Shown here piece after piece: positions 1 through 64,000 of a stretch of DNA of 64,000 bases. This DNA is from Streptantibioticus rubrisoli (GTDB lineage Bacteria; Actinomycetota; Actinomycetes; Streptomycetales; Streptomycetaceae). The position numbers were made by a program, and so were the translations under genes. The notes below the pieces were generated by a model that saw only the letters and a program-made list of their open reading frames with translations, ran no database searches and was not told where the DNA came from. The stretch lies in NCBI RefSeq assembly GCF_024436055.1, contig NZ_JANFNH010000025.1:1-64000 (forward strand). The letters run 5' to 3'. The number at the start of each line of letters is the position of its first letter. Position 1 is the stretch's first letter.

Positions 1-241
1 AGCCCCCACCCCAGCCGCCGCCCCAGCCCCAACCGGGGCCCCAGCCCCAGCCGCCGCCCCAGCCGCCGCAGCAGCCGCCGCCCCAGCCGCCGCCTCCGCC
101 ACGAATGCTGACGGCCGCAACGTGGGTCGGGTGTTGGGGAGCCGCTGACGCGGTGGACAGACCGCCAGCGGTCGCGAACGCACCGGCAGTGAGCATCCCC
201 GTGGCGGCAGCCACGGCGAGACGCCGTATCGGCTTACGCAT
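1..241 (-). CDS. Secreted Gly/Trp-rich small protein (C-terminus off the window)
   Basis: The visible 80 residues start at an ATG (complement 239-241) preceded by a good ribosome site, AGGAGAAG, at complement 246-253. The N-terminus MRKPIRRLAVAAATGML is a classic signal peptide with an AxA-type cleavage site (TASAAP) near residue 34. The rest is a short spacer and then a run of glycine interrupted by regularly spaced tryptophans and a Cys-Cys pair. The gene runs off the left edge, so total length is unknown. I recognise no enzyme family; an exported, possibly surface-associated low-complexity protein is the most that can be said. Confidence 0.7.
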   Translation of the reverse strand, partial: MRKPIRRLAVAAATGMLTAGAFATAGGLSTASAAPQHPTHVAAVSIRGGGGGWGGGCCGGWGGGWGWGPGWGWGGGWGGG

Positions 242-788
242 GGCGCTTCTCCTAACTTGTGCGAGCGCGGCGGATTGCCGCTCCTCACCGCCAGGGTGCG
301 TCCACTTCTCACCCACCTACAAGCAAATCACCATAAAACTGCCATAAATTGGAAAATCCTGGCGCATCGCCGCCTCGCCACGCCGTCGACTACCGCTCCG
401 TCAACAACGAACCCGCTGGTCAGGGCCGCCCCGCACACCTCCGGCCGCGAATGGCGTGATGATCGCCGTCACATGTGCCGTGACGTTCCGCATCTCCTCG
501 CTCCTCCGCGTAATCGCCGGATTTGCAGATGGGAATGGGTCACGTGTCGCGTCTCCGTTATGGGCGGCGAACTCGGGGAACATCCCCCGATTTGGACGGA
601 GTTACGGCCCTGACTACTCGACAGGCCGGTGGCACAACAGTGCGTCACAAGGCCGTCGGGTGAATGGTCACCGTTTCAGCACCTCACCGCAAGGACTATC
701 GGCTCTAACGTGGACTGTGGGGTGCACTGTGTTGTTCGAGATGTGACAACGGCTGACCTGCCTGGGTGCGGAAAGGTGTGGTCTTGGC
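242..788. other. Intergenic region, no gene seen
   Basis: About 550 bases between the divergent signal-peptide protein and the universal stress gene. The short open frames here have no ribosome site and atypical composition, so I do not call them. The only structure seen is a perfect 6-bp inverted repeat, CGTCAC-N7-GTGACG, at 467-485, of unknown meaning. Confidence 0.5.
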
Positions 789-1625
789 ATGAGTCGCGTG
801 GTGGTAGCGGTTGACGGATCCGAAGCCGCCCGCTTGGCCCTGGAGTGGGCAGCGGACGAGGCCGAACGGCGAGGAGTGCCGCTGAAGGTGGTCCACGCCG
901 ACCGGTGGGAGCCATACGCGTTCGGCGATGACATCAACGTCGTAACGGGGGCTGGCGAGGCTGCCCGGGAGCTGGTGGCCGAGGAGGCCAGGCGTGCCCT
1001 GGCGCGCTGCCCGCGACTTGAAGTCTCCACCGAGGCTGTGGGCGAGGAGACCGTCACAGCGCTACTGCGGGAGGGGGCCGCTGCGGACCTGCTGGTACTC
1101 GGCTCCCGAGGCCGCGGCGGCTTCGAGGGCATGCTGCTGGGCTCGGTGAGCCTGCGCGTGGTCGGTCGGGCCGACTTCCCCGTGGTGGTGGTACGCGGAG
1201 ACGGCATCGCCCCCACGCGGGGCCGGGTGGTGCTGGGGGTAGGTGCGCACTATCCGCCGGGACGCGCCGCCGATTTCGCCCTTGACCAAGCCATCCGCCG
1301 CAAGGCCGTACTGGACGTGGTGTACGCCTGGCAGCCGGACCTGGACCTGTCGGGTCTGTCCGTGGTGATGGACAGCGGAACCGCCCAGGAACGGGCACAA
1401 GTGCTGCTGGCCGCAGTGACCGCACCGCTGGAACAGGACGCCACCGGCATCCGGGTACGCCCGTGCCCGGTTCCCGGCGCACCAGCCCCGGCCCTGCTGC
1501 ACGCCGCAGCCGACGCCGACCTGGTGGTACTCGGCTCCCGTAAACGCCATGGCCAACTGGGGCCGGTCACCCACGCGATGCTCCACCACTCGCCCTGCCC
1601 GGTAGCCATCGTTCCCGTCACCTGA
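789..1625 (+). CDS. Universal stress protein, two tandem UspA domains
   Basis: A 278-residue protein made of two UspA-type alpha/beta domains, about residues 1-140 and 145-278. The first opens with the usual VVVAVDGSEAA segment and ends with the ATP-binding loop LGSRGRGGFEGMLLGSVS. The second keeps LGSRKRHG but its loop is less canonical (QLGPVTHAML), so only the first half is a confident nucleotide binder. The start is the ATG at 789 with a weak GGAAAGG upstream. Such cytoplasmic proteins are usually induced by starvation, low oxygen or other stress in actinomycetes. It stands alone, without an operon partner. Confidence 0.85.
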   Translation: MSRVVVAVDGSEAARLALEWAADEAERRGVPLKVVHADRWEPYAFGDDINVVTGAGEAARELVAEEARRALARCPRLEVSTEAVGEETVTALLREGAAADLLVLGSRGRGGFEGMLLGSVSLRVVGRADFPVVVVRGDGIAPTRGRVVLGVGAHYPPGRAADFALDQAIRRKAVLDVVYAWQPDLDLSGLSVVMDSGTAQERAQVLLAAVTAPLEQDATGIRVRPCPVPGAPAPALLHAAADADLVVLGSRKRHGQLGPVTHAMLHHSPCPVAIVPVT

Positions 1626-1975
1626 CAGCCCTGCGGGTGCGGGAAGGTGTGCACATGGGTTCAGGTGACATGCCGGTGCTCTGTGGAGGACCCGCCCCGA
1701 GTCGGCCTTGACGGGGTATGTCCAGTGGGTAGCCGACCGGCCGAGCCGCTTGGCTACGTTCATCGGCCTGGCCCGAGGGGCCCTGGAGGTCAAGGGCAAA
1801 TAGCAGGCTGCCTCTCTTCCTTCGTCGCCGCGATCAGGCGCGCACAAGCCGAGAGCCGTTCGTCCGCTGCCCCGGCAGGCCGAGGGCGCTGGTCAGGGAA
1901 TGCAGAGCCGGTCGGCGAGTTCCGTCCAGAGCGCGGGAGCGCGGGAGTGCGGCGGCCGCGGTGCCGGGGCGGGCG
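1626..1975. other. Intergenic region, no gene seen
   Basis: About 350 bases between two genes that converge (stress protein plus, rhodanese minus). I see no convincing coding frame, strong hairpin or repeat. Confidence 0.45.
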
Positions 1976-2449
1976 TCAGCAGCCGCAGGTGCCCGCGGCC
2001 GGGGCGGTCAGGGGGTCGGCGCCGTGGCGCTGCGGGCCCTGCGAGGTCTCGTAGGCGAAGCCCTCGCGCACCCAGTACTCGAACCCGCCGAGCATCTCCT
2101 TTACCTGGTAGCCGAGTTCGGCGAGGGCAAGGGCAGCACGGGTGGCGCCGTTGCAGCCGGGCCCCCAGCAATAGGTGACGACAGGCACCGACTTGTCGAG
2201 CAAGTCCCCGGCCCGTTCGTGGATGAGCGCGGTGGGCAGGTGGACCGCGCCGGGGATGTGTCCCTGATCCCAGGATTGGGTGGAACGGGAGTCGAGGATG
2301 ACGAATCCGGGGTCGTCGCCAGCAGTGAGCGCGGCGGCGACGTCCGCCACATCGGCGTGGAAGCGCAGCGATGTGCGGAAGTGGGCGGTGGCCTCGGCGG
2401 GTGCCGCGGGGGCGACGTGCAGGACGGGGTTCGGGACGGTCGTGCTCAT
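1976..2449 (-). CDS. Rhodanese-like sulfurtransferase
   Basis: A 157-residue single rhodanese domain. The core shows the family signposts: VILDSRSTQSWDQGHIPGAVHLP in the N-terminal half and the catalytic loop YCWGPGCNGATRA with the active-site cysteine at its head. The C-terminus carries an extra Cys-Gly-Cys. The ATG (complement 2447-2449) has AGGAAGG upstream. It would transfer sulfane sulfur between thiols in the cytoplasm; the physiological donor cannot be read from sequence. It is transcribed away from the AsnC-type regulator at 2592, across a 142-bp gap containing palindromes, so that regulator probably controls it. Confidence 0.87.
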   Translation of the reverse strand: MSTTVPNPVLHVAPAAPAEATAHFRTSLRFHADVADVAAALTAGDDPGFVILDSRSTQSWDQGHIPGAVHLPTALIHERAGDLLDKSVPVVTYCWGPGCNGATRAALALAELGYQVKEMLGGFEYWVREGFAYETSQGPQRHGADPLTAPAAGTCGC

Positions 2450-2542
2450 GGGATGGAGCCTTCCTGGTGCCGGGCGACACGGCCCGGTTGCTGTCTACGA
2501 CCTCGAATCTAAGGGCCGGGAGCGGCAGGATGAAGGCGATAT

Positions 2543-2591
2543 CCACGGCCTCTCATTGCCGTGGCCGGGGAATCCGTGCTAATTCACGGCC
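2543..2591. promoter_or_regulatory. Palindromic operator candidate for the AsnC/Lrp regulator
   Basis: A perfect inverted repeat CCACGGC-N8-GCCGTGG spans 2543-2564, and a further CACGGC half-site at 2585-2590 touches the start codon of the regulator gene. Repeated half-sites with this spacing in a divergent intergenic region fit the multi-site binding of Lrp/AsnC octamers. Confidence 0.55.
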
Positions 2592-3038
2592 ATGACCGCG
2601 ATTTCCCTGGACGCCATCGACTGGCGCATCCTCGACGTCCTCCAGCGCGACGGCCGGGCCAGCTTCGCCGACCTCGCACGTGCCGTCTCCATGTCGGCCA
2701 GCGCGGTTACCGAGCGCGTGCGCCGACTGGAGGAGGCGGGGATCATCAGTGGCTACGCGGCGGTCGTGGACCCGGACAAGGTCGGGCTGACAATCATGGC
2801 GTTCGTGCGGCTGCGCTACCCGAACAGCAACTACAAGCCCTTCCACGACCTGGTCAAGGCGATGCCGGAGATCCTGGAAGCCCATCATGTGACAGGCGAC
2901 GACTGCTTCATCATCAAGGTCGCGGCGCGTTCCATGCGCCACCTGGAAGAGGTCTCCGGCCGAATCGGCGGCCTGGGCTCCGTCACGACGAGCGTCGTGT
3001 ACTCGTCCCCGCTTCCCCGGCGCCCTGTCGGTCACTGA
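2592..3038 (+). CDS. Lrp/AsnC family transcriptional regulator
   Basis: A 148-residue regulator with the standard two parts: an N-terminal winged helix-turn-helix (LDAIDWRILDVLQRDGRAS, then SMSASAVTERVRRLEEAGII, about residues 6-50) and a C-terminal RAM ligand-binding domain (about 65-140, with HHVTGDDCFIIKV). The ATG at 2592 lacks a clear Shine-Dalgarno and abuts an operator-like half-site, so the transcript may be leaderless or nearly so. Being divergent from a rhodanese gene, it probably senses a sulfur-containing amino acid or related metabolite; this is inference from context. Confidence 0.87.
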   Translation: MTAISLDAIDWRILDVLQRDGRASFADLARAVSMSASAVTERVRRLEEAGIISGYAAVVDPDKVGLTIMAFVRLRYPNSNYKPFHDLVKAMPEILEAHHVTGDDCFIIKVAARSMRHLEEVSGRIGGLGSVTTSVVYSSPLPRRPVGH

Positions 3039-3248
3039 CACCCCCGACGATCCGCTGGAGCCGCCGCGAATTCTCGGGTAAGCGACCACTTCGCCGGTCA
3101 CCCAGGCCCGCGGTAATGGCCTGCCTGGGGGCGACTTGGCAGCCGCCACGCGTCGGTGATCGTGCGGTTGGGTCGGGGCGGGGAGGATCTGGGCTGCCAG
3201 CCCGGTACGGACATACCCGGGAGGCGATTCGGCAGTTGGGAGCCGCCC

Positions 3249-3944
3249 GTGTTCTATTACGTGCTCAAGTACGTCCTGCTGGGGCCGTTGCTTCGGTTGC
3301 TGTTCCGGCCGCGGGTTGAGGGGATCGAGCACGTTCCGGCGGAAGGCGCGGCGATCGTCGCCGGGAACCACCTGTCCTTCGTGGACCCCCTCCTCATGCC
3401 CACGGTCCTGAAACGGCGCGTCACGTTCCTGGCCAAGGCGGAGTACTTCACGGCGCCGGGTCCCAAGGGGCGACTGACCGCGCTCGTTCTCCGCCGTGCC
3501 GGGCAGATTTCGGTGGACCGGTCGGGCAGGGCCACGGGGGAGCGGGCCATCGGGGAGGGGCTGAGAAAGGTACTGGCGAAGGGAGAGGTACTCGCGATCT
3601 ATCCGGAGGGCACGCGTTCCCCCGACGGCCGCCTGTACAAGGGCAAGGTCGGGGCGGCGGTGATGGCCCTGGCCGCGCGGGTTCCGGTGGTTCCGTGCGC
3701 GATGGTGGGGAGCTTCGAGATCTGGCCTCCAGGACGTCTCCTGCCGAGGCTCCGGCAAGTCACGATCCGTTTCGGGGAACCGCTGGAGTTCACGCGCTTC
3801 GCGGGGATGGGGGACCAGGAAGCCGTGTTGCGGGCCGTCACCGACGAGATCATGTACGCGATCTTGCGGCTGTCGGGCCAGGAGTACGTGGATCGGTACG
3901 CGGCCGACGTGAAGGCCAGCCAGGCGAAGGTGTCGCGGGGCTGA
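3249..3944 (+). CDS. plsC: 1-acyl-sn-glycerol-3-phosphate acyltransferase (PlsC family)
   Basis: A 231-residue membrane-associated acyltransferase that would add the second acyl chain to lysophosphatidic acid in phospholipid synthesis. The catalytic NHxxxxD motif is seen as NHLSFVD near residue 40, and the substrate motif as PEGTRSPDG near residue 118. The reading frame is open further upstream, but I choose the GTG at 3249 because GGGAG precedes it by 6-7 bases and the product then begins FYYVLKYVLLGPLL, the usual N-terminus. Streptomycetes carry several paralogs, so the exact substrate is not certain. No operon partner. Confidence 0.85.
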   Translation: MFYYVLKYVLLGPLLRLLFRPRVEGIEHVPAEGAAIVAGNHLSFVDPLLMPTVLKRRVTFLAKAEYFTAPGPKGRLTALVLRRAGQISVDRSGRATGERAIGEGLRKVLAKGEVLAIYPEGTRSPDGRLYKGKVGAAVMALAARVPVVPCAMVGSFEIWPPGRLLPRLRQVTIRFGEPLEFTRFAGMGDQEAVLRAVTDEIMYAILRLSGQEYVDRYAADVKASQAKVSRG

Positions 3945-4012
3945 GGTTCCGGGGGGCCGGGGGCGGGGACGTGCGAGCGCGAGGTGGATCGGCCGGGCTG
4001 CCCGATCCGCCC

Positions 4013-4417
4013 TCACGGTGGAAGCAGCGTGCCCAGCGGCCCCAGGTCGATGTTGAGGTCGGCCATGGTGAGGCCGTAGTGGTCGCACAGTTCGACCATC
4101 CGGTCGTGCAGGAGCATCAGGGTCAACCCGAGACGTTCCTCCTGCTCCTCCGTCAGGTCGCCCTCGTCGACGCGGTGGAGGGCCTGTCGCTCCATCAGCT
4201 GCCGCAGCAACTCGACGATGGTCAGGACCAGTTTGACCAGGTCCCGTTCCACCGTCTCCGGGTCGGCGCGCAGTTGGCGCGCGGCGCCCGTGCTCCGGCC
4301 GCCAGGCGACGGGGAGACCTCCTCGGGGCGGGCGGGAAGCAGTGAGAACGCCCGGTTCGCGGCCTGGGCCACCTCATGCAGGCGATCCGCAGGCGGGCGG
4401 TCAGCGGGGCTCGTCAC
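4013..4417 (-). CDS. gvpK: Gas vesicle protein GvpK
   Basis: A 134-residue protein with the GvpK core DPETVERDLVKLVLTIVELLRQLMERQALHRVD and, further on, EEQEERLGLTLMLL. GvpK is needed for vesicle assembly or regulation in haloarchaea and bacteria, with unknown biochemistry. It is the last gene of the ten-gene gvp operon. Its GTG start overlaps the end of gvpS by 17 bases, implying translational coupling. Confidence 0.9.
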   Translation of the reverse strand: MTSPADRPPADRLHEVAQAANRAFSLLPARPEEVSPSPGGRSTGAARQLRADPETVERDLVKLVLTIVELLRQLMERQALHRVDEGDLTEEQEERLGLTLMLLHDRMVELCDHYGLTMADLNIDLGPLGTLLPP

Positions 4418-4664
4418 CGTAACCGCCGTGCCCGGTGAGCGTCCGCCGCTGCGGCAGGAACGTCGCCCACTGCTCGTCCAACTGCTCGCGGACGGCGACC
4501 ACCACGGCGCGCAGCGAGATCCTCACGAGATCGATGTCCGCGATGGACAGCACGAGATCTCCGGTGAGCACCACGCCACCGCTCAGCAGCCGGTCCAACA
4601 GGTCGATCAGGGCCACCTGTTGCTGACGGGCCGGGCGGTCGTCGTAATTACCGTGCTCGCTCAC
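4401..4664 (-). CDS. gvpS: Gas vesicle protein GvpS (GvpA/J family)
   Basis: An 87-residue member of the GvpA fold family, with the hydrophobic core ALIDLLDRLLSGGVVLTGDLVLSIADIDLV. The GTG at complement 4662-4664 is chosen because its four-base GTGA overlaps the gvpL stop and AGGAGG lies 10 bases upstream; a longer open frame exists but would overlap gvpL far more. It lacks the long tails of the GvpA and GvpJ products. It is probably a minor shell or nucleation component. Confidence 0.88.
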   Translation of the reverse strand: MSEHGNYDDRPARQQQVALIDLLDRLLSGGVVLTGDLVLSIADIDLVRISLRAVVVAVREQLDEQWATFLPQRRTLTGHGGYGDEPR

Positions 4665-5476
4665 CGCCGCCTGGCCTCCTCCTGCGCGTCGGGTGCGAGC
4701 GGGGCGGTGAAGGAGTACGGCGCCCAAGGACCGGTGACCTCCACGCGAATCCCGTGCAGGCCGTCCGCGGCATGCAGCATCCGGCTGCGGAACTCCTCGG
4801 ACAGACGGCGCGGGACCAGATAGGCGTCGTTGGAGACGTTCTCACCCGGCGCCTGGGCCAGTCCGCCCTCTTGTGGACGGTGCCGGGTGCGTTCCACCGC
4901 CAGGCCACGAGCCTGCTCCTCCGTCCGCCGGACGGCTTCCTCGGCGAGCCGCCACGCGTCCTCCCGCTCCTGCCGCTGATGCCTGCGGCTGCGCAGATAC
5001 GCGCGTCCGGGGTTCGCCTCGTCGGCCGGGCGGCCAGCTGCCACCGGGTCGGGCGGAGACGCGGGCGGCACCTCGGCGTACACCTTGACGCCCCACTCCA
5101 CGTGGTCGGCGAGCCGGTCCAGCAACGTGGTGAAGGTCGTCTCCCGCTCGCGCAGCATCTCCCGGACCCGGTCCTCGTCGAGATACACGGTGGCCAACCG
5201 CATGGGGAGGACGGTGGTGTGCGCGGCCAGGGTCTCGATGACCAGGTGGTGTGCCCGGGCCGTCGCTTCCAGCCACCGTATGTCCTCCAGGCCGACCTTC
5301 AAGGCCGCCTCCGAGAACTCCTCGCGGGGCACCGCGCTGACCACGGCGGCCACCGCTCCCGAGCGGACCAGGGTGACAGGGGCGCCCGCCACCCCTCGGA
5401 CATCGGCGAGCGCCGTCCGCTCCGGCGGGTCGGACGACCTCACCACGGCGTACGCGTAGCACAGCTGCTCGTCCAC
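4661..5476 (-). CDS. gvpL: Gas vesicle protein GvpL (GvpL/GvpF family)
   Basis: A 271-residue GvpL/F-family protein. Recognisable blocks are CYAYAVVRSS at the N-terminus, HHLVIETLAAHTTVLPMRLATVY in the middle and FTAPLAPD near the C-terminus. It is one of two paralogs in the operon (the other is gvpF). The region around residues 145-205 is a charged, low-conservation insertion rich in Arg, Glu and Gln. GvpF/L proteins associate with nascent GvpA during shell nucleation. The GTG start lies 5 bases after the gvpJ stop. Confidence 0.9.
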   Translation of the reverse strand: MDEQLCYAYAVVRSSDPPERTALADVRGVAGAPVTLVRSGAVAAVVSAVPREEFSEAALKVGLEDIRWLEATARAHHLVIETLAAHTTVLPMRLATVYLDEDRVREMLRERETTFTTLLDRLADHVEWGVKVYAEVPPASPPDPVAAGRPADEANPGRAYLRSRRHQRQEREDAWRLAEEAVRRTEEQARGLAVERTRHRPQEGGLAQAPGENVSNDAYLVPRRLSEEFRSRMLHAADGLHGIRVEVTGPWAPYSFTAPLAPDAQEEARRR

Positions 5477-5481
5477 CGTTC

Positions 5482-5976
5482 TCAGCTCCGGTCCTCGTCG
5501 TCCTCGTCGTCCTCGACTCTGCGGCGTTTGCGGCGCGGCTCGGCACGTGTCTCCCGCTGCCTCTCATCGGCGCCATCGGCGTCGTCGGCGTCACGCGACC
5601 GGTGGCGGCTGCCGGATCCGGCCTCGGACAGCTCCGGCTGGGATTCCCTGACCTGTCTGCGCAGCACCTCCAGTTCGGCGCGCAACTCGTCGTTCTGCTC
5701 CTGGAGCGTGCGTCCGCGGTCGGCGCGAGACGAGAGGGCGGGGTCGTGCTCCCACCAGTCGATACCGATCTCCCTGGCCTTGTCGACCGACGCCACCAGA
5801 AGCCGGAGTTTGATGGTGAGCAGCTCGATGTCAAGGAGGTTGATCTTGATGTCACCGACGATGACGATTCCCTTATCGAGCACGCGTTCAAGAATGTCCG
5901 CTAGGTTCGCGCCGGACCCCTGCTCGTAGGGAGAGAGGGCTCGCGACGATCTGGGGGCGGGCTCGTACTGGGTCAC
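5482..5976 (-). CDS. gvpJ: Gas vesicle protein GvpJ (GvpA-like with charged tail)
   Basis: A 164-residue protein: residues about 20-85 are a GvpA-like shell domain (ADILERVLDKGIVIVGDI, then LLDIELLTIKLRLLVASVD). A predicted coiled coil follows (RTLQEQNDELRAELEVLRRQ) and then a highly charged Arg/Asp/Glu tail. The GTG start has GAGG about 9 bases upstream. In other organisms GvpJ sits at vesicle tips or nucleation sites. The coiled-coil tail could tether the vesicle or recruit GvpL, encoded next door. Confidence 0.9.
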   Translation of the reverse strand: MTQYEPAPRSSRALSPYEQGSGANLADILERVLDKGIVIVGDIKINLLDIELLTIKLRLLVASVDKAREIGIDWWEHDPALSSRADRGRTLQEQNDELRAELEVLRRQVRESQPELSEAGSGSRHRSRDADDADGADERQRETRAEPRRKRRRVEDDEDDEDRS

Positions 5977-6055
5977 GGCACCACGACCTCGTTTCCCTGG
6001 GGAGCCGATGTCGGCGACGGGGGAACCGGCGGCTCGCGCACGTCAGCAGTCGGAT

Positions 6056-7087
6056 CTACCGGCGGCGTTGACGACTCTCGGCGGCTTCTTCCTCCGGCTC
6101 GTCGTAGCGGTCGTCGGTTTCTCCGCCTTTCTCCTCGTCTTCTTCGTCCTCCTCCTCGTCCTCCTCCGCGGAAGCTTCGGGTTCTTCGGGTTCTTCGGGT
6201 TCCTCTTCCTCTTCCCCTTCGTCCTCGTGCTGGTCCTCGGCCCGCTCGGCCTCCTCGTGACCGCGTACCACCTCGCCCTCGCGGATCTCTCCGCGCCAGG
6301 CACCGGTGGCCTCTCCGCGCATCATCACGAACGTGCGGAAAAGCTTCAGATCCAGCCGGGCCCTGCGGCCCTGGGCCCTCAGCAGGCCGCCGACCTTCTC
6401 GACCACGCCCTTGGGGTAGTACTCCAGGACGAGCAGCACCTTGGTGAGGTTCTCCGCGAGCGGGTGGAAGGTGACGACGCCCTTGGTCGTGCCCTTGGCC
6501 CCCTCGGACGTCCAGGCGATGCGTTCGTCGGGCACCTGCTCCGTGACGATGCCCCGCCAGCGACGGGACGCCTTGGCGATCTTCACCTCCCAGTGGGTGG
6601 TGATCTCGTCCTCCTGCTCGACGTTCACGACGCCCTTGGCGAACCGTTCGAACTCAGTGAACTGCGTCCACTGGTTGTAGGCCTCGCGCAGGGGCACGCC
6701 CACGTCGATGTCCTCGATGATCGTCAGGCCCTTACCCGCGCCGCCGTCGGAGGGCTTCTCGTGCCGCTTCTGCGTGAGGTCCTTGGTCTTGTCCATCAGC
6801 GCGTCCTTGGCGTGGGACACGGTCGACGTCAGCACCTCGCCCGCCGGAGCGTGCTGGAGGAGCATCTTGCCGCCCTTGGTCACGGCGGTGGTCAGCGCGC
6901 CGGGGCCCAGATGTGTCTCGGTCAGTTTGCGTGCTCCTTCACCGAGTCGGCGGCCCACGCCCTCCAACATCAAGTCGAGGCGGGCCTCCACATAGTCCTC
7001 CAGCTCCTCCTTCAGCCGGTTCGTGGCAGGGTTGTGCAGTGTCTGTTCACGGACCTTGTTGAGAGTCCCGGTGCCGCCCTCAGCCAT
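6056..7087 (-). CDS. gvpZ: Gas vesicle operon protein GvpZ (SRPBCC-fold domain plus acidic tail)
   Basis: A 343-residue protein. About residues 125-270 form a START/polyketide-cyclase-like SRPBCC domain (IIEDIDVGVPLREAYNQWTQ, FERFAKGVV, RWRGIVTEQVPDERIAW), a fold that binds hydrophobic ligands. The last 70 residues are almost pure Glu/Asp with Pro. The start is the ATG at complement 7085-7087, with AGGAGG 7 bases upstream, overlapping the gvpY stop by 8 bases. GvpY and GvpZ are known only from actinomycete gvp operons and have no assigned function; ligand binding or chaperoning is inferred. Confidence 0.85.
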   Translation of the reverse strand: MAEGGTGTLNKVREQTLHNPATNRLKEELEDYVEARLDLMLEGVGRRLGEGARKLTETHLGPGALTTAVTKGGKMLLQHAPAGEVLTSTVSHAKDALMDKTKDLTQKRHEKPSDGGAGKGLTIIEDIDVGVPLREAYNQWTQFTEFERFAKGVVNVEQEDEITTHWEVKIAKASRRWRGIVTEQVPDERIAWTSEGAKGTTKGVVTFHPLAENLTKVLLVLEYYPKGVVEKVGGLLRAQGRRARLDLKLFRTFVMMRGEATGAWRGEIREGEVVRGHEEAERAEDQHEDEGEEEEEPEEPEEPEASAEEDEEEDEEDEEKGGETDDRYDEPEEEAAESRQRRR

Positions 7088-7631
7088 CGTCCGGCCTCCT
7101 CGATCGTGCGGAGCCGCTCTTGGGGCGGCTGTGCGGCTCGCTCTCTTCCCGATCCGACTCGCGGTGCCGCGCCTTGTGTTCGTGGCCCTCGCTCCGGCGC
7201 CCCTCGCTCCGGCGCTCCTCGCCCCGGCGCCCCTCTTCCTCGCGGTCTTCGCCGCGGCGCGATTCGCGGGCCCTGTCCTGTCCCGTGGACCGGTCGGACC
7301 GGACGCCACCTTCACCGCGGTCCCGCTCATCGTCCGGATGCGCCCTTTCGTGCAGTCCCGTGGTGCGTTCGTGGATGGCGTCGGCGAGACTGTCCGCCTT
7401 CGCCGTCAGCACAGACGTCGCCGCGGCCTTGCCCGCGCCCGTCAGCTCGGTGCGTACCTGCCGAGTGATGCCGCTGAGGAAGGGGGACTCCTGGACGGCC
7501 TTGACGAGTTGTCCGGGCCTCATCCGCGATCCGGCCAGCAGCGAACCCACGCTCAGGGCGAGCTTGGCCTTCTTCGTCCGTCCCAGCACATATCCGCCCA
7601 GGACAGCCGCGCCGATCTTGGCGTTGTTCAT
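7080..7631 (-). CDS. gvpY: Gas vesicle operon protein GvpY
   Basis: A 183-residue protein with a short glycine/alanine-rich hydrophobic N-terminus (AKIGAAVLGGYVLGRTKKAKLAL), a middle alpha-helical part, and a strongly charged C-terminal half rich in Arg, Glu, Gly and Ser. I use the ATG at complement 7629-7631, preceded by AAGGGG. The function is unknown; the N-terminus could associate with a membrane or with the vesicle. It lies between gvpG and gvpZ, as in other streptomycete clusters. Confidence 0.82.
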   Translation of the reverse strand: MNNAKIGAAVLGGYVLGRTKKAKLALSVGSLLAGSRMRPGQLVKAVQESPFLSGITRQVRTELTGAGKAAATSVLTAKADSLADAIHERTTGLHERAHPDDERDRGEGGVRSDRSTGQDRARESRRGEDREEEGRRGEERRSEGRRSEGHEHKARHRESDREESEPHSRPKSGSARSRRPDDG

Positions 7632-7661
7632 GATCTGGAACCCCTTTTCCTTTCCCACTCC

Positions 7662-7925
7662 TCACAGACCGCCCTGCCCGCCGCTCCGCAGCTGGTAGGC
7701 CCTGATCTCCTCCAGGCGGCGCATCAGTTCGTCCTCGCGCCGCGCGAACTCCTCGTCGTCGATACGGCCCTCGATCCGCGCGTCCTCCAGCTTCACGAGC
7801 GCCTCCTGCACGGGCGCGGGGTCGTAGTACTCGTCCTCGGCCGCACGGACGACCTTGTCGAGGACCCACCAGATGCCCCGCACGGGCGCGGCCGGCAGCG
7901 TCAGGATGTCGGTGACCAGTCCCAT
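7662..7925 (-). CDS. gvpG: Gas vesicle protein GvpG
   Basis: An 87-residue GvpG family protein: a hydrophobic start (LPAAPVRGIWWVLDKV) followed by an amphipathic, charged helix (EDARIEGRIDDEEFARREDELMRRL). GAGGAGG lies 5 bases before the ATG. GvpG is essential for vesicle formation in model systems and interacts with GvpF and GvpL. Confidence 0.9.
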   Translation of the reverse strand: MGLVTDILTLPAAPVRGIWWVLDKVVRAAEDEYYDPAPVQEALVKLEDARIEGRIDDEEFARREDELMRRLEEIRAYQLRSGGQGGL

Positions 7926-7966
7926 ACCGCCTCCTCGTGCCGTCCGGACAGGTCATGGGCAGCGGA

Positions 7967-8680
7967 TCACGCGAAGCTGTACGGCGGCAGCGGTCCCCGT
8001 AGCCGCAGTTCGACGTCCTTTCCGTACCGCTCGGCCAGTTCCTGGGCGGTCCGGGTGAACTCGTCGGCCCGCTCGCTGTCGACCAGGAAGGACGCGTTCA
8101 CGAAGTACTGCTGGGACGGCTCCGCGACCTTCTCGGACGCCGCGAGCGGCCGCAGCGCGGTAAGTACCTCGGCGGCGATCGCATCCTGTCGGGTCTGCAC
8201 CTCCTGGGCCACGAGCTCCCCGAGCGCCAGGCGGTCCTCGTACGTTCCGCCGCCCTCCCGGGTCGCCTCGTTCAGCGCACGGGCCTGCTCCGACGTCTCC
8301 AGGATGGCGCGCAGCAGCGCGTCCTGGTCGTAAAGGCCCTTGATGTTGAACTCCGCCCGCCCGGTGAACTCCTCAAGGCGCTGCGAGAACTGCTCGGCAC
8401 GCTCTTCCAGCACGGTGCGTACGGCGTCCTCGTCCTGGGCGACGAACCCGAAGCTCAACGGCAGGATGGTGCCGTCTGCCCACAGATGGCCCAGGACCCC
8501 GTGATGCGCCTCCAGGTCGCGGCGGGAGACCGAGAGTTCTTCCGGGGCCTCACTGACGACGGCGCACAGCGAGCCGCTGTGGACCGTGCGCAGTTCGGCG
8601 GGCGACTCGCCCACGCCCTTGACGCCGTTCAGGTCCAGCGGATGCGAGTCCTTGGTGATCGCGTACACGTACACGGACAC
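7967..8680 (-). CDS. gvpF: Gas vesicle protein GvpF (GvpL/GvpF family)
   Basis: A 237-residue GvpL/F protein, close to usual family length, with VYVYAITKDSHPL at the N-terminus, LEAHHGVLGHLWADGTILPL in the middle and LRGPLPPYSFA at the C-terminus. The start is GTG (complement 8678-8680), with GGGAGG 8 bases upstream and only 3 bases after the gvpA stop, so translation is coupled. GvpF binds GvpA subunits during early assembly. Confidence 0.92.
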   Translation of the reverse strand: MSVYVYAITKDSHPLDLNGVKGVGESPAELRTVHSGSLCAVVSEAPEELSVSRRDLEAHHGVLGHLWADGTILPLSFGFVAQDEDAVRTVLEERAEQFSQRLEEFTGRAEFNIKGLYDQDALLRAILETSEQARALNEATREGGGTYEDRLALGELVAQEVQTRQDAIAAEVLTALRPLAASEKVAEPSQQYFVNASFLVDSERADEFTRTAQELAERYGKDVELRLRGPLPPYSFA

Positions 8681-8683
8681 GGC

Positions 8684-9124
8684 TCAGTCCTCCCGGTCCT
8701 CCGAGGAACGGCGGCTCGAGCCGCGTTCGACCTGCTCGTGCTCCTTCTCGCGCTCGTCGTCCCCGCGTCGCTTCTGGAACGACTCCGTGAACGCCTCGAC
8801 GGCGCCCGTCAGGGCGCCTTTGCTCTTGCCCTTGGCGCCCCCCTCCTCGACGCTCTGGACGACGTCCGTCAGCTGTGCGGGAGCCTTGCGGCCCTCCTCC
8901 AGATCCAGCCGGTTGCAGGCCTCGGCGAAGCGCAGATACGTGTCGACACTGGCCACGACCACGCGTGCGTCGACCTTCGCTATCTCCAGGCCGATGAGGG
9001 ACACCCGTACGAAGGCGTCAATGACCAGGCCCCGGTCCAGGACCAGTTCCAGTACGTCGTAGAGATTGCCTGTGCCACCAGCGGGTTGGGCGACGGCGCC
9101 GCCGCCCTGCGGCACCATAGTCAC
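8684..9124 (-). CDS. gvpA: Gas vesicle structural protein GvpA (extended)
   Basis: A 146-residue protein with the GvpA signature YDVLELVLDRGLVIDAFVRV followed by IGLEIAKVDARVVVASVDTYL, the amphipathic ribbed-shell segment. Classical GvpA is only about 70 residues; here a charged C-terminal extension of about 65 residues follows (KGKSKGALTGAVEAF, then Arg/Glu-rich). It would form the hollow gas-permeable shell. The GTG start has GAAGGGAAG upstream; an ATG two codons in is an alternative. Confidence 0.92.
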   Translation of the reverse strand: MTMVPQGGGAVAQPAGGTGNLYDVLELVLDRGLVIDAFVRVSLIGLEIAKVDARVVVASVDTYLRFAEACNRLDLEEGRKAPAQLTDVVQSVEEGGAKGKSKGALTGAVEAFTESFQKRRGDDEREKEHEQVERGSSRRSSEDRED

Positions 9125-9157
9125 GGTCTCTTCCCTTCAAGCGAAGGGGGGCGCTTC

Positions 9158-9487
9158 TCAGCGGCCCTCTCTGTCGACCTGTGCGCGGGTGTAGCGGCGT
9201 GCGCGCTCGTACGCCATCAGCTTGCCCGCAGGATCCAGAACGACCTGGTAGCTGGCCATCACACTGCTCGTATCCGGGATGCGCTCCAGCTCCACGACCT
9301 CCACCTCGGCTTCCCAGCCCTGTTCGGTCGGTTTCAGCGCCGAAACAGACTCGGGAGCCCGCCCCAGTAGCTCGGTGAGCTGCTGGGTCGCGCTCCGCAT
9401 GGCCTCGGGCGCCGAGACGCGCTGCGCGGAGGACGCCTCCTGCGACGAGGCAGGTGCTTTCTTCGGCTCACGGTCGCTCGTGATCAT
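9158..9487 (-). CDS. gvpO: Gas vesicle protein GvpO
   Basis: A 109-residue GvpO protein, first gene of the gvp operon. The conserved part is EQGWEAEVEVVELERIPDTSSVMASYQVVLD, ending with YERARRYTRAQ. GGAAGGTGA directly precedes the ATG. In haloarchaea GvpO is a minor protein needed for vesicle formation and may affect expression; here its role is inferred from family and position. Confidence 0.9.
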   Translation of the reverse strand: MITSDREPKKAPASSQEASSAQRVSAPEAMRSATQQLTELLGRAPESVSALKPTEQGWEAEVEVVELERIPDTSSVMASYQVVLDPAGKLMAYERARRYTRAQVDREGR

Positions 9488-9796
9488 TCACCTTCCAGCT
9501 CTATGTCAAGCATCAACCCTCTCCGGGGATATGCCAAGGCCGCTGGTCAGCGACCGTCTTCGGGCCTTCCGTACCTGCCGCACCGTCCGGATCGGAGACG
9601 AACGGGCTCGGGCTACTGGTCGGGATCAGCTGCGGCTCCACACGCCACGGAGGGAACGTTCCCCCATGTCGCAGGCGGCGGCAAAGCAATATAGTCGCAT
9701 TTGGGACGCTTTATCCGGCTGAGTAATTGGGCGACACCAGGAAACAAGCGACACCAGGAAACAAGTCGGAAGTCGTCGACCGAGGAGTTGATCCGT
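9488..9796. promoter_or_regulatory. Divergent gvpO / csbD control region with 17-bp tandem duplication
   Basis: About 310 bases separate the gas-vesicle operon from the divergent CsbD gene. A local AT-rich stretch contains TATAGT at 9690-9695, a candidate -10 for the plus strand without a clear -35. A 17-bp unit, GCGACACCAGGAAACAA, is repeated exactly twice at 9731-9747 and 9748-9764, in the likely csbD leader. I could not find a convincing stress-sigma (GTTT...GGGTA) promoter by eye. Confidence 0.45.
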
Positions 9797-10033
9797 GTGG
9801 CTGCTCAGGGAAAGAAGATTCGGGGCAAGGCCCAGGAGATGAAGGGCAGGGCCAAGGAAGCGGCCGGAGATGTCACCGCTGACGAGAGCCTGCGCGTCAA
9901 GGGCATGGGCGACCGCGCCGAGGGAAAGACCCGCAAGGCAGCTGGCGAGACGGCCCAGAAGGCGCATGGGACTACGGAGGAAGTGAAGGGCAAGGCAGAA
10001 CAGTTGAAGGGTAGGGCACGCAAGAACATGTGA
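9797..10033 (+). CDS. CsbD-like stress protein
   Basis: A 78-residue, very hydrophilic, Lys/Glu/Ala-rich helical protein of the CsbD type (KIRGKAQEMKGRAKEAAGDVT, then KGMGDRAEGKTRKAAGE and EEVKGKAEQLKGRARKNM, a three-fold imperfect helix repeat). I start at the GTG at 9797 with GAGGAG 9 bases before it; the open frame extends upstream but without signal. CsbD proteins are classic general-stress (sigma B) regulon members of unknown biochemistry. Its divergence from gvpO suggests a shared stress input. Confidence 0.85.
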   Translation: MAAQGKKIRGKAQEMKGRAKEAAGDVTADESLRVKGMGDRAEGKTRKAAGETAQKAHGTTEEVKGKAEQLKGRARKNM

Positions 10034-10660
10034 CGGCCAGCCGTCCGAGGAGCGCGTGAACCCGGCCGACGATTCCGCATCGGTCGTTCTGTTCCATGGC
10101 CTGTTCCATGGCCTGGTCGGGGTCATCGTGCTCGCGGAACCGCCGCAGGCTGCTCCGTCGGTGGCCTCGCCTGCGGGGTTCGACGACGGTTCGTTACGTT
10201 CGGTCACGGCCGCTGAGCCGCCGCCAGACCGAAGAACAGGCCCTTGGCCTGCGGAAACGCGGGCCGGGGGCCTCTTGTGTGGAGGGGCGCCGTCAGCCGC
10301 CTTGCGAGGGTCGGCCGCTGGGGAGGCGGTGACCGCCCCTCCTGTCTCGCGAGCAGAAGCCCGGTCGGGCCAGCGTTGAAGGTGTCGCCAGGCGGGACCT
10401 TGGCGAGTGGGGCCGGAAGCGTCACGCGGAGGCGGAAGCGCGGATGGGCCGTTCGCGTTGGCGGAGCGGGAAGGTGGGGGAACGCGGAGGGCCACGTACG
10501 GGTGAACGTGGTGCGTACCTGATGTGCTGACGGTGGGGGCGGGGAGATCTGGACGGCAGATTCTGAGCACAGGCGCGGCTTTGTCGGGGATACGGTTTTG
10601 CCGGTTCCCCGGTGCTGGGCGGCGTCGTTGTCAGGCCAACTGCCTTCTGGAGGTCCTGAG
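10034..10660. other. Intergenic region with 12-bp tandem duplication
   Basis: About 630 bases without a gene I trust. An open frame at 10056-10379 has no ribosome site and no recognisable domain. A 12-bp unit, TTCCATGGCCTG, occurs twice in tandem at 10092-10115. Confidence 0.4.
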
Positions 10661-11734
10661 TTGAAGAACCGTCGGATGCCTGCGCGGCGCGCGGCCCTGT
10701 TCGGTGCGGCGGCCGCCGCCCTCATGGCTGTGACGCTCACCCCGCCGCCCGCCATCGCGTCTCCCACCCCCGCCCCGCACCCCGTCTCCGCAGTTCAGGC
10801 CGCACACCTGGCCACCACACTGGCCGCGAAGCTGAAGGGCGCCGCGGCCGGTTCCTACTACGACGCCACGACACACCGCCTCGTGGTCAACGTCCTCGAC
10901 GACGGCTCCGCCGCCACCGTGCGCGAAGCGGGCGCCGTACCGAAGCTGGTGCGCAACCCGCAGGCCCGGCTGGACGCGGACCGTGAGGCGCTCAACGCCG
11001 AGGCCGCCATTCCCGGCACCGCGTGGGCCGATGACCCGCGAGTGAACCAGGTGGTGGTGACCGCCGACCCCACGGTCTCGGACGCGGACATGGCGAAACT
11101 GACCGCGGTCGCCAGGTCACTCGGTGACGCGGTGACGGTGCGCAGAACCTCCGCGAAGTTCAGACCGCTGATCGAGGGCGGCGACGCCATCTGGGGCAGC
11201 ACCGCGCGCTGCTCGCTAGGGTTCAACGTCGTCAGGGGCGGCCAGCCGTACTTCCTGACCGCCGGGCACTGCGGCAACGCCGTCAGCAGTTGGTCGGCCA
11301 CCCAGAACGGCCCGCAGATCGCGGCCACCGCGGCATCCACCTTCCCGGGCCACGACTACTCGCTGGTGCGGTACACCGGTGTCGTCGACCACCCCAGCGC
11401 GGTGAACCTCTACAACGGTGGCACGCAGTCCATCTCCAAGGCCGCCGACGCGATCACCGGCGAGGCGGTCCGGCGCAGCGGCTCCACCACCGGGGTGCAC
11501 TCCGGCCATGTCACCGGTCTGAACGCCACGGTCAACTACTCGGAGGGCCAGGTCAACGGCCTGATCCAGACCGATGTGTGCGCCGAACCGGGCGACTCCG
11601 GCGGCCCGCTGTTCGACGGTGCGACCGCGTTGGGGCTCACCTCGGGCGGCAGTGGCGACTGCACCTCGGGCGGCGAGACCTTCTACCAGCCGGTGCCGCA
11701 GGCCCTGCAGGCGTACGGGGCGCAGCTCGGCTGA
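10661..11734 (+). CDS. Secreted S1-family serine protease (streptogrisin/alpha-lytic type)
   Basis: A 357-residue pre-pro-protease. A signal peptide (residues 1 to about 34) is followed by a propeptide and a chymotrypsin-fold catalytic domain beginning near EGGDAIWG (residue 172). The catalytic triad is visible as His203 (TAGHC), Asp232 (GHDYSL) and Ser313 (GDSGGP); C184/C204 and a C-terminal cysteine pair fit the streptogrisin disulfides. The TTG at 10661 is chosen because GGAGG stands 7 bases upstream; an ATG at 10676 is the alternative. It would be exported and autoprocessed, degrading extracellular protein. Confidence 0.9.
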   Translation: MKNRRMPARRAALFGAAAAALMAVTLTPPPAIASPTPAPHPVSAVQAAHLATTLAAKLKGAAAGSYYDATTHRLVVNVLDDGSAATVREAGAVPKLVRNPQARLDADREALNAEAAIPGTAWADDPRVNQVVVTADPTVSDADMAKLTAVARSLGDAVTVRRTSAKFRPLIEGGDAIWGSTARCSLGFNVVRGGQPYFLTAGHCGNAVSSWSATQNGPQIAATAASTFPGHDYSLVRYTGVVDHPSAVNLYNGGTQSISKAADAITGEAVRRSGSTTGVHSGHVTGLNATVNYSEGQVNGLIQTDVCAEPGDSGGPLFDGATALGLTSGGSGDCTSGGETFYQPVPQALQAYGAQLG

Positions 11735-11784
11735 CCCGCGGCCACGCGCCGTCGCGGCGGACGACTCCCGCCGCCGCGACGGCG

Positions 11785-13386
11785 TCACCCGCCGGTGGGT
11801 ACGCGGACGGGCGTACGGCGCGACGGGGCGGCGGCGCGGCGGCTCGCCGTGCGGCGGCGGTACCAACCGGCGAGCCGCTGGGCGCCCGCCGCGGTGGTGG
11901 CCGTGGCCAGCAGCAGGTAGAAGACGAAGAGCTTGTTCAGGTCGTCCAGGAAGTACCAGATCGCCGAAGTGGCGGTGAACCAGAAGGCGACCACGGCCAA
12001 GGCGGCGTCGTCGCGGTCGCGGGCCGCTCGGGCGAGGCAGACGGCGGCGGCCATCGCCAGCAACAGGGCGATGCTGGAGTACGAGCTGTCCCATCCGAGG
12101 TTCGCCCGCCGCAGCTCGGAGTTGACGGCGACGGCCTCCGCCACCGGCCCCCAGGCGACCACGCAGGACAGTCGGCGGGACGCCGGTAGCACCGCCAGCC
12201 CCAACAGGCCAGCGGCTAGGGCGACTTGGCCGAAGTGTGCGGTCTCCACCGCATGCGCGCGGGCGCACAGGAACGACAGCACGCATCCCAGGAGCGCCAA
12301 CGCGCCCGCGCTGGAGGGACGCAGCGCCCGCCTCGCGGCGCCGAACGGGGATTCCGTTTCGCGTTCCGGTACGGGCGCCTCCGGTGTGCCGGGCAGGTCC
12401 TGAGCAGGTGTCAGTTCCGGCACGGCAGCCGCCTGTTCGGGCGCCGGTTCCGGGACGGCCGCCACCTGTTCGGACCCCCGTGCCGGGATGGCCGCTGCCT
12501 GTTCATCTGCCGCCACCGGTGTGGGCACCGCCTGTTCATCTGCCGCCACCGGTGTGGGCGCCGCCTGTGCCAGCGCGGCTCGCATGGACTCCGCGTCGGC
12601 GAAGCGCTCCGCGGGGTCCTTGCGCAGCGCCCGTGCGATCACCGCCTCCAGTGCGGGCGGTACCTGCGCCCGCCGCCGGGAGACCGGCACCGGCTCCGCG
12701 TACACATGCTGGTGCATCACGGCGAACGGTGACTCCGCGCGGAACGGCGGTGCCCCGGTGAGCAGTTCGTACAGCAGGCAGCCCATGGCGTACAGGTCCG
12801 CCCGGTGGTCGATCTCCGCGCCGCTGATCTGCTCGGGCGAGAGGTAGGCGGGCGTGCCGGGGGCGGCGCCGCTGCCGGTGAGCCGGGTGGCGGCCTCGGT
12901 GAGCGCCTTGGCGATGCCGAAGTCGAGGACCTTCACCGTCGTCGGGCCGGTCAGCATGATGTTCGACGGCTTGATGTCCCGGTGCACGATGCCGTGTTGA
13001 TGGCTGTGCGCCAGCGCGTCCAGTACTTCGCGGGCCAGGGCGACCGCCCGGGGGATCGGTAGCGGGCCGTCGCGCAGTGCCTCGGCGAGCGTGCCGCCCC
13101 GCACATACTCCATCACCAGGTACGGGCGCGGACCTTCCGGATCCGGTTCCTCTCCGACATCGTGGATGGTGGCCACGGCCGGGTGGTTGAGCGCCGCGAC
13201 GGCGTGTGCCTCGCGCTGGAACCTGGCGCGTGACTCGGCGTGGTGGGCCAGTTCCGCGGACATCAGCTTGATGGCCACGGTGCGCCGCAGCCGGTGGTCC
13301 ACGGCACGGTGGACCGTGCCCATGCCGCCATGACCGAGCCGTTCGACCAACTCGTAGCGCCCGCCGAGCATCGCGTCCCGCCCCAC
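11785..13386 (-). CDS. Membrane-bound serine/threonine protein kinase (PknB-like)
   Basis: A 533-residue kinase. The N-terminal domain (about 8-270) is complete: glycine loop LGHGGMGTV, ATP-binding Lys40 (VAIKLM), catalytic HRDIKPSN with Asp137, DFGIA, and the activation-loop GTPAYLSPEQ. A Pro/Ala/Glu linker with two TPVAADEQA copies and looser PEQAAAVPE units follows, then about four hydrophobic segments instead of the PASTA or beta-propeller sensors common in such kinases. The GTG (complement 13384-13386) has GAGGAG close upstream. The ligand is unknown; a membrane-embedded sensor is inferred. Confidence 0.87.
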   Translation of the reverse strand: MGRDAMLGGRYELVERLGHGGMGTVHRAVDHRLRRTVAIKLMSAELAHHAESRARFQREAHAVAALNHPAVATIHDVGEEPDPEGPRPYLVMEYVRGGTLAEALRDGPLPIPRAVALAREVLDALAHSHQHGIVHRDIKPSNIMLTGPTTVKVLDFGIAKALTEAATRLTGSGAAPGTPAYLSPEQISGAEIDHRADLYAMGCLLYELLTGAPPFRAESPFAVMHQHVYAEPVPVSRRRAQVPPALEAVIARALRKDPAERFADAESMRAALAQAAPTPVAADEQAVPTPVAADEQAAAIPARGSEQVAAVPEPAPEQAAAVPELTPAQDLPGTPEAPVPERETESPFGAARRALRPSSAGALALLGCVLSFLCARAHAVETAHFGQVALAAGLLGLAVLPASRRLSCVVAWGPVAEAVAVNSELRRANLGWDSSYSSIALLLAMAAAVCLARAARDRDDAALAVVAFWFTATSAIWYFLDDLNKLFVFYLLLATATTAAGAQRLAGWYRRRTASRRAAAPSRRTPVRVPTGG

Positions 13387-13532
13387 CCGCTCCTCCTCAC
13401 CGCAGCGGCTTTGCGTGCAGCTTACGTTGCGTTCGAGCGGCGCTCCGAAGCGCGTCGCGGAGGTACGGACACGGCACCGCCCCCGGCCGTGGAACTCGGT
13501 CGGGGGCGGTGGTGTACCAGCGGGCGGCCCGG

Positions 13533-16004
13533 TTAATGAGCCGGGCTGCACTCGTAGAGGGCCTGCGCCGCGCTGGCCTCAGCCATGCCGGGTGCGGGGA
13601 ACCCGTTCGCGGCCGCCGCGGACGACTGCGTTCCGCCGTAGGCCGAGGCCGGGACCCGGGTGCAGCCGGACTTGACCCAGTTGGTGATCCGGGTGGTGCT
13701 CGTCGTACCGGCGGCGCTGTTGCCGAACATCGCGCCCATGCCCCGGCCGCTGCCGCTGACCAGCACGTACTTGAGCTTGCCGGAGTTCACCAGCTGCTGG
13801 AACTGGCTCAGGGTGGGGAACGGCACCTGGCCGGTGAAGCCGCCCAGCGGAAGCACCTCGGCGCCCTTGGCGAGGATGTACGGGGAGGCGGCGCTCCAGC
13901 TCGTGGTGGCGAACACGTACTGCGCGGAGCCGCGGTGCGCGGTCGTGTAGTCCAGCAACTTCCGCTGCTGCGCGGTCAATTGGCCGCCGCCGTCGCCGAA
14001 GCCGCCCATGCCGCCGCGCGTACCGCCCTTGCCACCGGCGCCGCCCCACGGCAGCTGGCCCATCCGGCCGCCCGCCAGCTTGGGCTGGCCGTGCCCGCCG
14101 CCCCTGTGGCTCATGCCGGACGGACCCACGGAGCCCATGCCTGAGCTGCCGTACGACGGGTTGAACACCTGTACCGCCCACGCGCTCGGCGCCAGCAGCA
14201 CCGCCGCCAGCGACGCGGCGAGCCCCGCGAGGGCGAGCCGCCCGCCGGACCGGACGCCGCCCGGGCGGGCCAGGGCGAGCAGCACGACGGCGGCCACCGC
14301 GAGCAGGCCCACGGCGGGCACCAGCCACGGCAGGAAGGTCGGGAACTCGCTGGCTATGTACCCACCCCACGCGCCCGTCGCGGCGACCGCCCCCGGCAGC
14401 ACCCAGGCGCGTCGGCCACCGGCCCGGTACGCGCGCCACAGAAGCGTCATCCCACCACCGGCCAGCGCCGCCAGCGGCACCGCGATGACGCCCATGTAGT
14501 AGGTGTGGCCGCCGACGCTGCCCGCGCTGAAGACCAGGAAGTACGTGGTCAGCCAGGTGCCCCAGAGGACGAACCCGACGCGGATCCGGTCGGTGCGGGG
14601 CTTGCCGCGGCGCCACCACAGGCCGCAGACGATGGCTATGGCGGCCAGCGGATAGAGCCAGCCGGTCTGCGAGGCGAGCGACGAGCCGAACATCTTCGAC
14701 CAGCCGTTCTGGTCACCGCCCCAGCCGCCACCGCCGCGGCCCTGCTGGCCACCGTGCCCGGCGGCCGATTGCTGCCCGGCGCCGTGCTGAGCGGCACCCC
14801 CTGCCCACTGGCCGGAACCGGAACCGACGTTCTGCCCCGGGGCGGAAGCGGAAGCGGAGGCGCCGCCGAAGCCGCCCTGGCGGTGGTGGGCCCCGGAACC
14901 GTAGTGCCCCGCCGCGGAGCGCTGGCCGGTGCCGGAGTGCTGGCGCATACCGGAGGTGCCGGGCAGGCCGGGCGCGGTGGCTCCGGACTGGCCGCCGTTC
15001 TGGCCCGCGCCGGACTGGCCGCCGTTCTGGCCCGCGCCGGACTGGCCGCCGTTCTGGCCCGCGCCCGGGAAGCCGGTCGCGCCGTGCTGGCCGCCGCCGT
15101 GGCCTCCGCCGCCTTGGGTGGCGCTGATGCTGCCGGTGGACGCGGCGCTGATCCCCAGCGACGAGAAGCGGTTCAGGAAGTTGTAGCCCACGACCATGCT
15201 GAAAGCGGAGTTGTTCGTGGTCCCGTCCACATAGGGCCGGTCCTTGGCCGGGGTGAGGGTGACGGCGAGCATCCACGAGCAGGAGACGGCGGCCATCACG
15301 ACGGCGGACAGCCCGAGGTGCGCCAGCCGCTTGCGCAGCGTGATCGGCGCCGAGATCAGGTACACCAGCGCGAGCGCGGGCAGCACCGCCCACGCCTCCA
15401 GCATCTTGGACTGGAAGCCGACGCCGACCCAGACCCCGGCCATGAGCAGCGGACGCAGCCGACCCGCCGCCGCGGCGCGCTGGGTGGCCTCCGCCGCCAG
15501 CAGCACGCAGAGCGTGAACAGCGGGTCCTCCACCGCGGTGCGGAACAGGCCCACGGCGACCGGCGTGACCAGGAACGCCGCGCTGGCGATCAGCGCCGCG
15601 TTCACCCCCGCCCAGCGGCGGACAATCCGGTAAAGCACCAGGAGGCTGGCCACCCCCTCAATGACCTGAGGAAGCGTCAGTGCCCAGGGGTGAAAACCGA
15701 AGATGCGAGCTGAAATGGCCTGTGGCCAGAGGAATCCAGGCAATTTATCCAGCGTGATGGAATTGCCCGGATCGAAGGAGCCGTAGAAGAACGCCTTCCA
15801 GCTCTCGGTCATGCTGCGCGCGGCGCTCGCGTAGAAGGTGTGGTACTGGCTGTGGTTGATCCCCCACGCGTACAGCACGACGGCGAGCACGGTGATGGCC
15901 AGCAGGGTCGGCCGCGCGTACGCGGGTTGGTCCACCGGCGATCTCCAGGGCGCGCGCCGGGCCGCGCCTGCGGGGACGGCCGGGTCGAGGACTGTTGTAG
16001 CCAT
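13533..16004 (-). CDS. ArnT-like polyprenyl-phosphate-dependent glycosyltransferase (GT39/GT83-like)
   Basis: An 823-residue polytopic GT-C enzyme. The first loop (YHTFYASAARSMTESWKAFF, then LDKLPGFLWPQA) is typical of actinobacterial ArnT/YkcB-type proteins that move a sugar from a lipid carrier to cell-wall or protein acceptors outside the membrane. Between transmembrane segments lies a long Gly/Gln/His/Ser-rich insert (about residues 290-435) holding three perfect copies of GAGQNGGQS. A second Gly-rich segment and an exported C-terminal domain ending in YECSPAH follow. The ATG at complement 16002-16004 lacks a clear ribosome site. Donor and acceptor are unknown. Confidence 0.82.
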   Translation of the reverse strand: MATTVLDPAVPAGAARRAPWRSPVDQPAYARPTLLAITVLAVVLYAWGINHSQYHTFYASAARSMTESWKAFFYGSFDPGNSITLDKLPGFLWPQAISARIFGFHPWALTLPQVIEGVASLLVLYRIVRRWAGVNAALIASAAFLVTPVAVGLFRTAVEDPLFTLCVLLAAEATQRAAAAGRLRPLLMAGVWVGVGFQSKMLEAWAVLPALALVYLISAPITLRKRLAHLGLSAVVMAAVSCSWMLAVTLTPAKDRPYVDGTTNNSAFSMVVGYNFLNRFSSLGISAASTGSISATQGGGGHGGGQHGATGFPGAGQNGGQSGAGQNGGQSGAGQNGGQSGATAPGLPGTSGMRQHSGTGQRSAAGHYGSGAHHRQGGFGGASASASAPGQNVGSGSGQWAGGAAQHGAGQQSAAGHGGQQGRGGGGWGGDQNGWSKMFGSSLASQTGWLYPLAAIAIVCGLWWRRGKPRTDRIRVGFVLWGTWLTTYFLVFSAGSVGGHTYYMGVIAVPLAALAGGGMTLLWRAYRAGGRRAWVLPGAVAATGAWGGYIASEFPTFLPWLVPAVGLLAVAAVVLLALARPGGVRSGGRLALAGLAASLAAVLLAPSAWAVQVFNPSYGSSGMGSVGPSGMSHRGGGHGQPKLAGGRMGQLPWGGAGGKGGTRGGMGGFGDGGGQLTAQQRKLLDYTTAHRGSAQYVFATTSWSAASPYILAKGAEVLPLGGFTGQVPFPTLSQFQQLVNSGKLKYVLVSGSGRGMGAMFGNSAAGTTSTTRITNWVKSGCTRVPASAYGGTQSSAAAANGFPAPGMAEASAAQALYECSPAH
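14983..15063 (-). repeat. Three 27-bp tandem repeats inside the glycosyltransferase gene
   Basis: Three consecutive identical 27-bp units (14983-15009, 15010-15036, 15037-15063) encode GAGQNGGQS three times in the extracytoplasmic Gly/Gln-rich insert. Their identity at DNA level indicates recent expansion and likely length variation between strains. Confidence 0.9.
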
Positions 16005-16215
16005 GTACCGCAGTCTTGGTCACCCGGGACGGCCCCCTATGCCATGGCGGCCGCATTCAAGGAACTTCTCATCAGAAGAAGAGAAAGCTTTTAGGAGACC
16101 TGGTCCTGCCTTTAATCGGCATGGCGCGGCCCATTACTCACCGCACACTTTCCGGCACGCCTGGTCGATGCACGGGAATTGCACAGGGATTGCACAGGAA
16201 TTCCATGGAAAAGGT

Positions 16216-16875
16216 TCAGTGCGCGGCCGCCCTGACCGCCTCCGCGATCGGCACCGGACCGCCTGTCAGCTCCAGCGTGCGGCCGACCGTGCGCGGCTCG
16301 TCCAGCAGCGCGGCGAGCACCGCCGCCACATCGTCCCTGGGCACCGAGCCCTGGCCGGTGCGGTCGGCGAGCGTGACATGGCCGGTTCCCGGCTGGTCGG
16401 TGAGGTGCCCGGGGCGCAGTACCGTCCAGTCCAGGCCGGACCTGCGCCGTATGTCGTCATCGGCCGCGGACTTGGCCCGTAGGTACTCGGCGAAGACCGG
16501 GTCGGTGCCCGGCGCCGGTTCGGTGTCGGCGCCCATCGAGGAGACGAGCAGATAGCGGCGTATCCCGGCCCGCTCCGCCGCGTCCGCGAACAGCACCGCG
16601 GAGGCGTGGTCCACCGTCCACTTGCGGCCCGCGCCGCTGCCCGCTCCGGCGCCCGCGGCGAACACCACGGCGTCGGCGCCGCGCAGATGACCGGCCACCT
16701 CCTCGACGCTGGCCCGCTCCAGGTCGCAGACGATCGGATCGGCGCCGCCCGCCCGCAGGTCCTCGGCGTGGTCGGGATTGCGGATGATCCCGGCCACGGT
16801 GTCCCCACGCGCGGACAGCAGACGCTCCAGCCGCTGCGCGATCTTGCCATGTCCACCAGCGATCACGATGCGCAT
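16216..16875 (-). CDS. NAD(P)-binding atypical short-chain dehydrogenase
   Basis: A 219-residue Rossmann protein of the atypical SDR (NmrA/YtfG-like) kind. The N-terminal dinucleotide loop is IVIAGGHGKIAQRLERLL, followed by the acidic CDLERA strand end, DAVVFAAGAGAGSG and the YLLVSSMGAD strand. The usual active-site YxxxK appears only as EYLRAKSAAD, and the segment DWTVLRPGHLTD is characteristic of the group. The ATG at complement 16873-16875 is preferred over an upstream frame extension since the product then begins MRIVIAGGHG. The substrate is unknown. Confidence 0.83.
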   Translation of the reverse strand: MRIVIAGGHGKIAQRLERLLSARGDTVAGIIRNPDHAEDLRAGGADPIVCDLERASVEEVAGHLRGADAVVFAAGAGAGSGAGRKWTVDHASAVLFADAAERAGIRRYLLVSSMGADTEPAPGTDPVFAEYLRAKSAADDDIRRRSGLDWTVLRPGHLTDQPGTGHVTLADRTGQGSVPRDDVAAVLAALLDEPRTVGRTLELTGGPVPIAEAVRAAAH

Positions 16876-16943
16876 ACCCCCGACCGTACGCCCGGCCACT
16901 GACACTCGCCGCCGGAGTGAAAGCCCTTACGGGAAGGCCCAGT

Positions 16944-18245
16944 TCAGGCGCTGGAGGGGCCGCCGCTGCGGGACTGCCGCGGCAGGTCGAGCGCCGCGGT
17001 CGTCGCACAGTCCGCGTACTCGCGCACCGCGCTGGTGCGCGAGACGACCCGGCCCCGGTGGATGACGATCCGGCTGTACCCCAGCGACAGCACCGCGTCG
17101 ATCCGCTGCCCGCGCACCGCCAGCAGCTCCGCCGGGAAACCCGCCTCCACCCGCACCTCGGGCAGCCCCAGCACCTCGCGGGCCCGGCCGCTCACCGCCT
17201 CGTACGCGGCTTGCGCCCCGCACTCGCCGTACGAGGCCAGCAGGAACGCCGCCTCCAGCGGATCGCCCCGGCCGACCGGATTGGCCGCGTCCCGCAGCGC
17301 ACCGCCGCCCGCCGTGACCCGTACCCCGGCGGTGCGCAACAGTCGTGCGACCCCCGGCGTGTAGCCGTTGGACGCGCCGCTCGCGAGCGCCCCGCAACCG
17401 CCCTGGGGCAGACAGGCCACCGAGACCCCGGCGGCGGCGAGCCGGGCGGCGGCCCGCTCCGCCGCCTCGCGCGGCAGCGCGGCCAGACCGGTGCACGGCC
17501 CGATCGTCACCCCCGGCCGCAGCCCGCCCGCCATGGCCGCCAGCCGGGCCAGCTTGGCCGGGTCGCCGCCCTCGGTGTGCAGGTCGACCGCGCAGCCGAA
17601 CTCGGCGGCCACCCCGAGCACCGCCTCCACATAGCCGGTCGGATCGGGGTCCAGGTCCGGGCAACCGCCGACCACGCCCGCGCCGGTCTTCACGGCGTCC
17701 CGCAGCACCGCGAGCCCCTCCGCCCCCGCCGCTCCGGTGAGTACCCGGGGCATCGCCACCGCCGTCACCTCCACCAGGCCGCGCAGCGCCCGCCGGGCCT
17801 CCAAAACGGCCTCCAGCGCGCCGAGACCGCGCAGGTCGCCGACGCGTACGTGGGTGCGCAACGCCGTGGCGCCATGGCCGAGTTGCAGCAGCGCGGCCTC
17901 GGTGACCCGGCGCTGTACGTCCTGCGGCGCCTCGCTCGGTGGTCCCGGGCAGTCGGTGGTGAGGGCCGTGTCCAGGTGGGCGTGCGGCTCGGCGGGGGCG
18001 GGCAGCAGCAGATAGCCCGCGAGGTCCACCCGGGTGCCGCCGGTGCTGTCCGGCGCGGCCAGGCTGCCCGCCGTGCCGACCGCCTCGATCCGGCCACCAC
18101 TGAGCCGTACGTCCACCACCCGCCCGTCGCCCAGCCGGGCGCCGCTGAGCAGCAGGGCGGGGGCGCGATCGTCCGGGGCGTCGTCGGTTTCCGGCCTTCC
18201 CTGGGGTTTGGGCTGGTGCGGCTGCGACGGCACGCTCTCGGTCAT
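16944..18245 (-). CDS. Cytosine-deaminase-like amidohydrolase, probably lacking activity
   Basis: A 433-residue amidohydrolase-superfamily protein of the CodA subgroup. The metal-binding HxH is present (EPHAHLDTAL, near residue 88) and a third His lies in VDLHTEGG. By my alignment from memory with E. coli CodA, however, the His of the SHTTAM motif is Pro (GPCTGLA), the Glu three residues after the third His is Gly, and the metal-binding Asp of GHDD is Gly (AGGGALRD). The fold is therefore clear but deamination is doubtful. The ATG at complement 18243-18245 has GAGGAG upstream. Adjacent genes give no pathway hint. Confidence 0.72.
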   Translation of the reverse strand: MTESVPSQPHQPKPQGRPETDDAPDDRAPALLLSGARLGDGRVVDVRLSGGRIEAVGTAGSLAAPDSTGGTRVDLAGYLLLPAPAEPHAHLDTALTTDCPGPPSEAPQDVQRRVTEAALLQLGHGATALRTHVRVGDLRGLGALEAVLEARRALRGLVEVTAVAMPRVLTGAAGAEGLAVLRDAVKTGAGVVGGCPDLDPDPTGYVEAVLGVAAEFGCAVDLHTEGGDPAKLARLAAMAGGLRPGVTIGPCTGLAALPREAAERAAARLAAAGVSVACLPQGGCGALASGASNGYTPGVARLLRTAGVRVTAGGGALRDAANPVGRGDPLEAAFLLASYGECGAQAAYEAVSGRAREVLGLPEVRVEAGFPAELLAVRGQRIDAVLSLGYSRIVIHRGRVVSRTSAVREYADCATTAALDLPRQSRSGGPSSA

Positions 18246-18571
18246 CGCGCTCCTCGGTGGGGGGCGGCGGCGGGTCGGTACGCAAGATCACGCGGAGTAA
18301 CTGCGCAAGATCACTCGGCATGAGCCTATGGGCCGTGAAGCGGCCGATCGCGCAGGAGGGGAATAGTCGTACCGGCGCTGTCGTACACGCTCGGTGTGCG
18401 CGCGGCGGAGCCGCTGGTCGGGCGCCGTCTCCCGTGGGACGCGGGCGGCTCTGCGGCGGGCGCGTAGTGCCCTCGATTGAGGGCGGTGGTGGGCTGGCGG
18501 GTGGGAGGGTTGTGCGGCCTGGATACGGATTTCACGTATCGCGGGTGGAGCGTGTAATGTCTTCCTCGCTC
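18246..18571. promoter_or_regulatory. Region upstream of tRNA pair, with promoter
   Basis: No gene is seen. A vegetative-type promoter TTCACG-N18-TAATGT lies at 18531-18560, placing the transcription start a few bases before the tRNA-Thr. A GCAAGATCAC unit occurs twice near 18283-18318, and a GCCCTC-GATT-GAGGGC hairpin is at 18469-18484. Confidence 0.55.
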
Positions 18572-18644
18572 GCCCCAATAGCTCAGTCGGCAGAGCGTCT
18601 CCATGGTAAGGAGAAGGTCTACGGTTCGATTCCGTATTGGGGCT
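18572..18644 (+). tRNA. tRNA-Thr (anticodon GGT)
   Basis: A 73-base cloverleaf. The acceptor stem GCCCCAA pairs with TTGGGGC, the anticodon stem CTCC/GGAG encloses loop ATGGTAA giving anticodon GGT, and the T-arm has GGTTCGATTCC. CCA is not encoded. It is the first of two tRNA genes in a row. Confidence 0.95.
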
Positions 18645-18693
18645 CTGATGTGACGGGGTTCCCCGCCTGGCGGCGGGGGTAACCGTTCATCAC

Positions 18694-18766
18694 AGCGGCG
18701 TAGCTCAGTCGGTAGAGCAAGCGGCTCATAATCGCTGTGTCACCGGTTCAAGTCCGGTCGCCGCTA
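18694..18766 (+). tRNA. tRNA-Met (anticodon CAT)
   Basis: A 73-base cloverleaf. The acceptor stem AGCGGCG pairs with CGCCGCT, the anticodon loop is CTCATAA, and the T-arm has GGTTCAAGTCC. The A-T first acceptor pair and the lack of three consecutive G-C pairs flanking the anticodon loop point to the elongator form rather than the initiator. CCA is not encoded. Confidence 0.93.
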
Positions 18767-18772
18767 CCCTGT

Positions 18773-18808
18773 GTAGCCGATTGCGGGATCGGTCCTTCAA
18801 TCGGCTAC
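18773..18808 (+). terminator. Hairpin after tRNA-Met
   Basis: A perfect 11-bp stem, GTAGCCGATTG pairing with CAATCGGCTAC across a 14-base loop, directly follows the tRNA gene. A possible rpmG promoter (TTGCGG at 18781, TACTCT at 18806) overlaps it with 19-base spacing. Confidence 0.6.
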
Positions 18809-18850
18809 TCTTGCTGCGTTAAATCCGTCCGTCCGTCAAGGAGCACTCAC

Positions 18851-19015
18851 GTGGCTGCCACCGACGTCCGCCCGAAGATCACGCTGGCCTGCGTGGAGTG
18901 CAAGGAGCGGAACTACATCACCAAGAAGAACCGGCGCAACGACCCGGACCGTCTTGAGATGAAGAAGCACTGCCCGCGCTGCAACGCGCACACCGCGCAC
19001 CGCGAGACGCGCTGA
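18851..19015 (+). CDS. rpmG: 50S ribosomal protein L33
   Basis: A 54-residue L33 of the zinc-binding type, with both Cys pairs present: CVEC near residue 15 and CPRC near residue 42. The GTG at 18851 has AAGGAG 8 bases upstream. It binds the E-site region of the large subunit. It precedes the dehydratase genes but is separated from them by a strong terminator. Confidence 0.96.
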
Positions 19016-19026
19016 CCAAGACACCA

Positions 19027-19063
19027 CCGTAAGGCCGCCCCCAGCCAGGGGGCGGCCTTACGG
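19027..19063 (+). terminator. Strong terminator after rpmG
   Basis: A perfect 16-bp stem (CCGTAAGGCCGCCCCC and its complement) with a 5-base loop. There is no long T tract, as is common in streptomycetes. Confidence 0.85.
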
Positions 19064-19132
19064 CGTTGAGCCGGTCCGTGTGTCTCGCGTCACCGGCCGT
19101 ACCGGACCCACACCGGAGCACTGGAGGTGCCG

Positions 19133-19609
19133 ATGCCGCTCGACCCGTCCTACGTCGGGCGTACGTACCCGCCCACCGAGGCCTACGAGGTGGGCCGGGA
19201 GAAGATCCGTGAGTTCGCCGAGGCGGTGGGCGACGCCAATCCCGCGTACTACGACGCCGAGGCCGCCCGGGCGCTCGGGCACCCCGATGTGATCGCCCCG
19301 CCGACCTTCCCGTTCGCGCTGACCTACCGGGCCGCCGCCCAGGTGGTCAACGACCCCGAGCTGGGGCTGGACTTCAGCCGGGTGGTGCACGGTGACCAGA
19401 GGTTCACCTACACCCGCCCGGTGCGGGCCGGTGACCGGCTCTCGGTGACGGTGAGTATCGAGGCGATCAAGTCGATGGCGGGCAACGACTTCCTGACGGT
19501 GCGTGGCGAGGTGTACGACGCGGACGGCGAGCACGTGGTGACGGCGCTGATGATGCTGGTCGTGCGCGCGGTCGAGGCGGAGTCCGCCGAGCAGAAGGTG
19601 GGAGGCTGA
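19133..19609 (+). CDS. MaoC-like (3R)-hydroxyacyl dehydratase subunit, HadA type
   Basis: A 158-residue hot-dog-fold protein of the FAS1-like N-terminal dehydratase group (YEVGREKIREFAEAVGDANPAYYD, PPTFPFALTYRAA, HGDQRFTYTRPVRAGD). It lacks the catalytic D-x4-H signature found in its neighbour, so the pair most likely forms a HadAB-like heterodimer in which this subunit binds the acyl chain. The ATG at 19133 sits 5 bases after GGAGG; the GTG two codons earlier is too close. It lies one base before the next gene, so the two are co-transcribed. Confidence 0.85.
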   Translation: MPLDPSYVGRTYPPTEAYEVGREKIREFAEAVGDANPAYYDAEAARALGHPDVIAPPTFPFALTYRAAAQVVNDPELGLDFSRVVHGDQRFTYTRPVRAGDRLSVTVSIEAIKSMAGNDFLTVRGEVYDADGEHVVTALMMLVVRAVEAESAEQKVGG

Positions 19610-19610
19610 C

Positions 19611-20045
19611 GTGGCCGCGAAGGTGCGTTACGACGAGGTCGAGGCCGGTGCCGAACTGCCGTCGCTGACCATCCCGGTGACCCGCGCGACGCTGGTGCGG
19701 TACGCGGGCGCGTCCGGCGACTTCAACCCGATCCACTGGAACGAGAGGTTCGCCAAGGAGGTCGGGCTGCCGGATGTGATCGCGCACGGCATGTTCACCA
19801 TGGCGTCGGCGGCCCGGGTGGTCACCGACTGGGTGGGCGACCCGGGTGCGCTGGTCGAGTACGGGGTGCGGTTCACCAAGCCGGTCGTGGTGCCCAACGA
19901 CGACAACGGCGCGCTGATCGAGGTCTCCGGCAAGGTCGCGGCGAAGCTGGACGACGAGGCGCGTACCGTGCGCGTCGACCTGACGGTGACGGCGGCCGGG
20001 CAGAAGGTGCTGGGGCAGTCGCGGGCGGTCGTCCGGCTCGGCTGA
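19611..20045 (+). CDS. MaoC-like (3R)-hydroxyacyl dehydratase subunit, HadB type
   Basis: A 144-residue hot-dog protein carrying the hydratase-2 motif ASGDFNPIHWNERFA with the catalytic Asp and His, plus IAHGMFTMASAARV. Together with the upstream subunit it would dehydrate 3-hydroxyacyl thioesters, probably in fatty-acid or related acyl elongation. The GTG start follows GGGAGG within the end of the upstream gene. The HadA/HadB order and tight spacing match mycobacterial and streptomycete pairs. Confidence 0.87.
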   Translation: MAAKVRYDEVEAGAELPSLTIPVTRATLVRYAGASGDFNPIHWNERFAKEVGLPDVIAHGMFTMASAARVVTDWVGDPGALVEYGVRFTKPVVVPNDDNGALIEVSGKVAAKLDDEARTVRVDLTVTAAGQKVLGQSRAVVRLG

Positions 20046-20090
20046 CGGTCGGGAGGGCTTCGAGTCCTCCCGCACCGCTTGACGCGCGAA

Positions 20091-20110
20091 GTTATTGAGT
20101 ACTAACTTAC
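20091..20110. promoter_or_regulatory. TetR operator candidate 1
   Basis: GTTATTGAGTACTAACTTAC just upstream of the tetR start contains the near-palindrome TTGAGTACTAA and shares the TACTAAC/GCTAAC-type half-site with the element upstream of the exporter gene at 20746-20763. It is an AT-rich island in GC-rich DNA, fitting autoregulation by the TetR protein. Confidence 0.5.
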
Positions 20111-20115
20111 TGCCC

Positions 20116-20697
20116 ATGGTGAACTCCGGACCCAGGATGTCGGCCGACGAGCGGCGCGAGAGCGTCATCCGTGCGGCGGTCGTCGAGTTCGCCCGCACCG
20201 GCTACCACGGCACCTCCACCGAGGCGATCGCCCGCCGGGTGGGCGTCTCCCAGCCGTACCTCTTCCGGCTCTTCCCCGGGAAGCAGGCGCTGTTCCGGGC
20301 CGCCGCCGAGCGCTGCTTCGACCGCACCGCCGAGACCTTCGAGGTGGCGGCGGACGGACTGTCCGGAGCCGAGGCCCTGGAGGCGATGGGGGAGGCGTAC
20401 TCCCTGCTGATCCGCGACCGCGACGTGCTGATGCTCCAGATGCAGCTGTACGTGGCGGCGGCCTCGGCCGAGGACCCGGAGCTGGCCGACTTCATCCGGC
20501 GGCGCTGGACCGAGCTGTGGGACATCGTGCGCAGCCGTACCGGCGCGAGTGACGAGGAACTGACCGGCTTCTTCGGGCACGGCATGTTGATCAACACCCT
20601 GCTGGCGCTCGGCATCCCGGCCGAGGACCGCTGCTGGGACGGTTTCGACGGCGCCTGCAAGCTCGCCGCCGCGGAGGTCTACGCACAGCGGCGATGA
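20116..20697 (+). CDS. TetR family transcriptional regulator
   Basis: A 193-residue TetR protein. The helix-turn-helix is at about residues 12-58: RESVIRAAVVEFARTGYHGT, then IARRVGVSQPYLFRLFPGKQ. The C-terminal domain is helical and variable. The ATG at 20116 is preferred; it closely follows an operator-like palindrome. It lies in the same direction as, and immediately upstream of, a DHA2 exporter that has a matching operator, so it most likely represses itself and the exporter and responds to a transported drug or metabolite. Confidence 0.88.
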   Translation: MVNSGPRMSADERRESVIRAAVVEFARTGYHGTSTEAIARRVGVSQPYLFRLFPGKQALFRAAAERCFDRTAETFEVAADGLSGAEALEAMGEAYSLLIRDRDVLMLQMQLYVAAASAEDPELADFIRRRWTELWDIVRSRTGASDEELTGFFGHGMLINTLLALGIPAEDRCWDGFDGACKLAAAEVYAQRR

Positions 20698-20705
20698 GCC
20701 GCGAC

Positions 20706-20731
20706 GCCCTCCCGACTCGGGAGGGCTTTTT
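20706..20731 (+). terminator. Rho-independent terminator after tetR
   Basis: GCCCTCCC-GACTC-GGGAGGGC followed by TTTTT, a textbook intrinsic terminator between the regulator and the exporter. The exporter must therefore have its own promoter. Confidence 0.85.
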
Positions 20732-20745
20732 CACCGGCCAGAAAT

Positions 20746-20763
20746 TTAGTGACTGCTAACTAA
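20746..20763. promoter_or_regulatory. TetR operator candidate 2
   Basis: TTAGT-N8-ACTAA inverted repeat about 20 bases before the exporter start, in an AT-rich patch. It resembles the element before tetR (20091-20110). Confidence 0.55.
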
Positions 20764-20780
20764 TCTCCCAGGGGGAACCC

Positions 20781-22205
20781 ATGGCACAACCAGGCGGTAC
20801 GTCCAGAGCCACCGCGATATGGGCACTGATCGTCACCAGCGTCGCCGGATTCATGGCGGCGCTCGACAACCTCGTGGTCACCACGGCGCTGCCGTCGATC
20901 CGCAAGGACCTCGGCGGCGGCCTGACCGACCTGGAGTGGACGGTCAGCGCGTACACACTCACCTTCGCCGTGCTGCTGATGTTCGGCGCCGCGCTCGGTG
21001 ACCGATTCGGCCGCCGCCGGATGTTCGCCGTCGGCCTCGCGGTCTTCACCGCCGCCTCCGCGGGGGCCGCGCTGGCGTCCGGCATGGGAGAGCTGATCGC
21101 CGCGCGGGCGGTGCAGGGCGTCGGCGCCGCGATGCTGCTGCCGCTCACCCTCACCCTGCTCTCGGCGGCCGTCCCGGCCGAGCGGCGCGGTACCGCGTTC
21201 GGCATCTGGGGCGCGGTCAACGGCCTTGCGGTGGCCACTGGTCCGCTGATCGGCGGCACCCTCACCGAGCACTTCTCCTGGCAGTGGATCTTCTGGCTGA
21301 ACGTTCCGATCGGCCTGCTCCTGCTGCCGCTCGCGCTGCTGCGGCTGGGCGAGAGCCGCGGCCCCAACCCTCGGCTCGACCTGCCCGGCACCGTGCTCGC
21401 CAGCGCCGGTCTGTTCGGCATCGTCTACGGGCTGGTGCGCAGCCAGCCGGACGGCTGGACCAGCACGCCCGTGCTGACCGGACTGATCGCCGGGCCGCTG
21501 GTGCTGGGGGCGTTCGTCTGGTACGAGCTGCGGGCGGCCAACCCGATGTTGCCGATGCGGCTGTTCCGTAGCCGTGCGTTCAGCACCATCAATGTGGCCA
21601 GCCTGCTGATGTTCGTCGGCATGTTCGGGTCGATCTTCCTGCTCAGCCAGTTCATGCAGGGCGTTCAGGGGTACACGCCGGTCCAGGCCGGGGTGCGGAT
21701 GCTGCCGTGGACCGGCATGCCGATGATCGTCGCGCCGCTCGCCGGGTTCGTCTCCGACCGGATCGGCGGGCGGCCCGTCGTCGCCGTCGGCCTGGCCCTT
21801 CAGGCGATCGGATTGGCGCTCTTCGCGCTCGTCGCCGCCACAAACGTGTCGTACGCCACCTTGATACCGGCGCTCGTGGTGAGCGGTACGGGGATGGCGC
21901 TGTACTTCGCGCCCAGCGCGCACCTGGTCATGAGCAGCGTCCGCCCCGACGAGCAGGGCATCGCCTCCGGCGCGAACAACGCGATGCGCGAGGTGGGCGG
22001 CTCGCTGGGGGTGGCCGTCCTGTCCTCGGTCTTCTCCGCCCAGGGCGGCTACACCTCCGCGCAGTCCTTCGTGGACGGTCTGACTCCCGCGCTGTGGGTC
22101 GGCGCGGCGGCGGTGGCGGTCGCCGCGGCGGTGGCGGCCCTGCCGACCGCTGCACGCCCGCACACGGCGGATCTGCCCGCCCATCCGCCCGTCCCCGTCT
22201 CCTGA
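20781..22205 (+). CDS. MFS drug exporter, DHA2 (14-helix) family
   Basis: A 474-residue major-facilitator protein of the QacA/EmrB type. Motif A is GDRFGRRRMF after helix 2, motif C is near GLAVATGPLIGGTL, and the N-terminal helix has the DHA2-typical MAALDNLVVTTALPSI. Hydrophobicity suggests 14 membrane segments. AGGGGGA precedes the ATG. It would export toxic compounds using proton motive force; control by the upstream TetR protein is inferred from adjacency and matching operators. Confidence 0.9.
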   Translation: MAQPGGTSRATAIWALIVTSVAGFMAALDNLVVTTALPSIRKDLGGGLTDLEWTVSAYTLTFAVLLMFGAALGDRFGRRRMFAVGLAVFTAASAGAALASGMGELIAARAVQGVGAAMLLPLTLTLLSAAVPAERRGTAFGIWGAVNGLAVATGPLIGGTLTEHFSWQWIFWLNVPIGLLLLPLALLRLGESRGPNPRLDLPGTVLASAGLFGIVYGLVRSQPDGWTSTPVLTGLIAGPLVLGAFVWYELRAANPMLPMRLFRSRAFSTINVASLLMFVGMFGSIFLLSQFMQGVQGYTPVQAGVRMLPWTGMPMIVAPLAGFVSDRIGGRPVVAVGLALQAIGLALFALVAATNVSYATLIPALVVSGTGMALYFAPSAHLVMSSVRPDEQGIASGANNAMREVGGSLGVAVLSSVFSAQGGYTSAQSFVDGLTPALWVGAAAVAVAAAVAALPTAARPHTADLPAHPPVPVS

Positions 22206-22283
22206 CGCACTCCACCGGGCCGCCCGGCAGCGCCAGGCGAGGGCTGACCGCGACGGGTGGGCGGTGGGCGAAACGCCGCCCCG

Positions 22284-22289
22284 TAGTGT
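22284..22289 (+). promoter_or_regulatory. Likely -10 element for leaderless murB
   Basis: TAGTGT ends 6 bases before the murB GTG start, placing the expected transcription start at or next to the G of GTG. There is no Shine-Dalgarno, so the mRNA is probably leaderless. Confidence 0.45.
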
Positions 22290-22295
22290 GGTGGG

Positions 22296-23351
22296 GTGCA
22301 GGAAACCCACAACACCCCCCTGGCCCCCCTCACCACCTTCCGCCTGGGCGGCCCGGCCGCCCGCCTGGTGACGGCAACCACCGACGAAGAGGTCATCGAG
22401 ACCGTCCGCGCCGCGGACGAATCCGGCACGCCCCTGCTGGTCATCGCGGGCGGCAGCAACCTCGTCATCGGCGACAGCGGCTTCGACGGCGTCGTCCTGC
22501 GCATCGCCACCAGGGGCCTGGCCCTCAACGGCGTGGACCTGGAGCTGGCCGCCGGTGAGAACTGGTCGGACGCCGTCGCTCGCACCGTCGAGGCGGGCCT
22601 CGCCGGAGTGGAGTGCCTGGCCGGAATCCCCGGCTCCGCAGGCGCCACGCCCATCCAGAACGTCGGAGCGTACGGCCAGGAGGTCGCCACCACGATCACC
22701 GAGGTGATCGCGTACGACCGCACCGCGCGCGAGACGGTGACCCTGGCCAACGAGGAGTGCGGCTTCGGCTACCGCCACAGCCGTTTCAAGGCCGACCCGC
22801 AGCGCTACGTGGTGCTGCGGGTGCGCTACCGGCTGGAGGACGCGGGCGGGCTGTCCGCGCCGATCCGGTACGCCGAGGTGGCCAGCGCCCTGGGCGTCGA
22901 GCAGGGCGAGCGGGCGTCCGTGGTACAGGCCCGCGAGACGGTGCTGAAGCTGCGCGCGGGCAAGGGCATGGTGCTCGACCCGGAGGACCACGACACCTGG
23001 TCGGCCGGATCGTTCTTCACCAATCCGGTGCTCGACCAGCGCGCGTACCAGGAGTTCCTGGACCGGGTCCGGGCCCGGCTCGGCGACGGCGTGCGCCCGC
23101 CCGCCTACCCGGCGGGCGACGGCCACACCAAGACCTCCGCGGCCTGGCTGATCGACAAGGCCGGGTTCACCAAGGGCTACGGCACCGGCCCGGCGCGCAT
23201 CTCCAGCAAGCACACGCTGGCGCTCACCAACCGCGGAGACGCCACCACCGAGGACCTGCTCGCGCTGGCCCGCGAGGTCAGGGACGGGGTACGGAACACG
23301 TTCGGTGTGACGCTCGTGAATGAACCCGTTATGGTCGGCGTCCGTCTGTGA
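22296..23351 (+). CDS. murB: UDP-N-acetylenolpyruvoylglucosamine reductase
   Basis: A 351-residue MurB, the FAD enzyme reducing enolpyruvyl-UDP-GlcNAc to UDP-MurNAc with NADPH in peptidoglycan synthesis. FAD-binding blocks are TFRLGGPAARLV, AGGSNLVIGD and GIPGSAGATPIQNVGAYGQE. The catalytic serine lies in SAGSFFTNP and the catalytic Glu near the C-terminus in LVNEPVMVG. The GTG at 22296 is chosen because the protein then begins correctly for the family, although no ribosome site is present. Confidence 0.95.
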   Translation: MQETHNTPLAPLTTFRLGGPAARLVTATTDEEVIETVRAADESGTPLLVIAGGSNLVIGDSGFDGVVLRIATRGLALNGVDLELAAGENWSDAVARTVEAGLAGVECLAGIPGSAGATPIQNVGAYGQEVATTITEVIAYDRTARETVTLANEECGFGYRHSRFKADPQRYVVLRVRYRLEDAGGLSAPIRYAEVASALGVEQGERASVVQARETVLKLRAGKGMVLDPEDHDTWSAGSFFTNPVLDQRAYQEFLDRVRARLGDGVRPPAYPAGDGHTKTSAAWLIDKAGFTKGYGTGPARISSKHTLALTNRGDATTEDLLALAREVRDGVRNTFGVTLVNEPVMVGVRL

Positions 23352-23463
23352 AAGGGGGCGGCAACGGTGAGCCCGCCGGTCTCGCCCCGTTAACCGTCGA
23401 CTGAGTACTCATGAGATTCTCATCGCAACGCCGGCAGGCGGGCAGGTGGGGAGGACAAGACAC

Positions 23464-24702
23464 GTGCGGAACGCGGGTACGGCCGTCAGCGCGGCCCAGA
23501 ACGCGGCACACATCGGCCGGATCGGTCTCGGGCCGGTCCGGTGGCACCACGCACTACTGACGCTGTGGACGGTGTGTTGGTTCTTCGTGGCCACCCGGCA
23601 CGGCGCGGTGTCCTGGCACTACCTCAAGCAGGGTGAGGAACTGCTGTTCGGCCAGGAGCAGGGCGGCGGCCTGGCGCTGTACGCCAACCACCCCGAACTG
23701 CAGATAGGTCCGGTCAGCTTCCTGGTCGCCGGACTGTTCGCGCCGTTCCCGGCCGACGGGGGCGAGAAGTTCGCCGAGGCCGCCATGTCGGGCCTCGGGC
23801 TGTGGATGGTGGTGCTGATCGGCCGGGCCGCCGCCGATCACTACCTGGGCACCGGAACCAACCACAAGCGGCTGCAGCAGCGGGTGCTGATCGCCGGGGC
23901 CGCGTTCATCCCGATGTGGGTCGAGGTCTCGGTGCGCTTCGCCCACCTCGACGACGTGCTGGCGCTGTTCTTCACCACGCTCGCGGTACGTTCGCTGGTG
24001 CGCGGCCAGGCGACCGCGACCGGTGTCTTCCTCGCCCTCGCCTGTGACTCCAAGCCGTGGGCGGTGGCGTTCCTGCCGCTGCTGCTCGCGCTGCCGAGGG
24101 GCACCTGGCTGCGGTCGGCGGCCTGGACGGTCGGGCTGGTGGCCGTCGCCTGGCTGCCGTTCTACCTCGGCAACATGAACACCCTGGCGGCCGCCCACTT
24201 CACCATCCCCAACCAGCCCGCCACCTCGTTGCGCTGGTTCGGCGTGAACGACCCGGTCACCCCGTGGTGGGACCGGCCCGCGCAGATGGCGCTGGGCCTC
24301 GGCCTGGGCGCGCTGGCGGTGCGCAGGGGGCGTTGGCCCGCCGTGGTGCTGCTGGCGGCCGACGCGCGGATCGTGCTCGACCCCAGCGTGTACACGTACT
24401 ACAACGCCTCGGTGCTGCTCGGCACCCTGATCTGGGACGCCATCGGGCAGCGGCGCCTGGTGCCGTGGGTGAGCTGGATCGCGCTGATCTCGCTGTACGG
24501 CAGCGCGCTGATCGTGCCGTCGGACTCCACCCGGGGCCTGATCAGGCTGGCCTTCGCGGTCGGCTCGGCGGCGTACGTGCTGCTGTGGCCGATGCGGGAG
24601 CCGCGCAACCGGCGTGGCGGGAAGCGGGGCGCCGCCACGGACATCCCGCAACAGCGCACGCCGGTGGACGAGTACCCGCTGTACGCGAACCCCGCGGGTT
24701 GA
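23464..24702 (+). CDS. Polytopic membrane protein, GT-C-like
   Basis: A 412-residue membrane protein with about ten hydrophobic segments. The GTG at 23464 is used because GGGAGG lies 9 bases upstream; an in-frame GTG at 23446 lacks a site. The first external loop has acidic residues, and the segment SVRFAHLDDVLALFF resembles the DD-containing loops of GT-C mannosyltransferase-like proteins (GT87/DUF2029), though I cannot confirm the family. The C-terminus is basic and cytoplasmic. It stands between murB and add; a role in envelope glycosylation is speculative. Confidence 0.7.
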   Translation: MRNAGTAVSAAQNAAHIGRIGLGPVRWHHALLTLWTVCWFFVATRHGAVSWHYLKQGEELLFGQEQGGGLALYANHPELQIGPVSFLVAGLFAPFPADGGEKFAEAAMSGLGLWMVVLIGRAAADHYLGTGTNHKRLQQRVLIAGAAFIPMWVEVSVRFAHLDDVLALFFTTLAVRSLVRGQATATGVFLALACDSKPWAVAFLPLLLALPRGTWLRSAAWTVGLVAVAWLPFYLGNMNTLAAAHFTIPNQPATSLRWFGVNDPVTPWWDRPAQMALGLGLGALAVRRGRWPAVVLLAADARIVLDPSVYTYYNASVLLGTLIWDAIGQRRLVPWVSWIALISLYGSALIVPSDSTRGLIRLAFAVGSAAYVLLWPMREPRNRRGGKRGAATDIPQQRTPVDEYPLYANPAG

Positions 24703-24737
24703 GGGGGTGGGGGCAATCCCCGGACCCCCGTTGGGTG

Positions 24738-25751
24738 TTACGACGCCAGCCATTCCTTGATGCCGGACAGTAGGCGCTCCTGGGTCTCCCGAGGGGCCCG
24801 GGAGGCGCGTACCGACTGGCTTGCCAGGTCGGCGAGTTGCTCGTCGGTGAAACCGTGCGCGGTGCGGGCGAGTTCGTACTGGGCGGCCAGCCGGGAGCCG
24901 AACAGCAGCGGGTCGTCCGCGCCGAGCGCTATCGGCACGCCCGCCTCGTACAGCGTCCGCAGCGGTACGTCCTGCGGACGCTCGTAGACGCCCAGCGCCA
25001 CGTTGGACGCCGGGCACACCTCGCAAGTGATCTCCCGTTCCGCCAACTTGGCCAGCAGCCGGGGGTCCTCGGCGGCCCGTACCCCGTGGCCGATGCGCTC
25101 GGCGTGCAGGTCGTCCAGGCAGTCCCGCACGCTGTGCGGGCCCGACAACTCACCGCCGTGCGGCGCCGCCAGCAGTCCACCGTCCCGTGCGATGGCGAAG
25201 GCGCGGTCGAAGTCCCTTGCCAGGCCGCGCCGTTCGTCGTTGCTCAGCCCGAAGCCGACCACCCCCCGGTCCGCGTAGCGCACCGCGAGGCGGGCCAGGG
25301 TGCGGGCGTCCAGCGGGTGCTTCGTACGGTTGGCGGCGACCACCACCGCCATGCCCAGACCGGTCTCCCGGGAGGCGGTCTCCACCGCGTCCAGGATGAT
25401 CTCCAGCGCCGGGATCAGCCCACCCAGCCGCGGGGCGTACGAGGTGGGGTCGACCTGGATCTCCAGCCAGCCCGAGCCGTCGCGCACGTCCTCCTCGGCG
25501 GCCTCGCGGACCAGTCGCTGGATGTCCCCGGGGGCGCGCAGCACGGAGCGCGCGATGTCGTACAGCCGCTGGAAGCGGAACCAGCCGCGCTCGTCGGTGG
25601 CGCGCAGCTTGGGCGGCTCCGCGGCGGTGAGGGCTTCCGGGAGGTGGACGCCGTACTTGTCGGCCAGCTCCAGCAGGGTGGTGGGGCGCATGGAGCCGGT
25701 GAAGTGGAGATGGAGGTGGGCCTTGGGGAGCTGGGTTACGTCGCGCGCCAT
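24738..25751 (-). CDS. add: Adenosine deaminase
   Basis: A 337-residue adenosine/adenine deaminase of the zinc amidohydrolase fold. Metal and catalytic motifs are visible: KAHLHLHFTGSMRPTTL near the N-terminus, a second His in AAPHGGELSG with the catalytic Glu, HGVRA, and the ALGADDPLLF block with the metal Asp. It would convert adenosine to inosine in purine salvage. The start is the ATG giving MARDVTQLPKAHLHLH; an upstream extension is basic and untypical. Confidence 0.9.
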   Translation of the reverse strand: MARDVTQLPKAHLHLHFTGSMRPTTLLELADKYGVHLPEALTAAEPPKLRATDERGWFRFQRLYDIARSVLRAPGDIQRLVREAAEEDVRDGSGWLEIQVDPTSYAPRLGGLIPALEIILDAVETASRETGLGMAVVVAANRTKHPLDARTLARLAVRYADRGVVGFGLSNDERRGLARDFDRAFAIARDGGLLAAPHGGELSGPHSVRDCLDDLHAERIGHGVRAAEDPRLLAKLAEREITCEVCPASNVALGVYERPQDVPLRTLYEAGVPIALGADDPLLFGSRLAAQYELARTAHGFTDEQLADLASQSVRASRAPRETQERLLSGIKEWLAS

Positions 25752-25804
25752 TCCCAGATCTTGCCGTAGCGACTCCCGCTTGGGGAACCTTTTTGGGGAT
25801 TTCC

Positions 25805-25850
25805 GGGGGCTTCGCCCCCGTGCCCCCGGGCCGGTGCGGCCCGGGGGCAC
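25805..25850 (-). terminator. Double hairpin between aspC and add
   Basis: A perfect 13-bp stem (GTGCCCCCGGGCC, loop GGTGC) at 25820-25850, followed on the minus strand by a smaller GGGGGC-TTC-GCCCCC hairpin at 25805-25819. It probably terminates aspC transcripts. Confidence 0.75.
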
Positions 25851-25878
25851 AACGGGGGAACGGCTGCCCGCGACCTGA

Positions 25879-27123
25879 TCAGGCGCGGGCCTCGGCGAGC
25901 AGCTTCTGGACGCGGGAGATGCCCTCCACCAGGTCCTCGTCGCCCAGGGCGTAGGACAGGCGCAGGTAGCCGGGGGTGCCGAAGGCCTCGCCGGGGACGA
26001 CCGCGACCTCGACCTCCTCCAGGATCAGCGCCGCCAGTTCGACCGAGGTCTGCGGCCGCCTGCCGCGGATCTCCTTGCCGAGCAGGCCCTTGACCGACGG
26101 GTACGCGTAGAACGCGCCCTCCGGCTCGGGGCACAGCACGCCGTCGATCTCGTTGAGCATCCGCACCATCGTCCGGCGCCGCCGGTCGAAGGCCTCGCGC
26201 ATCTTCGCGACCGCGTCCAGGTCACCGGAGACCGCCGCCAGCGCCGCGACCTGGGCGATGTTGGACACGTTCGAGGTGGCGTGCGACTGCAGGTTGGTCG
26301 CGGCCTTGACGACGTCCTTCGGGCCGATCAGCCAGCCGACCCGCCAGCCGGTCATCGCGTAGGTCTTGGCGACACCGTTGACCACGATGCACTTGTCCCG
26401 CAGCTGGGGGACGACCACCGGCAGCGACGAGAAGGTGGCCTCGCCGTACACCAGGTGCTCGTAGATCTCGTCGGTGAGGACCCACAGGCCCTTCTCGGCG
26501 GCCCAGCGGCCGATCTCCTCGACCTGCTCACGCGAGTAGACCGCGCCGGTCGGGTTCGACGGGGAGACGAACAGCAGGACCTTGGTGTTCGGGGTGCGGG
26601 CCGCCTCAAGCTGCTCCACGGTGACCCGGTAGCCGGTGGTCTCGTCGGCCACGACCTCCACCGGAACGCCGCCGGACAGCCGGATCGACTCCGGGTAGGT
26701 GGTCCAGTACGGCGTCGGGACGATCACCTCGTCGCCCGGGTCCAGGATCGCGGCGAACGCCTGGTAGATCGCCTGCTTGCCGCCGTTGGTCACCAGCACC
26801 TGGGAGGCGTCGACCTCGTAGCCGGAGTCACGCAGGGTCTTGGCGGCGATGGCCTGCTTGAGCTCGGGCAGGCCGCCGGCGGGGCTGTAGCGGTGGTACT
26901 TGGGGTCGTGGCAGGCCTTGGCCGCCGCCTCGACGATGTAGTCGGGCGTCGGGAAGTCCGGCTCGCCCGCGCCGAAGCCGATGACCGGGCGTCCGGCGGC
27001 CTTGAGCGCCTTCGCCTTGGCGTCCACGGCGAGGGTCGCGGACTCGGAGATCGCGCCGATGCGGGCCGAGACCCGTCGGTCGGTGGGAGACGTTTCGGGG
27101 GAAGTTGCGGTCATGGCTGCCAT
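25879..27123 (-). CDS. aspC: Pyridoxal-phosphate aspartate aminotransferase (class I, Ib subgroup)
   Basis: A 414-residue aminotransferase that would exchange amino groups between aspartate and 2-oxoglutarate. The family blocks are [52 protein letters not shown] and the PLP-lysine segment [16 protein letters not shown]. The C-terminus has [12 protein letters not shown] with the substrate-binding Arg. The open frame extends to 27300, but homology starts only after the ATGs at 27123 and 27114; I give the first, and the second is equally possible. Neither has a clear ribosome site. It is divergent from the tRNA-Trp/secE region. Confidence 0.9.
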
Positions 27124-27323
27124 CGTCGCAGACCGGTGCCGGAGGTGGCACGGTGGTTTGTGGATGGTCTCGTCGACTCGTGGGACGGCGGTGTCCACGG
27201 TGGCCGGAACGACCCGCTCGGCCTTGCTCGTTCGACGGCTGGGCCCTGAACACGTACACTCATCCCTCGTGACCTCCGAGGGCAGCCCCGGGCCGCGCAC
27301 TCTGTGCGGTGGTTCGGGTGCGG

Positions 27324-27329
27324 TACGTT
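27324..27329 (+). promoter_or_regulatory. Possible -10 for tRNA-Trp
   Basis: TACGTT lies about 12 bases before the tRNA. A further TTCGAC-N18-TACACT pair at 27231-27260 is an alternative or additional promoter. Confidence 0.35.
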
Positions 27330-27340
27330 GGGGGAACCAA

Positions 27341-27413
27341 AGGGTCGTAGCTCAATTGGTAGAGCACTGGTCTCCAAAACCAGCGGTTGGGGGTTCAAGT
27401 CCCTCCGGCCCTG
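27341..27413 (+). tRNA. tRNA-Trp (anticodon CCA)
   Basis: A 73-base cloverleaf. The acceptor stem AGGGTCG pairs with CGGCCCT (one G-T pair), the anticodon stem CTGGT/ACCAG encloses loop CTCCAAA giving CCA, and the T-arm is GGGTTCAAGTCCC. It lies about 100 bases upstream of secE, the usual actinobacterial arrangement. Confidence 0.96.
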
Positions 27414-27516
27414 CTACACGCATTCGCCACCAGGGTGCGTGCGCGTACGTACGTAACAACGCACCTGGCCGGGCCGGACGCGGCACCGGCCATGACCCGG
27501 ATTCAGGTGAGGACGA

Positions 27517-27831
27517 GTGACGGAAGCCATTGGCTCCACTGGCTCCACCGCGACGCCTGAAAGTGGTCGGTCCACCGAAGCCACCGAAGGCGCTCTGGAC
27601 TCGCAGGCGAAGAAGAAGCGCGGCGGCAAGCGCGGCAAGAAGGGCCCCTTCGCGCGCATGGGCCTGTTCTACCGGCAGATCGTCGCCGAGCTGCGCAAGG
27701 TGGTCTGGCCCAACCGCAACGACCTCATGTCGTACACCACTGTGGTGATCGCCTTCGTTGCTGTGATGATCGGCATCGTGACTGTGATTGACTGGGGATT
27801 TACCGAGCTCGTTAAGTACGTCTTCGGTTAA
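27517..27831 (+). CDS. secE: Preprotein translocase subunit SecE
   Basis: A 104-residue SecE. A hydrophilic Ser/Thr/Lys-rich N-terminal extension of about 45 residues precedes the conserved FYRQIVAELRKVVWPNRNDLMSYT amphipathic helix and a single C-terminal membrane helix (VVIAFVAVMIGIVTVIDWGF). It clamps SecY in the translocon. The GTG start has GTGAGG upstream. nusG follows after 77 bases. Confidence 0.95.
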   Translation: MTEAIGSTGSTATPESGRSTEATEGALDSQAKKKRGGKRGKKGPFARMGLFYRQIVAELRKVVWPNRNDLMSYTTVVIAFVAVMIGIVTVIDWGFTELVKYVFG

Positions 27832-27845
27832 CAACCCCCGCGAAG

Positions 27846-27864
27846 GGCGCCCGAGCGGGGCGCC
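27846..27864 (+). terminator. Hairpin between secE and nusG
   Basis: GGCGCCC-GAGCG-GGGCGCC, a 7-bp stem just after secE. With no T tract it may only attenuate, or protect the 3' end, rather than fully terminate. Confidence 0.5.
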
Positions 27865-27908
27865 TGTTCGCATGTTCAACCCCTTGAAGTCAGGAAGAAG
27901 CAGCCATC

Positions 27909-28784
27909 GTGTCTGACCCGAACCTGTACGACGCCGATGAGACCGCAGCGGCGGCGGAGGCCGACGTTGACGCTGCCGTTTCGGCCGAGGTCGAGGGCGA
28001 CGACACCGAACGCGAGATCGTCGAGGGAGTCGACCAGACCGACGAGCTCGACGCCGAGGACGCGGTCGCCGGTGTGCCCGCCGAAGAGGCCGCGCTGCAC
28101 GAGGTCGCCGACGAGGAGTCCGCTGCCGACGAGGAGTCCGCTGAGGCGGCCTCCGAGCCCGCCGAGGAGCCCGTCGACCCGGTCGCCGCGTTCCGTGAGG
28201 AGCTCCGCAGCCAGCCCGGCGAGTGGTACGTGATCCACACCTACGCCGGCTACGAGAACCGCGTGAAGTCCAACCTGGAGCAGCGCGCCGTCTCGCTGAA
28301 CGTTGAGGACTACATCTACCAGGCCGAGGTGCCGCAGGAAGAGGTAGTCCAGATCAAGAACGGCGACCGCCGTACCGTGAAGCAGAACAAGCTCCCCGGT
28401 TACGTGCTGGTCCGCATGGATCTGACCAACGAGTCCTGGGGCGTCGTCCGCAACACCCCGGGTGTCACCGGCTTCGTCGGCAACGCCTACGACCCGTACC
28501 CGCTGACCCTGGACGAGGTCGTCAAGATGCTCGCGCCGGAGGTCGAGGAGCAGGCCGCCGCGACCGCCGAGGGCGGCGAGGCCGCGCCGAAGAAGAAGGT
28601 CGAGGTCCAGGTACTGGACTTCGAGGTCGGCGACTCCGTGACGGTGACCGACGGTCCGTTCGCCACCCTCCAGGCGACGATCAACGAGATCAACGCCGAC
28701 TCGAAGAAGGTCAAGGGCCTGGTCGAGATCTTCGGCCGGGAGACCCCGGTCGAGCTGTCCTTCGACCAGATCCAGAAGAACTGA
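27909..28784 (+). CDS. nusG: Transcription termination/antitermination factor NusG
   Basis: A 291-residue NusG. An actinobacteria-typical acidic N-terminal extension (residues 1 to about 95, Glu/Asp/Ala-rich) precedes the NGN domain ([41 protein letters not shown]) and a C-terminal KOW domain ([21 protein letters not shown]). It binds RNA polymerase and links it to Rho or the ribosome. The GTG start has AGGAAGAAG upstream. Confidence 0.96.
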
Positions 28785-28820
28785 GACAGGGGCGCGCGGG
28801 GGTTCACTGACCCATGCCCG

Positions 28821-28855
28821 TTGGGGCTCGAGGCTGTGCCTCGGGCCCCAATTTC
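28821..28855 (+). terminator. Terminator after nusG
   Basis: A 13-bp stem TTGGGGCTCGAGG with CCTCGGGCCCCAA (one U-G pair), loop CTGTG, followed by TTTCC. rplK therefore probably has its own promoter. Confidence 0.75.
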
Positions 28856-28889
28856 CTGTTTCGCCGGGCTACCCGTTATCGTGGCTCGG

Positions 28890-28909
28890 TATGCCTGTCA
28901 GCAGGCATA
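28890..28909 (+). promoter_or_regulatory. Leader hairpin upstream of rplK
   Basis: A perfect TATGCCTG-TCAG-CAGGCATA inverted repeat about 30 bases before the rplK start. It could be an RNA hairpin in the leader or an operator; position favours the former. Confidence 0.45.
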
Positions 28910-28940
28910 AACACTCTCGACTAGGACCCGGAGAGAGCAG

Positions 28941-29375
28941 ATGCCTCCCAAGAAGAAGAAGGTCACGGGGCTGATCAAGCTCCAGATCCAGGCTGGTGCG
29001 GCCAACCCGGCTCCGCCGGTCGGCCCGGCGCTGGGTCAGCACGGCGTCAACATCATGGAGTTCTGCAAGGCCTACAACGCCGCGACCGAGTCGCAGCGCG
29101 GCATGGTCGTGCCGGTGGAGATCACGGTCTACGAGGACCGTTCCTTCACCTTCGTCACCAAGACTCCGCCGGCCGCCAAGCTGATCCTGAAGGCCGCGGG
29201 CGTGGACAAGGGGTCCGGCGAGCCGCACAAGACCAAGGTCGCGAAGATCACCCGCGCCCAGGTCCGCGAGATCGCCACCACCAAGATGCCCGACCTGAAC
29301 GCCAACGACCTGGACGCCGCCGAGAAGATCATCGCCGGCACCGCCCGTTCCATGGGCGTCACGGTGGAGGGCTGA
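28941..29375 (+). CDS. rplK: 50S ribosomal protein L11
   Basis: A 144-residue L11 of standard length: the proline-rich N-terminal domain with [30 protein letters not shown], and the rRNA-binding C-terminal domain [20 protein letters not shown]. It forms the GTPase-associated centre of the large subunit and is required for stringent-response sensing by RelA. GGAGAGAGC precedes the ATG. rplA follows after 168 bases. Confidence 0.97.
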
Positions 29376-29543
29376 CGCACGAGCTCGCGTAGTGGCCGAC
29401 CGAGCGAAGCGAGGTCGTCCGCGCAGCGAGTGAGCAGGAAGCCCGAGCATCAAAAGGCGCGGGCTGACGGCCACCCCCAGGTCTTCCGTGGAAGGGCCAG
29501 CGCTGGCCCGTACCACGACTCCCATTAACTCGTAGGAGCAGCA

Positions 29544-30260
29544 GTGAAGCGCAGCAAGAACCTCAAGGCTGCGGACGCCAAGATCGACCGGGAGCGGCTC
29601 TACGCCCCGCTCGAGGCCGTCCGTCTCGCCAAGGAGACCTCGACCACCAAGTTCGACGCGACCGTCGAGATCGCCATGCGCCTGGGCGTTGACCCGCGCA
29701 AGGCCGACCAGATGGTCCGTGGCACCGTGAACCTTCCGCACGGTACCGGTAAGACCGCCCGGGTCCTGGTCTTCGCGACCGGTGACCGCGCGGAGGCCGC
29801 GCGTGCCGCGGGCGCCGACATCGTCGGTGCCGACGAACTGATCGACGAGGTCGCCAAGGGCCGCCTGGACTTCGACGCCGTCGTCGCCACCCCGGACCTG
29901 ATGGGCAAGGTCGGCCGCCTGGGCCGGGTGCTCGGTCCGCGTGGTCTGATGCCGAACCCGAAGACCGGCACCGTGACGCCGGACGTGGCCAAGGCCGTGA
30001 CCGACATCAAGGGCGGCAAGATCGAGTTCCGCGTCGACAAGCACTCGAACCTGCACTTCATCATCGGCAAGGTTTCCTTCGATGAGCAGAAGCTGGTCGA
30101 GAACTACGGCGCGGCGCTGGAGGAGATCCTCCGGCTGAAGCCGTCCGCCGCCAAGGGTCGCTACATCAAGAAGGCCGCCATCACCACCACGATGGGCCCC
30201 GGCATCCAGATCGACCCGAACCGCACCCGCAACCTCCTCGTCGAGGAAGAGGCCGTCTGA
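29544..30260 (+). CDS. rplA: 50S ribosomal protein L1
   Basis: A 238-residue L1 with the signature [20 protein letters not shown] and the two-domain arrangement. It binds the L1 stalk of 23S rRNA and represses its own mRNA in many bacteria. The GTG start follows AGGAGCAGCA. The 168-base gap before it is long for an rplK-rplA operon and might hold an L1-binding leader, but I could not identify the structure by eye. Confidence 0.97.
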
Positions 30261-30279
30261 GCCTGCGGCGCGCCGCTTT

Positions 30280-30324
30280 CCGGACCCCCGGCCACCCGTT
30301 CACCACGGGTGACCGGGGGTCCGG
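30280..30324 (+). terminator. Strong terminator after rplA
   Basis: A long hairpin: CCGGACCCCCGG pairs with CCGGGGGTCCGG, and an inner ACCCGT pairs with ACGGGT. Confidence 0.85.
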
Positions 30325-30408
30325 CCGTCTTGTCAGGGGCATGCGCTAGCGTTCTTCCTCGCACATCGATCATGGGGGAGAAGCGGGAGCAGTACCCAAC
30401 TACGCAAG

Positions 30409-31281
30409 GTGGCCGTGGCGGTCGCCGTCATCGCCGCGCTGGGCACGGTCTCGGCCTGCGGCGGCGGTAAGTCGTCCACCGGCGCCAAGCAGTCCGGCGC
30501 GCCGTCCGCCGGGCAGCAGCCGGTGGTGGGCTCGGCGATCAGCGCCCTGCTGAAGGTCAAGAGCAGCACGGACCAGGCGAAGTCCGCCAAGGTGGACGAG
30601 GACAGCACCATGGGTGCCATGGGCACCATGCACTTCTCGGGCGCGCTCGACTGGTCGGACGGGATGCAGGGCGACCTGTTGCTCACCTCGTCCGGTTCCT
30701 CGTCGCTTGCCGGAGCGATGGGCATCACCGAGTACCGCTACGCCAAGGACGCGATGTACTCGCACTTCGGTGACCAGATGGCGCAGTCCATGGGCGGCAA
30801 GCACTGGATGAAGTACAGCTACGACCAGCTGGACAAGCAGGGGCCCGCGGGCAAGGCGATGCACCAGCAGATCAACAACGGCAACCCGAACCAGACAGTC
30901 GAGATGCTGATCGCCAGCGGTGACGTCAAGGTCGTCGGCAAGGAGAACGTAAAGGGCGTCGACGCCACGCACTACTCGGGCACCGTGGACGTGGCCAAGC
31001 TCACCACGCAGACCACCCCGGGCCTGAGCCAGGCCGACCAGGACCAGCTCAAGCAGCAGATGTCCGCGGCCGGGATCACCACTGACCAGATCGACATCTG
31101 GGTCAACGGTGACAACCTGATGGTCAAGAAGACCGAGCAGATGCACTCCGCCAAGGGCGAAATCAAGCAGACCGTCTACTACTCGGACTACGGGACGACG
31201 GTGACTGTCACGCCGCCCCCGGCCGCCGACACCACCGACGCGTCGGCAGCGCTCTCCGGCGGCATGCCCAAGCAGGGCTGA
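30409..31281 (+). CDS. Lipoprotein between rplA and rplJ (LppX/LolA-like)
   Basis: A 290-residue exported lipoprotein. A hydrophobic signal segment ends in the lipobox VSAC, with the lipidated Cys at residue 17 of this frame. The mature part resembles LppX/LprG-type lipid-binding lipoproteins (SSTDQAKSAKV, MHFSGALDWSDGM, VKGVDATHYSGTVD). The start is uncertain: the first in-frame GTG is 30409, only a few codons before the hydrophobic core, and a GGGAG site lies about 20 bases upstream with no start codon at normal spacing. A Streptomyces lipoprotein at this position is common. Confidence 0.72.
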   Translation: MAVAVAVIAALGTVSACGGGKSSTGAKQSGAPSAGQQPVVGSAISALLKVKSSTDQAKSAKVDEDSTMGAMGTMHFSGALDWSDGMQGDLLLTSSGSSSLAGAMGITEYRYAKDAMYSHFGDQMAQSMGGKHWMKYSYDQLDKQGPAGKAMHQQINNGNPNQTVEMLIASGDVKVVGKENVKGVDATHYSGTVDVAKLTTQTTPGLSQADQDQLKQQMSAAGITTDQIDIWVNGDNLMVKKTEQMHSAKGEIKQTVYYSDYGTTVTVTPPPAADTTDASAALSGGMPKQG

Positions 31282-31298
31282 GGCCGCCCGCGTGCCCT

Positions 31299-31323
31299 GC
31301 CGGGAGGCGATTTGCCTCCCGGC
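31299..31323 (+). terminator. Terminator after the lipoprotein gene
   Basis: A perfect 10-bp stem GCCGGGAGGC/GCCTCCCGGC with loop GATTT. It overlaps the -35 of the next promoter. Confidence 0.75.
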
Positions 31324-31341
31324 GAGACCGTCGCGTACTCT
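31312..31341 (+). promoter_or_regulatory. rplJL promoter
   Basis: TTGCCT-N18-TACTCT, a good vegetative (HrdB-type) promoter, with the start expected near 31348, which fits an L10 leader of about 215 bases. Confidence 0.6.
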
Positions 31342-31344
31342 CAC

Positions 31345-31563
31345 TCAGAAGCCAGAGACCGCTGGTCGTCGCCGTGCCCATCTCCGGGTGTGGTGACCGA
31401 AGGATCCGCTAGATGCGGACGGCCCGCGCAGGTGTGTTTGAGGACCAGCTCCCGGATTCACGTCCGGTAGAGCCACGCCCCGTGCGCCCCTGCGCCGGGG
31501 CGTTTCGTACGTTCGAAGCCCCTTCCGAGCGGTCCGCAATCACCCGGAAGGAGGCCGAGGCTC
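31345..31563 (+). promoter_or_regulatory. L10 leader with attenuator, upstream of rplJ
   Basis: The 220-base untranslated region before rplJ is in the place of the widespread L10(L12)4-binding leader and contains several short pairings. It ends in a CGCCCC-TGCGCC-GGGGCG hairpin with TTT (31485-31505), shaped as an intrinsic attenuator. Excess L10-L7/L12 complex would bind and reduce expression. The class is assigned from position and general shape, not from a covariance search. Confidence 0.6.
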
Positions 31564-32094
31564 ATGGCGAGGCCCGACAAGGCTGCCGCGGTTGCCGAGC
31601 TGACGGACAAGTTCCGCAACTCCAACGCCGCTGTGCTCACCGAGTACACCGGTCTCACCGTGGCGCAGCTCAAGCAGCTGCGTCGTTCGCTCGGTGAGGA
31701 CGCCCAGTACAGCGTGGCCAAGAACACGCTGACCAAGATCGCGGCCAACGAGGCCGGGATCACCACGCTCGACGACCTGTTCAAGGGTTCGACGGCGATC
31801 ACTTTCGTTACCGGTGACCCGGTGACGTCGGCGAAGGCGCTGCGTGACTTCGCCAAGGACAACCCCGCGCTCGTGATCAAGGGCGGTGTCCTTGAGGGCA
31901 AGGCGCTGTCCGCCGACGAGATCAAGAAGCTCGCGGACCTTGAGTCCCGCGAGGTGCTGCTCAGCAAGCTGGCCGGTGCCATGAAGGGCAAGCAGTCCCA
32001 GGCTGCCTCGCTCTTCCAGGCTCTGCCGTCGAAGCTCGTCCGCACCGTGGACGCGCTGCGCGCCAAGCAGGCCGAGCAGGGCGGTGCCGAGTAA
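31564..32094 (+). CDS. rplJ: 50S ribosomal protein L10
   Basis: A 176-residue L10, base of the ribosomal stalk: it binds 23S rRNA through its N-terminal globular part ([30 protein letters not shown]) and L7/L12 dimers through its C-terminal helix. The ATG has GGAAGGAGG upstream. It is followed by rplL after 110 bases. Confidence 0.97.
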
Positions 32095-32204
32095 TTCGGC
32101 TCGCGCACTGACCAGCGCTACCTGAACGCGCCGGTCACAGCGGGCCGCACGCCCGCCGACATGTACATCCGGCACCTGCCGACTTAGTGGAAGGACCCGC
32201 CATC

Positions 32205-32594
32205 ATGGCGAAGCTGACCCAGGACGAGCTGCTCGCGCAGTTCGAGGAGATGACCCTCATCGAGCTCTCCGAGTTCGTGAAGGCCTTCGAGGAGAAGTTC
32301 GACGTCACCGCCGCCGCTGCCGCGCCGGTCGTCGTCGCCGGTGGCGCCGCCGCCGGTGGCGAGGCTGCCGCCGAGGAGGAGAAGGACGAGTTCGACGTCA
32401 TCCTCACCGGCGCTGGCGACAAGAAGATCCAGGTCATCAAGGTCGTGCGCGAGCTGACCTCGCTCGGCCTGAAGGAGGCCAAGGACCTGGTCGACGGCAC
32501 CCCGAAGCCGGTCCTGGAGAAGGTCAACAAGGAGCAGGCCGACAAGGCTGCCGAGTCCCTCAAGGCCGCTGGCGCCTCCGTCGAGGTCAAGTAA
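32205..32594 (+). CDS. rplL: 50S ribosomal protein L7/L12
   Basis: A 129-residue L7/L12: dimerisation N-terminus ([21 protein letters not shown]), an Ala/Gly/Val hinge, and the C-terminal factor-binding domain ([20 protein letters not shown]). It recruits EF-Tu and EF-G, which are both encoded later in the window. GGAAGG precedes the ATG at 32205; a longer in-frame extension is ignored. Confidence 0.97.
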
Positions 32595-32645
32595 GGCCCT
32601 ACGCGGCACAGGCCGCGTGTGCCCCTTTCGAGGGGCTGTTCAGCC

Positions 32646-32679
32646 GCAGGGCGGTCACCCTTTCGGGTGGCCGCCCTGC
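32646..32679 (+). terminator. Terminator after rplL
   Basis: A 15-bp stem GCAGGGCGGTCACCC / GGGTGGCCGCCCTGC (one U-G pair) with loop TTTC. Confidence 0.82.
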
Positions 32680-33229
32680 GGTCTTCCGCTCCACGGCCAC
32701 CCGGTTCCGCGCCGTTGTCGGTGGACCCGGGTATGGTGATCTTCGCCGGTTCGCCGAGTCCCGCCGCGAGGGTCCGTCGCGGGGTCCGATGTGAGGATCT
32801 CCGAGGGGCGGGGGCCTTGACGAACCGGACGCAGCGCGCAATTCTCAGGACGCGTCGCGATGTCGGTCCGGGTGTCGAGGCATGGATCGCGGGCGATGCG
32901 GGAATGACTGAGGTCGAGCGCAGCACCCAGCAGGACCCACAGAGGATCCAGCAGGCAGGATCCACGGAATAGTGCCCGGCCGAGGCCGGGCCTATGGATG
33001 ACGAGGGGGAGAAGATTCGGTCTCCGAATCTCTGCTCTGGACATCAGTGTGCCGAGTGGCTACACTGACCCTTTGCGCTGCCTGTTAGCTGCCGCCTGGC
33101 CCGTCACCAGCGGCAAGCCCGAGTCTGAGCACCGACAAACGGAGATGTCCAAGACCAGGATGTCACCGGTGTGCCCAGGGGTGGACCGGTACGCGCGTAG
33201 TGAGTCCGAGCCCTCGGAAGGACCCCCTC
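32680..33229 (+). promoter_or_regulatory. rpoB upstream region and promoter
   Basis: About 550 bases without a gene. A near-consensus vegetative promoter TGGACA-N17-TACACT stands at 33038-33066, giving a leader of about 155 bases for rpoB. Further upstream are a GCCCGGCC-GA-GGCCGGGC hairpin (32974-32991) and a weaker TTGACG box (32817). The strong terminator behind rplL together with this promoter argues for rpoBC transcription separate from rplJL. Confidence 0.65.
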
Positions 33230-36715
<3,486 letters not shown>

Positions 36716-36720
36716 CGGGG

Positions 36721-36746
36721 GCCGGGGGCTCTGCGGAGCCCCCGGC
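36721..36746 (+). terminator. Hairpin between rpoB and rpoC
   Basis: A perfect 11-bp stem GCCGGGGGCTC-TGCG-GAGCCCCCGGC immediately after rpoB. As rpoC depends on readthrough, it is more likely an mRNA processing or stability element than a full terminator. Confidence 0.55.
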
Positions 36747-36810
36747 CGCCCTCCCCGGACCCGTCCAGACCATGTTTGACTTTCGACCCCGAAAGAGGGA
36801 TTGACGACCA

Positions 36811-40710
<3,900 letters not shown>

Positions 40711-40738
40711 CGTCGCCTCCAGGCGAGCATCGCACCGA

Positions 40739-40778
40739 GCGGCCGACCCCTCCGGGGGTCGGCCGCTCGGCCGTTTTG
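40739..40778 (+). terminator. Terminator after rpoC
   Basis: A 12-bp stem GCGGCCGACCCC / GGGGTCGGCCGC with loop TCCG, followed within 10 bases by TTTT. Confidence 0.85.
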
Positions 40779-40863
40779 CGGGCACCCGTTGCCCGGGCCT
40801 ACGTTTTCGGGCGGCCCATGGCACCCTGTGACGATCCAGTAAGCCCGTCGAGGGGGAATCGTG

Positions 40864-41529
40864 ATGATCCGCCGTCCTGTGATCCTGCTGTTCGGTGCCG
40901 CCGTGCTGCTGTCCGCCTGCTCAGGGCCCGCTCCGGAGAAGCACCGCACGGTCAGCTACGGGGTGCGCGATTCGGTGCGCAAGCTGGTCATCCAGGGCCA
41001 CACCGGGAACGTGAGAGTGACGGGCGGGGGCTCAACCGTCAGCGTCACCGAGAGACAGAACTACCAAAGCGCCCCCCCACACACCACCCACACCACCGCC
41101 GACGGCACGCTGACCCTGACCTACGACTGCCAGGACTGCGGCGTCGACTACGACGTGCGCGTGCCGACCGGTACGGCGGTCTCCGTCACCGCGAACACCG
41201 GCGACGTGACGATCAGCGCGATGGGCGGCCTGGTGACGGCCAGCACCGACACCGGATCGGTCACCGGGGACCGGCTGGCCAGCGGCCAGGCACACCTGAC
41301 GTCCGAGACCGGTGACGTACGGGCGACGTTCGACCACACCCCGTCCACCGTCTACGCCACCTCCCAGACCGGCAGCGTCCACGTCACCGTGCCGCGCGGC
41401 ACGCCGTACGCGGTGCAGGCCAGCGCCCAGACCGGCAAGGTCAGCGTCGACGTCACCCGGGACGACCACAGCCCGCACACCATCACGGCGAAGGCCGAGA
41501 CCGGGGACGTGACGGTCAGGGCGGTGTGA
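40864..41529 (+). CDS. DUF4097-like beta-helix lipoprotein
   Basis: A 221-residue lipoprotein: signal segment VILLFGAAVLLSAC with lipobox LSAC. The mature part is a repeating short-beta-strand pattern of the DUF4097 adhesin-like type (GNVRVTGGGSTVSVTERQ, SVTANTGDVTISAMGG, TGSVHVTVPRG, ETGDVTVRAV, with TGDV/TGSV/TGKV recurring about every 20 residues). The ATG at 40864 sits 7 bases after AGGGGG; the GTG just before is an alternative. It is expected on the outer face of the membrane; the function is unknown. Confidence 0.8.
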   Translation: MIRRPVILLFGAAVLLSACSGPAPEKHRTVSYGVRDSVRKLVIQGHTGNVRVTGGGSTVSVTERQNYQSAPPHTTHTTADGTLTLTYDCQDCGVDYDVRVPTGTAVSVTANTGDVTISAMGGLVTASTDTGSVTGDRLASGQAHLTSETGDVRATFDHTPSTVYATSQTGSVHVTVPRGTPYAVQASAQTGKVSVDVTRDDHSPHTITAKAETGDVTVRAV

Positions 41530-41568
41530 ACCGCCGCTGAGGCGCGGTGAGTTGCGGGAGCGGGCTGC

Positions 41569-42393
41569 TCACCCCTTGCGGCGCAACCAGCGGCGACCGC
41601 GCTCCGGGCGGATAGCGGGACCGGCTGCGGTCGCGGTCCCGTTGGGATGGATGATCAGGGGCCAGACGGTGCCGTCCGGGTCGGTGGCGTTGGCGCGGAC
41701 CGGACGGGCCAGGCCGAGCTGCCCGATGTGACCGGCCGCCGCGGCGACGGCCGCGGCGCGGGGGTCGACGCCCGGCGGCTGCGGCACGGGCACGTCGTTG
41801 ACCAGGGCCGTGCCCTCCGCGGTGAGGGTGATGGTGAGCAGTGGCCAGGCGGGCACGCTGTCGGGGTCCACGTCCTGGGGCGCCGGGTGCTCCTCACTGG
41901 GCGCGCGGACCGGCGGTACGACGGGAGGGGCGGCCTCCGGCGGGGCTTGGGCACCGCTCGGGGGCGGCGCGGCGAGCGGTTCGGCCGGGAGGTACTCCGA
42001 CGCTCGCGGGGCCTGTTCGGCGGAGACGGCGGGCGACGTCGCGGCGGGGGGCCGTGCGGTGTCCGGCTGCTCCTGCGCGGGCGGTGACTGCGGGAGGCCG
42101 GACGGGGCCTGCGACGCGTCACGCCGTCGCAGTGGCCGCTCCCCCTGGAAGACGCCCCCCTCCGGCGTGATGATCATGGGCCAGCGCTGGCCGTCCGCTT
42201 CCCGGAGCACGGCGCTCACGGGACGGCCGAGTTCTCGTGCCCGGGCGACCGCCGCCTTGCAGACGGCGACCCGGGGGTCGGTGCCGTCGGGCACCTCGAC
42301 GGGGGTGCCGTCGAGGGACGCCTGACGGTCCGCCGTGACGATCAGGGAGAGGCGGGGATGGCGCGGTACGTCCTCGAAGCGGGGTCTGGTCAT
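41569..42393 (-). CDS. Unknown protein with two copies of a 70-residue domain, T4SS-linked
   Basis: A 274-residue protein that I do not recognise. Its N-terminal (about 13-82) and C-terminal (about 185-260) parts are clearly duplicates: both have Leu-rich start strands, a DPR followed by an Ala-rich helix, LGxPV or LARPV, and a DG-x-W-P-x-II strand ending in a PxG turn. A Pro/Ala/Gln/Glu-rich linker of about 100 residues separates them. No signal peptide or membrane segment. It is the last gene of a three-gene minus-strand operon with a wall hydrolase and a lipoprotein next to the type IV secretion genes. Confidence 0.6.
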   Translation of the reverse strand: MTRPRFEDVPRHPRLSLIVTADRQASLDGTPVEVPDGTDPRVAVCKAAVARARELGRPVSAVLREADGQRWPMIITPEGGVFQGERPLRRRDASQAPSGLPQSPPAQEQPDTARPPAATSPAVSAEQAPRASEYLPAEPLAAPPPSGAQAPPEAAPPVVPPVRAPSEEHPAPQDVDPDSVPAWPLLTITLTAEGTALVNDVPVPQPPGVDPRAAAVAAAAGHIGQLGLARPVRANATDPDGTVWPLIIHPNGTATAAGPAIRPERGRRWLRRKG

Positions 42394-42413
42394 GGTCGCG
42401 TCGCGTGCTCGGC

Positions 42414-43019
42414 TCAGGAGGAGACGTTGACCGCGGAGACGAGCCAGGGAGATCTGGTGTCAGCGCGGGTCATGGTTACGAACACGGTCGCGGTCGTCGG
42501 ACTTCCGGTCCAGCCGTCGCGGCCGTGCGGGGTAACGATAATGCCCCACTGGCGACGGGCCAGAGTGGCAGAGTCGGCCGGTTGGTCGTCGTGCTCCGCA
42601 CGCGCGGTCACGGTGGTGTAGGCGCGGTGCTGGGCCCATTGGCTCCACTGCGCTCCGGGCGCGGCGACGGGCGGGATGGACTTCAGGCCGGCCAGGTAGT
42701 CGGGGGCGAGGAACGGGCCGGAGCGCAGCTCGGCCTGGTACTGGGAGGCGTCGATGGTCGTGTCGACCGTCCACTGGACGGTGATCACGGCTTTGCTCAC
42801 CGCGGTCGGGTCCTGCCGGTCGACACCGGACGGCGCGGGGAGAGGCACCGGAGGGCTCCCCGCCTTGCCGGAGGGCAGCGGTTGCGAACTGGGCAGCCCG
42901 GTGGCGGCCGTTGGGCCCGGTGAGGTGGACGCGGCGCGGCCGCCGCCGCAGCCGACCGCGGTGACCAGCACCAACGACACGACGGCCGTCGCTGCGAAGC
43001 GTCGATGTGCGGCGGTCAC
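42414..43019 (-). CDS. Lipoprotein of the T4SS locus
   Basis: A 201-residue lipoprotein with a signal segment ending in AVGC (lipobox), a Ser/Pro/Ala-rich spacer, and a globular part (TVQWTVDTTIDASQYQAELR, WSQWAQHRAYTTVTARAE, VFVTMTRAD) that may adopt an NTF2-like/VirB8-like beta-rich fold. The GTG start overlaps the hydrolase stop by 4 bases (GTGA), so the two are translationally coupled. The function is unknown; a cell-surface part of the secretion apparatus is inferred. Confidence 0.68.
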   Translation of the reverse strand: MTAAHRRFAATAVVSLVLVTAVGCGGGRAASTSPGPTAATGLPSSQPLPSGKAGSPPVPLPAPSGVDRQDPTAVSKAVITVQWTVDTTIDASQYQAELRSGPFLAPDYLAGLKSIPPVAAPGAQWSQWAQHRAYTTVTARAEHDDQPADSATLARRQWGIIVTPHGRDGWTGSPTTATVFVTMTRADTRSPWLVSAVNVSS

Positions 43020-43996
43020 CCGAACCTCCTGACGTCCTGCACCATGCCGTCGTACTGGCTGAGCGGGGCGGTGCGCACGAAAGCCCCGGTGTGCGGTGCC
43101 TCGACGATCTGGCCGCCGCCGATGTACAGCACGACGTGGGAGTAGTCGCCGGGGCCCTCCGTTTGGATAACGATCGCGTCACCGGGCTGCATCTGATTCC
43201 TGGGGACTTCGGTACCCATGGTGGCCATCTCCTCGGAGGAGTGCGGCAGTTCGATCTTTCCGCCGGATGCCTGGTAGACGGCGTACAGCACCAGTCCTGA
43301 GCAGTCGAAGCCGCCGCCCGTCGGGCCGGAGGGCGCACCGCCGCCCCAGACGTAGGGCAGACCGATGTACTTCTCGGCCGCCGCGATCTCGGCCTGGCCG
43401 AAGGCTGTTCCACCACCGCCGCCGGGGGCGAGTGGTGCCTCGAACTTCTTCATCAGGGCCTCGATCGAGGTGACGTACCCCTGGGTCTCCGCGTAGGGCG
43501 GAACGCCGTTGTACCGCACGACGGCTCCGGAGCCCGCGTTGTACCCGGCCAGCATGTTGGCGATCGGGTCGCCGGGCACGTTCGCCACCTCCTTGGCGAT
43601 GGCGCAGTCGTACCGCCCCATCGCCATGATGGCATCGGCCGCGTTGAACGGGCTCACGTTGTGGGTGCCGTCGTCGTCCTTGCCCCAGTTCGGCCAGGTC
43701 TCGGGCATGAACTGGGCGATGCCCTCGGCGCCGACGGGGCTGACCGCGTTGGGATTCCAGCCGCTTTCCTGCTGTATCTGAGCGGCGATCAGCGGAGCGG
43801 AGACTGCCTTGCATTCGGCTCCCGCCGCCTGGACCCACCGCAGATAAGCCGTCGGCACGCTGTTGGTGGCGAGCCCCAGACCACCGGCGCTCGCCGAGTC
43901 GCCTCCGCCCGCCATCATGAACAGCATCAGCAGGCAGAAGATGAAGAAGAAGACACCGCCGCTCGCGAAAAGTCCGCAGCCCTTCACACCGCCCAC
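43016..43996 (-). CDS. CwlT/VirB1-like two-domain cell-wall hydrolase
   Basis: A 326-residue protein with an N-terminal membrane anchor (GVFFFIFCLLMLFMM), then an SLT-type lytic transglycosylase/lysozyme-like domain (about 50-190; catalytic Glu in QQESGWNPNAVSP, with GIAQFMPETW and LAGYNAGSGAV), then an NlpC/P60 endopeptidase domain (about 205-326; Cys in FDCSGLV, His in YSHVVLYIG). This architecture equals CwlT of ICEBs1 and related Gram-positive conjugation systems, which opens peptidoglycan for the secretion channel. The GTG start has GAGG about 9 bases upstream. It heads the operon divergent from the channel genes. Confidence 0.85.
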   Translation of the reverse strand: MGGVKGCGLFASGGVFFFIFCLLMLFMMAGGGDSASAGGLGLATNSVPTAYLRWVQAAGAECKAVSAPLIAAQIQQESGWNPNAVSPVGAEGIAQFMPETWPNWGKDDDGTHNVSPFNAADAIMAMGRYDCAIAKEVANVPGDPIANMLAGYNAGSGAVVRYNGVPPYAETQGYVTSIEALMKKFEAPLAPGGGGGTAFGQAEIAAAEKYIGLPYVWGGGAPSGPTGGGFDCSGLVLYAVYQASGGKIELPHSSEEMATMGTEVPRNQMQPGDAIVIQTEGPGDYSHVVLYIGGGQIVEAPHTGAFVRTAPLSQYDGMVQDVRRFG

Positions 43997-44260
43997 GTAA
44001 CGCGCCTCATTTCATGGCGGGTTGCGCTGGACAGCTCGACTTGTCCGAAACGGCGGCATGTGTCAACTTTGCCGAGTTGGGCTATGTCGCCGACGTCGAC
44101 CATCATCCCCCCAAATGACGCTGAATGACCGTGAATTGCTCCGCCCGAGCGGGGCAATCGCAACGACGATAGCCGCAACCGTGCCCAATCCGCTAAGCCC
44201 GGCTCCCTGCTGTCAGTGACTTCCTTTACACTCACAGGCCAGTACGGGGGAGGAGTCGAA
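43997..44260. promoter_or_regulatory. Divergent control region of the T4SS locus
   Basis: The 264-base gap between the hydrolase operon and the channel operon holds an inverted repeat ATTGCTCCG-N6-CGGGGCAAT (44135-44158, one mismatch), an operator candidate. A -10-like TACACT (44227-44232) lies about 30 bases before the first channel gene, without a good -35. No regulator gene is nearby. Confidence 0.45.
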
Positions 44261-44884
44261 TTGCAGGAAGTCAACCCATGGGTGACCAGGCCCACACAGG
44301 CAGTGTCTCCTGTGCAAGGTGCAATTCCCCAGTCTGTTGTCACCCACGCAGGTCCAACTCGTCCGCAACCCAACGCAGTTGACGCGCCCGATACCGGACT
44401 GCCGACCTTTCCGGTATCGGCGTCCAGGGACGTCGCCCCGCCCTCGTGGTGGTGGGTGGGCTGCCACGGAGGTGCTGGAGCCAGCACCCTCGCCACCGCG
44501 CTCGCGCACACCAACGCCGCCGACGCGCACGGTCGTTGGCCAGCTCCGCAACGACCCGACCTCGCGAGGGTCGTGGTGGTCGCCCGCACCCACTTCCACG
44601 GTTTGACGATGGCTCAGGCGGCTGCACGCCAGTGGGCCTCCGGGAGCACGCCGGAGGGCGTCGAGGTCCTGGGGCTGGTTCTGGTGATCGACGCGCCTGG
44701 CAAACTGCCAAAGCCGCTACGCGAGTTCGCGCACCTGGTCTCCGGTGGCTTCCCGCGCGTATGGGAGATTCCCTGGGTCGAGGAGTTCCGATGCGGTGCT
44801 CCCCCCGCCCCCCAGCACCCGGCGTTCCGCCGGATCGAACAAGATCTTTCCCGTGTTGTCTCTGGAGGTACTCCCCATGCGTGA
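44261..44884 (+). CDS. Degenerate P-loop protein of the T4SS locus
   Basis: A 207-residue protein with a Pro-rich N-terminus and a core beginning WWWVGCHGGAGASTLATALA. This matches the ParA/MinD-type Walker A (KGGxGKT) except that the key Lys is Ala, so nucleotide hydrolysis is doubtful. Strands VVVVARTHFHG and LGLVLVIDAPGKLPKPL fit the same fold. The TTG at 44261 is chosen because GGGGGAGGAG precedes it at ideal spacing. It is the first gene of the channel operon, overlapping the next by 8 bases; a structural or targeting role is inferred. Confidence 0.68.
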   Translation: MQEVNPWVTRPTQAVSPVQGAIPQSVVTHAGPTRPQPNAVDAPDTGLPTFPVSASRDVAPPSWWWVGCHGGAGASTLATALAHTNAADAHGRWPAPQRPDLARVVVVARTHFHGLTMAQAAARQWASGSTPEGVEVLGLVLVIDAPGKLPKPLREFAHLVSGGFPRVWEIPWVEEFRCGAPPAPQHPAFRRIEQDLSRVVSGGTPHA

Positions 44885-45167
44885 ACTCGCCCTGGCCGCC
44901 GTGAGCCGTGGCTACCAGGTCCTTGCCGTGGTCAACCCCGGCGAGGGGTCCCAGCCACCCGGCGGGGACAAGCTGACCACGGTCCTCGGATGGGTCGCCT
45001 GGATCGTGTGCGGCGTCTGCGTCGCGGGCGTCCTGATGGTCGCGGGCCGGATGGCCGTGATGCACAACCGCGGTGAGGGCGGTCAGCACATGGTCGGCAT
45101 CGCCTACGTGCTGGGTGCCTGCGTCCTGGTCGGTGCGGCGTCGGCACTTGTTGGCGCGCTGGTCTGA
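44877..45167 (+). CDS. Small two-helix membrane protein, VirB2/TrbC pilin-like
   Basis: A 96-residue protein with two hydrophobic helices (VLGWVAWIVCGVCVAGVLMV and VGIAYVLGACVLVGAASALV) separated by a short polar loop (NRGEGGQH). Size, topology and location before VirB8/VirB6/VirB4-like genes match VirB2-type pilins, although no signal peptidase site is obvious. GGAGG lies 6-7 bases before the ATG. It would form or line the channel. Assignment is by topology and context, since such proteins diverge strongly. Confidence 0.62.
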   Translation: MRELALAAVSRGYQVLAVVNPGEGSQPPGGDKLTTVLGWVAWIVCGVCVAGVLMVAGRMAVMHNRGEGGQHMVGIAYVLGACVLVGAASALVGALV

Positions 45168-45193
45168 CCAGGTAAGAGGAGGAGGAAATCTCC

Positions 45194-45964
45194 ATGGGCA
45201 TTGACGACCTCCCCACCGGAGAAGAGCGGACCAGTCCATTCCGTCGCCCCGGGTTCCTCGCGGCGGCTGTCTTCCTGGCGGTTGTGGTCGTGCTGGCTGC
45301 CGTCCTGGTCATCGCGAACGGCGGTGGCAAGGCCACCACACCGGTCGCGAAGGCCAGCGGCGGGCAGCCGACGGCCAGCGGCCAGTCGACCGCCACCAGC
45401 GCCCCGGGCGCGCTGGGCAACGCATGTGGCCTGAGCGACACCAGCCAGACCGTGCCGACGAGTACGCCCCCCAACATCAAGTGGGAACTGGTCTCTGGCA
45501 CGGCGGTGCCGACATCGTCGATCGCGGGGCCGGGGAAGGAGAGCGGCGGTGTGCCGAGCTGCTTTGCTCATACGCCGTTGGGCGCTCTCCTCGCCGTCTC
45601 CCAGATCGGTCAGCGGATGGGGGTGGCGACAAACTCCCAAATCGTCGCGATTCTCAAGTCGGCTGCGGTACCGGGACCGGTGTTGGACAGCGATATCGCC
45701 CGGCTTTCTTCGATGACCGACCAGGGCGGCAACTCTCCAAGTGGTCAACTGGCTGGCTTCCAGTTCGTCAGCTACCAGCCGGATACCGCGACCATCAACA
45801 TCGTGGTGAAGATGCCCGACTCCTCGATGAACACGGCGACCTTCACGCTGCGTTGGTATCAGGGGGACTGGAAGATCCAACTGCAGAGCACCGGGGCGGA
45901 CAGCTCCAACGTTTCCCAGATCACCAGCCTGGACGGCTACGTCCCTTGGAGTGGCCTCTCATGA
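45194..45964 (+). CDS. VirB8/TcpC-like bitopic channel protein
   Basis: A 256-residue protein with a short cytoplasmic N-terminus, one transmembrane helix (FLAAAVFLAVVVVLAAVLVI), a Ser/Thr/Ala linker and an extracytoplasmic domain ending in a NTF2-like strand (TFTLRWYQGDWKIQL). The central FAHTPLGALLAVSQ helix is shared with actinobacterial secretion-locus proteins. VirB8/TcpC proteins link the channel to the membrane. Good AGGAGGAGG precedes the ATG. Assignment rests on architecture, context and the NTF2-like C-terminus. Confidence 0.62.
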   Translation: MGIDDLPTGEERTSPFRRPGFLAAAVFLAVVVVLAAVLVIANGGGKATTPVAKASGGQPTASGQSTATSAPGALGNACGLSDTSQTVPTSTPPNIKWELVSGTAVPTSSIAGPGKESGGVPSCFAHTPLGALLAVSQIGQRMGVATNSQIVAILKSAAVPGPVLDSDIARLSSMTDQGGNSPSGQLAGFQFVSYQPDTATINIVVKMPDSSMNTATFTLRWYQGDWKIQLQSTGADSSNVSQITSLDGYVPWSGLS

Positions 45965-45993
45965 CCGCAATACAGTTCCGGGGGGTGTGAACG

Positions 45994-47295
45994 ATGTGTG
46001 GTGTCGGTTCCTGGATTATCCACCCCATCAACTGCACGACCCACGCGGTCACTTCGGGGATCATCAATGACATCGCCTCCGCTGTCCAGACAGCCGAGGC
46101 AGACATGATCGGGGCGTTGGCGTCGCTGTGGACCCATGTGCCGACGCCCACGGTCGGGTCAACCGACACTGGGCAGCCCGTGGGAGCGGTGGCGTTCCTG
46201 TGGACCGACACGAGTTGGCTGGTCGGTGCTTTCGCGGTGCTGGGCCTGCTGATCGCAGCGGGAAAGCTCGCATGGCAGCGTAGAGCCGAGCCAGCGAAGG
46301 CAGCCTTTCGGGGGCTGTTCAACCTCGTTGTGGTCTCCGGTTGTTCCGTGGCTGTCATCGAGCTCCTCACGAAAGCCGGCGACGACTTCTCGGAATGGAT
46401 ACTGCAGCAGTCCCTGCAAACGAGTGCCAGTTCTGACTTCGGTTCGGCGATGAAGAACCTCACGGTGCTGTCCACCAGCAGCATGTCTCTCATGTTGGTG
46501 ATCGTGATGGGCCTGATCGCGATCCTCTCCTGCATCGTCCAACTCATGCTCATGCTGGTGCGTTTCGCGATGCTCGGACTGCTCACGGGATTGTTGCCGG
46601 TCACAGCGTCCGTATCAGGAACAGAGAGTGGTCAAGCGGCCTTCAAGAAGGCCTGTGGCTGGCTTCTGGCGTTCGTGCTCTACAAGCCCGTCGCCGCGAC
46701 GATTTACGCCTACGCGATCGTGAGTATGAAACAGCAGGGCCTCACGGACGTGCTCTCCGGTCTCGCGATGATCATCATGTCCGTGGTAGCCCTCCCCGCC
46801 CTGATGCGGTTCATCGTCCCGGCCGTCAGCGCCGTGAGCGGCGGTGGCGGCGGCGCCGGGGCCGCCCTGGCCGGTGCGGGTATCGCGACCGGTGCCCGGA
46901 TGCTGGGTCAGGGCGCTCAGAGCAGCAGCGGTGGCGGCGGTGGTGGCGGTAGTGGCGGCGGTGGTGGTGACGACAGCGGCCCCACGGGCTCGAACCAGAC
47001 TCCGACCAGCAGCGGCGGCGGCCAAGGCCAGGGCCAAGGCGGCGGTGGCGGCGGTGCTCCCATGGGCGCCGAGGGCGGAGCCGAAGCAGCCGGAGCTGGC
47101 GGTGCGGGCGCAGGCGGTGCGGGCGCCGGTGCGGCGTCAGGCGCCGGTGGCGGCGCGGCAGCGGGCGGCGCGGCCGGAGCGGGAGCCGCGGCGGGCCCGG
47201 CGGGCATCGCGGTCGCCGCAGGCGCGCAGGCGGCCCAAAAGATCAAGGGAGCCGCTCAGGGCGCCGTTCAGCACACGACAGGGGAGGGATCGTAA
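45994..47295 (+). CDS. VirB6/TrbL-like polytopic membrane protein (SCO6881-like)
   Basis: A 433-residue protein with about six membrane segments up to residue 290 (for example WLVGAFAVLGLLIAAG, LMLVIVMGLIAILSCIVQLM, LMLVRFAMLGLLTGLLPVTA), and a conserved cytoplasmic Lys/Lys/Cys motif in AAFKKACGWLLAF. The C-terminal 140 residues are Gly/Ala/Ser-rich low complexity. It matches the family called SCO6881 in streptomycete annotation. It probably forms the inner part of the channel. It ends one base before the next gene, indicating tight coupling. Confidence 0.75.
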   Translation: MCGVGSWIIHPINCTTHAVTSGIINDIASAVQTAEADMIGALASLWTHVPTPTVGSTDTGQPVGAVAFLWTDTSWLVGAFAVLGLLIAAGKLAWQRRAEPAKAAFRGLFNLVVVSGCSVAVIELLTKAGDDFSEWILQQSLQTSASSDFGSAMKNLTVLSTSSMSLMLVIVMGLIAILSCIVQLMLMLVRFAMLGLLTGLLPVTASVSGTESGQAAFKKACGWLLAFVLYKPVAATIYAYAIVSMKQQGLTDVLSGLAMIIMSVVALPALMRFIVPAVSAVSGGGGGAGAALAGAGIATGARMLGQGAQSSSGGGGGGGSGGGGGDDSGPTGSNQTPTSSGGGQGQGQGGGGGGAPMGAEGGAEAAGAGGAGAGGAGAGAASGAGGGAAAGGAAGAGAAAGPAGIAVAAGAQAAQKIKGAAQGAVQHTTGEGS

Positions 47296-48792
47296 GTGGC
47301 CGCCGTCGAAGAGGCCGGGCCGCGTACATACGGGAACTGGCGCAAACCGACATCGCCGGGGATCGGGAGTCTGGGCCTCGCGGGGACGATCGTCCTGCTC
47401 GGGGGCCTGGTCCTCACCGTCATCGCGATGATGATCTCGCTGGTCGCGGGTGTGGTCATCCTCGGCCTGGTCGGCCTCATGCTCGCGCCGCTCTTCTTTC
47501 GTGACCGCCATGGGAGGACTCTGTTGCAGCGCGCCATCGCACGCATCGCCTTCAACCGCGGCCGTTCGGCCGGGCAGCACATCTACCGGTCCGGCCCGCT
47601 CGGTCTGACCGCTTCGGGGAGCTTCCGTCTGCCGGGGCTCGCGGCGGCGTCCACCGTGCACGAGGCCCGGGACTCCTACGGTCGGCCGTTCGGTCTGATC
47701 GAGGTGCCCTCCACCGGCCACTACTCCGCGGTCTTCGCCTGCGGTGCGGACGGCGCCGCCTTGGTCGACACCGACCAGGTCGACACATGGGTTGCCTACT
47801 GGGGCGCGTGGCTGGCCTCGCTGGCGCACGAGCCGTCGCTGGTGGCGGCCTCGGTCTCGATCGAGACCGCGCCCGACCCCGGTACCCGGCTCTCGCGCGA
47901 GGTGGAGGCCAACCTCAAGGCCGAGGCACCCCCGCTGGCGCGAGCCATGCTCCAGGAGGTCGTGCAGAGCTACCCCACCGGTTCGGCGCAGGTGAGCGCG
48001 CGGGTCTCGGTGACGTACTCCGCCGCGCCCCGGCCAGGTGCCAAGCGTCGCGACCGGGCGGAGATGGCGCGTGAGATCGGCACCCGGCTGCCCGGCCTGT
48101 CGGCCCGGCTCGGGATGACCGGGGCGGGTGAGGCACGGCCCATGACCCCCCAGCAGTTGGCCGAGATGGTGCGGGTCGCCTACGACCCCTCGGTGCAGGT
48201 ACTGATCGAGCAGGCACAGGCGTCCGGGGGTTCGGGGCTCACCTGGTCTGACGCGGGGCCGGTCGCCGCGCAGGAGGCGTGGGGCCACTACATCCACGAC
48301 TCGGCCGCCTCGATCACCTGGGGCATGTCGGAGGCGCCGCGCGGTGAGGTCCTCTCGACCGTGTTGACCGGCCTGCTCGCGCCGCACCGCGACATCGCCC
48401 GTAAGCGCGTCACCCTCATGTACCGGCCGCACGACCCCGCACAGGCCGCCCAACTCGTCGAGCGCGACCGGCGCGACGCGCGCTTCAAGCTGGGCGGCAA
48501 CAAGCCAGCCGCCCGCGACACGGTGGCGGTCGCCGCGGCCGAGCAGTCGGCGCAGGAGGAGGCGAAGGGCGCGGGGCTGGTCCGGTTCGCGATGCTGGTG
48601 ACCGCGACGGTCAACTCCCTTGAGGAACTGCCGAACGCCGCGGCGGCGATCGATGTGCTGGCGCCGCCGGCGCGTGTCCAACTGCGGCGGATGTATGGCT
48701 CGCAGGCGTCGGCGTTCGCGGCGGCCCTGCCGATCGGGATCGTGCTTCCGGATCACCTGCTGGTTCCGCAGGCGATCCGCGAGGCGACGTAG
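47296..48792 (+). CDS. VirB3/PrgI-VirB4 N-terminal protein (SCO6880-like)
   Basis: A 498-residue protein. Residues about 25-65 contain two close membrane helices ([37 protein letters not shown]), the VirB3/PrgI layout. The rest resembles the N-terminal, non-ATPase half of VirB4 proteins ([53 protein letters not shown]). There is no Walker motif; the ATPase half is the next gene. The GTG immediately follows the stop of the VirB6-like gene. It is annotated as SCO6880 family in other streptomycetes. Confidence 0.72.
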
Positions 48793-48802
48793 GAGGGGAC
48801 CT

Positions 48803-50281
48803 GTGGCGAAGGAGAAGGCGCCGAGGCCGCTGGTCGCACGGCCGGGGGCGCGTGGCTTTCCGGGACGCGGCGGCGGCAAGGCCTCCCTGGTGGAGGCGCC
48901 GCCGGAGTGGCGTGGCACGACCGTTCAGGTGTGCGGCCTGTGGCCGTTCGCGGCCGGGTCGGGTACGCCGATGTCCGGGGTGCCGGTCGGCCGGGTGCTC
49001 GACAACGGGGCGACGCTGTGCATGGACCCCATCTCGTGGTTCTCACGCGCGGGCCTGATCAACAACCCCTCGATGCTGGTCCTCGGCAAGCCGGGACTCG
49101 GCAAGTCGACCCTGGTGCGGCGCCTGGTGCTGGGCCTGACCGGCTACGGCGTCTACCCGATGGTCCTGGGCGACCTCAAGCCGGACTACGCGGACCTGGT
49201 ACGGGCGATGGGCGGACAGATCGTCAAGCTCGGCCGTGGGCTGGGGAGTCTGAACGTCCTGGACCCGGGGGAGACCGCGGCCGCCGCCGCGAAGCTGTCC
49301 GGCGCCGACCGGGAACGGCTGATCTCCCAGGGCCGGGGCCGACGCCTGAACATGGTCACGGCGCTGGTGACCATCCTGCGCAACCGTCCGGTGGTCGACC
49401 AGGAACGCACGATCATCAACACCGCGTTGCGGGTGCTCGAAGAACGCCACAAGGGGGTGCCGATCCTCCCGGACCTGATCCGGGTGATCGATGAGGGACC
49501 GGAGGAGCTTCGCGCGGTGACCCTGTCGCGTGGCAGCGAGGAGCGCTACCGGGTGGCGGTCGACGGTCTGCACGCCTCCCTGCTCGGGCTTCTCGACGGA
49601 CCGATGGGCGAGGCGTTCGCGCGGCCGACCTCGACGCCGATCCGTCTGGACTCGCCGGGCGGTGTGTGCATCGACATCAGCGGTATCGACGAGGCGGACG
49701 CCGAGCTCCAGGCCGCGGTGCTGCTGGCCTGCTGGAGCGACGGCTTCGGCGCGATCGAGGCGGCGCACGCCCTTGCCGACGCCGGGCTCGGCCCGCAGCG
49801 CCACTTCTTCGTGGTGCTTGACGAGTTGTGGCGCGTGCTGCGCGCGGGCAAGGGGCTTGTCGACCGGGTGGACGCGCTGACCCGCCTCAACCGTCAACAG
49901 GGCCTCGGCCAGGCGATGATCACGCACACCATGGCGGACCTGTTGGCACTGCCGGACGAGGCGGACCGGCTCAAGGCCCGTGGTTTCGCGGAGCGTTCCG
50001 GCATGGTCGTCTGCGGTGGGCTGCCGGAGGCCGAGATGCCGTCGCTGACGCAGGTGGTGCGGATGTCCCAACGCGAACAGCGCATGATCGTCGACTGGTC
50101 CACCCCACCGTCCTGGGACTCCCTGCTCGGCCGGGAGGGCGATCCGCCGGGACGCGGAAAGTTCCTGGTCAAGGTCGGTGGGCGGCCGGGCATCCCGTTC
50201 CACGTCGAGCTGACCAACGCGGAACTCGACGTCAACAACACCAACAAACGATGGGTGATGGGAACGGGGACTGGACAATGA
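48803..50281 (+). CDS. VirB4-type secretion ATPase (C-terminal half)
   Basis: A 492-residue P-loop ATPase. Walker A is GKPGLGKST (residues about 95-103), Walker B is [10 protein letters not shown] (near residue 340), and the downstream Arg/Gln motif is [19 protein letters not shown]. It matches the ATPase domain of VirB4/TraC proteins that power type IV channels. GTG start with AGGAGG 6 bases upstream. The last base of its stop overlaps the ATG of the coupling-protein gene (ATGA), so synthesis is coupled. Confidence 0.82.
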
Positions 50282-52044
50282 GCGTCACCAACAAGAGCCG
50301 TGGCCCGTCCGACCTCACGCCGGTCCTGGTCGTCGTGGGTCTGGCCACGCTGATCGCGGCCGTACTGGGCACCTGGGGTGCGATGCTCGGCGGTGCCGCC
50401 ATCGCCAACCAGCCCGAGCCCGCGGGCAATCCGGTGGCCGTGGTCATCAACCTGGCTGCGGGCAAGCAGCGTTGGCCGGGCACGGACGCGACGCTCATCG
50501 CCGTCGCCGAGCTGGTGGTCGTGCTGGCCCTGGTCGTTGCCGTACGGGCGCTGGTGCGGCGTGGCCGCAACCCCCGCGTCCGGGTCGACGCCGCCGCCCG
50601 CCATCTGGCCAACCGCAACGAGCAGTCCATGCTCTCCCGCGAGGGGGTGGCGGCCACCGCCGCCCGGCTCGGCGCTCCGCAGAGCCATCCCGGTGTGCGC
50701 ATCGGCCGGGCCCGGGGCACCGGCCAGCCGCTGTACGGGTCGTGGGAGGACATGCAGATAGACGTCTGGGGACCCCGGACCGGCAAGACGACGTCCCGCG
50801 CCATCCCCGCGATCCTGGATGCCCCCGGATCCGTTCTCGTCACCTCGAACAAGCGCGACATCGTGGACGCCACCCGCCTGATCCGCGAGGGCTTTGGCGG
50901 GGTGTGGGTCTTCGACCCGCAGAAGGTGGCGGGGGAGGAGCCCACCTGGTGGTGGAATCCGCTCTCCTACGTGACGGACATCGAGAAGGCCACCCGGCTC
51001 GCCGCCATCTTCACGGCGTACGGCAAGGACGCGGACGCCAAGACGGACTCGTACTTCGACCCCGAAGGCGAGTCGCTGCTGTCCTTCCTGCTGCTGGCGG
51101 CGGCCGAGGCGAACGAACCCATCACCACGGTCTTCAGCTGGGCGGCGGACCCCACCGAGACCAGGCCGGTGGAGATCCTTCGGGCGGCCGGACACCATCT
51201 GCCCGCCGACGGCGTGCAGGGCGTCATCAACTCCCCGGACAAGCAACGGGCGGGCATCTACGGCACGTGCAAGAAGTCCGTGAACTTCCTGGTCAACCCG
51301 TCGGTGACCCGATGGGTGACCCCGGATCCGCACAACCCGCACCGCCTGCAGTTCGACCCGCACGCCTTCGCGGCGGGCAGGGGCACCCTGTACTCGCTGT
51401 CCCGTGAGGGCCAGGGCACGGCCGGGCCGCTGGTGACCGCGCTGACCGTCGCCACCATCGAGGCGGCCGAGGAACTCGCCACCCGCAGCCCCGGTGGGCG
51501 CCTGACCACGCCGCTGCTCGGCGTGCTGGACGAGGCGGCGAACGTGTGCCGCTGGAAGGACCTGCCGGACCTCTACAGCCACTACGGTTCACGCGGCATC
51601 GTGCTGATGACGATCCTCCAGTCCTGGGCGCAGGGCGTCGTGGTCTGGGGCGAGAACGGCATGAAGAAGCTGTGGAGCGCGGCGAACATCCGCGTCTACG
51701 GCGGTGGTGTCTCCGAAACGCAGTTCCTCAGCGATCTCAGCCAACTGCTGGGCGACTTCGAGCCGGAGACCACCAGCTTCAGCACATCGCGCGGCGACGG
51801 CCGGTCGCGCTCCACACAGGTCTCGACCAGGGTGGAGAAGATCCTTGAGGTCTCCGACCTCGCCGCACTGCCGAGGGGCCGGGCGGTGCTGTTCGCCTCC
51901 GGCACCCGGCCGATCCTCATCGAGACCGAGCCATGGCAGCGTGGACCGCACGCGGCACAGGTGCACGCCTCCCTGGCGCGGTACGCCCCGGCCGAGCAGG
52001 CGCACGCCCACACACTGGCCAACGAGCCGGAAAGCAGGGCGTGA
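50278..52044 (+). CDS. VirD4/TraG-type coupling ATPase
   Basis: A 588-residue coupling protein: two N-terminal membrane helices (about 13-45 and 72-95), then a RecA-like ATPase with Walker [10 protein letters not shown] (about 164-172), Walker B GVLDEAAN (about 425), and [12 protein letters not shown] and [14 protein letters not shown] typical of TraG/VirD4. It would recruit substrates (DNA-relaxase or protein) to the channel. The ATG overlaps the VirB4 stop by 4 bases. This is unlike TraB/FtsK, the single-protein DNA pump that usually drives Streptomyces plasmid transfer. Confidence 0.85.
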
Positions 52045-52418
52045 TGGAACCGGCGGAGAGTGTCGAGACGGTCTATCCCGATCTGCCGACATGGGTCGAG
52101 GAGCACCTGGCGAAACTCGTCCAGCGCCGCCTCGGCGGAAGCCTGACCTGGTGCACCCAGTGGTACCGGCACGCCGAGGCGGTCAGCCGCCTCAACGCCA
52201 TGTGGCAGGAGTGGGAGGCGGCCGTCGCCGAGGCCACGATGTCCAACTGGTGGCTCTACCACTGCGATCCACACCTGAACGTCCTGATGTCCAAGGACGC
52301 GGGCCCGTTCATGGCCTGCAAGCCGGGCGACCACCGAACCCTGGAGCCCCTACCGGTCGCCGAGTCCGACGCCCGCCTGTGGCTGGGGTCGGCGTTCAGC
52401 AATCCGGCTGGTGACTGA
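52044..52418 (+). CDS. DUF4913-like small protein
   Basis: A 124-residue tryptophan-rich protein (WVEEHL, WCTQWYRHAEAVSRLNAMWQEWEAA, WWLYHCDPHLNVLMSKDAGPF). The pattern matches DUF4913 proteins found beside conjugation genes in actinobacteria. The function is unknown; many lie directly downstream of a VirD4-like gene, which suggests a substrate-loading or regulatory partner. Start ATG with TGATG overlap of the coupling-protein stop. It is the last gene of the channel operon. Confidence 0.75.
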   Translation: MEPAESVETVYPDLPTWVEEHLAKLVQRRLGGSLTWCTQWYRHAEAVSRLNAMWQEWEAAVAEATMSNWWLYHCDPHLNVLMSKDAGPFMACKPGDHRTLEPLPVAESDARLWLGSAFSNPAGD

Positions 52419-52453
52419 CCGGTCGGCGCCGCGGTGAGCGCGGCGCCGACCGG
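52419..52453. terminator. Bidirectional terminator between convergent T4SS operons
   Basis: A perfect 15-bp stem CCGGTCGGCGCCGCG / CGCGGCGCCGACCGG with a 5-base loop, one base after the DUF4913 stop. The opposing minus-strand operon ends about 85 bases away. Confidence 0.8.
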
Positions 52454-52539
52454 CTCGCCGTCGTCAGTGCTCGACGCCGCCCTCGCGCCCCAACCGCCGT
52501 GGCCGGGACCGGCCGCTGGACCGGTCCCGTCGGCGGTGA

Positions 52540-52782
52540 TCACAGGGAGAGCAGCGGCACCTTGCGGGCGGTCACGGCGACGGCCAGCGCGTCGTCGGCG
52601 TCCCCGCCGATGTCCGTGCCGATGATCAGCGGCGCGTTGCGCAGGTCCTCCGGCCAGGGAGCTTTGCGCAGTTGCTCACTCGCGGCCGCGAACTCCGGGA
52701 ACTTCTCGCCGAGTTCCGCCCGCTTGCGCCACTCCTCGCGCAGTTCACTCACTGTCCGGTCGTCGTCGTTGCTCTCGCCCAC
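52540..52782 (-). CDS. Short protein ending in a nucleoside-hydrolase motif (probably a fragment)
   Basis: An 80-residue product. A charged helical N-terminus (TVSELREEWRKRAELGEKF) leads into LIIGTDIGGDADDALAVAVTAR, which is the N-terminal calcium/ribose site (DxDxxxDD-like) of the inosine-uridine nucleoside hydrolase family; the protein then stops at VPLLSL. In another frame immediately after the stop the DNA reads on as VITADG, the natural next segment, but then diverges. I read this as a frameshifted or truncated hydrolase. GGAAGAA precedes the GTG. It could still be expressed as a short protein. Confidence 0.6.
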   Translation of the reverse strand: MGESNDDDRTVSELREEWRKRAELGEKFPEFAAASEQLRKAPWPEDLRNAPLIIGTDIGGDADDALAVAVTARKVPLLSL

Positions 52783-52815
52783 TTCTTCCTTTCACTCGGC
52801 GGGCCTTGCGACGGC

Positions 52816-53709
52816 TCAGCGCGCGATCCCGGTCGCGGCGCCCTGCATCCGTGACCGCAGGGCGTTGTGCGACGCCGACTGGGACCGCGCCGCCGACCGG
52901 CTGGCGGTGAGACGCGCCGAGGGGGTGCCGGAGTAGCCCTGGGCGGCGACCGCGACGGCCTCCGCCGCCTCCGCGTCCTCCACGGTGGCCAGGGCCGCCG
53001 CCGCGTCGCGGTCCTGGCTGGCGGCGGCCCGCATGTCGTCCGCGTGCTCCGCCTCGGCGCGCACGTCCTCGGCGGGGGCGTGGATCTGCGCCAGGCCCGC
53101 GGCCGTCTCGTCCGACCCGAGGGCGGCGGCGTCCTCGCCGCGGGCCCGGTCCCGCAGCCGGTCCTCGTCGCGGTCTCCGGGGAGGTTCCGGTCGCGGGCG
53201 TCGCGTTCCTGGCTGCTGCCGGGTGCGTCGGTCGTGCGTCCGTCGCGGTCCTCAGTGGTCCGCTCGGCGTTCGGGGAGCGTTGTTCGCCGCTCGTCCGTG
53301 ATGCCTGGTGGTCGGTTCGCGGGTCGGCGAGCCACTGGTGGGGGACTTCGATGCCGTGACGTTCCTTCAACTGCTGACTCATGTGCTCCAACGTCGACTG
53401 CGCGTACGGGTCGCCAGCCTGGGCCCACCCCTGGGTGACCTCCCAGGTCTGGGCGATCTGCTGGGGACGGGCCTGCTGCCACCATGCCTCGTCCCACGGC
53501 TGGCGCATGGTGGGCAACGCCCTGTCGCGTTCCGCGCTCAGCCGGGACAGGAACTCGTTCCGCTCCGCGTCAGACCTCGACTGTGCCTCGCGCAGTCGCT
53601 CCATGCGGCGCATCGCGGTCATCTCCGCGACCTCCATGGCCGCCTTGATGCCGCTGTGCAGAGCCGCGCTCATCGCCTGGTGGACCTCGTCCGTCGAGTG
53701 CTCACTCAC
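52816..53709 (-). CDS. Charged coiled-coil protein of the T4SS locus
   Basis: A 297-residue, very hydrophilic protein. Residues 1-65 form a long helix (HQAMSAALHSGIKAAMEVAEM, RRMERLREAQSRSDAERNEF) predicted as coiled coil; then a Trp/Gln-rich stretch (WDEAWWQQARPQQIAQTWEVTQ), then an Arg/Asp/Glu/Ala-rich disordered tail. No known domain is evident. The GTG start follows GGGGA. It lies in the minus-strand operon between the nucleotidyltransferase protein and the hydrolase fragment. It might be a structural or chaperone-like partner of the secretion locus. Confidence 0.65.
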   Translation of the reverse strand: MSEHSTDEVHQAMSAALHSGIKAAMEVAEMTAMRRMERLREAQSRSDAERNEFLSRLSAERDRALPTMRQPWDEAWWQQARPQQIAQTWEVTQGWAQAGDPYAQSTLEHMSQQLKERHGIEVPHQWLADPRTDHQASRTSGEQRSPNAERTTEDRDGRTTDAPGSSQERDARDRNLPGDRDEDRLRDRARGEDAAALGSDETAAGLAQIHAPAEDVRAEAEHADDMRAAASQDRDAAAALATVEDAEAAEAVAVAAQGYSGTPSARLTASRSAARSQSASHNALRSRMQGAATGIAR

Positions 53710-53792
53710 CGCATGTCCCCCTCTGTTCGTCTGCGGCCGATCCTAGCGATCCGGATATCGCCACACCCTCGCCCAACGACCAGGCAGGCGGC

Positions 53793-55460
53793 TCAGCGAG
53801 ACAGGCCGCGAGCCTGGGGAACGCCGCGCGGTCCCAGCGCTCTGGCCGCGCCCGGTCCGGCCATCGTGGTCCGTGTCTGCCGCGCGGCCTGCAGGCTCTG
53901 GCGGACACCGTCCTCGGCTGCCCGCTGCGCCGGGGAGAGCTGCTGACGGCGTCGCACCTCCGCGTCGGTCAACTGCCCCTGCTGCCACAGCTGCGGCAGC
54001 CCGGCCTGCCCGGCCGCCTGGTACGCGCGGGCGAGGCGTGCGTGCCGTTGGGCGAGGGCCTCGTCCGTCAGGAGCTGGGGCGGCAGGCTGCCGTTCGCCC
54101 CGACCGGGGGCGCGGTGGCCAGCATCCGCAGCAGCGGCTGCGCGGCGTCGTGCTCGACGCGTGGCGGGCTGTGCGGATCCGGGTAGGCCCTGGCGGCCAC
54201 GGCGTCCGCCTGTTCGGTGAGGCGTCGCATCGCGCCCAGGGCGGCCTCGTCGCCCCGGCCGCCCACGGCGTGGCCGATCACGGCGGCCCGGTACTGCGAC
54301 AGCCACTGTGCGTCGGCTGACACGCCGGACGCGTTGGACGGTGCCGCCTGCGTGCCGGGAGGGATCGGCGCCTGTGCGATGTGTGCCGTTTGTTCAGGAC
54401 GCGGGCCGGGGTTTGCCGCTTGTGCGATGTGTGCCGTCTGTTCAGGGCGCGGGCCGGGGCTTGCGGCCTGTGCGACGTGTGCCGCCTGTTCAGGGTGCGG
54501 GCCTGGGCTTGCCGCCTGTGCGCGGCGGCTGATCTCGCCGTCGATCCGTTGTATCTGGGCCTGGTTGGCGCCGACGAACTGCCGGGCCTGGGCCAGCGCG
54601 TGCTCGTCGGGTGCCTGCCGGACCATGGCTTCGGCCTGGCGCAGGGTCTGCGTGGTCTGCTCGCGCCAGACGGCCAACTGCTGGTCGGACAGCGCGGCCG
54701 CGACCTGGTCGTGCTGCCGTGGCTCCCGGCTCGCGTCGATCGCCTGGTCGGCGCCGCGCTGCGGCTGCGCCTGTGCGGGGGCGAGCCGGTTCGCCAGGCC
54801 GCCCACGGACTCGCGCACCCGCGACGTCTGCTCGGCCGTGAGCCCGTAGGCGGCGAACGCCTCGTCCGGCGGCTGCTGGATCTGCCCCAGCCGACCGCGC
54901 AGTTCCTCGGCGAACCGTTCCGGCGGCAGGCGCCGGACCTTCGTGCCGTAGCCGTTGACGTAGTTGGCGAGGTAACGGTCGGTACGGTCACCGAGGCGGG
55001 CGTGCAGGGCGGCGAGGTCGATGAAGTCCTTGGCCGCCACCCGGTTGTCGAGCGTCTGCAGCTTGCTGTACAGCAGCTCCGGGACCGCCCGGACCGGCAT
55101 ACCGCTCTGTTCCGTGAGGGGCACGTAGCGCGGGCCGCGGATCATGTCGATGACGACCGAGCCCTGTTCGGGGTGGCTGACACGCAACTTGGCGTTCTGC
55201 GGGCCGACGGCGTCGGGGTGGGTGCTCCAGGCGACGAGCTGCTCGGTGCGGTAACCAGCGGCCTCCAGGGCCGCGCGGACGTTCCCCCGTACCTCCTCAC
55301 CATTCACCAACTTGTTGGTGAACAGGTCGATGTCGTCGGGGACGCGGGCGCCGTCGACCTCGTGGAGCCACATGGCGAGACTCCCCGCCACCGCGTAGCC
55401 CTGGTCGGCGCAGGCGGCCAACGCCGTACGGGCGATGGCCGCCTTGTGTGCTGTCTCCAT
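53793..55460 (-). CDS. Nucleotidyltransferase-headed repeat protein (AbiEii-like N-terminus)
   Basis: A 555-residue protein. The N-terminal 160 residues look like an AbiEii/MNT-type nucleotidyltransferase: GSLAMW (26-31), PDDIDLF (41-47) giving the catalytic Asp pair, a third Asp in VVIDM (near 105), and KDFIDLAAL (144-152), the typical helix of the family. The remaining 390 residues are Gln/Ala/Pro-rich and helical, with three copies of a 16-residue repeat (QAASPGPRPEQTAHIA-like) near the middle. It lies next to a type IV secretion locus without the usual AbiEi antitoxin, so it could be a toxin, effector or phage-defence protein. It starts 4 bases after the upstream gene. Confidence 0.68.
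   Translation of the reverse strand: METAHKAAIARTALAACADQGYAVAGSLAMWLHEVDGARVPDDIDLFTNKLVNGEEVRGNVRAALEAAGYRTEQLVAWSTHPDAVGPQNAKLRVSHPEQGSVVIDMIRGPRYVPLTEQSGMPVRAVPELLYSKLQTLDNRVAAKDFIDLAALHARLGDRTDRYLANYVNGYGTKVRRLPPERFAEELRGRLGQIQQPPDEAFAAYGLTAEQTSRVRESVGGLANRLAPAQAQPQRGADQAIDASREPRQHDQVAAALSDQQLAVWREQTTQTLRQAEAMVRQAPDEHALAQARQFVGANQAQIQRIDGEISRRAQAASPGPHPEQAAHVAQAASPGPRPEQTAHIAQAANPGPRPEQTAHIAQAPIPPGTQAAPSNASGVSADAQWLSQYRAAVIGHAVGGRGDEAALGAMRRLTEQADAVAARAYPDPHSPPRVEHDAAQPLLRMLATAPPVGANGSLPPQLLTDEALAQRHARLARAYQAAGQAGLPQLWQQGQLTDAEVRRRQQLSPAQRAAEDGVRQSLQAARQTRTTMAGPGAARALGPRGVPQARGLSR
54370..54513 (-). repeat. Three 48-bp repeats in the nucleotidyltransferase-headed gene
   Basis: Three nearly identical 48-bp units (54370-54417, 54418-54465, 54466-54513) encode 16-residue Pro/Glu/Gln/His/Ala repeats in the central linker. 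They differ at few positions and keep the reading frame. Confidence 0.9.
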
Positions 55461-55464
55461 GGCC

Positions 55465-55950
55465 CTATCCGTCCGTGGCCGTGGCGCGTAGTTCGGGGAA
55501 CCGTTCCTCCCACACCTTCAGGATCTGCGGCGGCCCGAGACGGGACGGCCACAGGCGGCGCAGTTGGGCGCGGTTGAGCAGTCGCGCCTGCTCGGCGGCG
55601 GTTCCCTCCAGCAGCAGCCGCCGGTACAGGGAGGCGCGCTGCCACGCGGTGGGCTCGGCGATGTGCTCGGGCAGCTCCCGGTCCGCGAGATGGGCCGGAA
55701 CGTCCAGGGGGCCTTCGGCGGGGCCGCACAGCAGCGCCAGGTCCGCTACGACCTCGAAGCCGTTGAACAGCAGCCACTCACCGGCGTCCGGTGCGGTGCG
55801 CGCCGCCGCGATGTCGGCGGGGATGTCGCCCTGGCGGGCCATGGCCTCGACGGCCCTGCGCTGCTGTTCGTGTTCCTCGGCGACGGAGTCGAAGTCCGGT
55901 TCCGGAAAGTCCCCGAAGTCCGGCTCCGGGAAGTCGTCGGTGTCTGCCAT
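55465..55950 (-). CDS. Acidic protein of unknown function in the T4SS-linked operon
   Basis: A 161-residue acidic protein. The N-terminus repeats FPEPDFGD-like units (DDFPEPDFGDFPEPDFDS), followed by a helical body (EWLLFNGFEVVADLALLC, RASLYRRLLLEGTAAEQARLL, LWPSRLGPPQILKVWEERFPEL). I do not recognise a family. Because its stop is only 4 bases before the nucleotidyltransferase start, it may be that protein's partner (antitoxin-like or chaperone), but no DNA-binding motif is visible. The ATG at complement 55948-55950 is preferred to a much longer open frame with untypical composition. Confidence 0.65.
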   Translation of the reverse strand: MADTDDFPEPDFGDFPEPDFDSVAEEHEQQRRAVEAMARQGDIPADIAAARTAPDAGEWLLFNGFEVVADLALLCGPAEGPLDVPAHLADRELPEHIAEPTAWQRASLYRRLLLEGTAAEQARLLNRAQLRRLWPSRLGPPQILKVWEERFPELRATATDG

Positions 55951-56166
55951 TCGCTCGCGTTCCTGTGTGGGGTTCCGGGTCGCACGGTACCCGTGCAACT
56001 CGCCGCACGGCCACCGGCGTTGCGCCGGGGCTGGGCGGACGGTGTCCCTACCGCGCCTGCCCCGGGTGAGCCTCAGGGTTCGCCCGTACCTGGGGAGGAT
56101 CTGCTGGGCGCCGACCTGGGCGGAGGCTGTTGGTTGCCAGTTGCCGCGTTGCCAATGGGGGGTCCG

Positions 56167-56574
56167 ATGAAGCAGGAGCACCTGGAACTCAAGCCGCGGC
56201 CAGCGGTGTTGGCCGCGCCCGGAGGGCTCGCCTTCCGCCCGGCGCTCGGCACTCGGGGCCGGGCCGCGCTCGAACTCTTCGACAGTGACGGGGTGTTGGG
56301 GGTCTACGTCGACACCGCGTTCAGCGGGCTGCTGCTCGGCGCGCTGCGCGGACGGCGGCCTGGCGAGGCCTGGGCGCTGGCCTGGGGGAGGGTGGGGGCG
56401 GACGGGCGGGCGCCCGCGGTGGCCTTCGAGGGGCGGCGGCGCGGCCTGCCGGTTTCCGCGGCCATGGTGGGGCAGCGGTTCTGGGTGGCCAGCGCGCGGG
56501 GGGAGTTCAAAACCGTGACGGCGGCGGGACCGGGGCGGGTGGAGACCTGGCGGCTGGGGAGCCTGGGGGCGTAG
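56167..56574 (+). CDS. Hypothetical protein between T4SS locus and str operon
   Basis: A 135-residue protein, basic and Ala/Gly/Arg-rich, with alternating strands (AVLAAPGGLAFRPALG, ALAWGRVGADGRAPAVAFEG, RFWVASARGEFKTVTAAG) suggesting a small beta-rich fold. No membrane helix or known domain. GGGGG lies 4-5 bases before the ATG at 56167; the frame is open further upstream without a signal. Its place before rpsL and the downstream DUF1707 protein suggests it belongs to the conserved chromosomal backbone rather than to the secretion locus. Confidence 0.6.
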   Translation: MKQEHLELKPRPAVLAAPGGLAFRPALGTRGRAALELFDSDGVLGVYVDTAFSGLLLGALRGRRPGEAWALAWGRVGADGRAPAVAFEGRRRGLPVSAAMVGQRFWVASARGEFKTVTAAGPGRVETWRLGSLGA

Positions 56575-56724
56575 CCCGCGGAAACATCCGTCGATATCCG
56601 TCAACGCCGCGGGAGGCTGTTCGCGCGGAACTCCACGCGGCGCTGCCGCGTCAAGCACTATGGGGGGCACACGATCCCTGGCGGGGGAGAATGGTCCCTA
56701 CAAGTGGGGGAGGTTCGCGGGCGG

Positions 56725-57246
56725 ATGGCGCACTACGGAGGGCTGCAGCCCTGGGACAACGGCCCGAACTCGGGCATGCGCGCCTCGCACGCCGACCGCG
56801 AGCGCACGGTGGACGTGCTCAAGGCCGCGTTCGCCGAGGGCCGCCTGGGCCAGCAGGAGTACGAGCAGCGGGTGGGGGCGGCCTACCGCGCGATGACCTA
56901 CGGCGAGCTGGGCGGCCTGGTCGCCGATCTGCCGCAGGGGCCGGTGCCGATGGCGATGCCCACGGCCGGGCCGCAGCGGATGGCGCCCGCGGTGCCCCCG
57001 ACCTTCCTGCCGGTGCCGCCGCGGCCGACGAACAAGCTCGCGGCGGCCTCGCTGATCTGCGGCATCGCCGGGATGATCCTGGTGATCCCCACCGTCCCGG
57101 CGATCGTGCTGGGCCACCAGGCGCGGGCGCAGATCCGCACCACCGGGGAGAACGGCGACGGGATGGCCACCACCGGCCTGGTGCTGGGCTGGCTGATGGC
57201 CTCGTTCTGGGCGCTGATGATCCTGCTGGGCATCGCCGCGGGCTGA
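56725..57246 (+). CDS. DUF1707-DUF4190 membrane protein
   Basis: A 173-residue protein. The N-terminal DUF1707 segment is MRASHADRERTVDVLKAAFAEGRLGQQEYEQRV, a short helical unit common in actinobacteria. A Pro-rich linker follows, and then a C-terminal pair of membrane helices (AAASLICGIAGMILVIPTV, GLVLGWLMASFWALMILLGI) of the DUF4190 type. The ATG at 56725 has GGGGGAGG upstream; the GTG at 56704 is a less likely alternative. The function is unknown. Confidence 0.78.
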   Translation: MAHYGGLQPWDNGPNSGMRASHADRERTVDVLKAAFAEGRLGQQEYEQRVGAAYRAMTYGELGGLVADLPQGPVPMAMPTAGPQRMAPAVPPTFLPVPPRPTNKLAAASLICGIAGMILVIPTVPAIVLGHQARAQIRTTGENGDGMATTGLVLGWLMASFWALMILLGIAAG

Positions 57247-57350
57247 GCGGCGCCCCGGCCGGATCCGCTCCCTTCCCTGACCGGTACGAGGCCACTACCG
57301 TGGCATCAGCGTCCGCGCGGCCCGGCCTGTCCTACGCGTGTGCATTTGTT

Positions 57351-57379
57351 TTGACCGGAGCCCATGCGCTAGGTACGCT
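57351..57379 (+). promoter_or_regulatory. str operon promoter
   Basis: TTGACC-N17-TACGCT, a near-consensus vegetative promoter about 240 bases before rpsL, with the start expected near 57386. Confidence 0.72.
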
Positions 57380-57479
57380 CTGACCTTGTGCCTGGGGTGT
57401 CCCCGGGTTCTTGTGCGTGCTCTCAGTCCGCACGGAATTCCGAGACTGCGACATCCAAGAGATGTGAAGCCTGTGCCCG

Positions 57480-57527
57480 TCCAGCGGGCATGCGCGAAGC
57501 CTCCGACACACCCGACCGCGTGGGTCG
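57480..57527 (+). promoter_or_regulatory. rpsL leader element shared with the rpsJ leader
   Basis: Inside the rpsL leader, TCCAGCGGG (57480-57488) is followed by a 24-base block (57504-57527) whose core CCCGACCGCGTGGGTCG can fold into a small hairpin. Both are repeated in the rpsJ leader (62600-62608 and 62642-62665; one difference in 24 bases). It is a candidate ribosomal-protein or elongation-coupled RNA regulatory element. Confidence 0.6.
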
Positions 57528-57616
57528 AGAAAAGTGCCGGTGGCCAGCGCTGAATGGCCCAGCAGAGCGCCTCGGGTTAGCTTTAACGAGACTGGCACAC
57601 AGAAACCGGAGAAACG

Positions 57617-57988
57617 GTGCCTACGATCCAGCAGCTGGTCCGCAAGGGCCGGCAGGACAAGGTCGACAAGAACAAGACGCCCGCACTGCAGGGTTCCCCG
57701 CAGCGTCGTGGCGTCTGCACGCGTGTCTACACGACCACCCCGAAGAAGCCGAACTCGGCCCTGCGTAAGGTCGCGCGTGTGCGTCTGACCAGCGGGATCG
57801 AGGTCACCGCTTACATTCCGGGTGAGGGCCACAACCTGCAGGAGCACTCCATCGTGCTCGTGCGTGGCGGTCGTGTGAAGGACCTGCCGGGTGTTCGCTA
57901 CAAGATCATCCGCGGCTCCCTCGACACCCAGGGCGTCAAGAACCGCAAGCAGGCTCGCAGCCGCTACGGCGCCAAGAAGGAGAAGTAA
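57617..57988 (+). CDS. rpsL: 30S ribosomal protein S12
   Basis: A 123-residue S12 with the decoding-centre loops [13 protein letters not shown] (Lys43 region) and [10 protein letters not shown] (Lys88 region) in wild-type form, so streptomycin sensitivity is expected. The GTG start has GGAGAAAC upstream. First gene of the str operon; rpsG follows after 2 bases. Confidence 0.98.
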
Positions 57989-57990
57989 GA

Positions 57991-58461
57991 ATGCCTCGTA
58001 AGGGCCCCGCCCCGAAGCGCCCGGTCATCATCGACCCGGTCTACAACTCTCCTCTGGTGACCTCCCTGATCAACAAGGTGCTGCTGAACGGCAAGCGCTC
58101 CACCGCTGAGCGCATCGTCTACGGCGCCATGGAGGGCCTGCGCGAGAAGACCGGCAACGACCCGGTCATCACCCTCAAGCGCGCGCTTGAGAACGTCAAG
58201 CCGACCCTTGAGGTGCGCAGCCGCCGTGTCGGTGGCGCCACCTACCAGGTGCCGGTCGAGGTGCGCCCCGCGCGTTCCTCCACGCTGGCGCTGCGCTGGC
58301 TGGTCGGTTACTCCCGCGCCCGCCGCGAGAAGACCATGACCGAGCGCCTCATGAACGAGCTGCTCGACGCCTCGAACGGCCTTGGCGCCTCCGTCAAGCG
58401 CCGCGAGGACACCCACAAGATGGCCGAGTCCAACAAGGCCTTCGCGCACTACCGCTGGTAG
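57991..58461 (+). CDS. rpsG: 30S ribosomal protein S7
   Basis: A 156-residue S7 with the typical beginning [20 protein letters not shown] and [20 protein letters not shown]. It nucleates 30S head assembly and, in enterobacteria, is the str-operon autorepressor. Only 2 bases separate it from rpsL and 38 from fusA. Confidence 0.98.
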
Positions 58462-58499
58462 TCGCAACCCCATCGAGAACCGAGAGAAGACTGAGCCAT

Positions 58500-60620
<2,121 letters not shown>

Positions 60621-60841
60621 CCGACGTTCTCCCAACGTCGTACAAGCCTTAGGCTTGACGGCAGGCAGTACGGGGCATTCCGCCACGAACCGTGAGGAAC
60701 GTGGCGGATGCCCCGGCGGCCAGCACTCAATCCGCGGGTTGGCATACGTAAGCAGGCCCTTCGGGGTCCTCACCAACCCGGCAAAGATCACCTGGCGCCG
60801 ATGAAGTAAGGCGTACAGAACCACTCCACAGGAGGACCCCA
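60621..60841 (+). promoter_or_regulatory. fusA-tuf intergenic region with long hairpin
   Basis: A 220-base gap. It contains a stem of about 15 bp with one bulge (60672-60687 with 60700-60714, loop of 12) and a TTGACG box (about 60654). No classical T tract follows. It may contain a separate tuf promoter, as known in other streptomycetes, and an attenuating or protective hairpin. Confidence 0.55.
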
Positions 60842-62035
<1,194 letters not shown>

Positions 62036-62055
62036 CCCTGCGCTAACGCTGGTTG

Positions 62056-62091
62056 AGCCCCCGTCCACCCCATTCCGGGTGGGCGGGGGCT
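62056..62091 (+). terminator. Terminator after tuf
   Basis: A 15-bp stem AGCCCCCGTCCACCC / GGGTGGGCGGGGGCT (one G-U pair), loop CATTCC. Confidence 0.8.
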
Positions 62092-62261
62092 TCGCCGTTA
62101 CCCACGGACCGGCCACGCTCGGGGGCTCGTCCCTGCGAGCGCTGCAAGAGGCTGCCGCCCGCCGAAGGAGCCCGGGCGCGGCCCCGAGGCGCCCGCTTGC
62201 TCCCGCAAGCCTCTGGGCGGATCCCCGAGGGAACTTGGGCGCTTGCCCCGACAACCGGCGA

Positions 62262-62371
62262 CCGGGGGTCTCGGGAGCTTGCCCCCAAGGGAATCCGCGA
62301 CCTGGGGTCTCGGGAGCTTGCCCCCAAAGAAAATCCCGCCCCGGGGGTCTGGGGGCTCGCCCCCAGAAGGT
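62262..62371 (+). repeat. Three imperfect 39-40-bp repeats between tuf and rpsJ
   Basis: Starting at 62262, 62301 and 62341, the DNA repeats a unit containing GGGGTCTCGGGAGCTTGCCC and CCCCCAA with an A-rich end; the third is truncated and more diverged. Each unit can form a small GC hairpin. No coding frame. They look like an intergenic repeat family of the kind often scattered in streptomycete chromosomes. Confidence 0.75.
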
Positions 62372-62734
62372 GGGTTGGCGGCTGGCGTGGGGGTCGATTG
62401 GCCTTAGCGCCCAGCGATATGGCACACTTGCCAGGTTGCTCGGTTGAGTGCCGATGCTGCGCGCCTCCCGTCGGGAGGACTGGAAGCGAGTCCCGCAGTA
62501 CTCGTCGCCCCTTATCAGGGGCGGAAGTACGGGAATCTTCCAGGAAGCGTCAGTGCGGGGCTCGCCAGGCGCTCGGTGGATGTCTTTCCCCAAAACCCCT
62601 CCAGCGGGGATCCCGTATGCGGATTTCTGTCAGACGGGTCGCGACACGCCCGACCGCGTGGGTCGGGGTGAAGCAGGGAAAGCGCCAGACACCGGGTCCC
62701 AGAGCGTTACGAGAGACAGGACTACGGAGTAGCC
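62372..62734 (+). promoter_or_regulatory. S10 operon leader with element shared with rpsL
   Basis: About 360 bases precede rpsJ with no gene. The 24-base block at 62642-62665 matches the rpsL leader with one difference and contains CCCGACCGCGTGGGTCG; TCCAGCGGG at 62600-62608 is also shared. A promoter is expected near 62400-62440 (for instance CACACT at about 62422), but I could not define it firmly. Confidence 0.55.
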
Positions 62735-63043
62735 ATGGCGGGACAGAAGATCCGCATCCGGCTCAAGGCCTACGACCACGAGGTCATCGACTCCTCGGCG
62801 AAGAAGATCGTCGAGACGGTGACCCGTACTGGTGCGCAGGTCGCGGGCCCGGTGCCGCTGCCCACTGAGAAGAACGTGTACTGCGTCATCAAGTCGCCGC
62901 ACAAGTACAAGGACTCGCGCGAGCACTTCGAGATGCGTACGCACAAGCGCCTCATCGACATCCTCGACCCCACGCCGAAGACGGTTGACTCGCTGATGCG
63001 TCTCGACCTGCCGGCCGGCGTCGACATCGAGATCAAGCTCTGA
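62735..63043 (+). CDS. rpsJ: 30S ribosomal protein S10
   Basis: A 102-residue S10 ([55 protein letters not shown]), first gene of the S10-spc-type cluster. It binds the 30S head and, in other bacteria, NusB for antitermination. The ATG is weakly preceded by GGAGTAGCC. Confidence 0.98.
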
Positions 63044-63056
63044 GGTGACGCGCGAG

Positions 63057-63701
63057 ATGGCTAAGCAGATTAAGGGCGTCCTGGGCGAGAAGCTCGGCAT
63101 GACCCAGGTCTGGGACGAGAACAACCGTGTCGTCCCGGTGACCGTGGTCAAGGCCGGGCCCTGTGTCGTTACCCAGGTCCGCACCGCCGACACCGACGGC
63201 TACGAGGCCGTGCAGATCGCCTTCGGCGAGATCGACCCGCGCAAGGTCAACAAGCCCCTCAAGGGCCACTTCGCCAAGGCCGACGTGACGCCGCGCCGCC
63301 ACCTGGTGGAGCTGCGCACCTCCGACGCCAGCGAGTACACCCTCGGCCAGGAGATCACCGCCGACGTGTTCGAGGCCGGCGTCAAGGTCGACGTCACCGG
63401 CAAGAGCAAGGGCAAGGGCTTCGCCGGTGTCATGAAGCGCCACAACTTCGGTGGCCTCGGCGCCGGGCACGGCACCCAGCGCAAGCACCGCTCGCCCGGT
63501 TCCATCGGTGGCTGCGCCACCCCGGGCCGTGTGTTCAAGGGTCTGCGCATGGCAGGCCGCATGGGCAACGAGCGGGTCACCACCCAGAACCTGACCGTCC
63601 ACGCCGTTGACGCGGAGAAGGGCCTGCTGCTCATCAAGGGCGCGGTTCCTGGTCCGAACGGCGGCCTCGTCCTGGTCCGTACCGCGGCCAAGGGGGCCTG
63701 A
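63057..63701 (+). CDS. rplC: 50S ribosomal protein L3
   Basis: A 214-residue L3 with [20 protein letters not shown] and [14 protein letters not shown] near the peptidyl-transferase centre. I use the ATG at 63057 with GAGGTGA upstream; an in-frame GTG at 63045 is ignored because homologs begin [15 protein letters not shown]. rplD starts 8 bases after its stop. Confidence 0.97.
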
Positions 63702-63709
63702 GGTAACCG

Positions 63710-64000
63710 ATGAGCACCATTGACATCCTTTCGCCGGCAGGCGACAAGGCCGGGACCGTCGAGCTCCCCGCGGAGATCTTCGACGCGAAGGTCAGCGTTC
63801 CGCTGATCCACCAGGTCGTCGTCGCGCAGCTGGCCGCTGCCCGCCAGGGCACGCACAAGACCAAGACCCGCGGCGAGGTCCGTGGCGGTGGCAAGAAGCC
63901 GTACCGCCAGAAGGGCACCGGCCGCGCCCGTCAGGGTTCGACCCGCGCTCCGCAGTTCGCCGGCGGTGGCGTCGTGCACGGCCCGGTGCCGCGCGACTAC
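63710..64000 (+). CDS. rplD: 50S ribosomal protein L4 (C-terminus off the window)
   Basis: The first 97 residues of L4 are visible ([58 protein letters not shown]). L4 lines the exit tunnel and can repress the S10 operon in some bacteria. ATG at 63710; the gene runs off the right edge. Confidence 0.96.

Follow-up and report, generated by a model that had tools for sequence, protein, structure and literature searches.

A multi-part type IV secretion locus without a detected relaxase, inserted between rpoC and rpsL in Streptantibioticus rubrisoli

Results

Our study of a 64,000-nucleotide window from the 90-kb contig C22 of Streptantibioticus rubrisoli showed that positions 41569-52418 encode a multi-part type IV secretion system (T4SS) of the Gram-positive type, with a VirB4-type ATPase in two pieces (I and J), a VirD4 protein (K) and a VirB1-like wall hydrolase (D). 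The open reading frames lie where a preliminary description of this DNA had placed them, with coordinates that agree; those it listed are real, but it did not list E and left L unnamed. D (43016-43996, minus strand) is the CwlT/VirB1-like cell-wall hydrolase it had proposed, matching SLT and NlpC/P60 and carrying the motif residues QQESG at 75, DCSG at 231 and SHV at 286. Beside it on the same strand are C (42414-43019), a putative lipoprotein by eye that is syntenic on two plasmids (41-44% identity), and B (41569-42393), which shows two similar stretches by eye and no family match, and whose relatives lie beside the T4SS on two of the three plasmids read.

The genes from E to L are read from the plus strand. 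E (44216-44884) belongs to DUF6668 and has an HGGAGxST motif, which we take to be akin to a ParA-type P-loop minus its lysines. F (44877-45167; 96 aa, two hydrophobic stretches) is VirB2-like by size and position only, and H (45994-47295), polytopic with a Gly-rich tail, is VirB6-like by position only; these earlier labels rest on protein length, gene position, synteny and a visual reading of hydrophobicity, and neither protein matched a Pfam or NCBIfam family and a PDB sequence search with H gave no relevant match. G (45194-45964) consists of one N-terminal helix, taken as transmembrane, and an NTF2-like domain, and its best structural score (Z 8.1, to TraM of pIP501) is equalled by unrelated NTF2 folds; its designation as VirB8-like therefore holds at the level of the fold and no further. 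K (50278-52044) is a VirD4/TraG coupling ATPase, as previously proposed, with TraG-D_C (E 2e-33) and T4SS-DNA_transf (E 2e-20) matches that are both above cut-off, the family Walker A GPRTGKT at 165 and a Walker B region at 417. L (52044-52418) is a DUF4913 protein, syntenic on plasmids.

The interval 47296-50281, described earlier as VirB3/VirB4, does encode VirB4, but split over two genes. I (47296-48792) matches the NCBIfam SCO6880 family (E 5e-168); a PDB sequence search gave no match, and its predicted model has two helices at 27-67, taken as transmembrane, followed by the fold of the N-terminal half of VirB4 (Z 20.7-22.6 over 324-343 residues, against TrwK/VirB4). J (48803-50281) is the motor half, with Walker A GKPGLGKS at 95 and Walker B at 336-341; its VirB4-type matches (E 4e-9 and 1.6e-8) fall under those models' cut-offs, and its single PDB-sequence match at E<=0.01 is a VirB4-like protein. 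We infer that I and J make the motor together. The structural comparison that had been suggested recovered the VirB4 half-fold for I and the NTF2-like fold for G. With I it also listed FAD-dependent oxidases (Z about 8), taken as chance, and type VII secretion chains (Z 11-15; 6umm_A, 7b9f_E and 6sgz_D, presumably EccE). An AICE-like TraB system was considered and rejected: in a scan of ten proteins FtsK_SpoIIIE was matched by J alone, and that below cut-off (E 0.036), and the locus has separate VirB4 and VirD4 proteins.

The T4SS genes are part of a larger inserted block (about 41.56-56.2 kb) in the spacer between rpoC and rpsL, flanks that were confirmed, together with fusA, by Pfam matches. 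The right border lies about 4 kb past 52418, where it had been placed before, and the block also includes four genes on the minus strand: M (52540-52782), an 80-aa N-terminal remnant of a nucleoside hydrolase whose Streptantibioticus ferralitis copy has 351 aa; N (52816-53709), kin to the N-terminal part of a relaxase-adjacent gene on three plasmids; O (53793-55460), with an AbiEii-type nucleotidyltransferase domain (Pfam, S. ferralitis copy) and a long C-terminal part; and P (55465-55962), of 165 aa without Pfam matches. At P a longer frame runs from 55465 to 56670, and where it extends upstream of residue 237 it runs into spacer DNA that is also present at a congener's empty site. Comparison of the rpoC-rpsL interval within Streptantibioticus showed that S. 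ferralitis has the block at the identical site, with B-L and M-P collinear with the window and about 2 kb that the window lacks. Because the site is empty in the third congener (G002), the block is an insertion and not, as first described, a locus of the housekeeping core. The collinearity of B-L and M-P makes two independent gains at one site unlikely; the common insertion site and gene order suggest that the block was fixed in the chromosome before S. rubrisoli and S. ferralitis split.

The reported lack of a relaxase and an integrase extends to the whole of C22, within the bounds set by its ends: neither of the two relaxase families searched (MobA/VirD2-type, PF03432, and TrwC, PF08751) nor the tyrosine integrase family (PF00589) had a match on the contig. 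An ordinary integrative conjugative element (ICE) was rejected for this locus on the lack of matches to these three families. No tRNA and no convincing flanking direct repeat were found at the locus, and the relaxase, MobC and HTH gene of the plasmid relatives described below had no match in the window. PADLOC gave no defence match for O, P, N, B, C, K or two S. ferralitis cargo genes, and no effector or immunity pair was recognised. In a search for a conserved effector beside the motor, 2,054 called ORFs were clustered; of 16 recurring clusters, with one example of each inspected by eye, most were taken as ordinary neighbours and the others are uncharacterised.

In the window every T4SS ORF is open, the stretches of S. 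ferralitis aligned to them contain no stop, and dN/dS is low (J 0.067, L 0.10, F 0.107, I 0.117, H 0.142, K 0.166, D 0.203; dS 0.28-0.77). In J, 93 of 114 substitutions fall at codon position 3, against an assumed expectation of one third and without correction for multiple testing. Constraint on H is looser in some Nonomuraea pairs (dN/dS 0.30-0.57). Two mechanically called ORFs, w20760 and w28869, gave dN/dS > 1 and are taken as wrong-frame ORFs; the ORFs w3, w6008, A and w62053 had no match in this comparison.

In a motor tree from a quick search, whose only support values are SH-aLRT and which contains some long rows, the window falls in a clade of mostly Streptosporangiales loci in which none of 14 matched a relaxase profile in the fetched DNA. 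The same is true of all 56 loci of clade C (mostly Streptomyces, with Micromonosporales members), while clade B, which holds three plasmids, has 8 matches among 28 loci, three of the eight being those plasmids. The profile was built from 14 sequences, and at least 7 kb was fetched on both sides for 11/14, 19/28 and 44/56 loci of the window's clade, B and C, respectively; a single TrwC query found no match in the loci examined. Four duplicate loci (L132, L166, L192 and L194) were removed before the tree was built. Two further entries fall outside the three clades, the relaxase locus L140 and the distant copy G024_O; a PF03432 match lies on the contig of the latter at a distance of about 9 kb, outside the fetched stretch. 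Among the best 80 of 156 motor loci, some of which may lie on contigs that are not chromosomal, the closest motors outside the genus (76-82%) are those of Nonomuraea, Actinomadura, Actinoallomurus and two MAGs (L120-L131), which form a single clade with the window and likewise have no relaxase detected. VirD4 adjoins the motor as in the window in three of these twelve, is divergent on the other strand in two and is absent from the fetched DNA in seven, so the usual route through VirD4 may not be obligatory in this subfamily. An apparently degenerate Walker A in the relatives' VirD4, found by regular expression, was dismissed on alignment, the motif there starting with A instead of G. Of the 21 genomes in which a motor relative reaches at least 45% identity, seven have no match to either relaxase family, a count in which at most ten candidates were scored per genome and contig ends may hide relaxases, since many genomes are drafts.

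At least one relative of the VirB4 motor is carried by 478 plasmid records, 96 of them from Streptomyces. Three circular Streptomyces plasmids (NZ_CP108182, NZ_CP109498 and NZ_CP107988) share with the window the order DUF6668-F-G-H-SCO6880-VirB4-VirD4-DUF4913, their motors being 64-66% identical to J, and the two on which the other side was read also have the divergent NlpC/P60, C and B genes. Unlike the window, all three have a relaxase downstream (MobC is named in two) and an HTH gene upstream; 5 of 10 plasmids examined lack a relaxase in the stretch read. The contrast drawn earlier with Streptomyces plasmids that move by TraB alone is thus weaker than claimed. The preliminary reading of a multi-part, relaxase-free T4SS stands, without its core location, its right border or the full strength of that contrast.

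Discussion

Guglielmini et al. (2011, PMC3158045) described MOBless T4SS as VirB4 clusters that lack a relaxase, with or without a coupling protein, proposed protein export as their role and reported few T4SS in actinobacteria. The locus studied here is likewise a VirB4 cluster, on a 90-kb contig with neither of the two relaxase families, and the excerpted text of that survey describes no examples from these orders. Gram-positive conjugation systems are also discussed in a review (PMC12857230). Our favoured explanation, to which we give a probability of roughly 0.55, is that this is a MOBless T4SS of actinobacterial conjugative descent, retained for a different function, most probably the export of proteins where cells meet. 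D would open the cell wall, the channel would be built from F, G, H and the N-terminal helices of I, and I and J would jointly make the VirB4 motor; compared with TrwK/VirB4 of R388, whose N-terminal half I is predicted to resemble in fold, VirB4 is split here over two genes, the first with two N-terminal helices taken as transmembrane. VirD4 (K) would select the substrate, which is most likely a protein, putatively passed through the envelope where hyphae or cells touch, since the locus encodes no recognised means of nicking its own element and loading it, and the J and K ATPases are under selection. The purifying selection supports a working machine, although an earlier period as a mobile element could account for part of the low dN/dS. 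Protein secretion, action at cell contact and service to elements encoded elsewhere, the options listed in the preliminary description, are the right ones to consider.

Several observations tell against this reading, namely the retention of N, with its relaxase-adjacent kin, the two relaxase genes elsewhere in the source genome, the lack of a recognised effector or immunity pair, the local absence of a relaxase on half of the ten plasmids as well, the close relatives without VirD4 in the fetched DNA and the looser constraint on H in some Nonomuraea pairs. The relaxase genes leave room for a helper channel that still conjugates on behalf of relaxase-bearing elements, an explanation that we consider unlikely. 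One contig of this genome (C42) carries an isolated relaxase of PF03432 next to a NikA/MobC-like partner gene and another (C48) a TrwC relaxase, genome G001 has three PF03432 matches and no TrwC match, and both K and N are kept in the block. However, the TrwC element has its own VirD4, part of a second, distant T4SS lies at the end of C53, and the C42 relaxase shares just 34-35% identity with the relaxases of the three plasmids that carry this type of T4SS. Related machines occur, moreover, in seven genomes with neither relaxase family, and G002 carries a relaxase without the locus, so that relaxase genes do not track it. Nor do we think it probable that the locus is the decaying, functionless conjugation module of a defective ICE. 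Such elements are known from Streptomyces (PMC9513070), M is truncated, about 2 kb of the S. ferralitis block is gone, and the relaxase, MobC and HTH gene of the plasmids are unmatched, but the T4SS ORFs are open and strongly constrained, and none of the loci in the clade has a detected relaxase.

The chromosomal clusters cmdABCDEF and SCO6871-6884 of S. coelicolor, which by their description (PMC2782261) also include VirB4-like, SCO6880-like and SCO6881-like genes, bring to mind a developmental machine that would act on the cell's own envelope or chromosome in sporulation. CmdB is VirB4-like, SCO6878, SCO6880 and SCO6881 resemble CmdB, C and D, and in cmd deletion mutants sporulation and the segregation of chromosomes are disturbed (PMC2782261). 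By analogy the present locus might do the same, which we regard as improbable: null mutants of SCO6878 or SCO6881 lack this phenotype (according to unpublished data cited in PMC2782261), the motor relatives at the presumed cmd locus (L017/L018) are only 29% identical, and G002 lacks the locus.

If the export reading is extended to two presumably old lineages of the motor tree without a detected relaxase, one mostly Streptomyces with Micromonosporales and one of Streptosporangiales with Streptantibioticus, both may tentatively be seen as domesticated machines for protein delivery between hyphae or into competitors, an idea we find possible though doubtful. Were it true, Gram-positive T4SS would include a class dedicated to transferring proteins, and the window would hold a member that kept VirD4. 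Clades with strong constraint and no detected relaxase provide a concrete set of actinomycete genes to examine for another job, and the VirB4-half fold predicted for I suggests a likely role for the SCO6880 family.

Results

The interval between rpoC (36811-40710) and rpsL (57617-57988), both identified by Pfam, holds two divergent operons that encode a real, intact-looking type IV secretion system (T4SS) of known conjugative type. The minus-strand group B-C-D begins with D, whose product is a hydrolase combining an SLT domain with an NlpC/P60 domain. The plus-strand genes E to L form one operon and encode a DUF6668 protein (E), a 96-aa protein containing two hydrophobic segments (F), an NTF2-like membrane protein (G), a polytopic protein (H), a member of the SCO6880 family (I, 47296-48792), a VirB4-type motor (J), VirD4 (K) and a DUF4913 protein (L). 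Beyond L, the genes M-N-O-P (52540-55962) lie on the minus strand. Between rpoC and this block is a DUF4097 lipoprotein gene (40861-41529), with no match at the same site in either other congener.

All 14 top Foldseek rows for the structure model of I (mean pLDDT 68.8) are chains of R388 T4SS structures, and for six of these the entry title names TrwK/VirB4 (E 2e-10 to 7e-8). The model aligned with VirB4 at VIA-align Z scores of 20.7-22.6, covering VirB4 residues up to 382. J has both Walker A and Walker B, and a PDB-sequence search at E ≤0.01 matched it to one entry alone, the VirB4-like protein 4ag5 (E 0.0015). VirB4 is therefore most likely split across I and J, as it is over two genes in circular Streptomyces plasmid relatives. 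Two predicted N-terminal helices of I are taken as transmembrane. The model of G (mean pLDDT 83.8) consists of a helix and an NTF2-like domain; its top row, TraM of pIP501 (Z 8.1), is equalled by other NTF2 folds. K retains both Walker motifs. The model of I also matches chains of the ESX-3/ESX-5 type VII secretion systems (6umm_A, Z 15.4; 7b9f_E, Z 12.0; 6sgz_D, Z 11.4), which we take to be EccE.

Between the window and Streptantibioticus ferralitis, dN/dS for B to L is lowest in J (0.067) and highest in G (0.375); I has 0.117 and K 0.166, and the comparison of H covers residues 3-309 only. The values for N, O and P are 0.28, 0.33 and 0.43. A third-codon-position excess is present in every one of B to L (p ≤2.4e-4) and is not seen for P (p 0.058). 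The dS of the block (0.24-0.77) overlaps yet tops that of the flanking non-ribosomal genes (0.17-0.45, nine usable genes), so the block may have undergone transfer or recombination after the species split. Among nine pairs compared in other lineages, motor dN/dS is 0.03-0.05 in five clade C pairs and 0.03-0.11 in Nonomuraea pairs whose fetched DNA shows no VirD4; in these, H is under weaker constraint (0.30-0.57).

Homology places the limits of the block at about 41.56-56.2 kb. Across the three Streptantibioticus genomes, S. ferralitis JCM 14344 (order Kitasatosporales) has B-L and M-P collinear with the window at the identical rpoC-rpsL site, and the third congener has a 2.2-kb spacer alone there. 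S. ferralitis carries a full-length nucleoside hydrolase gene and one more gene between L and N; in the window, only 80 aa of the nucleoside hydrolase (M) is left, with about 2 kb gone by comparison. Relatives of both S. ferralitis genes (62% and 42% identity) adjoin the relaxase module of plasmid NZ_CP108182, and N resembles the start of a relaxase-adjacent gene on three plasmids (30-36%). Neither the window nor the corresponding stretch of S. ferralitis has a match to the relaxase, MobC or HTH genes of the plasmids. O (AbiEii-type nucleotidyltransferase, 53793-55460) and P (55465-55962) are also adjacent in two other family genomes, 47 kb from the motor in one (G068:C2) and on a different contig from the motors in the other (G047:C7). 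In Streptomyces sp. NBC_00249 (G063:C9; loci L103 and L104, also L194), a T4SS likewise lies between rpsL and rpoC; the motor of that system groups with the other relaxase-free clade, and its operon runs opposite to rpoC, so it probably reflects a separate insertion into this interval.

A tree built from 103 motor sequences has a starred clade A (n=14) comprising the window, S. ferralitis, one unplaced MAG and eleven loci from Streptosporangiales; clade C is mainly Streptomyces, plus six Micromonosporales loci, and clade B includes all three plasmids in the tree. The relaxase profile matched 8 of the 28 clade B loci, and none of the fetched loci of clade A (0/14) or clade C (0/56). As a control for local absence, 10 plasmid records were read. 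Five have a relaxase in the stretch read (NZ_CP108182, NZ_CP109498, NZ_CP107988, NZ_CP045736 and NC_014549) and five do not. PLSDB types two of the latter as MOBP, which therefore have their relaxase elsewhere on the plasmid; it also calls the first three of the former non-mobilizable despite their annotated relaxase, so this typing is unsure. With half of the plasmids lacking a relaxase in the stretch read, absence near the motor proves little alone, and whole-genome absences weigh more. Seven loci with close motor relatives, from Nonomuraea, Actinomadura and a Streptosporangiaceae MAG (L121, L122, L124, L127, L128, L130 and L131), have neither VirD4 nor relaxase within the fetched flanks. 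Two Streptomyces-type plasmids with SCO6880 and motor genes (L202, NZ_CP108570; L203, NZ_CP109353) show no annotated TraM-recognition (VirD4) gene and no relaxase match in the stretch read.

Discussion

In the proposed working of this system, D would open the wall, the channel would consist of G, H, F and the helices at the N-terminus of I, I and J together would act as the VirB4 motor, and K would select the substrate. The absence of a relaxase in cis, together with the constraint on both ATPases, makes protein the likeliest cargo. The 90-kb contig carrying the window has no PF03432, PF08751 or PF00589 match at E ≤0.001. The locus might instead be a helper channel for relaxase-bearing elements elsewhere in the genome, since relaxases do occur there: one PF03432 gene on C42 and a TrwC gene, with its own VirD4, on C48. 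Part of a distant second T4SS is on C53. On C42 (L026, 9278-10914), a lone relaxase gene and a NikA/MobC-like gene lie amid metabolic genes, and none of the 10 proteins scanned there is an integrase. In the wider family, relaxases of both types (PF03432 and PF08751) are absent from 7 of the 21 genomes with motor copies of ≥45% identity (G005, G013, G029, G063, G071, G082 and G138). The 21 genomes together hold 29 such copies, four of which have a relaxase of either family no more than 30 kb off along the same contig: 5 kb away in G131 and in G054, 11.5 kb in G068, and 27 kb for one of the five copies in G019. Several distant copies (35-39%) have a nearby relaxase, for example in G004, G024, G030 and G136.

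The window T4SS is a relaxase-free version of a known conjugative kind. Among the matches listed for open-licence PMC papers, titles and abstract openings contain no description of relaxase-free T4SS lineages in these orders. In one study, a single Streptomyces alarmone synthetase adjoins TrwB/TrwK-like genes, and involvement of a T4SS is suggested (PMC12691689); for a conjugative T4SS, another study reports antagonism that does not require plasmid transfer (PMC11045733). Relatives of the window system appear widespread. Motor relatives at E ≤1e-60 occur in 29 of 150 sampled family genomes. The five motor copies of G019 all lie on that genome's single contig, where the VirD4 and hydrolase genes are rearranged.
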